NCBI GenBank assembly: GCA_005656395.1
Contig: SRSI01000018.1
Coordinates: forward strand, 1 to 64,000
Direction: 5' to 3'
DNA from: Strongyloides papillosus
Taxonomy: Eukaryota > Nematoda > Chromadorea > Rhabditida > Strongyloididae
Length of the DNA stretch: 64,000 nt
Shown: piece by piece, positions 1 through 64,000 of the stretch
Numbering within the stretch: the first letter of the stretch is position 1
How the letters are laid out: the number at the start of each line of letters is the position of its first letter
Translations under genes and position numbers: made by a program
Notes under the pieces: model-generated
The model's input: the letters and a program-made list of their open reading frames with translations, nothing else
What the model was told of the DNA's origin: nothing
Database searches by the model: none

Positions 1-583
1 CTTTATATATTTTTGAGGTTTTGTTATCAAATTCTCGATAACCCAATTCCTTACCAAATGCGAACGTTTTCTCTGGTATATTGAAGTTATATATCTTTAT
101 TTCATGAAAATAGGACATAATATTTAGATGTCTTACTTTCGTTATATTTGACTTTTCTCCATTATTACACCTAATTATGTATTCCCATTTTGCAAGAAGA
201 TGACTCTGATCATTTTTATAAACATTGAAGTAAATAAGTTTTATTTCTTCAGTTTTTTTGATATTATAGTTTCTCCAATGATTATGAATGTCATATCTAC
301 TTGTAAAACTTAGAGATTTCTTTACACTATCATTACGTCTCTTGTAAATAATAACACTAGTTTTACCATTAATATTATATACATTCACAGTATCGTATGG
401 GCATTGTATAGCAATTATTTCAGTATTACTCATAATACTGTAGTTTTTTTGGGAACATTTTGGCAACATCATCAGGATTAGAAAGAAATTTGAAAGTATA
501 TCATGATAGTCAAATCCATAACAAGAACTTATAAAAATTGAATATACAACCAATATTCAAAAATATTTGAGTAGTTTATTCAT
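1..583 (-). CDS. Unrecognised secreted-type protein, 5' part only; in-frame TGA near the start
   Basis: On the minus strand an open frame runs from about 556 off the window edge at position 1. The first ATG in frame is at 583-581, but codon 9 (559-557) is TGA. The residues on either side of that stop look like one signal peptide (hydrophobic run ILVVYSIFISS, then CYGFDY). Internal ATGs at 472-467 would bypass the stop but lose the signal peptide. Further on the frame contains IAIQCPYDTVNVYNI, KTSVIIYKRR and LAKWEYIIRCNNGEK. A possible donor GTAAGA lies at about 153, although the frame stays open through it. I recognise no family. It is either a gene broken by one nonsense change or one whose start lies elsewhere; the rest is outside the window. 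Confidence 0.45.
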
Positions 584-963
584 TATGTAAAAAAAACAAT
601 ATTTTTTGTGAAAAAACTATTTCTACTAATAAAAAAATTCAATAAATATTTAAATAATATGCAGAATTAATTCAAATTATATTTATTTTTCAATAAATTA
701 TAGCTTGATTATATTCTATTTTAATAAAATTCTGAATAACAATTATAGGGAATTTTTTAATTGTATTTATTTATTGTAATTTGTATGGTAATATCTGTAA
801 GAAAAAAATTGATTTCGTTTTCACCATAACTCTTCTTTGAATTAACTATTTATGTAATTTATTACAACTAAAGAATCACCTACGTTTTATTTGATATTAT
901 TACCTATCTATGTGTGAATAAATTTTTTGTTATCTTATTAATAATATCGTAGAAATTTATTTA
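584..963. other. AT-rich spacer, no feature seen
   Basis: Very AT-rich sequence between the edge gene and the first SCP/TAPS relic. I see no open frame, repeat or RNA-like structure. Confidence 0.6.
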
Positions 964-1808
964 TCAATTAATATTTTTAAACCTTTTTTTAGCTGGTATA
1001 CGAATATTACTACGATATTTTCTTTTAATATTTCCTTTTGGAGAAACAAGCATGAAGATAAGACGTTACTATTTTTTGCTCCTTGAATAATATTACATCC
1101 AATTTTGGTAGATGAATACTAGACTGGTTGGGTAAAATTTCCAGGAACAGTATTTTCAACATTATTATAATTAATTTTCTTCACATCGACTCCAATAATT
1201 TATCGGTGCATATTCACCTTTTACATTAAAAATGTAATAAGTTATAACTTTTAATGAGGTATTTTTTTTACTACTCCATTTTTTTTTGTTTTCAGTAATT
1301 TATCAGCAAGTATTTGTGCTTTTCTAACTAAAGTAGAACGAAAGACAAGTTTTTTGCTTGGTAATTTTGACGTATATTATTAATAGCATCTATTATCTGC
1401 AAAATATTAATAAAACAAATTTAGTCAACCAACATTAAGTTTCACTTCAGCAAATATATCGAGCTTTTGTTTTGTAATTGGTTTAGATGTAGTTTTTTTT
1501 TTGTTGTAGGTCTTCTGAGTGTTGTTTTTTATACGTAGGTTTTTAAGCTGTAATTTTCTTACCTGATTGTTTTTTAGCTAAAATTTTTTCTAATGGACTG
1601 TCTTTTTTTACATATTTAATTTTAATATTTTCACTTGCATAAGCACTTATAGAATCATGACTAATAAAATGTTTTGCATGTATACCATTTTATATCATGT
1701 TAAATGGCTGAATGTTCTCTTTTTTACATTAATTTCTAATGTTTGATATTTAAAAAATAATATAGATAATACGATAGATGTAAGATAATTCCTATAGAAA
1801 ATAAGCAT
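964..1808 (-). pseudogene. SCP/TAPS (CAP-domain) pseudogene C0
   Basis: This is a degenerate copy of the two-exon family that follows. The start region at 1808 still reads MLIFYRNYLTSIVLSILFFKY, matching the paralogue signal peptides, and is followed by EINVKK before stops appear. A relic of the Thr/Arg-rich segment lies around 1470-1560, the short intron around 1390-1435, and CAP remnants around 985-1390 (including the region equivalent to KGNI..K..NIR at about 985-1050). Frames are broken several times in both exons, so no long open frame survives. It keeps the upstream TATA-like block at 1929-1962, as the intact copies do. It is the first unit of the array. Confidence 0.75.
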
Positions 1809-1928
1809 TTGTAATTTTAACTTTAATTTAAAAAAAAATCATTTTATCGTTGTTTTTATTTACTTAATGATAAAAATAAAAAAACTCAAGCATTAAAGTG
1901 CAAGGATTTGCCTCACTTTACTGTAAAG

Positions 1929-1962
1929 ACAGATGTAAAAAAACATTTATATTCATGATATT
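1929..1962 (-). promoter_or_regulatory. Shared upstream TATA-like block of SCP/TAPS genes (first of about 11 copies)
   Basis: Read on the gene strand the block is approximately TATAAATATTTTTTTACATC followed by TGTTT. Recognisable copies lie at 1929-1962, 4051-4081, 6250-6290, 8570-8603, 10707-10740, 12941-12970, 15131-15166, 17113-17148, 58181-58212, 61480-61510 and 63950-63985. Each sits 104-121 nt before the ATG of its gene. C8 (about 19924) and C10 (about 34691) have only weak versions. The fixed distance and the TATA-like core suggest a common core promoter. Inheritance with the duplication unit could also explain it. Confidence 0.5.
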
Positions 1963-2765
1963 ATTATTTTTATAGATTTTTTGATGTAAAAAATAGTAAC
2001 ATTATCATTTTGTTTATTCAAATTTTAACATGAAAATATATTGACAGTAATATATGGATAAAAATATTGTTATTTTTACTTAATCAGACTAAGGTGTGAG
2101 TTTTTCATAGCTGTGTCTACATTTATTGATCCTTTAAAATTGGAAATTTTTTACTAAAAATACTTAAAAGTAACTCTTTAGGTTTTAATATATATAAACT
2201 AAAGAATTAAAAGTTAAAATCATTTTCTTGATTAAGTTAACCAATTTAAAAATAACTTATCAAAAATTTATCTAATTATCAGATTTTAGTATTACTTCTG
2301 TTAAGAGAAACTTTACTTTATAATTTCAGATATTTACAATTTTATTTCATAAATTTACCATCATATATTTATGGATAAAAAAGAACAGACAGAAGTTTAA
2401 GAAGAACATTCTCAAAGTGTAACTTAGTTTTCTAGAATCAAGAGTCATTTTTACTATTTATACTATAAAAAATTGTAAGAAAATACTTTTATTGCTTATT
2501 TATTTATTAAATTTAAAATATTTAAACAAAAGTTATACTTAAGATCAAATTAATTCTCATAATTTTTTTACTTTAGAAAATACAAAGTACATAACAAAAA
2601 ATAAAAGTGTGGTGTGATAATTTATATGCATATATATTCATCACACATAAAAAATCACTTGAGTTATATTATTAATTATCATTCACTTTCATGAAATCAA
2701 ATTTTTAGTGATATCACATTGACAATATATTTGATAAATTTTTATAAATTCTCATATTTAAATTT
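1963..2765. other. Array spacer with conserved 3' block
   Basis: Intergenic DNA downstream of C1. At about 2390-2560 it holds a block (AGAAGAACATTCTCAAAGTG through a TTTTCTAGAATCAA core) that recurs 200-450 nt past the stop of most SCP/TAPS loci. It marks the repeat unit of the array. I see no gene. Confidence 0.5.
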
Positions 2766-3937
2766 TCATGGAATAGGTCTACGAATATTTTCAGGATATT
2801 GTCCTGGAATACCACCTTTTGGAGAAAGCAAACATATCGTTATAATACCAGCATTATCATCTAATTCACTAATACCACATCCGATTTCCTTAGATGAAAC
2901 CCAAACTAGTTGGGCAAAATCGAGAGGAACAGTATCTTCATTAAGATCATTGTAATCTATATCTTGTGTTGCAATAGTCCAAAAAGACAAAGGATCAAAT
3001 TCACGTTCGGATCTTGCGTGATAGAAGATAAGTCCAACTGAATCATCATTGATATCATTCAATCTTTCATGTGATTCATCAGCAATTTTTTGTGCTCTTT
3101 TGGCTAAAGTAGCGCTAACGGTAAGCTTTTCTGCTTGATGTTTAAGACGTAAGTTATTAATATCACTTATTGTCTATAAAATATTAATGAAAAAAAATAT
3201 GGTCAACTAACTTTAGTTTTCAAAGCAGCATATTTATCAAGTTTTACTGTTGTGGTTGTTGTTGTAGTTGTTGTGGTTTTTCTTGTGGTTGTAGGTTTTG
3301 GAGTTTGAGGTCTCACTGATGGCCTAACTGAGGGTCTAACTGTTGGTCTAGGAGAAGGTTTTTTAGATGTAATTTTCTTTTTTGTAGTTCTTTTTGGTGG
3401 AGTTGGTCTAGGTCCGGGTTTTCGAGGTGTAGTTCTTCGAATTGGAGGTCTTCGAGGTGTAGTTGTTCGAATTGGAGGTCTTCGAGGTGTAGTTCTTCGA
3501 GCTGGAGGTCTTCGGGGTGTTGTTCTTCGAAGTGGAGGTCTTCGAGGTGTAGTTCGTCGAGCTGAAAATCTTCTAGGTGTAGTTCTTCGAGCTGGAGGTC
3601 TTCCAGTTGGAGGTCTTCTCCCTGGAGCTTTTCTAGCTTGAGGTCTTTTAGCTTTAACTATTTTATTTCTATCTTTTATTGAAACACTTTTTTGTTTATT
3701 TTGCCCTCCTTTATTACTAGCCTGTCGTTTTTTTAGATATTTAACTTCACTATTTCCATTTATAGGATAACCGAAAGAATCATGGCCAATGAAATTTTTT
3801 GAAGATAAAGCATTTTGTATTAAGTCAAATGATGCGCCATCTTCACTTCTTACATTATTTTTTAATGTTTGATATTGGAAGAATAATATAGATAAAATGA
3901 TAAACTTAATAAAGTAATTACTATAAAAAATGCACAT
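2766..3937 (-). CDS. SCP/TAPS (CAP-domain) secreted protein C1, Arg/Pro/Thr-rich stalk
   Basis: Two exons, 3212-3937 and 2766-3173, with a 38 nt phase-0 intron (GTTAGT..TATAG), giving 377 residues. Exon 1 encodes a signal peptide (MCIFYSNYFIKFIILSILFF), a propeptide ending in dibasic YLKKRQ at residues 67-72, then a very basic stalk of 10-residue RRTTPRRPPx units and a Thr run. Exon 2 is a reduced CAP domain: DINNLRLKHQAEKLTV aligns with the first helix, DFAQLVWVSSKEIGCGIS with CAP1, ITICLLSPKGGI with CAP2. The His normally found before the F-T-Q of CAP1 is absent, and only two Cys remain in the domain. Family members are secreted; their role in Strongyloides parasitism is inferred from expansion and expression in related species. 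Exon 2 is almost identical to that of C7. Confidence 0.88.
3415..3615 (-). repeat. 30-bp minisatellite in C1 exon 1
   Basis: Tandem 30-nt units (plus-strand core CTTCGAGGTGTAGTTCTTCG) encode the 10-residue RTTPRRPPxR stalk unit. The period is a multiple of three, so other frames and the opposite strand also stay open and give spurious ORFs. Confidence 0.85.
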
Positions 3938-4977
3938 TTCTAGTTTTCATTTTAAATTTCGAAAAGGCTTCTTTTTATTGTTTTCTTTATTTACATAATA
4001 TCAAAAGTATGTTACTCGATTATCAAAAGTATATTTTAACATTTTATTACAAAACGGACGTAAAAAACATTTATGTCCAAGTTATTATTACTTATATAAT
4101 TATTTAAATACAATCAGAGATAGCACTTTTGTAATCCAAATTTTAATGTTACAACTTTTTGATTTGAATATGTAGATAAAAACATCGTTGCTATATTTTT
4201 ATTTAAATATCCGAAATCTATGTTTCCACCTGCTTAATTACACTTACAATAAATTTAACATACACTTTTTGAAAAAATATTTTATAATATTTATTAATTC
4301 ATTCATTTTTCCGTACTTGTAAGCTAAATTTTATTATATGCTTTATAAATTCTGTCAAACATTTTTAAAATACCTCATTAAAAGCGTGTTAGATTACAAA
4401 ATTTTCAATATTAAATTGACAATTGGTAGTATTACTTTATAATTTGAAACATTTATCATTTTATTCCATCAAATTAACACTACATATCTATGACTATTAA
4501 AGATCAAACAGAAAATTGAAGAAGAATCTTTTTTAAGGTTAAATTTGATTTTCTAATATAAAAAATCATCTGAACTATTATCTTATCTAAGTCGAAAGAA
4601 AATACTTAAATTGCTTATTGAATCATAAAAATTTGATAATGTTAAATATTAGTAATAATATATTTTATTGGGAAACCGATAAACTAAACTCTGTCATCAA
4701 ACTAATACAATATATATATCAAATTGTCATCATTAACGCTAACCTAACAGATAACATTAACAAAAAATGTACCAAAGAAAAGTATCATTATTATATCCTC
4801 TTTCATTTATATGAAAACTAATGTACAAAAAGCAAAAGTGTAAATGTCTTAGTATAGATTCTATGATTTATTACAAAAAAACCACATGCAAATTATTATT
4901 GATTCACTCGTATGTGATTAAATTTTTGATGATATTACACTAAAAGTATGTTAAAAAATTTTCTAGAAGTTTTCATA
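3938..4977. other. Array spacer between C1 and C2
   Basis: Contains the C1 upstream block at 4051-4081 and the conserved 3' block of C2 at about 4490-4610. A short plus-strand open frame here starts with TTG and has no homologue in the equivalent spacers. No gene is supported. Confidence 0.55.
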
Positions 4978-6147
4978 TTAAAGTTTTTTCCTCTTTGGTT
5001 TAACATTATCGTGATATTTCCCTTTAATATTTCCTCTGGGATAAAACATGCATATAGTAACAATGCCATTATCTATTTCTTTTTTACTAATACCACATCC
5101 AATATCTGTAGTCGAAACCCAAACTAATTGGGCAAAACTATCAGGAACATGTTCTTCATCAAGTTCGTTATAGTTGATATTTTCCGATTCAGCAGTCCAA
5201 TCAGGTAGAGGATTAAATTTATCTTCCGATTCTGTAAAATAGAGCAACCATCCAATTGAATTACTATCAATACTATCAAGTCTGTTTTTTAGGTCATCAG
5301 CAACATTTTGTGCTTGGTTAGCCAAAGTAGTATTAACAGTAAGCTTTTTCGCTTGATGTTTAAAGCGTAAATCATTAATATTACTTATTAACTGTAAAAT
5401 ATTAATAAAAAAATACAGTCAACCTACTTTAGATTTTAATTCTGCATATTTATCAGGCTTTGCTGTTGTAGTTGTTCTTCTAGTTGTTGTAGTTGCTCTT
5501 TTAGTTGTTGTGGGTTTTGGAGTTTGAGATCTCAATGGTGGTCTAACTGGGGGTCTAACTGGAGGCCTAGGTGGAGGCTTTTTAGATGTAGTTTGTTTTT
5601 TTGTAGTTCTTTTTGGTGGAGTTGGTCTAGGTCCGGGTTTTTTAGTCGTTGGTCTCCCATTTGGAGGTTTTCGAGGTGTAGTTCTTCGAAGTGGAGGTCT
5701 TCGAGGTGTAGTTCTTCGAAGTGGAAGTCTTCTAGGCGTAGTTCTTTTAATTGGTGGTTTCCTATTTGGACGCCTTGGATATGGAGGTCGTATCCCTGGA
5801 GGACTTATACCAGGGAATTTTTTTCCTTGAACTATCCCAGCTTGACTTTTATTATCTTCATTGTTGCTTTTTTTTGATACAAAACTACTTTGCTCCCTTT
5901 GTACCCCTTTATTTTCAATCTGTCGTTTCCTTAGATAATTATTTTTACTAATTCTACTTTTAGAATGAACGAAAGAATCATGACTAGCAAAATTTTTTGA
6001 GGAAAGATCATTTTGTATTAAATCTAATGATACACTATCGTTATTTTCTACATTATTTTTTAACGCATGATACTGAAGAAATAATATAGATAAAATGATA
6101 AATTTAATATAATAATTACTATAAAAAATATCCATTTTAGTTTTCAT
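4978..6147 (-). CDS. SCP/TAPS (CAP-domain) secreted protein C2
   Basis: Exons 5428-6147 and 4978-5391, intron 36 nt (GTAGGT..TTTACAG, phase 0), about 377 residues. The start could be MKTKM at 6147 or MDIFYS at 6135. C3 has a stop between the two equivalent ATGs, so the second is probably the ancestral start. Order: signal peptide (IKFIILSILFLQYHA), propeptide, cleavage-type YLRKRQ at about 71-76, Gly/Pro linker, four or so RRTTPRRPPxR units, PRP/Thr tract, CAP domain (NDLRFKHQAKKLTVNTTLA; SFAQLVWVSTTDIGCGIS; VTICMFYPRGNI). CAP1 lacks the usual His. The N-terminal 100 residues and the 5' flank are nearly identical to C3 and C4, which points to recent duplication or conversion. Confidence 0.88.
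5655..5760 (-). repeat. 30-bp minisatellite in C2 exon 1
   Basis: Shortest version of the stalk repeat, about three to four units, between a Gly/Pro-rich segment and the KKPGPRPTPPKRTTKK segment. Copy-number differences in this repeat account for much of the length difference between paralogues. Confidence 0.75.
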
Positions 6148-6936
6148 TTTTAAATTTTAAAAATGATTCTTTTTATTGCTTTCTCTATTTACTTAATATC
6201 AAAAATTTGTTGCTCGATTATAAAAGTATATTTTGACATCTGAATTTGAAACAGATGTAAAAAAATATTTATATTCAAGACATCATCACTCTTGTTAGTA
6301 TTTTTAATGAAAGCATGAGTAGTATTTTTATAATTCAAATTTTTATATCACAACTTACTAATTTTGGTATATAGATAAATGTTTTGTTAATATTTTTTGT
6401 TTAACCTCCGAAATCTATGTTCCCACCTGCTTGAATTACACTAACAAAACATTTACTGTACAATTCGTGATAAAATATTTCGTAATATCTACTAATTTTA
6501 TTCATTTGTCCGTATTTATAATTTTATCATCTTTTGAGAAATTTTTCCAAATAGTTAAGAAATAACAATCAAGAAAGTATTAGATTTTAATATTACTTCT
6601 ACAACTATAAGTTTTACTTGGTATTTTAATATATTTGCCACTCTATTTTATCAAATTTACACCACAAATCTATGGTTAAGAGCGTTCAAAATAAAGTTTA
6701 AGAGGGACATTCTTAAAGTGTAACTTGGTTTTCTAGAATAAAAAATCATCTTTACATTTATTCTATCTAAGTTAAAAGAAAATACTTATATTATTTATTT
6801 ATATAAATTTAGAGAACATAAACGAAAATTATACTTAAGACAATTATAATTTTCATAATTTTCTTTAGACATTAAAAAAAAGTACAAAAAATATAAAAAT
6901 ATATTTTAATGATTTATATGCATTTATTTTTATTAC
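6148..6936. other. Array spacer between C2 and C3, first part
   Basis: 5' flank of C2 with its upstream block at 6250-6290, then the 3' block of C3 at about 6690-6840. Nearly identical to the spacers at 8455-9240 and 10604-11380. No gene. Confidence 0.55.
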
Positions 6937-7115
6937 TGTTGTAACCTTTGCTCATAGCTAAGGCTATGAGTTTAGCACCAAAATTCATTTATTTAAGTGA
7001 AGACTAAACTGTTTTATTATCAAAACATGCTATTTAAATAGAAAATAATATAAATGAAATTATAATAATAACATAATTAATTATCATATATAAATATTTA
7101 TATTTAAATATTACA
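6937..7115. mobile_element. 179-bp TG..CA insertion with 5-bp target duplication (solo-LTR-like)
   Basis: Compared with the otherwise matching spacer at about 9238-9275, this unit carries extra sequence starting TGTTGTAACC and ending ATTACA. It is flanked by the direct repeat ATTAC at 6932-6936 and 7116-7120. TG..CA ends with a 5-bp duplication are the signature of LTR-retroelement integration, so a short solo LTR is the simplest reading. It contains a perfect 8-bp hairpin, CTCATAGC/GCTATGAG with loop TAAG, at 6951-6970. No internal domain or partner LTR is present in the window. Confidence 0.6.
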
Positions 7116-7236
7116 ATTACAAATAAAAAAATCATGTACATTTTATTATTTATTATAACTCATTCATAATTGATTAAACTTTTAATGATATTATATAAAC
7201 AATATGTTTAAAATAAATTTCTATAAGTTCACATAT

Positions 7237-8454
7237 TTATGTTTCTTTTTTTTCCGGTTTAACATTATTACTATATTGTCCTGGAATATTTCCTTTAGGA
7301 TAAAACACGCATATAGTAAAAATGCCATCCTTTGATTCAAGTTCACTAATACCACATCCAATATCTGTGGTCGATGCCCAAACTAATTGGGCAAACTCTG
7401 GAAAAACAGGTTCTTCATCAAGTTTATCATAATTAATATTTTCTGATCCGGCAGTCCACAAACGTAAAGGATTAAAATCATTTTCTGATTTTGCAATATC
7501 GAACATACTTCCAATTAAATTATTATCAATACCATTAATTCCATTTATTGGATTCTCAGCAATTTTTTGTGCTTTTTCGGCTAAAGTAACATTAACAGTA
7601 AGTTTTTTTGCTTGATGTTTAAGACGTAAATCATTAATATTACTTATTAACTGTAAAATATTAATAAAAAAGTATAGTCGACTTACTTGAGATTTCAAAT
7701 GAGCATATTTATCAGGTTTTACGGTTGTAGTTGTGCTTCTAGTTGTTGTAGTTGCTCTTTTAGTTGTTGTGGGTTTTGGAGTTTGAGGTCTCAATGATGG
7801 TCTAACTGAAGGTCTAACTGGAGGTCTAGGTAAAGGTGTCTTAGGCGTAGTTTGTTTTTTTGTAGTTCTTTTTGGTGGAGTTGGTCTAGGTCCGAGTTTT
7901 TTAGTGGTTGGTCTCCCATTTGGAGGTCTTCGAATCGTAGTTCTTCGAATTGGAGATCTTCGAGTCGTAGTTCTTCGAATTGGAGGTCTTCGAGTCGTAG
8001 TTCTTCGAACTGGAGGTCTTTGAGTCGTAATTCTTCGAACTGGAGGTCTTCGAAGCGTAGGTTTTCTAGTTGGTGGTCTTCTATTTGGATGTCTTGGATA
8101 TGGAGGTCGTATACCTGGAGGATTTATATCAGGGAATTTTTTTCCTCGAATTACCCCAGCCTGACGCTTATTATCTTCATTGTTGCTCTTTTTTGATGCA
8201 AAACTACTTTGCTCCCTTTGTACTCCTTTATTTTCAATCTGTCTTTTCCTTAGATAATTATTTTTACTAATTCTACTTTTAGAATGAACGAAAGAATCAT
8301 GACTAGCAAAATTTTTTGAGGAAAGATCATTTTGTATTAAATCTAATGATACACTATCGTTATTTTCTACATTATTTTTTAACGCATGATACTGAAGAAA
8401 TAATATAGATAAAATGATAAATTTAATATAATAATTACTATAAAAAATATCCAT
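7237..8454 (-). CDS. SCP/TAPS (CAP-domain) secreted protein C3
   Basis: Exons 7687-8454 and 7237-7650 with a 36 nt intron (GTAAGT..TTTACAG), giving 393 residues. Here the intron has no stop and is a multiple of three, so the frame reads straight through and retention would add 12 residues. By comparison with C2 and C4, removal is the expected form. Start MDIFYSNYYIKF at 8454; an ATG four codons upstream runs into TAA. Layout: signal peptide, YLRKRQ propeptide end at about 68-72, RRTTTRRPPIR-type stalk repeats (about six units), Pro/Thr tract, CAP domain with EFAQLVWASTTDIGCGIS and FTICVFYPKGNI. CAP1 has no His. Exon 2 differs from C4 by only a few residues. Confidence 0.88.
   Translation of the reverse strand: MDIFYSNYYIKFIILSILFLQYHALKNNVENNDSVSLDLIQNDLSSKNFASHDSFVHSKSRISKNNYLRKRQIENKGVQREQSSFASKKSNNEDNKRQAGVIRGKKFPDINPPGIRPPYPRHPNRRPPTRKPTLRRPPVRRITTQRPPVRRTTTRRPPIRRTTTRRSPIRRTTIRRPPNGRPTTKKLGPRPTPPKRTTKKQTTPKTPLPRPPVRPSVRPSLRPQTPKPTTTKRATTTTRSTTTTVKPDKYAHLKSQVSRLYFFINILQLISNINDLRLKHQAKKLTVNVTLAEKAQKIAENPINGINGIDNNLIGSMFDIAKSENDFNPLRLWTAGSENINYDKLDEEPVFPEFAQLVWASTTDIGCGISELESKDGIFTICVFYPKGNIPGQYSNNVKPEKKET
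7910..8085 (-). repeat. 30-bp minisatellite in C3 exon 1
   Basis: About six 30-nt units with plus-strand core CTTCGAGTCGTAGTTCTTCG encode RRTTTRRPPIR-type repeats. The array is closely matched by that in C4. Confidence 0.85.
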
Positions 8455-9371
8455 TTAAGTTTTCATTTTAACTTTTAAAAATGATTCTTTTTATTGCTTT
8501 CTCTATTTACTTAATATCAAAAATTTGTTGCTCGATTATAAAAGTATATTTTGACATCTGAATTTGAAACAGATGTAAAAAAATATTTATATTCAAGACA
8601 TCATCACTCTTGTTAGTATTTTTAATGAAAGCATGAGTAGTATTTTTATAATTCAAATTTTTATATCACAACTTACTAATTTTGGTATATAGATAAATGT
8701 TTTGTTAATATTTTTTGTTTAACTGTCCGAAATCTATTTTCCCACCTGCTTGTATCACACTTACAAAACATTTACTGTACAATTCGTGATAAAATATTTC
8801 GTAATATCTACTTATTTTATTCATTTGTCCGTACTTATAATTTTATCATCTTTGGAGAACTTTTTTCAAATAGTTAAAAAATAACAATCAAGAAAGTATT
8901 AGATTTCAATATTATCTCTACAACTATAAATTTTTCTTTGTATTTTATGATATTTATCACTTTATCGAATCAACACCATATATCTATGGTTAAGAGAGTT
9001 CAAAATGAAGTTTAAGAGGGGCATTCTTAAAGTGTAACTTGGTTTTCTAGAATAAAAAATCATCTTTACATTTATTCTATCTAAGTTGGAAGAAAATACC
9101 TGTATTATTTATTTATTTATATAAATTTGGAGAACATAAACGAAACTTATACTTAAGACAATTATAATGTTCATAATTTTTTTTAGACTTTAAAAAAAAG
9201 TACAAAAAATATAAAAATATATTTTAATGATTTATATGCATTTATTTTTATTACAAATAAAAAAAATCATGTACATTTTATTATTTATTATAACTCATTC
9301 ATAATTGATTAAATTTTTAATGATATTATATAAACAATATGTTTAAAATAAATTTCTATAAGTTCACATAT
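8455..9371. other. Array spacer between C3 and C4
   Basis: Holds the C3 upstream block (8570-8603) and the 3' block of C4 (about 9010-9170). It lacks the 179-bp insertion found at 6937. No gene. Confidence 0.55.
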
Positions 9372-10603
9372 TTATGTTTCCTTTTTTTCCGGTTTAACAT
9401 TATCACTATATTGTCCTGGAATATTTCCTTTAGGATAAAACATGCATATAGTAAAAATGCCATCCTTTGATTCAAGTTCACTAATACCACATCCAATATC
9501 TGTGGTCGATACCCAAACTAATTGGGCAAACTCTGGAAAAACAGGTTCTTCATCAAGTTTATCATAATTAATATCTTCTGATCCGGCAGTCCACGAACGT
9601 AAAGGATTAAAATCATTTTCTGATTTTGCAATATCGAACATAATTCCAATTAAATTATTATCAATACCATTAATTCCATTTATTGGATTCTCAGCAATTT
9701 TTTGTGCTTTTTCGGCTAAAGTAGCATTAACAGTAAGTTTTTTTGCTTGATGTTGTATACGTAAATCATTAATATCACTTATTGTCTGTAAAATATCAAT
9801 GAAAAAAAATATGGTCAACTCACTTTAGCTATCAAAGCAGCATATTTATCAGGTTTTACGGTTGTAGTTGTGCTTTTAGTTGTTGTAGTTGCTCTTTTAG
9901 TTGTTGTGGGTTTTGGAGTTTGAGGTCTCAATGATGGTCTAACTGAAGGTCTAACTGGAGGTCTAGGTAAAGGTGTCTTAGGCGTAGTTTGTTTTTTTGT
10001 AGTTCTTTTTGGTGGAGTTGGTCTAGGTCCGAGTTTTTTAGTGGTTGGTCTCCCATTTGGAGGTCTTCGAATCGTAGTTCTTCGAATTGGAGATCTTCGA
10101 GTCGTAGTTCTTCGAATTGGAGGTCTTCGAGTCGTAGTTCTTCGAACTGGAGGTCTTCGAATCGTAGTTCTTCGAACTGGAGGTCTTCTAGACGTAGTTC
10201 TTTTAATTGGTGGTCTTCTATTTGGATGTCTTGGGTATGGAGGTCGTATCCCTAGAGGACTTATACCAGGGAATTTTTTTCCTTGAATTATCCTAGCCTG
10301 ATGTTTATTATCTTCATTGTTGCTCTTTTTTGATACAAAACTACTTTCCTCCCTTTGTACCCCTTTATTTTCAATCTGTCGTTTCCTTAGATAATTATTT
10401 TTACTAATTCTACTTTTAGAATGAACGAAAGAATCATGACCAACAAAATTTTTTGAGGAAAGATCATTTTGTATTAAATCTAATGATACACTATCGTTAT
10501 TTTCTACATTATTTTCTAATGCATGGTACTGAAAAAACAATATAGATAAAATGATAAATTTAATATAATAATTACTATAAAAAATATCCATTTTAGTTTT
10601 CAT
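9372..10603 (-). CDS. SCP/TAPS (CAP-domain) secreted protein C4
   Basis: Exons 9824-10603 and 9372-9785, intron 38 nt (GTGAGT..TTTACAG, phase 0), about 397 residues, or 393 from the second ATG. Signal peptide and propeptide (YLRKRQ) as in C2; stalk with about six RRTTTRRPPIR-like units; CAP domain with EFAQLVWVSTTDIGCGIS and FTICMFYPKGNI and only two Cys. The end of exon 1, the intron and the start of exon 2 (LIAKV; TISDINDLR) resemble C1 and C7, whereas the rest resembles C3. The gene therefore looks like a mosaic made by conversion or unequal exchange. CAP1 lacks the His found in canonical members. Confidence 0.88.
10050..10225 (-). repeat. 30-bp minisatellite in C4 exon 1
   Basis: About six 30-nt units encoding RRTTxRRPPxR, nearly the same order of variants as in C3. 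Confidence 0.85.
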
Positions 10604-11500
10604 TTTTAAATTTTAAAAATGATTCTTTTTATTGCTTTCTCTATTTATTTAATATCAAAAATTTGTTGCTCGATTATTAAAGTATATTTTAACATCTGAA
10701 TTTGAAACAGATGTAAAAAAATATTTATATTCAAGACATCATCACTCATGTTAGTATTTTTAATGAAAGCGTGAGTAGTATTTTTATTATTCAAATTTTT
10801 ATATCACAACTTACTAATTTTGGTATATAGATAAATGTTTTGTTAATATTTTTTGTTTAACTGTCCGAAATCTATGTTCCCACCTGCTTGAATCACACTT
10901 ACAAAACATTTACTGTACAATTCGTGATAAAATATTTCGTAATATCTACTAATTTTATTCATTTGTCCGTATTTATAATTTTATCATCTTTTGAGAAATT
11001 TTTCCAAATAGTTAAGAAATAACAATCAAGAAAGTATTAGATTTTAATGTTACTTCTACAACTATAAGTTTTACTTTGTATTTTAATATATTTGCCACTT
11101 TATCAAATTTACATTACAAATCTATGGTTAAGAGCGTTCAAAATGAAGTTTTAAGAGGGACATTCCTAAAGTGTAACTTGGTTTTCTAGAATAAAAATCA
11201 TCTTTATATTTATTCTATCTAAGTTGAAAGAAAATACTTATATTATTTATTTATTTATATAAATTTAGAGAACATAAGCAAAAATTATACTTAAGACAAT
11301 TATAATTTTCATAATTTTCTTTAGACTTTAAAAAAAAGTACAAAAAATATAAAAATATATTTTAATGATTTATATGCATTTATTTTTATTACAAATAAAA
11401 AAATCATGTACATTTTTTTATTTATCATAACTCATTCATAATTGATTAAATTTTTAATGATATTATATAAACAATATGGTTAAAATAAATTTCTAAAAGT
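10604..11500. other. Array spacer between C4 and C5
   Basis: C4 upstream block at 10707-10740 and 3' block of C5 at about 11140-11310. No gene seen. Confidence 0.55.
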
Positions 11501-12824
11501 TCACATGTTTATGTTTCCTTTTTTTTCCGATTTATCATCATTAATATATTGACCTGTGTTTTTTCTGTGAGGATAAAACATGCATATAGAAACCATGATA
11601 TTTTCTGTATCTATTTTACTAATACCGCATCCAATATCTGTAGTAGAAGCCCAAACTAATTGGGCAACTTCTTCAGGAACAGGTTCTCCATCAGGTTTTC
11701 CATAAACGATATTTTCTGATTCAGCAGTCCTTTCAGTTGAAGGAGTAGATTCATCTTCTAATCCTGCGAAATTAAGCAACCATCCAATTGAATTATCAAT
11801 ATTACCAAGTATATTTTTTATATCATCAGCAACTTTTTGTGCTTGGTTAGCTAAAGTAGTATTAACAATAAGCTCTTTTGCTTTATGTTTAAGACGTAAA
11901 TTATTAATATCAATTATTAACTACAAAATATTAGTGAGAAAGTATATTAAACTTACTTGAGATTTCAAACGAGCATATTCATCAGGTTTTAATGTTGTAG
12001 TTGTTGCTGTGATTGTAGTTGTTGTTGTGGTAGTAGTTATGGTTTTTTGAGTTTGATGTCTAGTTGGTGGGATAGTTAGTGGTTTAAGTGAAGGTTTTTT
12101 AGGTGTAGTTTGTTTTTTTTGTTTTTCTCTTTGTTAAAGGTTGTCTATGTCCGGGTTTTCTAGTTTGTGGTCTCTTATTTGGAGGTCTTGGAGTTGAAGT
12201 TCGTCGAGCCGTAGTTTTTCGAATAGGAGGTCTTGTAGTTGGAAGCCTTCGAGCTGTAGTTTTTCGAGGTGGAGGCCTTCGAGGTAAAGTTCTCCGAGCT
12301 GGAGGTTTTCGAGCAGTAGTTTTTCGAATTGGAGGTCTTCGAGGTGTTGTTCTTCGAAGTGGAGGTCTTCTAGGTGTAGTTCTTCGACCTGGAGGTCTTC
12401 GAGGTGTAGTTCTTCGAAATGGAGGTCTTCGGGGTGTAGTTCTTCGAAGTGGAGGTCTTCTAGGTGTAGTTCTTCGAGCTGGGGGTCTTGGAAAGGGGGG
12501 TCTTTTTCTTGGGTTTTTTCCAGCTATCGGTTTTTTAATTATAACTTTTTTTTTATTATTTTTTATTTCAGCAATTGTTTGTTCATTTTGCCCTTCTTTT
12601 TTATCAGCTTGTCTTTTTTTTAGATATTTAATTTCATTATTTTCACCTACAGAGTAAATTAAAGGTTCTTGATTTATAAGATTTATTGAGGATAGGTCAT
12701 TTTCTACTAAATCTAATGATGCACTATCTTCACTTCTTACATTAATTTCTAATGTTTGATATTGAAAAAACAGTTTAGATAAAATGATTAATTTAATACA
12801 ATAATTACTGTAAAATACACACAT
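11501..12824 (-). pseudogene. SCP/TAPS gene C5 with a single homopolymer frameshift
   Basis: Start MCVFYSNYCIKLIILSKLFF at 12824, propeptide end YLKKRQ at about 69-72, then the longest stalk repeat of the array (nine to ten RRTTPRRPPxR units). At 12113-12120 there is a run of eight T (A8 on the gene strand) where C2, C3 and C4 have seven. The frame ends a few codons later (about 12099) although the other frame stays open to the donor at 11956. Intron 11921-11956 (36 nt) and exon 2 (11501-11920) are intact, with EVAQLVWASTTDIGCGIS and SICMFYPHRKNT. A second extra A near 11520 lengthens the C-terminus to KKGNINM. It is either an early pseudogene or a homopolymer sequencing error. CAP2 is also less conserved than in its neighbours. 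Confidence 0.7.
12180..12490 (-). repeat. 30-bp minisatellite in C5 exon 1
   Basis: Longest version of the stalk repeat, about ten 30-nt units, with more divergent units at the distal end (RKTTARKPPAR, RRTLPRRPPPR) and more uniform units near the propeptide. Confidence 0.85.
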
Positions 12825-13921
12825 TTTTAGTTTTCATTTTAAACTTCGGAAAGTCATCTTTTTATTGTTTTCTTTATTTGCGTAATATCAAAAGTATGTT
12901 ACTCGATTATCAAAAGTGTATTTGAACATTTAAATAAAAAATAGACATAAAAATATTTGTATTCAAGATATCATCACTTATAAAATATTTGGAACATAAT
13001 CAAGAATAGTACTCTTTTAATAGTCCAAATTTTAATTTTACAACTTTTTGATTTAGATATGTAGATAAAAATATCGTTAATATTTTTTTATTTAATCATC
13101 AGAAATCTACGTCTCCGCTTGCTTTAGTTACACTTATATAAAATTTACTATATACTTTTTGTTAAAATATTTATTAATTCATACACTTGTCTGTATTTAT
13201 GAGCTAGATTTTATCATTTTTTTTAGAAATTTTGTTAACTAATCTAAAAATAATTTATCGAAAATGTACTAGACTACTTGATTTAAATATTACTTCTACA
13301 ACAGGAAGCTTTAATTTTTAATATTTGAGATATTTACCTTTTTTTGTCAAAAATAAGAATTATGAATATTCTTATAATATTTGAATATAAGAAGCTGTGA
13401 ATGAGTATAAATATGTTGAATTTAAAAATAATTATCTATATATAATTTTATACTATATTTACATTGTTTTATATCACCAGACTAATCTTATTTCTTTATA
13501 GGATTAGTCACCAATAATAAAATTTTAATTCAAATTAACATTAAATATATATGATAATAAAGGTCAAACTGATGTTTAAGAAAAAACTTTCCTAGTATAT
13601 AAAATGGTTTTCTTTGATCAAAAATCATTTTTAACATTTATCATATCTAAGCTGATAAAAAAAAACTTTTATTACTCTTATTCGTAAAAATTTGATAACA
13701 TTAACAAAAGTAGTGTTAAAGAAAGAAATCATTCTCATATCTCCTTTCTTTATATGAAAAACAACGTACAAAAAAGTAAAAATTGTAAATGTTTTAGATT
13801 GGGTTCATGTAATTTATCACAAATTAAAAACACTTTAACTTTATTATTGATTACTACTCACATATACATAATTAAATTTTTATTGATACCAAAACAATAT
13901 GTTTAAAGAAATTCTATAAGT
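12825..13921. other. Array spacer between C5 and C6
   Basis: C5 upstream block at 12941-12970 and the 3' block of C6 at about 13570-13700. The stretch at 13340-13520 is not matched in the other spacers and may be a small insertion. No gene. Confidence 0.5.
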
Positions 13922-15015
13922 TCACATATTTATGTTTTCATCACTCCGGTTTAACATTATCTTTATATTGCCTGGAATATTTCCTTTCGGAGAAAACAGG
14001 CACACGGTTATAATACCATCTTCACATTCCGTGTCAGTAAGACCACATCCAATATTTGTTGTGGAAATAGAAATTAATTGTGTAAATCTCTTAGGGGTAG
14101 GTCCGTTCTCAAGATTATCATAATCGATAACTGTTGATTCACTAGTCCACATGGATAAAGGATCATATTTACTTTCTGATTCTGCAATATGGAATGACAC
14201 ACCAGCAGATTCTTTATTAATATTATCAACTCTTTTTTCTGCTGATTCTTCAACATGTTTTTGTGCCCTCTTAGTTAAAGCATCGTCAACTTTAAGAATT
14301 TCTGCGTGATTTTTAGTACGTAATTCATTAATTTTTTTATTAACTGTAAAATATTGGTAACAAAAATACAGTCACTTTACATCAGATTTCAAATGAGCAT
14401 ATTTTTCAGGTTTTACTGTTGTGGTTGCTGTTGTTGTTGTGGGTTTTGGGTTTAGTTGGTAGAATAAATGGTGATTTTAATGTTAGTTTAGGTTGTGGTT
14501 TTAAAGTTGGTCTGGGTTTCGCTTTTAATATTGGTTTGGGTTGTGGTTTTCATGATGGTTTAAGTTTTGGTCTAACTTTAGATCTAGGTGTAATTCTAAT
14601 TGATCGAAAAGGTAAAGATTTTTTTAATGTAGTTTGTTTTTTTGTTGTTTTTTGGTAGATATGATTTATATCCGAGTTTTTTAGTCGGTGGTCTTCTATT
14701 TGGAGGTCTTCGAGCTGGAGGTTTTTAAGCTTTTACTCTATTTTTAATATTTTTCATTGGAATACTTTTTCGTTTACATTGACCACCTTTTTCACCAGAA
14801 TGTCGTTTCCTTAGATATTTATTTTCATTATTTTCACTTTTAGAATAAACTAAGGAGTATTGATTTATAAAATTTTTGATAATAGATCATTTTGCATTAA
14901 CTCCAACGATGCACTATTGTCTTTTTATACATTATTTTCTAATGTCTGATATTGGAGAAATAACATATATAAAATAATAAATCTAATATAATGATTACTA
15001 TAAAAAAATGTTCAT
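13922..15015 (-). pseudogene. SCP/TAPS pseudogene C6, multiple lesions
   Basis: The ATG at 15015 is followed by seven T on the gene strand where C7 has six, so the frame stops at once. TAA replaces a Glu codon at 14927-14925, the SSKNF region has lost one A, a TAA falls in the stalk near 14727, and a TGA interrupts the KP-rich tract near 14553. Exon 2 has lost one base just after the acceptor (A7 where eight are needed, about 14336-14342) and another in the CCAGG-CAATAT region near 13970. The intron at about 14344-14379 (GTAAAG..TTTACAG) is still recognisable, as are CAP motifs such as GCGLTDTEC and VCLFSPKGNI. The gene is clearly dead, although 60-90 residue open pieces remain. Confidence 0.9.
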
Positions 15016-15943
15016 ATTTAGTTTTCATTTGGAATTTTAAAAATGGTTCTTTTTATTCCTTTCTATATTTACTTAATATTAAAAATTTGTTGCTCAATTA
15101 TCAAAAGTATGTTTTAACGTATGAATTCAAAGCAGATGTAAAAAAATATTTATATTCAAGATATTATCTCTTATTTATCTAAATGTAAACAAGAGTAGTA
15201 TTTTTAAATATAAACTTTAATGCCAAAACTTACAGAGTTTGAAATTTAGATAAATATGTCATCATAATATTTTTGTTTAACTTCCTGAAAGTTATGTCTC
15301 TGCCTGACTTTGACTACACTTTTAAAGCATCTATTATATAATTTTTGAAAAAATATTTCATAATACTTAATAATTCATTAATTTGTCTGTGCTTAAAAGT
15401 TTAATTTTATAATTTCGTTAAAACGCTTGTTAACTAATTTGAAAATGGTTTATCAAAAATGTACTTGATTTAAATATTACTACTAAAACAAAATACTTAA
15501 CTGTGTGACTTAAAACAATTGCTACTTTATTTCATCAGTTAAGCATTACATATATCTGGATAGAAAAAAAGAAATCAAAGTTTAAGTAGAAACTTTCTTA
15601 AGATGTATCTTAGTTTTCTAGAATCAAAAATCATCTTCACTGTTTATTCTTTCTAAGTTGTAATAAATACTTATTTTGCTTATTTTAAATTCGGAATACT
15701 TTAACAAAAGTTATACCTAAGATCAACAAAATTTTTATAATTTATTTATTTTAGACCATAGAAAATACACGACAAAAAATGGAAGTGTAATATGATAATT
15801 TAGATGTATATATTTTTATCACACATAACAAACCATTTAAGTTATATTATTTATTACTATTCACTTTCATGTAATAAAATTTTTAGTGATATCACATTGA
15901 CAATATATTTGAGAAATTTCTATAAGTTCTCATATTCAAATTT
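15016..15943. other. Array spacer between C6 and C7
   Basis: C6 upstream block at 15131-15166 and 3' block of C7 at about 15590-15730. The last 70-100 bases before 15943 match the flank of C1 (2690-2765) closely, extending the exon-2 conversion tract. No gene. Confidence 0.55.
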
Positions 15944-16994
15944 TCATGGAATAGGTCTACGAATATTTTCAGGATATCGTCCTGGAATACCACCTTTTGG
16001 AGAAAGCAAACATATAGTTATAATACCAGCATTATCATCTAATTCACTAATACCACATCCAATTTCCTTAGATGAAACCCAAACTAGTTGGGCAAAATCG
16101 AGAGGAACAGTTCTTTCATTAAGATCATTGTAATCTATATCTTGTGTTGCAATAGTCCAAAAAGACAAAGGATCAAATTCACGTTCGGATTTTGCATGAT
16201 AGAAGATAAGTCCAACTGAATCATCATCGGTTTTTTTCAATTCTTTATGTGATTCATCAGCAATTTTTTGTGCTCTTCTGGCTAAAGTTGTACTAACAGT
16301 AAGTTTTTCTGCTTGATGTTTAAGACGTAATTTATTAATATCACTTATTGCCTGTAAAATATTAGTGAAAAAAAGGATGTCAACTCACTTTAGTTTTCAA
16401 AGTAGCATATTTACCAGGTTTTACTGTTGTTGTTGTGGGTTCTGCAGTTTGAGGTTTTGCTGGTGGGTTAACTGGGGGTTGAGGTTTTGGTTTAACTGGT
16501 GGTTTAGGTTTTGGTGTAACTGGAGGTTTAGGTTTATTTGGTCCGCTAGGTGATGGTTTTTTTGATGTAATTTGTTTTTTTGTTGTAATTTGTTTTTTTG
16601 TTGTTCTTTTATGTGGATTCGGTCTAGATCCGGGTTTTTTAGTTGGTAGTCTCCTATTTGGAGGTCTTGGAGCTGGAGTTTTTCGTACTGGAGATCTTCT
16701 TGCTAGAAGTGTTTTAGCTTGGAATCTTTTTTTATTTCTCTTCTTTGAAATACTATTCTTTTTATTATTCCTTTCTTTTTTATCAGCTTGTCGTTTTCTT
16801 AGATGTTTGTTCTCACTTATAGAATGAACTAAGGAATCTTGATTTATAAAATTTTTTGAAGATAGGACATTTTTCATTAAATCTGATAATGTAATATCTT
16901 CACTTCTTGCATTATTTTCCAATGCTTGATATTGGAGGAATAATATAAATAAAATGATAAATGTAATATAATAATCACTATAAAAAATATTCAT
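15944..16994 (-). CDS. SCP/TAPS (CAP-domain) secreted protein C7, Lys/Pro stalk
   Basis: Exons 16389-16994 and 15944-16351, intron 37 nt (GTGAGT..TTTACAG, phase 0), about 337 residues. Signal peptide MNIFYSDYYITFIILFILF, propeptide end HLRKRQADKK at about 64-70, then a stalk that differs from C1-C5: no 30-bp minisatellite but KKQITTKKQI and PKPPVTPKPKPPVKPKPQPP. The CAP exon has DFAQLVWVSSKEIGCGIS and ITICLLSPKGGI and is about 96% identical to C1 exon 2, while the stalks are unrelated. This indicates conversion or exchange limited to exon 2 and the 3' flank. CAP1 lacks His, as in the other members. Confidence 0.88.
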
Positions 16995-18996
16995 TTTTTA
17001 ATTTTCTTAGCAATTTAGAAAAAAAGTTGCTTTTATGGCTTATATTATTTACATAACGCTAAAAAGATATTGTTTGATTTTTGAAGAGTAAATTTTTAAG
17101 TTTCAATACAAAGCAAATGTGTGAAGATATTTATGTTCAAGATATTATCACTTATTAGATAGTGTTAGTGTAAAAAATAATAATATTATTTAAATTTGGA
17201 TCCAAATATAGATGTTAAAACTTATTATTACAAATATATCAATAAAAATATTGTTTTTTGTTTAATCATACGACGGTTTGGTATTCTAATGGTTGTGTGC
17301 ACATGTTTTGATTTATCCACTTTAAAAATATTTTGTATAAAATATAGCATAATAGATTTAAAATTTTCTAAAGTATTTTAAACAAATTATACGACAGTTA
17401 ACGTATGATAATTAAAGTAATATTCTAAAGTACAACCTTGTAAGTTATCTAAAAATTTAAACATTATCTACAAATCCTTTGAATTATTTACTCACGAATT
17501 TTCAGATTCACTTATTTGGACTTGAATATTTCAAATCCACACTTTTGGACAATTAATCCTTCTAAACCACCGATTTTACCCACAAGGTCAACTTGGAGCT
17601 TAAAACCACGATTCTTAAACCTTTAAATCTTTTGAATCTACATTATTTCTTACATAAATACCCCAGCATAGTTATCATCCTAGAATCCTTCTCTCATGCT
17701 TATGATTCCTGTGAAACCAGGTTCTACATTCAGGGGTCTTAGAAATCACATATACTCTACAAACCATTTCAAATACACCTTTGCACACTCTATCATTGTT
17801 ATTGGCTGACGTGGACAACTACTTCAACCCATCAAGAAGCAACTCAAGCACACAAAGAGAATTATCTAAAAAAGCTAACTTTATTTCAGGAAGAAACTAA
17901 TCCCAATTATGGTTAGGTGGTAGACCAGATATAGCATATAAATCTAATAAATGATCTCATAGAAATCTAAGCCATTAACTCGTGTCATTCTGTAAAATAT
18001 AATTGGATGTAATTTAAATGGTTTTTGTCCAATACATAGCTGTAGTTTGTTTTGATTTCTATAATAATTACGTTGTAAAAGTCACTTTTAATAGAAAAAT
18101 ATGGTTTTACATGCTAAAGATAAAATTTACAACACTAATTTTTGTAATTTTCCACTTACAACTTTGAATTTTAATGGCACTAAATGCTTTGTCCTTGAAA
18201 TAAATACAAAAACTTTCAAGATATTGTTTTGAATTTTAATTTTCAATGTCTTATTAAAATCTAATAAATCTATTATTTATTTCAATCAATAGACAAAGCT
18301 ATTCTTTTCTTCTTAAGATTCGTTTATATAATTTTCTATTAAAAATGCTTGTAGCTGAGTATGCTGTATTTCCAAGAAATACATGATAATTAATTGAAGA
18401 TTTTTTAATTATAAGTATCTTATAAACTTCATTGTAAGAAAGTTTTTTGAACAAACAAAATATATTAAAAATAGAATACTCTTAACTGTATGTATTTAAA
18501 AATGAACCCATAACCTTCGGTTGTTAAATTATGTTGTTAGAATTCAATATTATCTCTACGAAATGAAGCTTTATTTTCTAAATTGAGATATTTATCTTTT
18601 TCTTTCATTATTTTATGATTATGCATTCTAAAAGCAAATAAGATCAGAACGAAGATTAAGAAGAAGCATTTATTAAGATGTAAATTAGTTTGTCTTCTTC
18701 ACTATTTTTCAACGATAAGTAAAAAAAAATACTTATATTACCTATCATTTGTTAAAATTGAAGAACATAAACAGAGTTTAACTTAAGACCAAATTAATTT
18801 TCATATATAATTTTATTTTCGACCATAGAAAATGTATAGAGAAACAAAAATTTAATATGCCCATTTAAATGCATATATTTTGTCATAAATAAATATTCTA
18901 TACATTTATTTGTCATTATCATTCATTAATGTGTTAGTAAACATTTTATTTATCACATTAACGGTATTTTGAGAAAAAATTTCATAAATTCAAATT
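16995..18996. other. Longer array spacer between C7 and C8 with a GC-richer insert
   Basis: C7 upstream block at 17113-17148; 3' block of C8 at about 18650-18790. The stretch 17500-17980 has clearly higher GC than its surroundings and no match in other spacers. On the minus strand it reads PNHNWD, stop, FLPEIKLAF, which resembles part of a retroelement integrase, but it is full of stops. No intact gene is present. Confidence 0.5.
17500..17980 (-). mobile_element. Possible decayed retroelement fragment
   Basis: Base composition departs from the AT-rich background. The minus-strand translation contains NWDxFLPEIKLAF (x = stop) around 17875-17915. This recalls the WD..LP...LA(Y/F) segment near the C-terminus of Ty3/gypsy or Pao integrases. 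All frames have stops and no terminal repeats were found, so the call is weak. Confidence 0.25.
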
Positions 18997-19803
18997 TTAA
19001 TATTTTGGTTTGAGAACATTTTTTTTGAATTTTCCTTCAATATTTCCTTTGGGAGAAAGTAAACACATAGTTATAACTTCTTTTGAAGCAGATCTGTAAC
19101 TTATACCGCATCCAATTTTTTTAGTCGAAGCCCAAATCAATTGTGTAAATTCTAATCCAGCGGGAAATCTTTCAGGATTACTAAAATCGATAAAGGGTGC
19201 TCCCAAAGTCCATACTGCGAAAGGAATATATGGATGGTTATATTTATTACGATAGACCAGCGTACCGACTGAAGTATTCTTACTTAATTTAACATCTGAT
19301 TCCTTTACAGATTTGCCAGCATATCTATCAACATAATTTTGTGCCACTGTAGCTAATGTTTTATCAACAGTAAGTTTTTGTGCTTGGTATTTTTTACGTA
19401 TAGTATTGATTGTATTTATTATCTATTAAACATAAATAAAAAAGTATGATCAACCTACTTTATTTTTCATTTTGTCATATTTACTAGGCTTCTTTTTTTT
19501 AGGCTTTTTAGATGAAGGTTTTTTAGTTGTCTTTTTTTTTGCCTTTTCCTTTGAAACTTTCTTTGTGCTCTTTTCACTTTTTTTGGCTGCTCGTTTTTTT
19601 AGATTTTCAGTTTCACTAATTTCAACAATAGAACTAATTATTGCTTCACGCTTTGCTAAATTTATTGAGGAGTCATCCCTTTTTATCAAATTTAATGACT
19701 CATTATCACCACTTCTTTCACCTTCATCTAATGCTTGATATTGGACAAACAGTATAGATAAAATTATAAATGTAGTGAAATAGTTACTACAAAAAATAAT
19801 CAT
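18997..19803 (-). CDS. SCP/TAPS (CAP-domain) secreted protein C8, Lys-rich stalk
   Basis: Exons 19459-19803 and 18997-19422, intron 36 nt (GTAGGT..AATAG, phase 0), 256 residues. Signal peptide MIIFCSNYFTTFIILSILFV; propeptide with NLKKRAAKK instead of YLRKRQ; a short, strongly basic stalk (KKTTKKPSSKKPKKKKPSKY) in place of the Arg/Pro repeats. Exon 2: NTIRKKYQAQKLTVDKTLA, EFTQLIWASTKKIGCGIS and VITMCLLSPKGNI. It keeps the F-T-Q of CAP1, which C1-C7 have changed to F-A-Q, but still lacks the preceding His. It is closest to C10 in layout and is the parent-type copy for pseudogene C9. Confidence 0.88.
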
Positions 19804-21534
19804 TTTTATTTTACTTATAGAATTCAGGAAAAAAAGTTACTTTTATTGTTTTCATTATTTATTTAATATCAAAAATTTTTGTTTAATTATTAAAAAACAT
19901 TAAAATGTTAATTTAAATGAAAAGGTTATATAAAAATATATATATTACGTGTTTTTACCACCTACATATATAGTTTTTTATGTTAAAAGAGTATTGATAC
20001 TATTTTTTATATTCTAAGTTTAAATGAAAAATTTATTGATACTGGTATGGAAATTAAATATTGTTTATCATTGTTTAACGCCAAATGATATACTTCATGG
20101 GTCATACCAAAAGTATTATTTGATAGATTCTTGTAAGGCTTGTTCAGCTGTAAGTTTGATAAACTATCACAATCGTACTTCTACATGTGATTTACACTTT
20201 AACTGATCAATTAGTTTTATGATCTGATAATTTTGCCAATATTTAATTGACAAAACGATAAATAACATGTGGGTGAAATCTTTTGTTTTATTTAGAAGAC
20301 CTAGTTTAGTAAATTTTAAAAATCATAATGACACAGCTTTTATTTATGTATTATTACAGGAAGTAAAACATTTTATAGTAAATATTAAAAAAATTATATT
20401 GTATCAAATAAAATCATTTCTATTATCTACATTTAATCCAATACATAAAATTTTAATTACTATTAATTGGAGAAGTTATTTTTATGTAGATTGCAAATTT
20501 TTATTGTCAAAAATTTATATTTATCGTACTCTTTTTTATTATAATATAGCTATACTAGCAAGGATGTTCCCATATAAATAGAAAACCTTTCTTCACTAGC
20601 ATAATTACGTTAGTGAAGAAGTAGGTATACTTTCATGTTATCTGCTAAATTTATATTTTGTATACTTTTAATCTCTTTTTTAATTAAAATGTGTTTACAG
20701 ATAATTTTAGTTTCAATTGCGTTACAAAGTCATTTTTAAGAACGTCATGTAGATTTTACATATTTCAGAATGAAGTTTGACACATTAATATTTAAAAAAT
20801 TTCGACTTGTAGCTATGAATTTCTATATTATCAACTGTTCGTTCTTGAAATATATGGAAAAGCTCAAAAGAAATTATTTTAAATTTTAATTTTCTATATC
20901 TTTTCTAAATCTAACAAATTCATAAATTAATTCTTCCAGGGGATACAAAATTATTCATTGACAATTGTCTATTTATAATAATCTCATAAAATTCGTGGTA
21001 AGAAAGTTACTAAGAACAAGCTATAAAATGCTATTTATAGAATATTTTAAGTTAAATGCATTACTTTCTGTTGGTAAAATAACTATTAAAATTCTTTTAA
21101 ATTTTACCACCCAATTAGATTGTTAAAGTTCAATATTATATCTACAAAAGGAAGGTTTACATTCTATATTGATATAATTAACTTTCTATTTCTTCGTTCT
21201 ATGATTACATACTCTAATGACAGTTAAAATCAAGATGAAGTTTAAGAAGAAACCTCTTTTTGTATGTGAATAAAGTTTTCATCATCACTATTTCTTCTCT
21301 ATAAGTTAGAAGAAAATAATTATATTGGTTATTTATTTATTAAATTTGGAGAACATGAACGAAAGTTATATTTAAGATCAAGTTAATTTTCATATTTATT
21401 TTCATTTTTGACGATAAAAAATGTATAAAAAATTCTATACATTTATTCGTCATTATCATTTATTAATGTGTTAGTGAATATTTTTGTTATCACGTTAACG
21501 ATTTATTGAGAAAAATTTTTATAAATTGATATTT
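19804..21534. other. Array spacer between C8 and C9
   Basis: About 18.5-20.8 kb and 21.0-23.4 kb are two copies of one duplicated segment, which explains the matching non-coding sequence. It holds a weak upstream block at about 19924, a hairpin at 20584-20626 and a 3' block of C9 at about 21230-21380. Plus-strand open frames at 20024-20206 and 20267-20581 are not kept in the second copy and are not considered genes. Confidence 0.55.
20584..20626. other. Stem-loop kept in both copies of the segmental duplication
   Basis: CTTCACTA (20591-20598) pairs with TAGTGAAG (20611-20618). The stem extends through TT/AA and ACCT (20584-20588 area) with AGGT (20623-20626 area) across a small bulge. In the other copy the stem is ACTTCTTCACT/AGTGGAGAAGT (23173-23208), where one A:T pair has become G:U while pairing is kept. 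The flanking sequence is more diverged. Confidence 0.4.
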
Positions 21535-22397
21535 CTAAATTTTATATATTGATCTATGAATATTTTTAGCAAGTTGTTCTTTAATGTTTTTTTAGGAGAA
21601 AGTAAGCATATAGTTGTAATTTCATTTGTTGAAGCTTTGTAACTCATACAGCAACCAATTATTTTAGTCAAGCTTCACATCAATTGTGTAAAATCTAATC
21701 CAGCTGGAAATCTTGTATGGTTTTTAAAATCGATAGAGGGCGCTCCCAAAGTCCATTTTGATAAAGGATCTTATTCACCAGTAGTATCTATACGATAGAC
21801 ATCTGTATCAAGTGAAATATTCTTATTTAACTCAACATTTAATTTTTACAGACGTCCACGAGCAGATCTATCAGTAAAATTTTATATTAATTCAGTCAAA
21901 TTTTTGTCAACTTTATGTTTTTTTGCTTAGTACCTAAAACGTAAAACATTGATTTTATAATATATCTATTCAATATAAATAAAAAATGTATGGTCAACTT
22001 ACTTGAAATTTTCATTCCTCAAAATTATCAGGCTTTGGTGCTGTGATTGTAGATGCTGTAGTTGTGAAAATTGTAGTTGTTGAATTTTTTGTTATCTTTT
22101 TTGAACATTTTTTTAATTTTCTTTCTTGAGGGTTTTTTTTTGTTCAACTTTTTCTTTACAACTCTCTTTTTACTTTTTTGGCTTTTTGCTTTTCTAAATT
22201 TTCAGTTTCTCCAATTTCAGCTATAGGACTAGTTATTTCATCACGTTTTACAAAATTTCTTAAAGATTCATAATTTTGTATAAAATCTAATGATTCACTA
22301 TCTTCACTTCTCGCATTATTTTCTTATGCTTGATGTTGGAAAAAAGCATAGGTAAAATAATAAATATAATATAATAGTTACTTCAAAAAAGAAGCAT
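21535..22397 (-). pseudogene. SCP/TAPS pseudogene C9, degenerate copy of C8
   Basis: The ATG at 22397 is followed by TGA at codon 5. Traces of the C8-type propeptide (dibasic Lys-rich segment near 22180), a Thr/Val tract (about 22030-22090) that C8 lacks, an intron-like GTAAGT at about 22003 and CAP remnants (equivalents of GAPxIDF, DFTQLM, IGCCM and KGNI) between 21540 and 21960 are visible. No open frame of 60 residues survives. The whole segment with its flanks matches 18.5-20.8 kb. Confidence 0.8.
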
Positions 22398-23790
22398 TTT
22401 AACTTTACTTTGAAACCCCGAAAAGAATTACTTTTATTGTTTCTATTATTTATTTGTTAATAAAAAATTATTGTTTAATTATTAAAATGTAGTATTTTTG
22501 ATTTAAATTTTCCAATAAACATAACTTATATTACAAGGTTTTATCGTTTTCATAAGAATTTTTTTATGTTAAAAGAATATTGACATTACTTTTTACATTC
22601 TAAATTTTAATGAGAAAATTCTTGATACCAATACGAAAATTAAATATTGCTTATTATTATTTAATGCCTAATGATTAACTTCACAGATCACACTAAAATA
22701 TTAATTGATATATCTGTGCAATCGTTGTTCATCTATAAGTTATTTAAATTGTTAAAAATTTACTTTTACATGTGATCTACACTTTAGATGATCAATTGCT
22801 TATATGATCTGATATTTTCAAAGTATTCTATTGACAAAACGATAAAAAATATGTGGATGGGATCTTTTGTATTATTTAAAAGATCTAGTTTATTAACTTT
22901 TAAATAATCATAATGACACAGCTTTTATTTATGAATTAATGCAGGGAGAAAACTTTTTATAGTAAATATTAATAAAAAAAATTATATTGTATTAAATAAA
23001 ATCATTTTTATTACCTACATTTAATCCAATACATAAAATTTTATTAACTACCAATTGGAGAAATTATTTTTATGTAGATTGAAAATTGTCTTTATTAAAA
23101 ATTTACATTTCTCTTGGTTTTTTCATTATATATAGTTACACAAGTAAGGAAGTTTCCAAAATTATAAAATATACTTCTTCACTGGCATAATTGTGGTAGT
23201 GGAGAAGTAGGTATACTTCAGTGATATCTGCTAAACTAAAATTTCAAATACTTCTAACGTTTTTTTTAATTTAAATATGGCTACGGTTGGTGTAAATTTC
23301 AGTTCCAATTGCGTTAAAAAATCATTTATAAGAACGTTATGTAGATTTTACATACTTCAAATGAGGCTTTTTACATTAGTTTTAAGAATTCGCCACTTAA
23401 AATTGCGAATTTCAATGCTACTAATTGTTCGTTCTTAAAATATGTTCACAAGCATTCAAGAAATTATTTTAAATCTTAATTTTCTATATATTTTTTAAAT
23501 CTAACAAATTTATTAACTAATTCATCCAAGAAATACAAGATGATTCATTGAAAATTGCCTAATTATAAGTATTTCATAAACTTTATGATAAGAAAGTCGT
23601 TAAGAGCAAACTAGAAAAGACTATCAATAAATATTCTAAGTTTAATACGTGGCTTTCTGCTGGTAAAATATATATTAACATTCTTTTAAAACTTTATCAA
23701 CCAATTAGATTGTTAAAATTTAATATTACTTTAAAAAAAAAAGGCTATACTTTCTATATTGAGATATTTATTTTTTATTTCATTATCCTA
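22398..23790. other. Duplicated 5' flank of C9, no gene
   Basis: Matches the flank of C8 (about 19860-20840), including the hairpin counterpart at 23173-23208. It ends at the TA target site of the first MITE. Nothing coding is seen. Confidence 0.55.
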
Positions 23791-24732
23791 CACACAAAAA
23801 AAAATGGGACACACATTTGCGTAAAATGTAGTAAATTTGTCCCACCTAATAAAACTTGAATTTTCTTTATTTGCGATAATTTTAACGCAATTATTTTGTA
23901 CAAAAAATTAAGGCAATAATTAAAATTAGTTTTTATTTTATTGTTTTTATTTTAAAACTTAAGTTATTTTTTACAATACATTTTAAAATACAATATTAGA
24001 ATTTAACTTATTATAAGATTAAAAAATGCTTTTATAAAGAGTATTTATCGATATATGATATTATCTTTTAGATATCCTTCAATTGTTTGAATAACTATAA
24101 ATAAGATTTTTATTAAAAGTTATATTCATCTGATGACTCAATTTTTTTATACTGTTTTTCAAGATCATCTTTAAAAGTCAAACTGATTAAAAGTTTTAAA
24201 ACATTATACGTTTTGTTAATAGTAAAAAAAAATTTTAAATATTTTAATTTAAATAAGAAAAATAGCAAATAATAAGATGATATATTTAATAAACATTATT
24301 TTGTATGGTTAGATAATTATCACTCTTTCTTATTGTTGTTGTAAAATTTCTAAATTTTTAAATTTACTGGTGTTAACTTGGTTGTTTAAAAGAATGATTT
24401 TTGTTGAAACGTTAACAACTTTACACGAAATTGACTTCTGATAACTTACTTCATAATATATTATAAAAACGAATTAGATTCTTAAATAGGTGTAATATTT
24501 TAAAAATTTCTAAGATTAAATAAATGTTTCATTACTTCAAAATATTAAAAGTATATATTTTTGTAAAAAAAAGACCAAATTTATGCGAAAATCTAACATT
24601 TTGCGTCATTTAAAACATTTTTGTTGTCGCCTGATATTTTTAAAATTTGAATAATTTTTGACATTTCAAAATGGTGGGACATTTTATTGCATTTTATGTA
24701 ATAATGCTAAAATTTGTCCCATTTTTTTTGTG
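23791..24732. mobile_element. Tc1/mariner-type MITE, copy 1 (942 bp)
   Basis: Flanked by TA (23789-23790 and 24733-24734). The left end is CACACAAAAAAAAATGGGAC; the right end is its inverse, GTCCCATTTTTTTTGTG, with two bases lost. A second inverted patch (TAAAATG..CCCACC, about 50 bp in from each end) makes the terminal repeats about 60 bp. There is no open frame, so it is non-autonomous. A near-identical 947-bp copy lies at 32430-33376. Confidence 0.88.
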
Positions 24733-24759
24733 TACTTCAGATATATTTTTTGATTCATT

Positions 24760-25600
24760 TTCATTGTCTTCGTCTTTCTAGTAATTTTCTTCTATTTCTT
24801 CTTTTTTATAGTTTTTTTTTCACATTTTCATCTTTTTCTTCACCTTCTTAATTTTAATAATATTTTTATTCATTATTCTTTTCGTGATCTTCCATAGGTT
24901 TAATCTGATCTTTATGTTCTGTACTTTTTTTCTGTCTCCTCTTCACTAGTAATTTCTTTTTTTTTATTTATTCTCAGTTTTAATTTTTATTTTTTCTATC
25001 TTCATTTGTTTATTATTCGCTAATAATTTTTTTCTCATATTCTTTTGTAGATTTGACTTTTACTTTCTTACCTTTATCTTAATCCTTTTCTTTTGATTTA
25101 AATTTTTTTTGGTATATTCACTGTAATTTACCATGTTTTTATAGTCTTTCGATGAATAAAATTTTTTTACTTTAATATTTACTAATTTATTTATACCTTT
25201 TTCATCACTTTTTTCATAACTAATTTTTACTTCTTTACTTTCTTTCTCAATATTCATATTTATTTTACGCATAATTCCTTTATTATCATAATTACTATAG
25301 TCAATCTTTATATATTTTTTTTATTAAGCTCTCCGTAATTATTGTAAATATTAACATTTTTATTACTTTTCATTTCATTTTCATACTATTTTCGTATTTC
25401 TTCATTTCCTCCTTCTTGACTATCTTAATTCCTTAAATCATATTTGTCTTCATTTTCTAAAGATTTGGCATATTCATGTTCTATAGAATGATAATGACAA
25501 CCTTCAAAAGAATTAATTGTTTTCTCTTTTTTCACGGTCTTTTCATAACCTCTTAAGTTTCCATTTCTCGAATAGTCATAATTCTAAATTTTTTTTTATA
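24760..25600 (-). pseudogene. Decayed Lys/Glu/Asn-rich protein gene
   Basis: Read on the minus strand from about 25600, coding-like sequence appears (YDYSRNGNLRGYEKTVKKEK, then SIEHEYAKSLENEDKYD) but is interrupted by TAA, TAG and TAA and at least one frameshift. It ends with an open piece at 25060-25272 (KESKEVKISYEKSDEKG). The remainder towards 24760 is Lys/Glu/Phe-rich with further stops. No family recognised. The composition suggests a hydrophilic repetitive protein. It could also be biased non-coding DNA, but the alternation of acidic and basic codons in one frame argues for a relic. Confidence 0.4.
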
Positions 25601-27072
25601 AAAATAGTCAAACATTTGTAATACTAAATGGTTTCATTTAAATAACTTATTTTTTAAACATACAAAGCATATCAGTGGTACACTGAAAACACCTAGAAAA
25701 AATAATTTTACTGATCAGAGAGAAAGTAAAACCTATTGTATATAAAATTTAATTTATATAAAATTTTTGACAATAATATTTTGATATTAAATAAATCTTA
25801 AACTCGTATAAGTATTAAAAGTAAAGTTAAATATATAAATTTTAAAAATTAGATTTAAAATAAAATTTTTATCGATTTTATACTATGTTATTTAAAGAAT
25901 AAATTAACAATTTTTCTAAATGTTAATTTCTAAAAATTAGTGAAATTAATTATAAAACATAAAATTTAATTACGTGTAATAGTTATTGAAAGTCTAAACA
26001 AAGAAAAATTTGTTAGTTAATGAATGCTATAACTTTTATTTTGTTAAAACAATAATAAAATTTTGAAATAAGTTTTAATTTATATAATCTTTATTGTATT
26101 CATAATCTTTAAACAAAAATCAAAATGAAACGTCATCTTTTTATTTAAATTATAGTGAAATAAAATATTTACATAATATTTTACGTTAAATGTTTTGTAA
26201 TTTTTAATGATAAACATAAATTTTTTATATTCTTTTGAACAAATATTGCTTTTGCAGTATCTAGTGAAAGTTTTATATTTACACTTTGTATTACTTTAAA
26301 ATAAATGATAGATTTTCTAACTTATTTTTTATGTAATAAATTGTAGTTTTATTCGTTAAAATTGAAAGTTATCAAAAATAATTTACCAATAAAAAATATA
26401 ATAACGAAAATTATAACTTAGTGATAATGGTTTAAAATTTCATGATCCATTTACTTATTCATTGGCAACATTCTTTGAATCAAAAGTTATTACAAAAAAT
26501 CTTTAACTCATATTTATTGGTAGAAATAATTACTTTTTTCGATTAATAACTTAACGATATAGTAAATAACAATCGAAAAGATTTATTATCTAAAGTTGTA
26601 GAATAAACTTTCTTGTTTTTATTATAAAGTCTCAGAAAGGGATCATCTACAACATATTGTAAAGTTACTATGAATAATTAAAAAATCTGTTGTTAATATT
26701 CATATAATCGAAAGGTTCTCTCACTTTTAATTAATAAATTCATAATTATGATATTTTTTTGAAATTTAATGAATATTTTAGTTGCAGCATATAATATTTT
26801 ATTACATTTTTTTGTGACCTGGGAAATTTTAATTATACCTTTTATCATGACTATCAATTTACAAAACAATACCACGTCTTTAATTTCTTGAAATGTTTTT
26901 TTAACAATTATTATAATAGTTTTAAGTTGAAAATTGGGGGCATAATCTTTCTTATTTCTAGAAAAATATTTAAATAATTCTAAATTTTTTAAAAGAGACA
27001 AAATAAAAGATTTTAAACAATAATTTTATAAATAAAATTATATTTTTGTACTAAAATAAGATAGTTATATTA
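25601..27072. other. AT-rich spacer downstream of the POP gene
   Basis: Extremely AT-rich. A 102-codon minus-strand frame at 26693-27001 starts with TTG, is Ile/Lys-rich and has no recognisable motif, so it is not called. No repeats or RNA genes seen. Confidence 0.5.
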
Positions 27073-30000
27073 CTAAGATGAATATTTCCATTTAATATTT
27101 AAAGTTTCTTTCACAAATGAAAATTCATCAACTGTAGTCTTAATTATTTGTTTTTTAGTTACAGTAGTTGTCTGTTTTTCTTCCTCGGTAACAGAGACTA
27201 AAACAGGATTTCTTTGGTATTTTATACCATCTTTACGAAGTACGTGATATAATTCAGCAGTGTATTTTAATGTATGAGCTGCATGTACATTTTGATCATT
27301 TAACGATGTTAGTATTAATGTACATGGCCATTGAACTGGTCTCATTGGCATTTTGATGTTATGATATGGTGAGTATCTGAGTAGATATTCAAAATCTTCT
27401 TTGTTATCTGGGTTTCCATATTCTCCATTCCAAGAAAGACCAAAGTTTAATTTATTGTATCTTACCATATCTAATAAAGGACTACCCATAATAACTGAAC
27501 CAAAAAGATCTGGTCTTAATCGTGATACTACAGCTGCTAATAGTCCACCATTTGTACCTCCACGGATAGCTAGTTTTGCTGGTCTAGTGTAGTTCTTCTT
27601 AATCAAATATTCAGCAGCAACAATAAAGTCATTGAAAGTATTGTTTTTATTTTTACCGGCACCAGCTTTATGCCATTCTTCACCATATTCACCACCTCCT
27701 CTAATACCAGCAATAACGTATATTCCACTAAAGTGAGTTACAAACATCAAATTTGAAGGAGAGTATGTTGGGAAACTAGAAATACCAAAAGCACCGTAAC
27801 TTTCAAGAAGTACAGGATTTTGACCATCTAATTTCATATCCTTTCTGTGGAAAATAAACATTGGAACCATTGTTTTGTCGAAGCTTTGGTAGTACACTGT
27901 TTTTATAACATAATCTTTTTTCTCGATTCCACTTATTTCTGTACTCTCAACAACTTTTAATTTATATGGTCGTTTTTTACTGATTCTCTTGAAATCTAAT
28001 GTATTTCCAGTATAAATTATTTGTGGCACAACTTGATTTATAATTCTAATAAAGAATCTACTATTAAAAATACTTCCAGAAAATTCAATATGATAAGATG
28101 TTTCGAAATCAAGTTGAGTAAGCATTCTGCCATTACGTTTATCATATATAAATGCTTTATTTGTAACATTTTCCATGTAATTGATGTACAAGTAATTTTG
28201 ACCAACGGCTTGGACATTTTTGATAAACTTTTTGCTGTCTCCTCTAATAATATCTTTCCAATATTTTTCACTTTGACCTGCATTTCCAATGTTAATTTTA
28301 ACAACTCTACCATTTGGAGCATTTTTTGTTGTTAAAAGGATGACCTCATCGAACAAAGAATCAACAATTGAATAGTGTGCATCGTATTTAGTGAATAATG
28401 GTTCCAATTGTATTCCCTTCTTTATGCTACTTTCGGATATTTTATGTAATCTCAAGAATTTAATGCCTTGCTGAGAATCACTATTACCAAGGGAGTATCT
28501 GACAAACAACATTCTTTCATCGTGTGATACCCATCCATGGACAAATACATTAGGAATATCATAAACTACATCTATTAATATATCATTTTCTTGCTTTGTA
28601 CCAAATCTATGATAGAATAATGCATGATACATTTCCTTAGCATCAACCAAAGAGGTAACAAGTTTTCCTTTTTTATCAACAAATGCTGAGTAGAAGAATC
28701 CTTTTGTTTCGTAGGCAAAGCCCATAAATGGACTAAAGACATATTTCAATTCATCCTTGATTTTACTGTATTTCTTATCAGTTTCTTTAAATTTGATAGT
28801 CCACAAATTACTTCCACTAACAGAAATTGCATAAGCCATATATTTATCATCTCTAGAGAATGAAACTTGTACAATTGTTGTTTTTCCCGTATTATCAAAT
28901 TCACTTATATTAAGGAATATTTCTCCTTTACCCATATAACCATCTCTTCTCCATATAGAACTAAAGAGTGTAATTATTATAGATAAAACATCAATGTAAA
29001 CTTACTCTTGATTTTCTGATGATCTACGATACTTGTAGTATACAAATTGGCCATGTTTTTCAAATATACTAAACTTGGGATAAGATGAAAAACTTATGAT
29101 TTTTCTCTCAATATAATTTCTAATTGTTATGGAGCTCAAGTATTTGTAAGATAATTTATTAAGTTTTTTAACGAAATCCACAGTTTTTTTGTTCTTTAAG
29201 ATTTCTAAATGTCGGTAGTAGTCATAAACTTCTTTTCCGAAAATTACATTATAACATTTTTCTTGACATCTATCAGTTTTGATATATTCTGTTACATTAA
29301 TTTTAATGGTACTATGATATCTCTCGTAATAATAATCCATCCAATCATCACATTCAGTACGTTCAGGAGTTGTCGATCTTGGTGGTGTTTTTGTTCTTTT
29401 TGTACTTCTTGGTGTTGTTGTTTTTTTATCTGATGGTGGTTTTGGTGTTGGTTTTGCTGGTGGTTTAACTGGTGGTTTGCCATTTCCGGTTGTTGTTGTT
29501 GGTCCACTTGGTGTAGTTTTTGGTTTTTTCGTTCTTTTTGTTTTTCTTGTCGTTGTTGTTGGTCCTCCTGGTGTTGTCTTTCCACCAGATGGAGGTTTCG
29601 GTTTTTTTGTTCTTGTTGTTGTTGGTCCTCCTGGCGTTGTCTTTCCACCTGATGGTGGTTTGGGGCTTTTTGTTTTTCTTGTCGTTGTTGTTGGTCCTCC
29701 TGGCGTTGTCTTTCCACCAGATGGAGGTTTGGGGCTTTTTGTTTTTCCTGTCGTTGTTGTTGGTCCTCCTGGTGTTGTCTTTCCACCAGATGGAGGTTTC
29801 GGTTTTTTTGTTCTTGTTGTTGTTGGTCCTCCTGGCGTTGTCTTTCCACCTGATGGTGGTTTGGGGCTTTTTGTTTTTCTTGTCGTTGTTGTTGGTCCTC
29901 CTGGCGTTGTCTTTCCACCAGATGGAGGTTTGGGGCTTTTTGTTTTTCCTGTCGTTGTTGTTGGTCCTCCTGGTGTTGTCTTTCCACCAGATGGAGGTTT

Positions 30001-30597
30001 CGGTTTTTTTGTTCTTGTTGTTGTTGGTCCTCCTGGCGTTGTCTTTCCACCTGATGGTGGTTTGGGGCTTTTTGTTTTTCTTGTCGTTGTTGTTGGTCCT
30101 CCTGGTGTTGTCTTTTCACCAGATGGAGGTTTGGGGCTTTTTGTTTTTCTTGTCGTTGTTGTTGGTCCTCCTGGTGTTGTCTTTTCACCAGATGGAGGTT
30201 TGGGGCTTTTTGTTTTTCTTGTCGTTGTTGTTGGTCCTTCTGGTGTTGTCTTTCCACCAGATGGGGGTTTCGGTTTTTTTGTTCTTCTTGTGGTTGTTTT
30301 TCCAGGACGGGGTGGTTTTGGTTTTACTGGGCCACAATGTGGAGGAAGATGGTGAATGTGAATATGAATATTGGTATTTCCTTTTTGTTTGACTATATGT
30401 TTGTCTTTACGTTTACCTTTGCTTTCTTCTTTTTCTTCATTTTTAACTAATGCTTTATCATTATTATTATTATCGATTTCGGCTAAATCATTTGTTTCAT
30501 CTTCGTTTTTATTTTTTAGTTTTTTTGCATCAGTAGACAAGTAAGGTAAGAACGTCACTAAGGCAATAATATAAAATATAAGGAACTTTAAATACAT
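27073..30597 (-). CDS. Secreted prolyl oligopeptidase (S9A) pseudoenzyme with Pro/Thr/Lys repeat stalk
   Basis: Two exons, 29006-30597 and 27073-28960, joined by a 45 nt phase-2 intron (GTAAGT..CTTTAG); 1159 residues. Exon 1: signal peptide MYLKFLIFYIIALVTFLPYL, Lys/Glu segment, about 300 residues of PKPPSGGKTTPGGPTTTT repeats, then from about residue 413 a region matching the start of POP (EVYDYYRHLEI, SYPKFSIFEKHGQFVYYKY). The POP match continues without a gap across the splice (NQ, then DSIWRRDGYMGKGEIFL), which proves that the two open frames are one gene. The catalytic domain keeps YGAFGIS, IRGGGEYGEEWHKAG and SPYHN. The nucleophile motif GGSNGG is GGTNGG (Thr1000, codon 27553-27555). 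The Asp is kept (LND1086) but the Arg two residues on is Asn. The expected His around 1125 is missing (VSVTEEEKQTTT). Peptidase activity is therefore doubtful. Confidence 0.92.
29570..30290 (-). repeat. Higher-order tandem repeat in the POP stalk, 201-bp period
   Basis: Basic units of 63-69 nt encode PKPPSGGKTTPGGPTTTTRKTKS and close variants ending GKTKS or RTKK. Three variants in fixed order form a 201-nt super-unit: the same phase (CTTTCCACCTGATGGTGG) recurs at 29641, 29842 and 30043. The high identity points to recent expansion. All periods are multiples of three, so spurious long ORFs occur on both strands. Confidence 0.9.
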
Positions 30598-32429
30598 TGT
30601 TTAGTAAGAAATATCGAAATATTAATTCTTTGATACTATGTATTTCTGAAAAAAAAACCAAGAACTGAAATTGTGTGATCAAGAAATTAAATTATCCTTA
30701 AATACCACTTTATAGTTTACCTGGGATTTTAAAATAAACAGTAAATTCTATTATATTTCCAATTTAAATGGATTTTTGATTTAGTAAACTTTTTTAATTT
30801 TGTACTTTTAAAAGTTATAATTAAATAAATTTAATTTTTTGTTGCAAGTTTATAATACTTCCTTTTATTTAATAATCGTGATTTTTAAAATCTTACTATT
30901 GAATTAATCTTTTTATCCTCTTCTACATATAAATTATTGGTGCTAATATTGTTTGATTTTTTTTGTTGTAATGATACACAAAATGTTAATCATTGTATTT
31001 TTAATTGAAATATGTTTTACAATTTTTTGTGAATGTTTTTTTCGTTAATCTATCTGCAAAAAATTATATTGGTTTACTCACAATTTTTTTATCGATAACC
31101 TATTCTTAAGATCATACGTCATTAAATATTCAAAAAATTGAAATATTGTTTAATAGGCGTAGAACATCTTTGACTATACATTACATAGGTAAACGTAGTA
31201 TCAAATTTATTGAAAATATTTTTTAATGTTCTTTCATGAGTTGTATTCTAATGAATTAAATCTTATGTTTGCAATTTTAATAGTAAATCAAATTACATTA
31301 TTTTAACTTTAATCATATTCTTGTATATCATTTAAAAATAAAAATTCTTATCACTTTTAAAAGTTGTTAAACTGTAAATTTTTTTAGGTAATTTTCAAGG
31401 TATGAATATTCTTAAAATTAAAAGTTATAGGTACTTATTTTTTTGCATTATCATGGAAAAGTGATTTTGAAATGTATAACGTATTCCCCTTGATCAGAAT
31501 GACATCAAACATCTCTGATTAGGCATTGGAGAGAGCAAATATTTAACTTTTAGTACTTTTAATGAAGAATTGATAATATAATGCGTAACTTTTTCTTATT
31601 CAATTTTTTTATTAAGATGAGTAGAGAATTATAGTTTTGAGAAAATATTTAATATTTCGCTTTAGGGAAAATGCATGAATCTCTTACTTTTTGGGACAAA
31701 CTTCTTCCTTGTACTTTCTTTAAAAAAATCAATATATCAAGTTATCTTATTGATTGAACAATTGTAGCGCTCCAGTAAACATAATACTTGCAAATGTAAA
31801 TTATTTATAATATATATAAATAAACTAACCAATCAATTAAGAAAATTTTATCTGATATTAAGATTAAAATATATAAATAATTATTTCATGAAATTTTTTT
31901 ATTAATTTCAATTGTTTTTCTACTTTTCGAGACGATGGACATTCGCTTGTCCACGACTATCTATACTTTTTTTTTTCAAAAATGTCATTTTTCTTATCCT
32001 TGGACAAGTTAATGTCTTCTCTCCCAATTTCCATTTTAATGTACTAAATTCGATTAAAGCATCATCTGGAATTTTAGACTCAATAATTAATTTGGCAGAT
32101 TCGGAATCAAATCTGTTTTCAGAAGTCATATCCTAAGAGGACACTTTATGAAGTCTGGAAAATCCTGAAACAGAGAGATTCTGTAGATCAATAATGTAAC
32201 TAAATATTTCTTTGTTATATTGTACTTTGTTTATTTTTTTAATAAAAGTAGTCTTATTGCATTGTCTTTATTTTCTTGTTTTTTTGCTTTATCTTAAACT
32301 TATTTGTCATCCTTATTATTAAGATAGCAGAGAGTTAAATTACAGATTGTATTTATGTTACGATTCTAACCATCAAAATCAACTTTGGGTCTAACCATTA
32401 AGTTAAATATTTTAAAGCCATCACCAGTA
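30598..32429. other. Spacer upstream of the POP gene
   Basis: AT-rich. A 69-codon minus-strand frame at 31920-32129 and its plus-strand shadow have no recognised motif. I see no convincing promoter element beyond AT-richness. The second MITE begins at 32430. Confidence 0.5.
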
Positions 32430-33376
32430 CACACAAAAAAATGGGACACACATTTGCGTAAAATGTAATAAATTAGTCCCACCTAATAAAATTTGAATTT
32501 TCTTGATTTGCGATAATTTTAACGCAATTATTTTGTACAAAAAATTAAGGCAATAATTAAAATTAGTTTTTATTTTATATTTTATTGTTTTTATTTTAAA
32601 ACTTAAGTTATTTTTTACAACACATTTTAAAATACAATATTAGAATTTAACTTATTATAAGATTAAAAAATGCTTTTATAAAGAGTATTTATCGACATAT
32701 GATAGTATTTTTTAGATATCCTTCAATTGTTTGAATAACTATAAATAAAATTTTTATAAAAAGTTATATTCATCTGATGACTCAACTTTTTTATACTGTT
32801 TTTCAAGATCATCTTTAAAAGTCAAACTGATTAAAAGTTTTAAAACATTATACGTTATGTTCATAGTAAAAAAAATTTTTAAATATTTTAATTTAAATAA
32901 GAAAAATAGCAAGTACTAAGATAATATTTTCAAAAAACATTACTTTGTATGGTTAGATAATTATCACTCTTTCTTATTGTTGTTGTGAAATTTCTAAATT
33001 TTTAAATTTACTGGTGTTAACGGGTTGTTTAAAAGAATGATTTTTGTTGAAACGTTAACAACTTTACACGACATTGACTTCTGATAACTTACTTCATAAT
33101 ATATTATAAAAACAAATTAGATTCTTAAATAGGTGTAATATTTTAAAAATTTCTAAGATTAAATAAATGTTTCATTACTTCAAAATATTAAATGTATATA
33201 TTTTTTATAAAAAAACGACCAAATTTATGCGAAAATCTAACATTTTGCCTCATTTAAATCATTTTTGTTACCGCCTGATATTTTTAAAATTTGAATAAAT
33301 TTGACATTTCAAAATGGTGGGACATTTTATTGCATTTTATGTAATAATGTCAAAATTTGTCCCATTTTTTTGTGTG
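32430..33376. mobile_element. Tc1/mariner-type MITE, copy 2 (947 bp)
   Basis: Flanked by TA (32428-32429 and 33377-33378) with perfect ends CACACAAAAAAATGGGAC and GTCCCATTTTTTTGTGTG. It matches copy 1 along its whole length with few substitutions and small indels. It interrupts what looks like the 3' flank of C10, because sequence typical of array 3' blocks resumes right after it (33410-33560). Confidence 0.9.
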
Positions 33377-33753
33377 TAAGATCATATACTGTAAAGATTA
33401 ACAATATAAGAATGAAGTTTAAGAAAAATCTTTTTTTTTGGATGTAAATTAATTAGTCATCTTCACTATTTCTCCTTGCTAGGTTTGAAGAGGATACTTA
33501 TATGGGTTATCTATCTAATAAATTTGGAGAACATAACAAAATTTATACTTTAGATTATATTATTTTTCATAAATATTTTTTTAGATCATAAAAAAATGTA
33601 TAAAAAACAAAAATTTAATATGTTTATTTAAACACATATATTTTATCATAAATAAAAAATTTTCTACATTTATTCGTTAATATTAGTCATTAATTTTTAA
33701 TACATTTTTTGTTATCAATTTCAATGTTATCTTTAGGAAAAATTTCCATGAAT
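33377..33753. other. 3' flank of C10 with the conserved array block
   Basis: About 33410-33560 matches the block found downstream of C1-C9. C10 therefore derives from the same array and has been separated from it by the POP region. Confidence 0.5.
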
Positions 33754-34563
33754 TTATTTTTTTTCTGTATTCTCTATTTTTGGTCTACGAATATTTTTAC
33801 GATATTGTTTTTTTATTGATCCTTTAGGAGAAAATAGACATATAAGAAAACCTTCTCCTTTGGCGTTTCTACTGATACCACATCCAATTGTTTTAGATGA
33901 AACCCAAATTAGTTGGGCAAAATTATGAGGAACAGTCTTCTCATCAAGTTTATTATAATCTATATTTTCTGATCCTTTAGTCCATTCAGACGTCGGAATA
34001 AAGTAATGATTTATATTAGGAGTAAAATAGATTAGAACTCCATATTTTTGACTTTTAGTATTAACCTTTTTTTCATTTTTGTTTGCTAATTTATCAGCAA
34101 GTTTTTGTGCTTCTACAGTTAATTTAATATTAACGGCAAGTTTTAGTGCTTGATGTATTTTACGAAGATAATTAATATGACTTATTACCTGTAAAACATT
34201 AGTAAAAAAATACAATCAACCTACTTCAGATATCCATGTGGCAAATATGCCAGACATAGGATCTTTATCAGAAGGTTTTATTGAAGGTCTTTCGCATGGC
34301 TTTTTTTTCTTATGAACTTTTTTTTTGTTCTTTTTACTTTTATAGGCATGCCGTTTGTCTAGATATTCAGATTCTATGACCTCAGCTATAGGATTAATTA
34401 GTGTATCACGTTTTATGAAATTTCTTGAGGATTCATCATTTTGTACTAAATTTAATGACGCAATATTTTCACTTTTTACATTATTTTCTAATGCATAATT
34501 TTGAAAAAACAGTTTACATAAAATAATAAAAGTAATATAACGGTAATAATAAAAAATTTGCAT
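33754..34563 (-). CDS. SCP/TAPS (CAP-domain) secreted protein C10, short Lys-rich stalk
   Basis: Exons 34225-34563 and 33754-34188, intron 36 nt (GTAGGT..TTTACAG, phase 0), 257 residues. Signal peptide MQIFYYYRYITFIILCKLFF; propeptide ending EYLDKRHAYK; only a short Lys tract (KKNKKKVHKKKK) as stalk. CAP exon: HINYLRKIHQALKLAVNIKL, NFAQLIWVSSKTIGCGIS and LICLFSPKGSI, with a longer basic tail (NIRRPKIENTEKK). It is closest to C8 in layout. It stands alone 12 kb beyond C9, with the POP gene between, so the POP lies inside the SCP/TAPS cluster. Confidence 0.87.
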
Positions 34564-35079
34564 TTTTATTGTTCTTTTGGAACTCAGAAAAAAAAAATAC
34601 TTTTATTGCTTCTATTATTTACCTAAAACTTAAAAAATTATTGTTCGATTATTAAAAAGCAAAAATTTGGTTATTTCAATAAAATATTTGTATAAGAAAT
34701 ATTTATATTACAAGTTATTAAAATTTTTATTTATAATTTTTTTTATGTTTTAAGAATTTTGATAATATTTTTTATATTCTAGATTTTAATGAAAAACTAC
34801 TTACTACTAATATAAAAATTAATTATATTTATCATTATTAAATGCAAAATGATTCAATTTTAAAATCAGTCAAAATTTTTTTAAATGATTCGTGCAATGT
34901 TTTCCTAGTTGTATGCTTTTTGAATTATCACTACTGTACTTTTTCATGTGATTTTCAGCTTTAATAATCAAATGGTTATATAATCTCTAATGAGTTTACG
35001 AATATTCTATTAACAAAAAGATCAAAACATGTAGGAAGAATCTTTTATTTTAGTTAGAAACAAAAATTAATGGCTCTCA
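34564..35079. other. 5' flank of C10
   Basis: A weak version of the TATA-like block lies at about 34691-34716. No gene seen. Confidence 0.45.
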
Positions 35080-36030
35080 GATAAATATCATTTTTAATTT
35101 ATAAAATTATTGTTAATAAACAATGTAATCTGTGATATTCAAAAATAGTTCAGTAACAAATTCAAAATTGTTAAATAAAAAACAATGTAATGATAAGGAA
35201 TTTATTCAAGCAATAAAAATTCAATAAATAAAGTTTAATATTGATTCTTTTTATCTCCACAATTGGGTAGTGAAAGTGTTGAATTCAATCCAAAATAATT
35301 GTTGAAGTTGTGAAACCTGAAAAGAAAAGAGATAAAGAAGATGAATGAAGGGAAAAAAAGATCAAAGGATATCCCTAAGAAACAATAAAAAAAATTGCTT
35401 TTTCTTATGAAAGACTCCTAAAAACAATCAAATCACGTGAATTAAGGATACCAATTAAAGAGAATACAAAGTGACAATAGCCATATCCAGAAGTCAGTTA
35501 GTTAGCTAAAGAATTGGGTTATAGTGCTACAATCTTTCATTAATAGCTTATTTTTATATTGTTCATTTTATATATAATAAAATTTTCATTTATGTCTTAC
35601 TTTTGTTATCTTGGTCCTCGAATTCTACAATCTCGCCAGGTAGGGCAACTGATTTTAGCTTGAATGGTTGAGAAAGAGTAAATGACAACAATAGCTAAGA
35701 AATAAGTACTGAATTTCATATTGAAACTTCTTGAAAGTGTGATTTTGAAGGAAAATTTCACTTATTTTATACGAATTTCAGATCATTATAAATTCGAATA
35801 TTGATAAACGATGGCAATTATTGAAATTATTTAATAGAAATAGATACAATTTCAAAGACTATTAATGACTATTTTATATGAAAACTTATGAATGACGCAT
35901 TTTTCAGAACGTTATTATCATATTATTATAAATAACATAAAATTTCTATCTATTTATGGAAATTTTTTATAAATTCAAATAAAAATCTTATTTTGTTTCT
36001 AGATTTTTAACAGAAGATTTAAAATAGTTT
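35080..36030 (-). repeat. Micropeptide duplication unit A (minus orientation)
   Basis: About 950 bp shared with 37560-38515 in the same orientation and with 36180-37130 inverted. It includes the peptide gene, about 300 bp of upstream DNA and the downstream spliced-looking block. The units A and B form a large inverted repeat around about 36100. An AAATTTC..GAAATTT hairpin lies in the upstream part of each unit (about 35950 in A). Confidence 0.8.
35607..35720 (-). CDS. Secreted micropeptide A (37 residues, two Cys)
   Basis: ATG at 35720, TAA at 35609-35607. The first 21 residues are a textbook signal peptide (MKFSTYFLAIVVIYSFSTIQ, then A). The predicted mature part is KISCPTWRDCRIRGPR, with two Cys five residues apart, basic. 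Five bases after the stop comes GTAAGAC, conserved in all three copies, and a TTTTCAG acceptor about 265 nt further is followed by GTTTCACAAC, so a 3' UTR intron is likely. Signal peptides are almost identical between copies while the mature parts differ strongly. That pattern is typical of rapidly evolving secreted effector or defence peptides, but the function is unknown. Too short for standard gene callers. Confidence 0.7.
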
Positions 36031-36179
36031 GCTTGATAATTTTAAGTGGTCTCTGAAATATATTATACGAAATAAGTTAAGTTTTAAAATGAAATATAAT
36101 CATGAAAAATATCAAGCTATGAAAATGTTACATTTAATCAAATTATTATAGAAAACTGTAGGTGAAAATATAAAATGTT

Positions 36180-37130
36180 TTAAAACATTCGTTATAAATT
36201 TAGAAACAAAATTAAGATTCATATTTTTATTTAAAACAATAAAAAATTTCTATAAATAAATAGAAATTTTGTGTTGTTTATAAAAATATGATAATAACGT
36301 TCTGGAAAATGTGTTATCCATAAATTTCCATACAAAATAGTCATTAATAGTCTTTGAAACTTGTATTTATTTCTATTAAATCATTCTAATAATTGCATAT
36401 TTATCAATATTCGAATTTATAATGATCTAAAATTCTTACGAAATAAGTGAAATTTTTTTCAAAATCACATTTTCAAGAAGTTTCAATATGAAATTCATTA
36501 TTTATTTCTTAGCAGTTGTTGCCGTTTATTCTTTTTCAACCATTCAAGCTGAACGCCCTTGCAGCAGACCCAATCATTGTAACATGAATTTGAAGAATTA
36601 ACAAAAGTAAGACATAAATGAAGATTTTAATATATATAAAAAAACAAAATTGAAAAAAAAATCTATTAGGAAGATTAGATCACTAAATCCCAATTATTTA
36701 GATAACTAACTGACTTCTAGATATGGCTTTTGTTCCCTTTTATACTTTTTAATTATTATCCTTAATTCCGTGACTTGATTGTTTTTGAGAAGTCTTTCAT
36801 GTAAAGGTCAATTTTCCATAGTTTTTTAGGAATGTCCTTTAGATTTTTTTCTCTTCATATATTTTATTTATATCTTTTTTTAGGTTTCACAACTTATATT
36901 TAATGATTATTTTGTATGGATTTCAACACTTTCACCACCAAATTGTGAAGATAAAAGAATTTATGTTAATATTTTTTAATTGAATTTCTATAGTTTGAAT
37001 AAAATTCTTTATCATTATATTGTTTTTTGTTTATCAATTTCAAATTTGTTACCAAACAACCTTTGGATATCATAGATCAAAAAAATTTTTATTAATTATT
37101 TTTAAATTAATAGCCGAATCGAAAATTAAA
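36180..37130 (+). repeat. Micropeptide duplication unit B (inverted copy)
   Basis: Inverted relative to units A and C, head-to-head with A. It shares the upstream 280 bp (from about 36215), the peptide exon, the intron-like segment and the end block to about 37130. Confidence 0.8.
36488..36601 (+). CDS. Secreted micropeptide B (37 residues, two Cys)
   Basis: ATG at 36488, TAA ending at 36601. Signal peptide MKFIIYFLAVVAVYSFSTIQ, then A; mature part ERPCSRPNHCNMNLKN with the same Cys spacing as copy A but otherwise different. GTAAGAC follows the stop by five bases, and a CTTTTTTTAG acceptor with GTTTCACAAC lies near 36885. The gene is divergent from copy A, with about 770 bp of mirrored promoter sequence between them. 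No family recognised. Confidence 0.7.
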   Translation: MKFIIYFLAVVAVYSFSTIQAERPCSRPNHCNMNLKN

Positions 37131-37559
37131 ATTTATTTTCATTAATTTTAATGTATTTCTATAATAAAATTTGAGTTTTTCCAACGGAAAAGTTTGAAAA
37201 TAATTTCTGATTCTTATATTATCACATAATCTGTTTTAAAAGTAGCATTGTCTAAATCATCAAAATACCGTCGGAAACTATACAAAAATTACATTACATA
37301 TTAAATGATAAATGTAAGATACCCCTTTTAACGTTACTTAAATCAAACAATAGAAACAATCTTACTTTTAAAAAGTAAAACAAAACGATTTTTACAATAA
37401 TAATTTAATTAAAAAGAATAAACATTTAAATGCCAAACACTGTACTATTTTTATTACAGATGAAGTGATAATAAGAAAATCAGATTTTTTTTCCATGTTT
37501 TTCCGTGTTCTCAGTTTAAATATAATTATAAAAGTATATTAAATTTGTCAAAAAATTTT
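37131..37559. other. Spacer between units B and C
   Basis: AT-rich sequence, no gene or repeat recognised. Confidence 0.5.
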
Positions 37560-38515
37560 TTTTGATTCTGTTGTTAATTTATAAAATAATTGATAATAAG
37601 CAATGTAATTTATGATATTCAAAGGAAATTAGGCAACAAATTCAAAATTTTAAATAAAAAAACAATATTATGATAAAGAATTTTATTCAAAAGATAAAAA
37701 TTCAATTAATAAATATTAATATCAATTCCTTTTATCTTCACAAGTTGGTGGTGGAAGTGTTGAAATCCATCAGAAGTAATCGTTGAAGGTAAGTTGTGAA
37801 ACCTGAAAAGAAATGAGATAAAGAAGATGAATGAAGAGAAAAAAAAAAGATTAAAAGATATCCCTAAGAAATTATAACAAAAATTGGTTTTTCTTATGAA
37901 AGGCTACTAAAAACAATCAAATCACATGAATTAAGGATACTGATTAAATAGTATAAAAAAAGCAATAACCATATCCAAAAGTCAGTTAGATAGCTAAAGA
38001 ATTAGAATGTGTTGCTTTAATTTTTCTATTAATTGCCTATTTCTATATTTTACATTTTATCTATAATAGAATCTTCATCTACGTCTTACCATTGTTAATT
38101 CTTAAAATCCCCGCGACAAGTTAAGAATGGGCACCTGATTTTAGCTTGAATGGTTGAGAAAAAGTAAATGGCAACAATAGCTAAGAAATAAGTACTAAAT
38201 TTCATATTGAAACTTCTTGAAAGTGTGATTTTGAAGGAAAATTTCACTTATTTTATACGAATCTTAGATCATTATAAATTCGAATATTGATAAATTATGG
38301 CAATTATTATAATGATTTAATATAAATAAATACAAGTTTCAAAGACTATTAATGACTATTTCATATGGAAATTTATGGATAACGCATTTTCCTGAACGAT
38401 ATTATCATATTTTTATGAATAACATAAAATTTCTATTTATTTATGGAAATTTTTTTATTAATTTAAATAAAAAATAAATCTTATTATGTTTATAAATTTA
38501 TAACGAAAGTTTCAA
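37560..38515 (-). repeat. Micropeptide duplication unit C (minus orientation)
   Basis: Direct copy of unit A with small indels; same order of upstream block, peptide exon, intron-like segment and end block. Confidence 0.8.
38095..38205 (-). CDS. Secreted micropeptide C (36 residues, two Cys)
   Basis: ATG at 38205, TAA at 38097-38095. Signal peptide MKFSTYFLAIVAIYFFSTIQ, then A; mature part KIRCPFLTCRGDFKN, with the Cys pair four residues apart. It shares the KI.C start with copy A and the C-terminal KN with copy B. A GTAAGAC donor-like site follows the stop by five bases (CAATG between), and a TTTTCAG acceptor with GTTTCACAAC lies near 37802. Strand and flanks match copy A. Confidence 0.7.
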   Translation of the reverse strand: MKFSTYFLAIVAIYFFSTIQAKIRCPFLTCRGDFKN

Positions 38516-39107
38516 AAAAGTATCCAGTTTGCTTTGAAATTTTCCTTGATATTTTGAACTTTTGTAACATTTCCTGTGCTGGGATAGTTTTATGAAATAA
38601 TTTTTATTTTAAAGCTTTACTCATTTTCTACAATACATCTCAAGATTTATTTCTGCAAACTAAAAGTAGTTAAACATATTAAACATTATTATTAACTATT
38701 TCTGTCAAAAGACAAGTCATTTTTCACTCAAAGAATCATTTATATAATTTTGACTTAAAAAATGTCTATGCAGCCTAATATATTATTTTTTTCAAGAATA
38801 CAGGATTCTCATAAGGGTTGCCTAAATACAGGCAGCTTATAAACATTTATGAAGATATATTTTTAAACTTTATTACAAAAAACTTTAAAGAGCTGTCTTA
38901 TTAAATAATATCAAAAGAATAATAGTTTTGACCTACTATTCTGGATATTTGTAGAGTTATGCTTTATTAAATGTCAATTCTTCCACTTTATTTTCTTCAA
39001 AATATCAACTACATTCATAAATTCGCTATAATAAAAAAGTTATGATTAAATAATTTATTATGATTTATTTTAAACAATACGAATTAAAAACAATAACATC
39101 TAGACTT
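38516..39107. other. AT-rich spacer
   Basis: No feature recognised between the micropeptide units and the zinc-binding gene. Confidence 0.5.
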
Positions 39108-39563
39108 TTAATGATTCTTTCTTATATAACAACAAAAATTTCTAATCTGTTTAATCTCAATATTATATAAAGGAAAGTTTTCCTCAACCATTTTTTTAAT
39201 TTCTTTTGGCTTAACTTTGTCATAAACTTTCTGCTTGATAAAATTTTTAATAAAATCTGGTATACCTCTTTTCGATAGATTGATAACATTACAAGAATGT
39301 TCTTTACCATTCCACGAGACTAGGTATCTGTTTTGTAGTATCTTGATTCTCGCCATTTTTTTACAACCACGTTTTTTGCATGTATAATAGATATGCCATC
39401 CTCTTTGTGATCTTTCTCGGAATCCATCTTTTGCCAGGGATGTTTTTGCTTCATCGAAAGTTTTAGTATAGAATAAGGAGATAAATACGTTTCTTTCCCT
39501 GTTATTTTGTTTTAAAAGTTGAGAATTTGTCGGTATTTGATTAATATGACTATATTTGTCCAT
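39108..39563 (-). CDS. Small FLYWCH/GCM/WRKY-like zinc-binding protein
   Basis: The open frame extends to 39740, but a TTTTCAG splice acceptor ends at 39586 and the first ATG after it is at 39563 (MDKYSHINQIP). The 151-residue reading is preferred; sequence upstream of the acceptor is probably intron or the trans-splicing outron. Residues about 40-105 hold YTCKKRGCKKMARIKIL and YLVSWNGKEHSCN. This gives C-x4/5-C..H-x-C spacing with W and G positions like the FLYWCH/WRKY-GCM1 zinc-finger group, which is common in Mutator-like transposases and domesticated relatives. The C-terminal part is Lys-rich. No transposase catalytic domain is nearby. Function unknown, possibly a domesticated DNA-binding fragment. 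Confidence 0.55.
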   Translation of the reverse strand: MDKYSHINQIPTNSQLLKQNNRERNVFISLFYTKTFDEAKTSLAKDGFRERSQRGWHIYYTCKKRGCKKMARIKILQNRYLVSWNGKEHSCNVINLSKRGIPDFIKNFIKQKVYDKVKPKEIKKMVEENFPLYNIEIKQIRNFCCYIRKNH

Positions 39564-39586
39564 GCTCTTAAGTGATTCTTGGTTGC

Positions 39587-40499
39587 TGAAAACAATAGAT
39601 GGATTAATAGGAAAAAAAATAAGGAAATATAATTTGTAAACTACTATCATCACATTTGTACTAAGAATTCTATATTTTTTTATTTTAAACCAAGACATTA
39701 CTATAAAAATATTTATATTTAAATGGTGAAATTTCTGCAAAACATATATTATGTTTATGATTATTTATATCTAAATAAAATAATTTTTTTTAAATATAAA
39801 AACGTAGACATTCATAAGTTTGTGAGTTTGCAATGATTAATGTGGTGGATGAAGGAATAGAAATTGTTAATCACAAATAAATTTAAAAAATCATTGATAT
39901 GCTCTTAAAAAATGTTATGATTCTGTTATTATTCATTTTCGAGACCTTCTTTCAACACTCCTATCAAATTTAACATTTATTGAAATATTTCTTTAAAAAG
40001 TTTCAAAATTTTTATTTACAATTTATTTCATTTTCTCCATGATGTTTCGAGTTAGCCTGACATATTTAAGGAGTTATTATCTAATTAGTACTACAACTTT
40101 GATATAACTTTACCGCTTAATGTCTCGATCTAACTCCTCACTTAGACATGTCTAATACACAGACATTCCTCGTCTTACTAACTCGTAACTCTAAAATGTC
40201 AGATTCATATAGTTTCTGGCAATTTTTTGTCCTCATTCATGAATTAGACAGTCTTCAATTATCTTATATTCCTCCTTTAATCACATTTACTATGAGGTAG
40301 TGTACAATATTTGAACTGACCTCGTCATCATGATCTAAAAATAAGGGAGGTGTTTAGAGTTAAATAATGGTATAAAAAGGGTTTACGTTCTTGAATATTC
40401 ATTCGTTCTTATTTCATGTTTACTATAAACATACTAATTCTACTACTAACATTTGTTTAATTTCATGGATAGTAAAGTTTCTGGATCTTAAGAACGAGG
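39587..40499. other. Spacer, no gene recognised
   Basis: AT-rich with moderately GC-richer patches at 40070-40330. No open frame with support. Confidence 0.45.
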
Positions 40500-40840
40500 C
40501 AATGTCGCAAATTATTCATGTCGCAAAACGGTTATGTCCCAAATATGGCTTCGCAAATTAATGTGGCCCAACTTCTGATCGCAAATTTTGTACATATAGA
40601 AACATAGAGGATTTATATTTCAAGCATAGGAATTTGTCACAAACTGGCTAATGGGGGTAGCCTTCAATATCTGTCCCAAAGTAACCAATGGATCGCAAAA
40701 TAATTTGAAAACATTTAAATTGTTCCAATTTACTCTGTAACATTTGAATATTAATGTTTTTAAATTATCTATAGTTGCAAAAATATTTATTGTCGCAAGT
40801 TTATGTCGCAAATTCTTGTCGCAAATAAAGTTTTTTTTAT
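40500..40840. repeat. Dispersed cluster of TGTCGCAAA-type motifs
   Basis: Within 340 bp the motif ATGTCGCAAA or a close variant occurs about a dozen times on the plus strand: near 40502, 40518, 40534 (TCCCAAA), 40549, 40561 (GGCCCAA), 40577, 40635 (TCACAAA), 40672 (TCCCAAA), 40691, 40776, 40790, 40803 and 40818. Spacing is irregular, mostly 15-40 bp. It is not a simple tandem repeat. The sequence could be an array of protein-binding sites or a decayed minisatellite. Confidence 0.5.
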
Positions 40841-43687
40841 CATTCTTGAATTTTACCCATTTAATTTAATATTAAATAAGCTATAAATGTTTCTAAGAAA
40901 CATGAGAATTGATTATCAAAATCATAATATGAAGTTTGTTAAGATTGGGAAATGAAAATCACATATGTTTATAGACCATATATTTCTTTGACAAAATCTT
41001 CGTCTATAAACGTACTTGTACATGATATATTAATAAATGATAAAGAAATTTACTTATTAAACGCATGTTTAAACCCTTTTTATTTTTTTAAAGTATATTA
41101 ATTCCTTTTCAAAGCTGAAACCACAACAACATATCAGGTATTATCACAAGTTACATATAGTTTATAGTGTAAAAAACTATCTTTTACTTTTAATAATAAA
41201 AAACATTTTGTTATCATCAAAACTACGATAAAATTTACCAATCTCCACCCAAAGTAAACATACACGTATCTCATACAACTGTTGATATATGAAACAACTT
41301 ATTTTTTGTTTTTAATTATTAAACAACTTCTTTCTCTATAACAATACATTATACATACAAAAATAATTCACATCAAAGTACAAATAAATATTTTAAATAA
41401 TTTATCTTCAAGTCAAATGATATGTTAGATAATTCAATTAAATTTCCTTGAATACAACTATTATCATTTCTTTAAATTCTAACTGACGATAGTTATATAG
41501 AAATTTGTGTAACTATTATTTTATCGTTATCAAAACAAACTTTAACTTTATATATATTTTATTTGTATAACTGAACTTATATTATTTAACTTTAAAAACA
41601 GAAACAATTGTATGAGTAAAATTTATTCAAGTTTTGGTAAATTATTTAATTGCATTACAAAATTATAAAAAAAATTATTAATTATTAAATTACACGTTGT
41701 GTGGAAGATTCATTCCTTCGATATTAAAGGAAAATGATTGAACTTTTTACCATCAAAAAAATGAACGATTTTTTAAGGCTTGAATTATTGAGAGCATTAT
41801 AAAGAGTATTTCAAAGGAAATTATTCGTTTTTATTTATTTTAGATCCGATAAAATTTGAATATTACCACAAAATAATATTCAACTGTCATTTAAATATAA
41901 ACTAGCAATATTTGATTAGTGTTAATAAAAGGTATATATTTATGAATATTAGAAGCATCACTTGAAACAAAGTATAATGAAAAGAATTAAAAAACATGAA
42001 ATTATAAAAAGAACTTTATTCGTTATGTAAATTTATATTTAATATATTAAAGATTACTACACAAAATTATTAAAATTAAATTAATTATTAAGATATATAT
42101 TAAATCTGCGTTGTTCAGGTAATCCTAACGTTAGTGATGCTCCATAGTGCAATTTGTGAGCACATTTCAAAACAAGACAAAACAAAATTTTTCATTGTGT
42201 TTTAACCCAAAAGGTAGGGCCAATTTAAAGGAGCTATCAGAGATTTGTGGCGAATGTTTATTGTTACATCACCAAGAAAAGCCAAAAATTTGTTGTCGTA
42301 GTTAAAATGCAAAGAATTTAATGACAAAGCATTTTAACATTATAAAATAAAGATCTTCCTTCATTTTTATACAATTATTTAATTTATTAATATTCAAATT
42401 TCAGTACAAAAGTAGTATTAAAAAAATATATTAAATTAAATTTTTTGTATGTTGTACTTAAATATTTTTGTTTAAATGTTTTAACCAAATTATCCTTTTC
42501 AAAACATTTATTTAAACCAATTTGGATGTTTATATCTTAAATAATTAAAAACTATACTTAAGTACAATTCAATTTTAAAATAAAAAAGGAAACTAAATTT
42601 AATTTTTAAGGAATATCTTTTTCAAGTTTAATGTCAATTGAATTTTTGACAAACCTTCTTTTGGTTACTCCCATAAATATGAATCACTCGTCTTATGTTT
42701 ATTCTTCTGCTATAAAATATTCTGCAGTTATCTTTTTTAAATCCAAAAATAAAGTTTTATATAACTTTTCTGATTTACATTCTTAAAATTTACAATTGCT
42801 TTGGTACTTCTAGCTACATTATATTAAACCCTGAAATCCATGTCTCTTTAAAAATCTATTCTTCTAATACATAATTATTTCTAAAAATAAGTTTAAATGA
42901 TTTCTCAAATATTTATTTATAAAAAATGTCACATAATTTATCATCCAATACCATTTCATTTAATATCGTTCTTCTGAGAAATACAAATACATGTACCGTT
43001 TCAAAAAAGTATAACTTTATTACTATTATCTGTTATTACCTATTAAAATGTAAATTTCTCTTTTTAAAAAGGTATGAAAGACATATCTAATTTCTAGAAA
43101 CAAAGTCTATAGCTTAAACCCATCATAAAAAACAAATAAAAAAAGACTTATCACATCAGATTAATATTAATAAATTATTAGTCCTCCAATTTCATTGAAA
43201 GAAATTAACATTGAAATACAATTTAAATTCTAATGGTGTTTAAGCAAGTATACGAACATGAAAAAAGAAAATGTATAAATGTATTTGGCCAACAATATAA
43301 TATTACTCCTTTTCAAAGATAATATACAAAATTTTTAATCATTCTCGATAGTAATAAACTATAGTTAAAAGTTGGAATGGTTTTTGATTTTTAAGATACA
43401 AACCTTAATAAAGTTGAAATCTATAATAAATAAGGTTTTATTATTACACATTTAATTCATAATTTAAGATTAATATTGTGATATATGAATATAAGATCAA
43501 AACATTTAAATATTATTATGTTAATTTTAAGTATATTTTATTTTATATAAGTTTGTGAATTTTATGACGTTTTGGGTCGTTTTAATTAAAGACATTACAA
43601 ATATTATTAATTTGTATTTTTAATTATAGATAAGGCCTGAATAAGTTTATTTAAAGTTTGATTAAGGTATCAAATTTTTCTCAAACC
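40841..43687. other. Long gene-poor stretch upstream of the mannosidase
   Basis: AT-rich. The only patch of higher complexity, about 42110-42320, contains stops in every frame and matches nothing I can name. No RNA gene or repeat is seen. Confidence 0.45.
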
Positions 43688-46600
43688 ATGCTATTTGTAT
43701 TTGTAAATGCAGTTTTACTATTTTTAAACGTATATGGGTTACCTATTAATGATGGTACATGTAAGAGTGATATTAATAAGTATTTCAAGCACAAGGAGGA
43801 TGTACAAGTAAGTTTACTTTTTATTAATTATCATCTTGTTTAGGTAATAAATATTTATAAAAATTTAAATTTTTCCACTAGTAAAGAACAATCAACAAAA
43901 GGGTACCTTGATTTAACATATACACAAGAGGAAATTCAAAAAAATCGCAAATTAGATGTTATCCTAATACCACACTCTCACTGTGATGCTGGGTGGTTAG
44001 AAACATACGAATCTTACGGAAGACAAACAAATAACATTTTGAATAATGCTCAAAAATACTTACCAATGTACGAGAATATGAAATTCATCTACGCCGAGAT
44101 GGGTTTCTTTGAAATGTACTGGAATCAAATAGATAAAAACGGGAGAGAAAAAGTAAAACAACTCCTCCATACAGGAAGGTACGAAATTGTAACAGGTGGT
44201 TGGGTACAAAACGACGAAGCCAACTCATTTTACTATGGAATCTTAATGCAACTAATTGAAGGACACGAATTCTTAAAAAATCACCTTGATTACACCCCTA
44301 AAAATCATTGGTCAATTGATCCATTCGGTCTTTCCACAACAATGGCATACATTATAAAGAAATCCGGTTTCGAGAATGCCGTTATTAATAGGGTTCATTA
44401 TTTAATGAAACAAAAGTTTGCTCAAGAAAAGTTGTTTGAATTTAACTGGAGACAGCTGACTGGTGGGAAGGAGAGTGAAGATTTGTTTACACATGTCCTT
44501 CCATTTGAAGGTTATCTTTTCTATGAACATTGTGGACCAGATTCTAGTGTTTGTTGCAGTTTTGATTTTCTTAGACTTCACGTTTATTCATGTCCAAAAG
44601 AAAATCCACAAGCTATAACAGATGATAATATTGAGGAGAAATCAAGATTGATAGCAGATCAATTTAGAAAGAGAGGTCTTTTAATGAATAATAGTGCCAC
44701 CTTTATACCATTAGGATATGATTTTGCATGGGCCTTTGAATCTGAATGGGGAGATCAATACACAAATTACGAAAAGATTTTTGACTATATTAATAAGAAT
44801 AGTGATAAATTCAACATGAATATTCGATGGGGAACAGTTAATGATTATTTCGAGACTGTTCATAAGAATATTAAAGAAACAAAACAAGAAACAAAAACTT
44901 TATCAGGAGACTTTTTCACTTACTCTGATAGAGGTCAAAGATACTGGTCGGGATATTACGTATCTAGACCCTTTCACAAACGTTTTGAAAGGCTATTGGA
45001 GCATTACCTTAGAGGAGCTGATATCGTTTATAGTTCTGTTCTTACTAAGAAAGGTCCTGTCAACAAATTAGATTATAATTTACTCGTAAAAGCAAGAAGA
45101 ATCTTAGGAATCTTCCAACACCATGATGGTATAACAGGAACCTCAAAAGGACACGTTATGGATGACTACAGAGAGAAACTATTCAATGGTGTAAAAAATA
45201 CTTATGAAGTAATCGAAAAAAGCATTCAACATAGTTTAAATCACAACAACAGTATTGAAATAATTAACAAAATCCAATCTTCAGATAGTTATGAAAAAAC
45301 TAACATTATTAACGAAAATAGAACTATTATCATTATGAATCCATTAGGACATGAGAAGAATACAGTTATCTGTATAAAAGTTCCCTCAAATGATTTTTAT
45401 ATTCTTACTGATGATAGAAGTGTCCCGATACAAGAGTATCACCCTGTCATTGCATCTTTTGACGATAAAAATGAGACTAACATTGATAATAATGGATTCG
45501 ATTTATGTTTTGAGGCATTATTACCACCACTTGGATTGGTTACCTACACCCTTGAAAGAGGCATTATGTACAAACCACCAGTGGCTCAGATTTCTTTATC
45601 AAAAACTAAAATCAAAAGTAACCACTTCGACATCTCAAGTACAATAAAAGATAACAGAATAAAAAACTCTTTTGTTGATGTTACATTCAACTCAAAAACA
45701 GGATTCATTGATTCAATTGATAAAATAAAAATTGATTTACATTTCACGAAATATGGTGTCATGAAGGATGGTCAACATTCCGGACCATATATATTCCACC
45801 CTGATGGTCCATCAAAAAGGATAAGTGAAGAGGGCAATATTTTCATCATCTCTGAGGGTAAACTAAAATCAACAGTTTTTGTTAAAGGATCAAATGATGT
45901 TAATTTGTACCATACTTATGAAATCACCAAATTTGATAAGTCAATTACGATCCAAAATTCAGTTGATATATCAAAATTGAGTAACTTTGAATTAGGGATG
46001 AAATTTGCAACATCCATCAATAATAAAGATACATTTTATACTGATCTCAATGGTTTTCAAATGATAAAAAGGAGGCATTTACCTGATTTACCATTACAAG
46101 GAAACTTCTACCCTTTCCCATCTATGATGTACATCGAGGATACTAATAAAAGATTAAGTATTTTAACAGGACAACCACTAGGTGTATCCTCATTAGATAA
46201 TGGAAATGTAGAAATTTTAATTGACAGGAGAAGTGACTATGATGACGAGTGTGGTATGGGTCAAGGAATCAAAGATACATTAAAGGCATGGTCGAAATTT
46301 TCTATAATTGTTGAAGATTTAATTGATAATCAGATTAAGGAGGATTCTCTGACAGGTTTTGTTTCTGGATTAACACATCAAACATTATATTCGTTGTTAT
46401 ATCCTCCTATTATAATGACAACTATGGGTAAAGTGGATCTAAAGGAGGTTTCAAATTTTTCAATCTTTAAAAACCCCCTTCCATGTGATGTACATCTCGT
46501 TATGGGAAGATCACTGCTAAGAAAAGAGGATTATGATAAGAGAGATGAAAAAAATGAGGTTATCAGGAGTGCCAGTAACGAAATAGCCCTTATCTTTAAA

Positions 46601-46813
46601 CGTTTCTTGGGTGATTGTCGAGTCTCCAATACAAACAATATCAGAAGTTGTAAAGATAATGAAACCGGAAAAATACTCTTTACCGATCTACTAAACATAA
46701 ACTATAAAGCAATAACTGAAACCTCCTTAACATTGTTAAATGTTTACAAACCATCAATCTCCCATATAGATATCGATAACCAGGAAATGAAAACCATAAA
46801 AATCATAACTTAA
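43688..46813 (+). CDS. GH38 alpha-mannosidase, Golgi mannosidase II type
   Basis: Exons 43688-43807 and 43844-46813 with a 36 nt intron (GTAAGT..GTTTAG, phase 0), 1029 residues. The frame is open to 43658, but the first true ATG is 43688. N-terminus MLFVFVNAVLLFLNVYG is a hydrophobic signal or signal anchor with no cytoplasmic tail to speak of. Family motifs: PHSHCDAGW (His86 and Asp88, zinc ligands), GGWVQNDEAN, WSIDPFG (Asp199, nucleophile), LPFEGY..CGPDSSVCCSFDF, which is characteristic of class II Golgi enzymes, and FQHHDGITGT (zinc-binding His at about 467). All catalytic residues are present. Known role: trimming of N-glycans in the Golgi. It could alternatively be secreted, given the short N-terminus. 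Codon use is less AT-biased than in the SCP/TAPS genes. Confidence 0.93.
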
Positions 46814-46857
46814 TAGTATTTTATTTATTATTTGATAAAGAGAAAAGTTTATGTACA

Positions 46858-46863
46858 AATAAA
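46858..46863 (+). terminator. Poly(A) signal of the mannosidase gene
   Basis: AATAAA 45 nt past the stop codon. Confidence 0.6.
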
Positions 46864-47102
46864 CGTTTTTAAATGATGTTATAAAAAAACATCACTCGTC
46901 AGATGTGTGACTAATCACATGAAGAATGAAAGTAATATATTCTTGTTCTTGATAAATTATATTTTATACATTTTTTTCTCTCCTACCATTATCATTGTCT
47001 ATGAATAATTGTATTGATAAATAATAATGTTATCACCATACAGTTAAATTCCTAAAATATATTGATATGTTACTTTAGTAACGTTTTTAAATTATTTCAA
47101 AA

Positions 47103-47585
47103 ATGTTGGATAAAAAAATAAAATTACGTGGTGCGATTTTCCTTTGCAGCGCTGTTGGTGGAGCTCTATCTCTTTGGTCTATGTTTGGAGCAAGTGAGTT
47201 ATACTAACCCCAATCATTTTTAACAATTATATAATATTTAGTATCATATAAAATTGCATCAAAGTACGTAACTACATCAATTGTATTAACGACACTTATT
47301 GTAATATCAGCTTTAATTGTGTGTCTAGCCGCAATATTTCAACTTAACGAGGAATATCTACCTATTATTTATACATTACTCGGTTTATCAATCTTAATAA
47401 CCCTCCTCAACATTATTCATGGTTGTGTGATACCAATAAAAGAATGCAAGTATTTTGTTTTATCAATGAGTTTAGCAGCATCTGTAGATGGTATTCTGTG
47501 TGTAATACTTGCTTCAGTCCTCCGATACTACTATAAAATACCTATCCCCACCGATAAATGGTATTGTCAAAATTCATGGCCATAA
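47103..47585 (+). CDS. Small four-TM membrane protein, unrecognised
   Basis: Exons 47103-47193 and 47242-47585 with a 48 nt phase-1 intron (GTGAGT..ATTTAG), 144 residues. Four hydrophobic helices: about residues 11-30 (GAIFLCSAVGGALSLWSMFG), 38-62, 67-92 and 101-125; short polar ends, C-terminus WYCQNSWP. Layout resembles small nematode tetraspan proteins, but I recognise no named family. It lies 289 bp downstream of the mannosidase on the same strand, rather far for a typical nematode operon. Confidence 0.8.
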
Positions 47586-47659
47586 TATAAAAGAGTATAA
47601 AACAAACAGGATGAAAAATTTTTCTTTATTTTTTTATCAATTATTATTTGTACAGTTGC

Positions 47660-47665
47660 AATAAA
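47660..47665 (+). terminator. Poly(A) signal of the four-TM gene
   Basis: AATAAA about 75 nt past the stop, within the short convergent spacer before the zinc-finger gene. Confidence 0.5.
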
Positions 47666-47750
47666 TAAAACTCCTTAACGAAAAATCAACAGATTATTAG
47701 TGTTACAATTACTGATTTATAGAAAAACTTTTGTTCAAAAATGTATGAGG

Positions 47751-49438
47751 TCATGATGAATCTTCATCTTCTCCCTCCTCGTCACAATCATCTTTGTCCT
47801 CCTCATCATGTCCCTCTTTCTCCTCATCATCATGAGCTTCTCTTTCACTATTGGTTTCATCCATTTTAAAGTTATCCTCTGCGTTATCTAGAATGTCTTG
47901 CTTTATTGACATCATCAGAGCACCAAAACATTTTTCAGATACTTCTTTTACGAGATCAGGATTTAACTAAAAATTAAATATAACAATAATTAATTAATAA
48001 TATAACTTACTGTAATAAGATCTTCAACGACATCTTCGTCGCCATGTTCTCTAGCACCATGTTGTTTTACACTTGCAGACCTATCATGTTTATAATCACA
48101 TAATTTACAAGAATACCTTGGACATCCAGTTTCTTTACCCACATGCCAAAGTATATGAAAGCCCTTAATTTTTGCTACAATACTTTTTTGACAAATTTTA
48201 CAGTCAATCGTATCAACTTTTGATGGATCACCCGATGACCCAGCCATTGAATTTAGGAAAAGTTTGGGATAATGAAGAGTCTTCCTTTTCTTGGATTTTT
48301 TGCTCATCATTTGTAATAAAGCTTCTTGTTGCATAGCATCAAATAATTCCTGTCCCTCCTCAGCAGTGGGACCAGGATTGTTACTGGCAGTACCTAATAA
48401 TTGCATTGAAAGATCATGGCAATCTTCTGTTAACTCTTGTGTGCAATCTCCTAACTTGTCTGGTGTTATCTCACCGTGTACTTTTGTATGGTGCGCCTCT
48501 AGTTGGTCTTTTCTATAATGTGCTACATTGCACCCATCAAACAGACATCTGAACCGAAATTTTTGATAATCCTTTGCTAAATGATAAAATATATGCACCT
48601 GTCGCGAACCAACTGTGACAGGTTTTTTACAACTGCTACATATACCAACAACCCGTTTCTTAGAAAGAGACTTTGGTTTTTTATCATCATCATTCGTAAA
48701 ACCATTAGTCTTTGTCCCTTTTAATAAACTTTCTAAGTTACCAAGTAAATTTAAACCACTCAAAGAAGTGTCTGCACCGGCATTTGTTTCAGTTATTGTT
48801 GTCATATTATTGTCATCAGCTTCCAACTTAATTTTCTTTGTTGTAGAGGAGCCATTTAACAAAGCAGTTAAATCAAAAGTTGTATTAGAAGTACTGGGCG
48901 CGTCAAATATATTGTTGTCTAACGCGCCACTACTACTGCTACTTCCAGCAATATTCTCAACATCTCCATTACAAAGGTCATTACTACTATGATGAGAAGC
49001 TGTCCTTTTTCTTGTAGGTATTAATGAACTATCCATCATCATTCTAAGAGTCTTCTGTGCTAGTGGATTGTCATTATATAAAAAACGTGCATCTTTATTT
49101 CGGTGTGCAGAATGCATATGTTCTCTCATTTGTGTTGAATTGGAACGTTTTGTAGCACATATTGGGCATTCAAATGGTAACCAAGATAGATGTTCTATTT
49201 TTATATGACTTTCCAACTCTTCTGATGTCAATTTTCGTACATCACACTCTGTACAACGAAAACCACTCACTCGTTCATTATCAACACCCATACTTGATTG
49301 TGTACCATTTAAAGAATTATTACCACTTAGCGCTCCAACAACCGCGACTAAATTTGATAAAAGGTTTGTTGTACCACTATTATCTTCCCCTCTCTGAAGT
49401 AAAGCGTCGATTGCTCCAATTGGTAGATCACCCATCAT
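47751..49438 (-). CDS. Nuclear C2H2 zinc-finger protein with acidic tail
   Basis: Exons 48011-49438 and 47751-47966 with a 44 nt phase-0 intron (GTAAGT..TTTTTAG), 547 residues. Start MMGD at 49438; an acceptor-like TTATAG lies a few bases upstream, fitting trans-splicing or a 5' UTR exon. Fingers: FRCTECDV..H (residues 62-83), FECPICAT..H (91-112), VGICSSCKKPV..H with RCLFDGCNV..H (267-321), IDCKICQKS..H with YSCKLCDYK..H (413-465). A Ser/Asn/Thr-rich linker holds a basic KKRKTLHYPK. The C-terminal 35 residues are almost all Asp/Glu. Probably a DNA-binding regulator; no orthologue is named with confidence. Confidence 0.87.
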
Positions 49439-50162
49439 TTATCTATAACATTTAATATAAATAAAATTAAAAAAATATATATAACAACATTTAATTGGAA
49501 AAATATAGTAATAATATAACAAAATAATAGTGATTATGAGCATTTCAAATAATTAATTTAACGCGACAAAAGTTATCTAACAAAAGATTAAAGAGTGACC
49601 TATGAAATGTAAAAGTAAACAGCGAAGATGAAGAAGGCAGCTTATATAGATACATCTGACCTAATTGTCGTATGTAACATCAGTTCTGTTTCAAACATCT
49701 TAAAAATGCTGTTTGATGTGAAGATTGACGTGACAGAATCTTTCATACAGCATTATAGATAATAACGCGGTTAATAGAAGACCTTCCATTAACGCACATG
49801 TCACTGAAAAATGGATTTTAAGATAAGAATTAATATAATAATGCAGGTAAAAAAAATTTCGAGAATATATGCATTTGTTAATATGAATATCAAAAATGAA
49901 TGAATGTTTTGAATTTTTAATTCTTAATCGTAGGAAGACTAATAAAAAAAATCGTTATAAAATTCTGCATATTAATAAATCAGAATATTAATATATCTTC
50001 ATTATGTATCATCACATATGAAACCGATTGGTTTGATATATGAGAGAGAACAAAGACAAATATTATAAAACTATCCTAAAAATTTAGATAAAAATTTTAA
50101 ATTTTTATAATTACATTATATACAAAAAAGAAATTTTTTTTTAAAATACACATTAACACATA
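49439..50162. other. Spacer between the two zinc-finger genes
   Basis: Upstream region of the first zinc-finger gene; AT-rich with a GC-richer patch at 49580-49800. No gene seen. Confidence 0.5.
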
Positions 50163-50972
50163 TCATTCTGCTGCACAAATAGCATGTACAGATTTTCTAT
50201 GTTCCATAAAAGTAAAACGGGAGTCAAAAAAGGAACCACAACAATAAAAGGATACACGTCCATTGTCTACACGTAACTCCATGTCAGGCATTCCTTTAGA
50301 TTCAACTATACTCTCGAAATTTATTACATTATGTACACGATAGATATGGCGAACAAGGAGACTTGGTTTAACCATTTCCATTTTACAAAATGGACAAGAT
50401 GTTTTAAATAATACTGTTTGAGATACAACAGTAGAGGCCCCTCTCCGAGACGACTCCCCACCGTTTTCATGAGAATTCCCGACATTATCTATATTACGAG
50501 ATCCGGCAGTGTGTTTTGTAGTAAATCTTAGACCTAAAGGTGGGTTCATAGTATAGGCCATACGATTTAAAGTATTCCCATAATCTCGAGAGGTGGATGG
50601 CCTCTCTGATACATTACTTGATGATTCCACCTCTTCTATCTGTTCATCTAGAGGACTTTGAAGTACTAATACATTACCATCCTCATCTATCGCGTAGTAC
50701 TCCTCATCATCCATCTCTTCATCATCCTCCTCAATAATATTACCTATATTTTCAGGACAATTTAATTCATTCGTCAGTTTCCAGTACGTCTCAACAGCCT
50801 CAGCATCTGCTTCAATCTCTTCAAGTTGTGATATATGTTTTTCTTTGCCATGTTTTAGGTAACCTGCAGATGTAAGAAAAACTGCATTTGGACAATACAA
50901 ACATTGATAGCTCTCAACATCTGATCTCTGATGCTCTGGCAGGTAATATGTATGCGTTGTTATTGTTTCCAT
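50163..50972 (-). CDS. C2H2-like zinc-finger protein with acidic centre
   Basis: Single exon in the window, 269 residues, start METITTHTYYLPEHQ at 50972. Finger 1: YQCLYCPN..H-x4-H (residues about 23-46). Finger 2: SCPFCKMEM..H-x4-H (about 192-214). Finger 3 is degenerate: FYCCGSFFDSRFTFMEHRK, then SVH (about 242-263). Between them is an acidic stretch (IIEEDDEEMDDEEYYAIDED) and a Ser/Asn-rich linker. Same strand as the previous zinc-finger gene and 725 bp upstream of it. A regulator of transcription or chromatin is plausible from composition only. Confidence 0.82.
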   Translation of the reverse strand: METITTHTYYLPEHQRSDVESYQCLYCPNAVFLTSAGYLKHGKEKHISQLEEIEADAEAVETYWKLTNELNCPENIGNIIEEDDEEMDDEEYYAIDEDGNVLVLQSPLDEQIEEVESSSNVSERPSTSRDYGNTLNRMAYTMNPPLGLRFTTKHTAGSRNIDNVGNSHENGGESSRRGASTVVSQTVLFKTSCPFCKMEMVKPSLLVRHIYRVHNVINFESIVESKGMPDMELRVDNGRVSFYCCGSFFDSRFTFMEHRKSVHAICAAE

Positions 50973-51599
50973 GGAATGTTACGACTAATTTATAAACAAT
51001 GAAAGAAAAAACTAGGTGACAAAGGAGTAAATAACAATAAATGTAACGAATACTAACAAACTATACTAACAAAAAAAGTATCGTTTCCCCAACAAAAGAG
51101 GTATGTTTTCAAAGAATCTTTCTGAGACCAAGTATAATTTTAGAACTACAACGATGGGGAAAATATAAACTAGATTAATTTCTGAACAATCATTAATTGA
51201 TAAAACAAATACAGAGAAATTACTATCTCAAAAATCCTCTTAAAATAAATGCTTTAAAAAAAGTTAATTGATATGTTTGATAAACTAAGTAAAATACCAA
51301 AAAAATACATAGAATAGACTTGATCCTACTTACCATAAATACACCTAATCCACCACATTAAAATACCTCACTAACGGAGATTTTCTATTAAATCATTAAA
51401 AAATTTTCAAAAATTTAAAATAAAACTTTTTAATATCCCTGCACTGAGTATGGAATTCATTTTAATTATTTATATTGAACAATATCATAATTTGGTACCT
51501 TACAACTAGTATAGATTTTTCAAAAGCAATTTATTTTGTTATTGAAAAAGGATATTTAAAGTTTGTGATTAAAAATTTTGCAATTTTTTATTTATTAAA
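50973..51599. other. Divergent spacer between zinc-finger and mucin-like genes
   Basis: Probably holds the promoters of both flanking genes. No motif is clear to the eye. Confidence 0.45.
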
Positions 51600-53648
51600 A
51601 TGAAAATAAGGAAAGGTGTTCCTATTTATGTGTTATTTATATTTTTATTGCCTTTTCTTGTTAAGTTTATTGAATGTCAGGATGATTATGACTATGATTG
51701 GATGACTAGTAAGTTGGTTTATTGATATGTATGTTTTTTTATATTGCTTTTTTGTAGTATCGTTTACCGAGCCTATTCCCGAGGAGACTAGTATGTTTTT
51801 AAATTTGTTGTAAACATTTAAAATATAACATTTTTAAGCACCTATTCCGACTGAATCAACAACTGAAGGTTTGTAGTTTGTTTGTTTGAAAAGGTAATTT
51901 TATTAAATTTTAGAAAGTACAACAACCACAACTACAACAACAACGACAACAACTACTACCGAAGAGCCAACAACCACAACCACTACTGAAGAACCAACAA
52001 CTACAACTGTGAAGCCTACAACGACAACAACAACTGAAGTACCAACTACTACTGAAGAACCAACAACTTCAACTGTGAAACCTACAACCACAATTGAAGA
52101 AGAAGAAACAACTTCAACTGTGAAACCTACAACCACAATTGAAGAAGAAGAAACAACTTCAACTGTGAAACCTACAACCACAATTGAAGAAGAAGAAACA
52201 ACTACAACTGTGAAACCTACAACCACAATTGAGGAAGAAGAAACAACTACAACTGTGAAACCTACAACCACAATTGAAGATCAAGTTATTACCGAGGAGC
52301 CAACAACTTCAACTGTGAAGCTTACAACCACAATTGAAGAAGAAGAAATAACTACAACTGTGAAACCTGCAACAACTGTAACTGAAGAAGCTTCAACTAC
52401 AGCTGTAGAAGTAGTGACCACAACAGTTGAAGAACCCACAACAACTCTAATTCCTACAACTGTACAATCAGTAACTACAACTGTAGGACCAACGACAACA
52501 GCTGTAGAATCTACAACAACAAAAGTACCCACAACAACTCTAATTCCTACAACATTAGGAGTCACAACAGCAATAAGTACTACTGCAGATGAAACTACAC
52601 CACATTTACATACAACCTCGTCATCTCCTCAAGAAATCACAACAACATCTGGTGAAGATTACATAACTGATCCCATAGTAACATCAACTAGTACCCTTCC
52701 TAAAACAACAACATTAGGAGATATTCTTAGTTCAACATTAGAGACAACCTCAAAAGCTCCAATAACAACGGCTCCAGTTACAAGTAAATTACTAATAATT
52801 TATTATAATTTTATAATTTTTAGCCTCAACTACATCTCCTATCATACCTACCACTACTACTGTTATAGGTAAGTTTACAAAATATATTTTGATGAGATAA
52901 TTTGTATTTGAATTGTAGATGCTGATTACACAACACCGGAAGATTATATAACAGATGATATTACCACATCTACAACAAAACCTGTTACAATAAGTTCAGT
53001 AATTCAAACTACAACTGGTATTGTAACATCTACAATGTCTACGATGATTCCAACAACATATGATTCATCAACATTACCACCAGCCTCCGTTGAAACAACT
53101 TCATCTCTTAAACCTACTACTTCAACTACGACTCCACTACAAGTTATTTCATCTCCAACCACAACACCAGCCCAGATAATTTCTTCAACAACTACAAAAT
53201 CTCCGGCAGTCGTTTCAACATCAACTGTCACTCCAGTAACAATACCTCCACCAAATATGTCAACAACAAAAGGACCGAATATCATAACATTAGTTCCACC
53301 AATTCATGAGGGTCATAAATTTGTCGTATATCGTAAAGAATACAATTCTTAAAAAGTATTAATTATTATTTTTCAGCTGCTGGAGAACAAGGATATTGTG
53401 AAGAAGGATTTTCAATGTTATCAGGTAAGGCTGACCTATCATCAATGGAGAATCCAAAATTCGGTGGGCACTTTGAATTCCAATCCTCTTGTGCTGAGGT
53501 TTGTAGGAGAGATTACGGCTTTAATAGGTGTGTTGGTTATGGTTATGATGTTAACAACAAGGGATATTGTGATATATACTCTGGTAAGATATCAACACCT
53601 GCCGATAACGAAAATTCGAAAGCCGTTGTATGTAGAAGGAATGGATGA
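51600..53648 (+). CDS. Secreted Thr-rich mucin-like protein with C-terminal PAN/apple domain
   Basis: Seven exons: 51600-51708, 51758-51790, 51839-51868, 51914-52783, 52824-52868, 52919-53332, 53377-53648, all joined in phase 1; 590 residues. Signal peptide MKIRKGVPIYVLFIFLLPFL; Tyr/Asp segment; a Thr/Glu/Pro domain with 15-residue repeats (PTTTIEEEETTSTVK) likely to carry O-glycans; then a PAN-type module (YCEEGFSML, SSCAEVCRRDYGFNRCVGYG, GYCDIYSG, VCRRNG) with six to seven Cys. Exons of 33, 30 and 45 nt are microexons that keep the frame, so skipping would be tolerated. Known PAN modules bind protein or carbohydrate. A cuticle-surface or secreted coat role is possible but inferred. Confidence 0.85.
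52020..52375 (+). repeat. 45-bp tandem repeat in the mucin-like gene
   Basis: About five to six 45-nt units (core CCTACAACCACAATTGAAGA) encode PTTTIEEEETTSTVK and variants; 15 codons per unit keeps the frame. Confidence 0.8.
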
Positions 53649-53700
53649 TTTGTTAATGTTAAAAAAGTTAACCTTAGTCTTGAGAAACATTTCTTATTAG

Positions 53701-53706
53701 AATAAA
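53701..53706 (+). terminator. Poly(A) signal of the mucin-like gene
   Basis: AATAAA 52 nt past the stop. The next gene converges, its stop lying about 70 nt further on. Confidence 0.6.
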
Positions 53707-53774
53707 GATATTTTGAATTGCGTGTATTTTAATAAAATGTGTTATAGGAGGGTGATTTTTTATTTAAAGTTATT

Positions 53775-54906
53775 TTAATCAACTTTATTAATGTGTAAAT
53801 AAGGATGAGTATCAATAAAGTTTTTAATTCTTGAATAAATGTCATCTCCAACTTTTTTCCATGCTAGAGAACCAAGTTTTTGTTGCTCCATTAAGAATGT
53901 GTTGCGTGACATTTGTATGGTCTTATTTTTTTGATTAAAAACAGGGAATAACTTGCAGATTTTTTTATCAAATTCATAAAATATTTTTTCTTTATCATCG
54001 AATGATTCAACATTCCTTTCCAGTACCTCTGTTATCTTTTCTAATTCTTTGTACTGATTATCTAATTCATTAAATTTTTTCTCATTTTTTTTGTTTATTT
54101 TATCAATCATCTTTTCGTGGGATTTAATTTCTTTTATAAGACTTTCGTTTTTGTTTGTAAGGTTATCTATAACTGCTGTTTGGTTGTTGATTTTATCGTT
54201 TAAATCTTTGATAGATTCCATTGTTGTAGTTTGTTTTTTTAGAAAATTGTTTTCATTCTCTAATTTATTGTATTCCTCCTGAAGTTGGTATAATCTCGAG
54301 AAATATTTAAAGTGTTCATTTTCGTGATACTTTAATTTGGATTCCAAGTCAAGTACCTTATTTTTAATGGCTTGATTCTTATCTTTTGATATAGTATTTG
54401 TTTGTTCTTCAAAAAGTTTCAGTTTAAGTACATTAATTTCTTCATTTTTTGTGTTAATCTCTATTTTAATCATATCTTCTATTGCATTATGACTCATATA
54501 ATTAGTTCCATTTCCAATTTCCTTATTCAATAAATATTTTAACCTTCTATTTTTCTTACATTCCATTTCATAATCAAATTTATCTATAATATTTTCTTTA
54601 TCAGTAAAACAATTATTCTCAACCTTTCTCTCACTTATCCTCATCATTTCTTCATATTTCCCTTTATAATATTCATAATATTTTTCGTTTATTGTATCTT
54701 CATAGTAAATTTTTATTATATCTTTAGGTGAAGATGGTATCAAACAGTAAGGGCATTGTTTGTATTTCTGTAAAAGTGATAAAAGGATAAATTTATAATT
54801 TTGTACTTACTGCAACCCATTCTTTCATTGTGTTTATTTCCATTCCATGTCCACATTTAGTATTAACTGATAATTCACATGTTGTTGAAATGTTATCAGA
54901 AATCAT
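53775..54906 (-). CDS. Degenerate-RING coiled-coil protein, TRAIP-like layout
   Basis: Exons 54811-54906 and 53775-54767, intron 43 nt (GTAAGT..TTTACAG, phase 0), 362 residues. N-terminus: STTCELSVNTKCGHGMEINT, MKEWVAKYKQCPYC, then IPSSPKDIIKIYYED. This follows the TRAIP-type RING pattern (C..CGH..W..CP.C..I..LY), but the second Cys and the two central ligands are replaced (S, E, T), so only half the zinc ligands remain. From about residue 90 to 300 the protein is a Lys/Glu/Asn coiled coil. The C-terminal part (QKLGSLAWKKVGDDIYSRIK) is more conserved in appearance. A ubiquitin-ligase relative is plausible; zinc binding is doubtful. No better start is found upstream. Confidence 0.75.
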
Positions 54907-55354
54907 TTCTTCATATATGAAGTTTATTTAATTTACGATACGGGCAAAAACTATGGAAAATTGTATTAATTTAAAGATAAAATTTAAATTTTATTAGATC
55001 TTAATTAGCATTCGTTATTTTATATTCAAATTAATTAAAAAATATGCTTTAAAAAAACTATAAAAAAGATAAAATATATTTATTTACAAGTTTTTATTTT
55101 TACTACAAAAAAAAATTACTATACTTTTTTTCGACATTACCATTAAATAATAAACTATTAAAATTTTTGTTATCGCACAGGTAAAATCTTGAAATATCTT
55201 GGAGACATTTCTTAGAAGATTTTTGAAATTTTGAAAAGTAAAATTTTTCTAAAAACAATTTATTTTTGCTCTGATTATATTTTTGTGCTGTTACAAGTTG
55301 TTTTAAATACGTTTTATTTATTTTAGATTACAAAAATGGGGGAAGCGCCTAATT
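54907..55354. other. Spacer before the distal SCP/TAPS group
   Basis: About 55080-55230 matches the 3' flanks of C12 (59220-59350) and C13 (62530-62650), so it belongs to the C11 duplication unit. No gene. Confidence 0.5.
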
Positions 55355-58070
55355 CTTTCTCAAAAATTATCCCTATACTTTCCTTTCTCGTTTTATTTTG
55401 GATCAAGTAAGCACGCAGATATAATTCTGTTGTCTTTTGTTTTAGAAATACCACACCCAATTTTTTCAGATGAAGGCGAAAAGTAGTTGTGCCAAGTTAC
55501 CAAAATCAGAGTAATTATTTTCAGGATTCTTATGTTCTTTAAAGTCTATATTTTCAGCCCATTTTTTAAATGCCGAATCAAAATCTCCTTTATTAAAATA
55601 ATGAATCAACAATCCAAATGTATTATCAGTATTATGAACATTCTATACCGTTTGAGCTGCTTTATCGGTAAGTTCTTGTGCTCTTTCAGCTAAATCAGGG
55701 TCAAGAGTAAGTCTTTCAATTCCTCTTTCATCACGTATTAAATCAGTATTAACTATTAACTGTAAAATATTAGTAAAAAATAAAGTAAAACTTACATTAA
55801 ATTCATCATTTTTATATATATCAATTTCCAGTGTATACACATAAAAAAAGATATCACAAAATATAAGAAAATATACAGTTCATTAATACAATTTTGACAA
55901 TAAACAAATTTTTAAATGCAAATTGTATATTATTCGTAATAGTTTTTTTAACATTACAATTGTTAAATTTTGTTACTTACAGGATTACGTATAATTTACT
56001 TTCATCAGTTAAAAGTTGGTAATATTTTTTATAGTTTACAGAATTTTATGATGTTAATCCATTTGATATCATAATTTGTTTTTTTTAAATATATTTTAAG
56101 ATCGTTTGAAAAAGCTTAAACTTTAAGATAGTTATAGAAATTTGCATGAGTATAATTTTTTATATGTGTTTTTTTAAGAAAATTAAATATAACTTATTTT
56201 GTAAGAATTACATTTTTGTAATATCATACCTATTTGATAAGTTATCTTTTTTTCTATAATGTTTTAAAAAATTCATAAAATTAAGCTAATTATTTGTAAA
56301 GTTTTAGAAGTTTTTATAATGACATTTTTCTGCAATTATTAACGAAAATAAATTTAGAAATTAAAAATAAGACATTAATAATTACCGTGAATAAGTATTT
56401 TAGCTTATAAAATATCATAACTAATAATATTTGCTTCTTATTGTTCAATAAAATATTTAAAAGTTGTGAAAATCTATATTTATTCTTATTATGAACGAAA
56501 ACTCACAATTTTAAATGCTTTATAGCTTTTCTTATGTGTGTTAAAATAATGAATTTTATATAATTTATAAAAAAATTTGAATCATCAAACGTCTATGACA
56601 TTATTAAGAAATATTTAAAACAAAAAAAAGTTTTGGTAGTTTTTATAATGACGATTTTTTAATTTTATACTAAATATACGTAGAAAAAATAACAATCATA
56701 TAAATTCTTAAAACTTCTTTTAAAAGTAAGCTTTTTTGAGCGATCTTGAAATATTGTCTAAAAAACAAGATAAGTTATTGAATGGATATAATATCACTAC
56801 ATTATATGAAGTAAAATAAAAGTTATAACCCTCTAATTGACAAGGATAATTCATTTGTCATCTTGAAATTTTTAAAAATATTAAATATTTAAATTTAACA
56901 TTTTTTCTAAAAATGTAAAAAGGTATCGAATATTATCCCAATTTTTACAATTTTTATGTTTTTGTTGAAAGAACGATACATTTTTTTTTGTGTGTAGTTG
57001 TTGTTGGAGTTGTAAGGGAAGTTGTAGATGTAGATGAGGAAGTTGTTGGAGTTTTTGTAGTTGTCGCAGTTTCCGTAGTTGTTGTTGGAATTTCTGTAGT
57101 CGCTGATGTAGTTGTAGGGGAACTTGGAGATGTAGGTGCAAGAGTTGATGGAATTTCTGTAGTTTTTGTAGTTGTTGTTAAATTTTCTGTGGTTGTTGAT
57201 TGAGTTGAAGACGTAGGTGGAGATGTAGATGCAGACGTTGATGTGATTTCTGTAGTTGTTGATTGAGTTGAAGACGTAAATGGAGATGTAGGTGCAGACG
57301 TTGATGTAATTTCTGTAGTTGTTGTTTGAGTTGTAGACGTAGATAGAGATATAGATGGGGAAGTTGATAGAGTTTCTTTAGTTGTCGTAGTTTTTGTTGT
57401 TGTTGTAGTTTCTGTAGTCGTTAGAGCAGGTTTCTTTATTTTTGTTACAGGTTTTTTTTGTTGTAGTTCTAAATGGTGTTCTAGTCATTAGTTTAGGTGA
57501 AGATTTCTTAGATGTAGTTTTTTTTGTTGTAGGTCTTCTAGACGTTACTTGAGGTTTTCCAGGTCTTTTTGAAGGTCTCTTTGTTGGTGTTACAAATTTT
57601 TTAGTTGTAATTTTAGATGGTTTTTTAGTTATTGGTCTAGTTGAAGGTCTTATTGTACGTTTAGATGATCGACTAGATGAAGGTTTATTAATTATAATTT
57701 TCTTTGTTGTGGTCTTTCTAGTTGTTGTCTTTCTATGTTGAGGTTTTACTCCTGGAGGCTTCTTGGGTGGAGGTCTTTTAGTTGCAGGTTTTGGAGGTTT
57801 AGTTTTATCCTTTTTCCCTATAATACATTTTTATTTATTTCGCTTTTTTCTATTACCTGGTAATTTTATTTGATGTTTATTATCATTATCTCCATCTATG
57901 GCAATAACGAAATTATTATGAATAAAATTTTCCGAAGATAGATTATTTTGTGTTAAATCTAATAGTGGACTATCATCATTTTCTACATTATATTCTAATG
58001 AATGATATTGAAAAGATAATATTAATAAAAAGATAAATATTATATTATAATTACTATAAAAAATATGCAT
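55355..58070 (-). pseudogene. SCP/TAPS pseudogene C11, split by a TA-flanked insertion
   Basis: Start MHIFYSNYNIIFIFLLILSF at 58070 with a propeptide like its neighbours. A stop at about 57833-57831 could be removed by an unusual 39 nt GTAATAG..TTATAG intron. The Lys/Thr/Pro stalk continues to about 57000 with an A8 frameshift at 57452-57459. There the coding sequence is cut by 1157 bp of unrelated DNA. It resumes at about 55836 with EIDIYKNDEFN, the donor GTAAGT and the usual short intron (3' end at 55760). The CAP exon (55759 down to about 55355) has a TAG after KAAQTV and frameshifts around NLAQLLFA. Recognisable: GIERLTLDPDLAERAQELTD. The gene is dead, and its closest relatives are C12 and C13. 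Confidence 0.8.
55838..56994. mobile_element. TA-flanked insertion in C11 exon 1 (about 1157 bp), MITE-like
   Basis: Flanked by TA at 55836-55837 and 56995-56996. Ends are CACATAAAAAAAGATATCAC on the left and, inverted from the right, CACACAAAAAAAAATGTATC. They are imperfect inverted repeats with the same CACA-polyA-ATG style as the MITE pair at 23.8 and 32.4 kb. The interior is AT-rich without open frames. The coding parts on either side join as one SCP/TAPS exon when compared with C12. Confidence 0.6.
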
Positions 58071-60116
58071 TTTTAGTTTTTATTTTAAAAGGGTTCTTTT
58101 TATTGTTTTTTTTTATTTGTTTAACATAATAAATATGTTATTTGATTATTAAAAGTAAATTTTAACAACTGAATACAAAACAGATGTAAATAAATATTTA
58201 TATCCAAGATGTTATTATTTTTATAGGTATTTTTAACCAAGCACGAATAGTATTTTTTTTTATAATTCAAATTTTAATGTTAAAATTTATTGACTTTTAC
58301 ATGTAAATAAAAATATTGTTATTATTCTTTATTTATGTAACTGTAGGTGTCGTCTTCGGCAAATACTTTTGATTTTTATTAGAAAAATGGCTATTACTCT
58401 TTGGCTTGTAACTTGGATAGTTATTAGTCAATTCCACTATTTAAATGTTTTCGTATACTTCTGAATTGTACTGTTTAAATTAGTCATAACCAAAAAATTT
58501 TCATTAACTTTAAAAAGAATTATTTCTGGAACAAAACTATGCAAAAAGTGTCAAAAAAGTTCTTTTTTAAACAAAATCTTTAATTAAAGACCAAACATTT
58601 GAGATTAATTTTCTGTTTTATGCTAGAAAAAATACATTTGATGACAACTTAATCATATAAATTTATAAAGTTTAAAAAGTTATGCTGAAAAAAAAATTAA
58701 TATTAACGGAAAAAGTTTCAAAAAAAAGTGGAAAAGCTGACAATAAGTAAGCATAACTCGTTTTATTTTCAAGCTAGAAACTTTATAAAATTCTAATTTT
58801 TTCAGTTAGACTAAGATCTTTATAAAAAATTTTATTTTATTTGTTTTAATCAAGTTATCACAAAGTTATAACTATTAAAAAATTAAAGTCCTCTTCAAAA
58901 TATTCGTCACTCTATGGACCATAACTTGGCCAGTTTTTTTATTTATTTTCATAATATTGCTTTTCTGCACTATCACTGGAATGTGAACTTTTAAACGATA
59001 TATAAACCATCGTATTCTATCTATTTTAAAAAAACGCTATACCCTAGTTAAATCTGTTTTAAAAAAATCAAAAAACGGTGCTTTTTTAAAGATGACTTGG
59101 CCAATCATGCATCAGAATTTTTTAAAACTATTTCCACTTTAAATTTAAAAAAAAAGTTTTGGCTAGTTACCAATAAGAATCGGTTGCAGTTGAAAGAGAT
59201 TTCGATGAAATCATATTTTTTTCATTTTTATTATAAGAAATAAGAAACTTCTTTACAATTTATATCTACAATACACCATAAAATGATTTATTATTAAAAC
59301 TTTTGTTATTACACTAATAAAATCTTGAAATATCTTGAAGAAACGTCATAAAAATAGTATTTTTACACACGAAAAAGTCGTACATTTTCCGTCCTAAAGA
59401 GTCATTTTTTTGTTCAACGATCATTTTCTGTTTTATAAAATAAGATGTATTCAAATTTTTATCTAATTAAAAAAATTAATTTTAACTGCTGCAACAATGC
59501 GCAACAAGTTCTTGCGGTAGAAGTCAATAAAAACAAGCAAATTTAATGTAAATTTTGAGTATAATTTAATACGTCTTTTTTTACTGAAATCTTTTTAATT
59601 TGGAAAATACGAAGTGATACATCATAGTTTAAAATGTTTTATTTTATATTTCTAATAGCATTTTGCCTAAATTTTTAAAATAGGCCACCTACTTTGAATA
59701 GCTATATGAAATTTAGTTTGCTAAATTGAGTATTTTTATAATGCATAATGATAATTAACCATGTTTAGAGGTAGTTTGTGGCATGTAGAGGACTTTTTTT
59801 TGTAACATTCATTTTTTTGCTTTAATTTGAAAAAATGTTATATAAAGTTAGGCTGCAGTTGTTTAATGAGGAACCAATTGATATAAAAATCAATTTTTAT
59901 CTTACAACCGTTAAAACATGTGTCCTTAAACTAAAATTGCTCTTTAAATGTATTCTAAATTAATTTCGCAGAAGATAATAATGTGCGACAATATTTAACA
60001 ACATAATATAGGTCAAAAAAATGAATAAAGAATGAATATTAAAATTTATAAGACGAAAAATGAACCTTTTAAGATTATTTAGACTCATTAAAAGATGGAA
60101 AAAGCGCGTTTTTTTT
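58071..60116. other. Spacer between C11 and C12
   Basis: C11 upstream block at 58181-58212. 58330-59350 matches 61630-62650 (5' flank of C12, 3' flank of C13), defining a duplication unit of about 3.3 kb. 59355 to about 60105 has no counterpart in the C13 flank and looks inserted, though no clear terminal repeats were found. No gene. Confidence 0.5.
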
Positions 60117-61365
60117 CTAATTGTAATAATCTGGATCTTTTTCATGAACATTTTGGCTGTATTTTCCTGGAATGTTTCCTTTCGGATAAAACAAGCACGC
60201 AACAAAAATTTCATTTCTTTCGTTTTTACTAATACCACATCCAATGTTTTTAGATTCAGCCCAAACTAGTTGTGTAAAGCTACTATAATGATGAAGATTG
60301 TTTTCAGGTTTCCTAAAATCAAAAGTGTCTGCCCCTGCAGTCCATCGAGAAAATCCAAAATCTTCATTATATTCTTCTCTATTTTGATAGGTTAACAATC
60401 CAACTGTATCATTTTTAAAAGGGACAAACTGTCTCTTTAGAGCTGATTCATCGGTAAGTTCTTGTGCTTTTTTAGCTAATTCGTCGTTAACAGTAACTTC
60501 ACCTGCTCGATGAAGTTGACGTGCAAAATTAATTTCATTTATTAACTGTAAAATATTAGTAAAATAAATATAGTCAACTTACAGCATCTTTTTCATTGGC
60601 ATATATATCAGAATTTTGTGTAGTTGTTGGAGGAATTGTAGTAGAAATTGGAGATGTAGGTGAGGAAGTTGATAGAGTTTCTGTAAATGTTGATGGATTT
60701 GTAGTGGAAATTGGAGATGTAGATGCAGAAATTGATGAAGCTTCTGTAATTGTTGCTGGAAATGTAGGCTTTGAAGTTGATGGAGTGCTCGTAGTTGTAG
60801 TTCTTTCATGCTTTTTTGTTGTTTTTGCTGGTCTTTTTGTTGGTTTTAGAGGTTTCTTTGCTGGTATTACTGGTTTTTTAGTTGTAATTCTAGATGATGC
60901 TTTAGTTACAGGTCTAGATGATGTTTTATTTGGACGTTTAGATGGTCGACTAGTTGAAAGTTTTCTTGTTGTATTATTTTTTGTTGTAGTCTTTCCAGTT
61001 GTTGGTTTCGGAGTTGGACGTTTGTTTTTTGGAGGTACAGTTTTTCTTCCTGAAGGCCTTTTAGGTGGAGGTCTTGGTGGTAAAGTTGTTTTACCTGGAG
61101 CTTTTGGTTTAGTCTTTTTCTTTAGAAAAGTTTTTTTTTGGTCTTGTTTCACACCAACTTGTCGTTTTCTTAGATATTTATTTTCACTTATAGAATGAAT
61201 CAAAGAATCCTGATTAATAAAAGTTTGTGAAGATAGGTCATTTTGTATAAAATTTAACAATGCACTATCATCATTTTCTACATTACTTTCTAATGCATGA
61301 TATTGAAAAAATAATATATGTAAAATAATAAATGTAATATAATAATTACTATTAAAAATATACAT
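60117..61365 (-). CDS. SCP/TAPS (CAP-domain) secreted protein C12, Thr/Ser/Pro stalk
   Basis: Exons 60583-61365 and 60117-60545, intron 37 nt (GTAAGT..TTTACAG, phase 0), 403 residues. Signal peptide MYIFNSNYYITFIILHILFF, propeptide end KYLRKRQVGV at about 67-72, a basic Lys/Pro/Thr region (KPKAPGKTTLPPRPPPKRPS), then a Ser/Thr/Pro mucin-like part (SISASTSPISTTNPSTFTET). The CAP exon is larger than in C1-C7: QLHRAGEVTVNDELAKKAQE, FGFSRWTAGADTFDF, SSFTQLVWAESKNIGCGIS and FVACLFYPKGNIPGKYSQN. F-T-Q is kept; the His before it is Ser. It belongs to a distinct distal subgroup with C11 and C13. Confidence 0.88.
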
Positions 61366-62657
61366 TTTTAGTTTTCATTTGAAATTTCAAAAAAATCTAT
61401 TATATTATTGCTTTTATTTACTTAAAATCAAAAATATGTTGCTCAAATATCAAAGGTATATTTTAACATTCGAAAGCAAGACAGATGTAAAAAAATATTT
61501 TTATCCAAGATATTACCATTATTATAGGTATTTTTAATGTGAGCACAAATAGTATTTTTTGTGATTTAAATTTTAATATGGCAATTGACTCTTTTTGACA
61601 TGAAAATAAAAATATTATTATTATTTTTTATTTAACCTGCTGTAGGCGTTACATTCGGCAAATACTTTGATTTTAAATAAAAAAAATGGCTACCACTTAT
61701 TGGTTTGTAACTTAGACAGGTTTCAATCAACTCCAATATTATAATGTTTTTTCTTTTACATGAATCGTAGTATTTAAATAAGTTGTAAGCCAAAAACTTT
61801 TCTTTATCTTTGAGAAAAGTTATGGCACAAAATTACATTAAAAAAATGTTTAAAAATGTGGTGTTTTTTGAAAATTACTTAACCTTGTTTGAATCGATCT
61901 TTTAAAAGCCTTTTTTCCGCGATAATTAAAAAAAATACGGCTATTACCTATTAATTTATAAAAATTGATAAAACTTGAAGAAAGTTGTGATAAAGATAAT
62001 ATTGAATTTTTCGTAAAAAAATGAGACAAAAGAAAAAATTGATGCTTAAATTAGTATAGCTCATTTTTTTTGTAAAGGTAGAAACTTTGTTAAGCTCCCA
62101 CTTTTAAATTAGACTAAGATCTATACTATGAATATTGTCTTATTCGTTTAAATCAAGTTATCACTAAGTTATAGCTATTTAAATTTTTCTTTGAAGAATG
62201 GTCGTCTCTCTTTGAACCATAGTTTGGTCAATTACCAATCAACCCTAATATTATTATGCTTCCCAACTATTTTAAAGTTGTACTTTTTAAATGTCATACT
62301 TACCAAACTATTTTACTAACTTTAAAGGAAATTATCTTTCACACAAAACTATAAAAAAGAAGGAATCAAAAGGGTTTTTTTAAGAATAATTTGGGCAATT
62401 TATATCATAAATTTTTGAATATGATCTAACCTCTTTAGTAAGAAAAAAACTAAAATTTTTGGCTATTTACTCAAAAAATCGGTTGAATTTGTTAAAAATT
62501 ATGGCAGAGACAAAATAAATTCATTTATTATAGAAAAGAAAAAAAATATTTATACTTTCTTTTAAAATTACCATTCAATGATATGTCACATAATATTTGT
62601 TATCATAGTGGTAAAGTCTTGAAGTATCTTGAAAAAATTTTCATAAAAATTTATTTT
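61366..62657. other. Spacer between C12 and C13
   Basis: C12 upstream block at 61480-61510. Matches 58071-59350. No gene. Confidence 0.5.
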
Positions 62658-63833
62658 TTAATTATCCAAGTATATAATATGACGAATATTTTGACTGTAA
62701 TTTCCTGGAATGTTCCCTTTTGGAGAAAATAAGCATGCAACAACAGTGATAGGGGATAGATCTAGGTTTACATCTTTATTAATACCACATCCAATTTTTT
62801 TAGATCCACGCCAAATTATTTGTGTAAAGTTATTATGATGATGAGAAATATTATCAGGATCATCAAATTTGATATCGTAAAAATCGGAAATCCATTGAGA
62901 AAAACCATAATCGTGGTCATCATCGTTTGAGTAAAAAGTCAACATTCCAACATCTTTATAAGGATTAATAACATTTCTTTCTTTTTCAGTTGATTCTTCG
63001 GTAAGTTTTTGTGCTCTTTTAGATAATTCAGGGTCCACAGTAAGATCGTTTGCTTGGAAAAGCCTACGTTCTTTGTTTATTTTTTCTATTAACTGTGAAA
63101 TATTAGTAGAAAAACATAGTCAACTTACATCTAATTTTTCTTTGGTATATTTACCAAGATGTATTTGAGGTCTTGGTTTAGATGTAGACGTAGATGCTAA
63201 TGTAGATGTAAAGGCAGAAATTGATGAAGGTTTTGTAGTTACCGTAGTAGGAGGTTTTTGAGTTGAAGTTACAATTTTTGAAGGAGGAAGTTTTTTTGAT
63301 GTGGTTTGAGTTGTAGTAGGTCTCTTTGGTGGTGTTACAGTTTTCTTTGGAAGTGTTATAGATCTTTTAGCTGTAGTTTTAGATGGTGTTCTAGTTACGA
63401 GTCTAGATGTTAGTCTAATTGGACCTCTAGATGGTCGACCAGGTGAAGGTTTTCTAGTTTGAGGTTTGTTTAATGGAGGTTTCCCAGGTAAAGGTTTTGA
63501 AGATTGTGGTTTTCCTACTAAAGGGTTTTTAGTTGTAGGCCTATAATGTGTAGGTTTTTTAGGTGGAACTTTTGTTTTCGTTATTTTCTTTACAACACTT
63601 TTTTTTTGCCCTTTTTTCTCATCAGCTTGTCGTTTTCTTAGATATTTACTTTCACTTATAGAATAAATCAAAGAGTCTTGATTGATGAAATTTTTTGAAG
63701 ATAAGTCATTTTGTATAAAATTTAACAATGCACTATCGTCATTTTTTACATTTTTTTCTAATGCGTGATATTGAGAAAATAATATAGATAAAGTGATAGT
63801 TATAATACAATAATTACTATTAAAATTATACAT
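62658..63833 (-). CDS. SCP/TAPS (CAP-domain) secreted protein C13
   Basis: Exons 63129-63833 and 62658-63092, intron 36 nt (GTAAGT..TTTCACAG, phase 0), 379 residues. Signal peptide MYNFNSNYCIITITLSILFS, propeptide end KYLRKRQADEKK at about 67-72, Lys/Pro/Thr stalk with KPLPGKPPLNKPQTRKPSPG and a Ser/Thr end. CAP exon: KINKERRLFQANDLTVDPEL, FSQWISDFYDIKFDD, NFTQIIWRGSKKIGCGIN and VVACLFSPKGNIPGNYSQN. The residue before F-T-Q is Asn instead of His. The Asp/His-rich stretch (YSNDDDHDYGFSQW) is shared in position with C12 and could bind metal, but that is speculation. Confidence 0.88.
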
Positions 63834-64000
63834 TTTTAGTTTTCAACTTTAATTTCAAAAAGAATTCTTTTTATTGCTTTCATTATTTACTTAAAATCAA
63901 AAATATGTTATTCGATTATCTAAAGTAAATTTAAACATTTGAAAACAAGACATATGCAAAAAAATATTTATATTCTTAATATTATCACTTATATGGATGA
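63834..64000. promoter_or_regulatory. 5' flank of C13 with the shared upstream block
   Basis: The block at 63950-63985 lies 117 nt upstream of the ATG, as in the other copies. The window ends here. Confidence 0.45.

What the first reader, a model, noticed from the sequence alone, without database searches (positions are those of the whole stretch)
27073..30597. A secreted prolyl oligopeptidase that has lost its catalytic Ser, His and substrate Arg
Two open frames that look like separate genes are one: the POP N-terminal region at the end of the first frame continues across a GT..AG intron of 45 nt into the second. In the joined 1159-residue protein the GGSNGG nucleophile motif is GGTNGG (Thr1000, codon ACA, one base from TCA). 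The Asp is kept 86 residues later, the Arg two residues after it is Asn, and no His is found where the catalytic His should lie (about 1125). Family motifs around these sites are otherwise well kept (IRGGGEYGE, EYGNPD, SPYHN). This suggests a binding-only or regulatory pseudoenzyme.
Basis: partly seen in the sequence, partly recalled or inferred. Interest (0 to 1): 0.9.

Follow-up and report, generated by a model that had tools for sequence, protein, structure and literature searches.

The report
Mucin-tailed dead protease of threadworms
A Strongyloides threadworm gene joins a long proline- and threonine-rich stretch to a protein-cutting-enzyme domain whose sequence lacks three of the four key active-site residues, and genes of this design occur in four threadworm species, so the predicted secreted protein likely acts on the host by binding rather than by cutting.

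Summary
Confirmed and widened. The window gene (complement 27073-30597, two exons, 45-nt intron) encodes a prolyl oligopeptidase (S9A) domain with the nucleophile Ser as Thr1000, the catalytic His as Gln1127 (not Lys) and the substrate Arg as Asn1088; Asp1086 is kept. A separate S. papillosus UniProt record (A0A0N5BVD6) has the same splice and Thr, so a read error is unlikely. It is not a lone relic: 4 of 7 POP genes found in this genome lack the Ser, and the window gene falls in a Ser-less clade with members in four Strongyloides species. A P/T-rich (mucin-like) N-terminal stretch of 198-458 residues occurs in that clade and not in its three Ser-bearing sisters. The tree needs three changes of the Ser, most simply read as three losses. 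A recent duplicate of the gene shows 16 silent against 15 replacement changes (dN/dS 0.23), so the protein stays constrained without the Ser. The orthologue's predicted fold is intact, least certain at the loop that held the His. Best reading: a predicted secreted, maintained pseudoprotease that likely binds or decoys at the host interface; ligand unknown, activity not assayed.

The parts
29006..30597 (-). Exon 1: putative signal peptide (by eye), His-rich motif HIHIHHLPPHC, P/T-rich mucin-like region, first ~100 residues of the POP domain
   Evidence: Open frame; PF02897 positions 10-92 at residues 449-530; composition
29534..30298 (-). Tandem repeat of 69 nt (about 11 copies, 23-residue P/T/K-rich unit) encoding the core of the mucin-like region
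   Evidence: Tandem Repeats Finder
28961..29005 (-). 45-nt GT-AG intron
   Evidence: Sequence; a GTAAGT start and AG end at the same place in L002, L003 and L004; joined product in UniProt records P0122, P0002
27073..28960 (-). Exon 2: beta-propeller and alpha/beta-hydrolase domain with degenerate active site
   Evidence: PF02897 and PF00326, E 1.8e-37 and 2.1e-43; porcine POP E about 1e-110
27553..27555 (-). Nucleophile Ser554 position: Thr1000 (ACA)
27295..27297 (-). Catalytic Asp641 position: Asp1086, kept
27289..27291 (-). Substrate-binding Arg643 position: Asn1088
27172..27174 (-). Catalytic His680 position: Gln1127 (CAG)
24733..32429 (.). About 7.7-kb segment duplicated on contig C15 (493242-500886), 95-97% identical; no longer match in the flanks looked at
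   Evidence: blastn of 80 kb of C15 against the window, hits over 150 bases printed

Best explanation
The gene encodes a prolyl-oligopeptidase domain that lacks the catalytic Ser and His and the substrate Arg behind a long P/T-rich stretch, and the predicted secreted protein would be a maintained pseudoenzyme that likely works by binding rather than cutting. Shown by sequence: the fold family, the lost residues, the clade in four Strongyloides species, the mucin-like stretch in that clade and not in its Ser-bearing sisters, and purifying selection between two Ser-less copies. Predicted: the folded domain with an uncertain loop at the former His, and secretion. Inferred: O-glycosylation of the P/T-rich stretch, and a role as a non-catalytic ligand trap or decoy in the secretions of the parasitic female, with the stretch holding the propeller/hydrolase head away from a surface or in the mucus. 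The most likely history is one catalytic loss, together with gain of the mucin-like stretch, before the sequenced Strongyloides species split.
Against: No assay, and no expression data for this gene were reachable. Constraint is weaker than in the active paralogue: window vs C21 paralogue dN/dS 0.49; S. papillosus-S. venezuelensis identity 90.0, 78.2 and 84.1% for Ser-less pairs against 96.3% for the one Ser-bearing pair compared. The pocket drifts: Trp595 is Gly in the C15 copy and Arg in P0004; Arg643 is lost in 7 of 7 clade rows; over Tyr473, Phe476, Trp595, Tyr599 and Val644 the seven rows keep 26 of 35, no better than family-invariant columns at large (72-81%), so binding of proline peptides in the old pocket is not specifically supported. 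L003 still has a His at the His680 column. Clade support is under 95.
Confidence: 0.6

Rival explanations
1. Regulatory partner: the pseudoenzyme pairs with, or titrates regulators of, the Ser-bearing secreted POP paralogues, as DPP10 modulates a partner protein.
For: Ser-bearing paralogues exist in the same genome (L004, L007 with all four residues; L006 keeps Ser/Asp/His); DPP10 is a solved inactive S9B protein that modulates potassium channels (PMC4350108, passages).
Against: POP is normally a monomer (recalled); no interface was tested; the mucin-like stretch suggests an outward role.
Confidence: 0.15
2. The mucin-like stretch is the working part (adhesive or lubricating secretion, or antigenic smokescreen) and the POP domain is only a folded carrier.
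For: Length of the stretch differs between copies and species; neighbours have P/T/K-rich stretches; S. venezuelensis secreted TIL proteins are discussed as O-glycosylated and adhesive (PMC6327390, passages).
Against: The POP domain stays under purifying selection and keeps 71 of 88 family-invariant columns.
Confidence: 0.15
3. Decaying duplicate on the way to becoming a pseudogene.
For: Faster evolution than the active paralogue compared; catalytic residues differ from member to member.
Against: Frame open in both copies here and in records of four species; dN/dS 0.23 between copies that both lack Ser; the loss predates the split of four species if the clade is right.
Confidence: 0.05
4. Residual or altered catalysis with Thr as nucleophile.
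For: Thr keeps a hydroxyl; Asp1086 and the residues at Tyr473 and Asn555 are kept in the window copy.
Against: His680 is Gln; the orthologue P0002 also lost the Asp and Asn555; other clade members have Glu, Ala or Lys at the nucleophile.
Confidence: 0.05

Closest known systems
Prolyl oligopeptidase / prolyl endopeptidase, peptidase family S9A (porcine PREP, 1qfm)
   Different: Ser, His and substrate Arg absent; signal peptide (by eye), P/T-rich stretch, Cys pair and N-glycosylation sequons at the start of the domain
Ser-bearing Strongyloides POPs (S. ratti B5TSQ3 = P0005, S. stercoralis A0AAF5D6Z4 = P0124)
   Same: Same N-terminal Cys/INVT region and same larger clade
   Different: They carry Ser/Asp/Arg (and His in P0124; P0005 ends before it) and no mucin-like stretch
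DPP6 / DPP10 (S9B pseudoenzymes)
   Same: Propeller plus hydrolase fold with a replaced catalytic Ser; non-catalytic role (PMC4350108, passages)
   Different: Other subfamily, channel-associated; DPP10 keeps the triad His and Asp
[quoted passage not shown]
   Same: Parasite proteases called inactivated, reported to inhibit complement in vitro (PMC5553898, passage)
   Different: Chymotrypsin-like S1 fold (recalled); not homologous

Membership tests
S9A prolyl oligopeptidase | N-terminal beta-propeller plus alpha/beta-hydrolase domain | tested here: met
S9A prolyl oligopeptidase | Catalytic Ser, Asp, His | tested here: not met
   Thr, Asp, Gln
S9A prolyl oligopeptidase | Substrate Arg643 | tested here: not met
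   Asn in the window gene; not Arg in 7 of 7 clade rows
S9A prolyl oligopeptidase | Hydrolysis after proline | not testable with these tools
   Needs an assay
Pseudoenzyme | Enzyme fold with catalytic residues missing | tested here: met
   (fold predicted on the orthologue)
Pseudoenzyme | Kept by selection without catalysis | tested here: met
   dN/dS 0.231 between two Ser-less copies, p 9e-5; one pair of copies only, simple counting method
Pseudoenzyme | No catalytic activity | not testable with these tools
   Needs an assay
Mucin-like protein | Long P/T(S)-rich tandem-repeat region | tested here: met
   431 residues before the POP domain, P+T 41%; 69-nt repeat, 11.3 copies
Mucin-like protein | O-glycosylation | not testable with these tools
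   No predictor or mass spectrometry at hand
SMIPP (S1 pseudoproteases) | Chymotrypsin-like S1 fold | tested here: not met
   S9 domains instead

The most novel reading that the evidence does not exclude
Strongyloides has its own class of mucin-borne pseudo-prolyl-oligopeptidases, founded by one event in the genus that swapped catalysis for a mucin-like stalk, and used as host-facing ligand traps; with two further Ser losses, much of the 'parasitism protease' POP expansion does not cut at all.
Probability: 0.45. Interest if true: 0.75.

Novelty: new variant of a known kind. Interest (0 to 1): 0.6.

Why it matters
POPs are listed among the enlarged and parasitic-female-enriched families of Strongyloides (PMC5449551 and PMC5979966, passages) and are discussed as enzymes (PMC10138266, passages). 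In this genome 4 of 7 POP genes found lack the nucleophile, and the window gene's Ser-less group spans four species. If that holds, POP counts, inhibitor studies and antigen searches must separate cutting from non-cutting members, and a defined set of predicted secreted pseudoenzymes becomes open to direct ligand searches.

Tried and rejected
Sequence error: rejected, since a separate S. papillosus record and the C15 copy carry the same Thr. Allelic copy instead of duplicate: 80 kb of C15 matched the window, in hits over 150 bases, only over 24733-32429, so a segmental duplication is preferred. Mucin clade and the L005/P0012/P0126 group as one clade: rejected by AU test, p 0.0012, though the groups were named after seeing the tree. 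Loss followed by regain of Ser in the three sisters also needs three changes in all and is not excluded by counting; regain of a whole active site is set aside as implausible. Special retention of the proline pocket: not seen. Shift of constraint from hydrolase to propeller: a hint only (77:104 invariant columns in 6 of the 7 clade rows against 61:116 in six Ser-bearing rows, whose hydrolase count stopped at residue 600; Fisher p 0.13). Clade-specific conserved surface: only 5 scattered residues. Print: searches for Strongyloides with prolyl oligopeptidase, prolyl endopeptidase, astacin/POP/parasitic female, catalytic triad, pseudoenzyme/inactive terms and acetylcholinesterase/lack/active site, and for nematode + pseudoprotease and prolyl oligopeptidase + pseudoenzyme listed no paper that by title and start of abstract treats inactive Strongyloides POPs; two searches listed only 25 of 137 and 25 of 255. 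Two papers on these families, looked up by recalled doi, are not held; one editorial says such a family-by-family review exists (PMC5364833, passage). Earlier mention is therefore not excluded. Only 34 rows were checked for Ser; each listed 120 of thousands of hits, so Ser-less POPs elsewhere were not surveyed.

Full report
What is there. The two frames are one gene on the minus strand: exon 1 30597-29006, intron 29005-28961, exon 2 28960-27073. Pfam finds the POP propeller domain split across the intron (profile 10-92, then 96-402) and the S9 hydrolase domain in exon 2. The genome is 58.2 Mb in 79 contigs. Exon 2 of the C21 paralogue is 99.7% identical to a UniProt protein of Strongyloides papillosus (A0A0N5CCI0), and the window gene's exon 2 is 99.2% identical to another (A0A0N5BVD6, P0122), so the species is most likely S. 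papillosus. P0122 has the same splice product and the same GGTNGG.

Active site. Against porcine POP and in a MAFFT alignment of 34 rows (one of them, P0133, does not reach the site) the window protein has Thr for Ser554, Asp for Asp641, Asn for Arg643 and Gln for His680. Tyr473, Phe476, Asn555, Trp595, Tyr599 and Val644 are kept in the window copy; Val580 is Leu and Ile591 is Phe (site roles and porcine numbers are recalled from work on porcine POP, placed by the alignment). Of 97 columns invariant in 16 rows chosen as Ser/Asp/Arg/His-bearing, 88 are present in the exon-2 row, 71 are kept, and 3 of the 4 catalytic ones are lost (p 0.022). For the six other rows of its clade the same count gives 3 or 4 of 4 lost, p 0.0017-0.041. 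L006, P0011, P0005 and P0128 were not in the reference set; P0128 carries all four residues, P0005 ends before the His, L006 and P0011 lack only the Arg.

Relatives. This genome gave seven POP matches: window (L001) and C15 copy (L002) with Thr; C21 L003 with Glu; C21 L005 with Thr; C47 L004 and C22 L007 with all four residues; C47 L006 with Ser, Asp and His but Ile for the Arg. So 4 of 7 lack Ser. L003 keeps a His at the His680 column, a result against uniform decay. Named proteins from other species that lack Ser: S. venezuelensis P0002, P0004, P0012; S. stercoralis P0006; S. ratti P0125, P0126; Parastrongyloides trichosuri P0129.

Tree. 31 of the 34 aligned rows were used (P0122 and P0003 are the same genes as L001/L002 and L003; P0133 is short). 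Ser against no Ser needs three changes, forced by starred branches, and again three with the catalytic columns removed. I read them as three losses; the count alone also allows two losses and one regain. The window gene's clade (L001, L002, L003, P0002, P0004, P0006, P0125) has support 94/91, masked 89/91, short of the tool's 95 mark. Its three Ser-bearing sisters are S. ratti P0005 and S. stercoralis P0123 and P0124 (grouped at 87/85).

Architecture. Before the POP domain the clade's six full-length records carry 198-458 residues, P+T 25-42%; the three sisters carry 64-66 residues with P+T 9-12%, and the other rows measured 24-67 residues with P+T 0-21% (19 of 20 rows measured; P0008 gave no anchor). 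The record P0002 lacks the usual hydrophobic start, perhaps a short gene model. In the window gene the core is a 69-nt repeat in about 11 copies. The C15 copy has its own open exon 1 of 515 codons. So the mucin-like stretch and the Ser loss map to the same branch. A signal peptide is seen by eye only (hydrophobic start MYLKFLIFYIIALVTFLPYLS). A His-rich motif (HIHIHxLPPHC or close to it) precedes the repeats in the S. papillosus and S. venezuelensis members, with looser His/aromatic forms in S. ratti and S. stercoralis.

Selection. Window and C15 exon 2 differ by 16 silent and 15 replacement changes: dS 0.044, dN 0.010, ratio 0.231; neutral expectation by site counts is 80% replacement, binomial p 9e-5 (simple counting, no correction for base composition or transition bias). 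Three of the replacements lie in neighbouring codons 509-511 and turn Trp595 into Gly in the C15 copy. Window against L003 gives 0.49. Deeper comparisons have dS near or above 1. Between S. papillosus and S. venezuelensis, Ser-less pairs are 90.0, 78.2 and 84.1% identical and the Ser-bearing pair L004/P0007 96.3%. So constraint is real but relaxed.

Setting. Of 20 further frames of the window scanned, five match the CAP (SCP/TAPS) domain, and several others are P/T/K-rich with a hydrophobic start; one frame (7237-8454) has both. SCP/TAPS and prolyl endopeptidase families are reported up in the parasitic female of four Strongyloides species (PMC5979966, passages). In S. [quoted passage not shown] the motifs listed there for SSTP_0001108800 all occur in P0124, a Ser-bearing sister, so what I saw of that paper does not tell whether the Ser-less ones are expressed (my inference).

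Verdict. A real gene, maintained, in a clade of Ser-less POPs with members in four species. That it is catalytically dead is very likely from sequence but not assayed; that it binds a host ligand is the most likely use, unproven.

Noticed in passing
window 3203-16997, 33754-34215, 57378-63842 (minus strand): Array of CAP (SCP/TAPS) exons and P/T/K-rich secreted-looking exons; 7237-8454 has a P/T-rich stretch and a CAP domain in one frame.
   Followed up: partly
window 24733-32429 and G000:C15:493242-500886: A 7.7-kb segment around the gene is duplicated on another contig at 95-97% identity, with no match over 150 bases in the flanks looked at.
   Followed up: partly
L002 codons 509-511 of exon 2: Three neighbouring replacement codons change Trp-Asn-Gly to Gly-Val-Glu at the Trp595 pocket site in the C15 copy; perhaps a small gene-conversion or repair tract.
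   Followed up: no
window 30334-30372 (minus strand), residues 76-88: His-rich motif NIHIHIHHLPPHC before the mucin-like repeats, shared in form by the S. venezuelensis members; could bind metal.
   Followed up: partly
G000:C21:425930-433150: Two Ser-less POP genes of different clades (L003, L005) lie within 8 kb on one strand; the S. venezuelensis counterparts have neighbouring accessions (A0A0K0F4H0, A0A0K0F4H2).
   Followed up: no
P0129 (Parastrongyloides trichosuri), P0126 (S. ratti): Further Ser-less POPs (Asn and Ala at the nucleophile) outside the mucin clade.
   Followed up: partly
window 43844-46813 (+): Single 989-residue frame for a GH38 alpha-mannosidase.
   Followed up: no
P0133 (S. 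papillosus record, 602 aa): Record repeats part of exon 1 and stops inside exon 2; looks like a mis-assembled or mis-modelled copy of the window gene.
   Followed up: no
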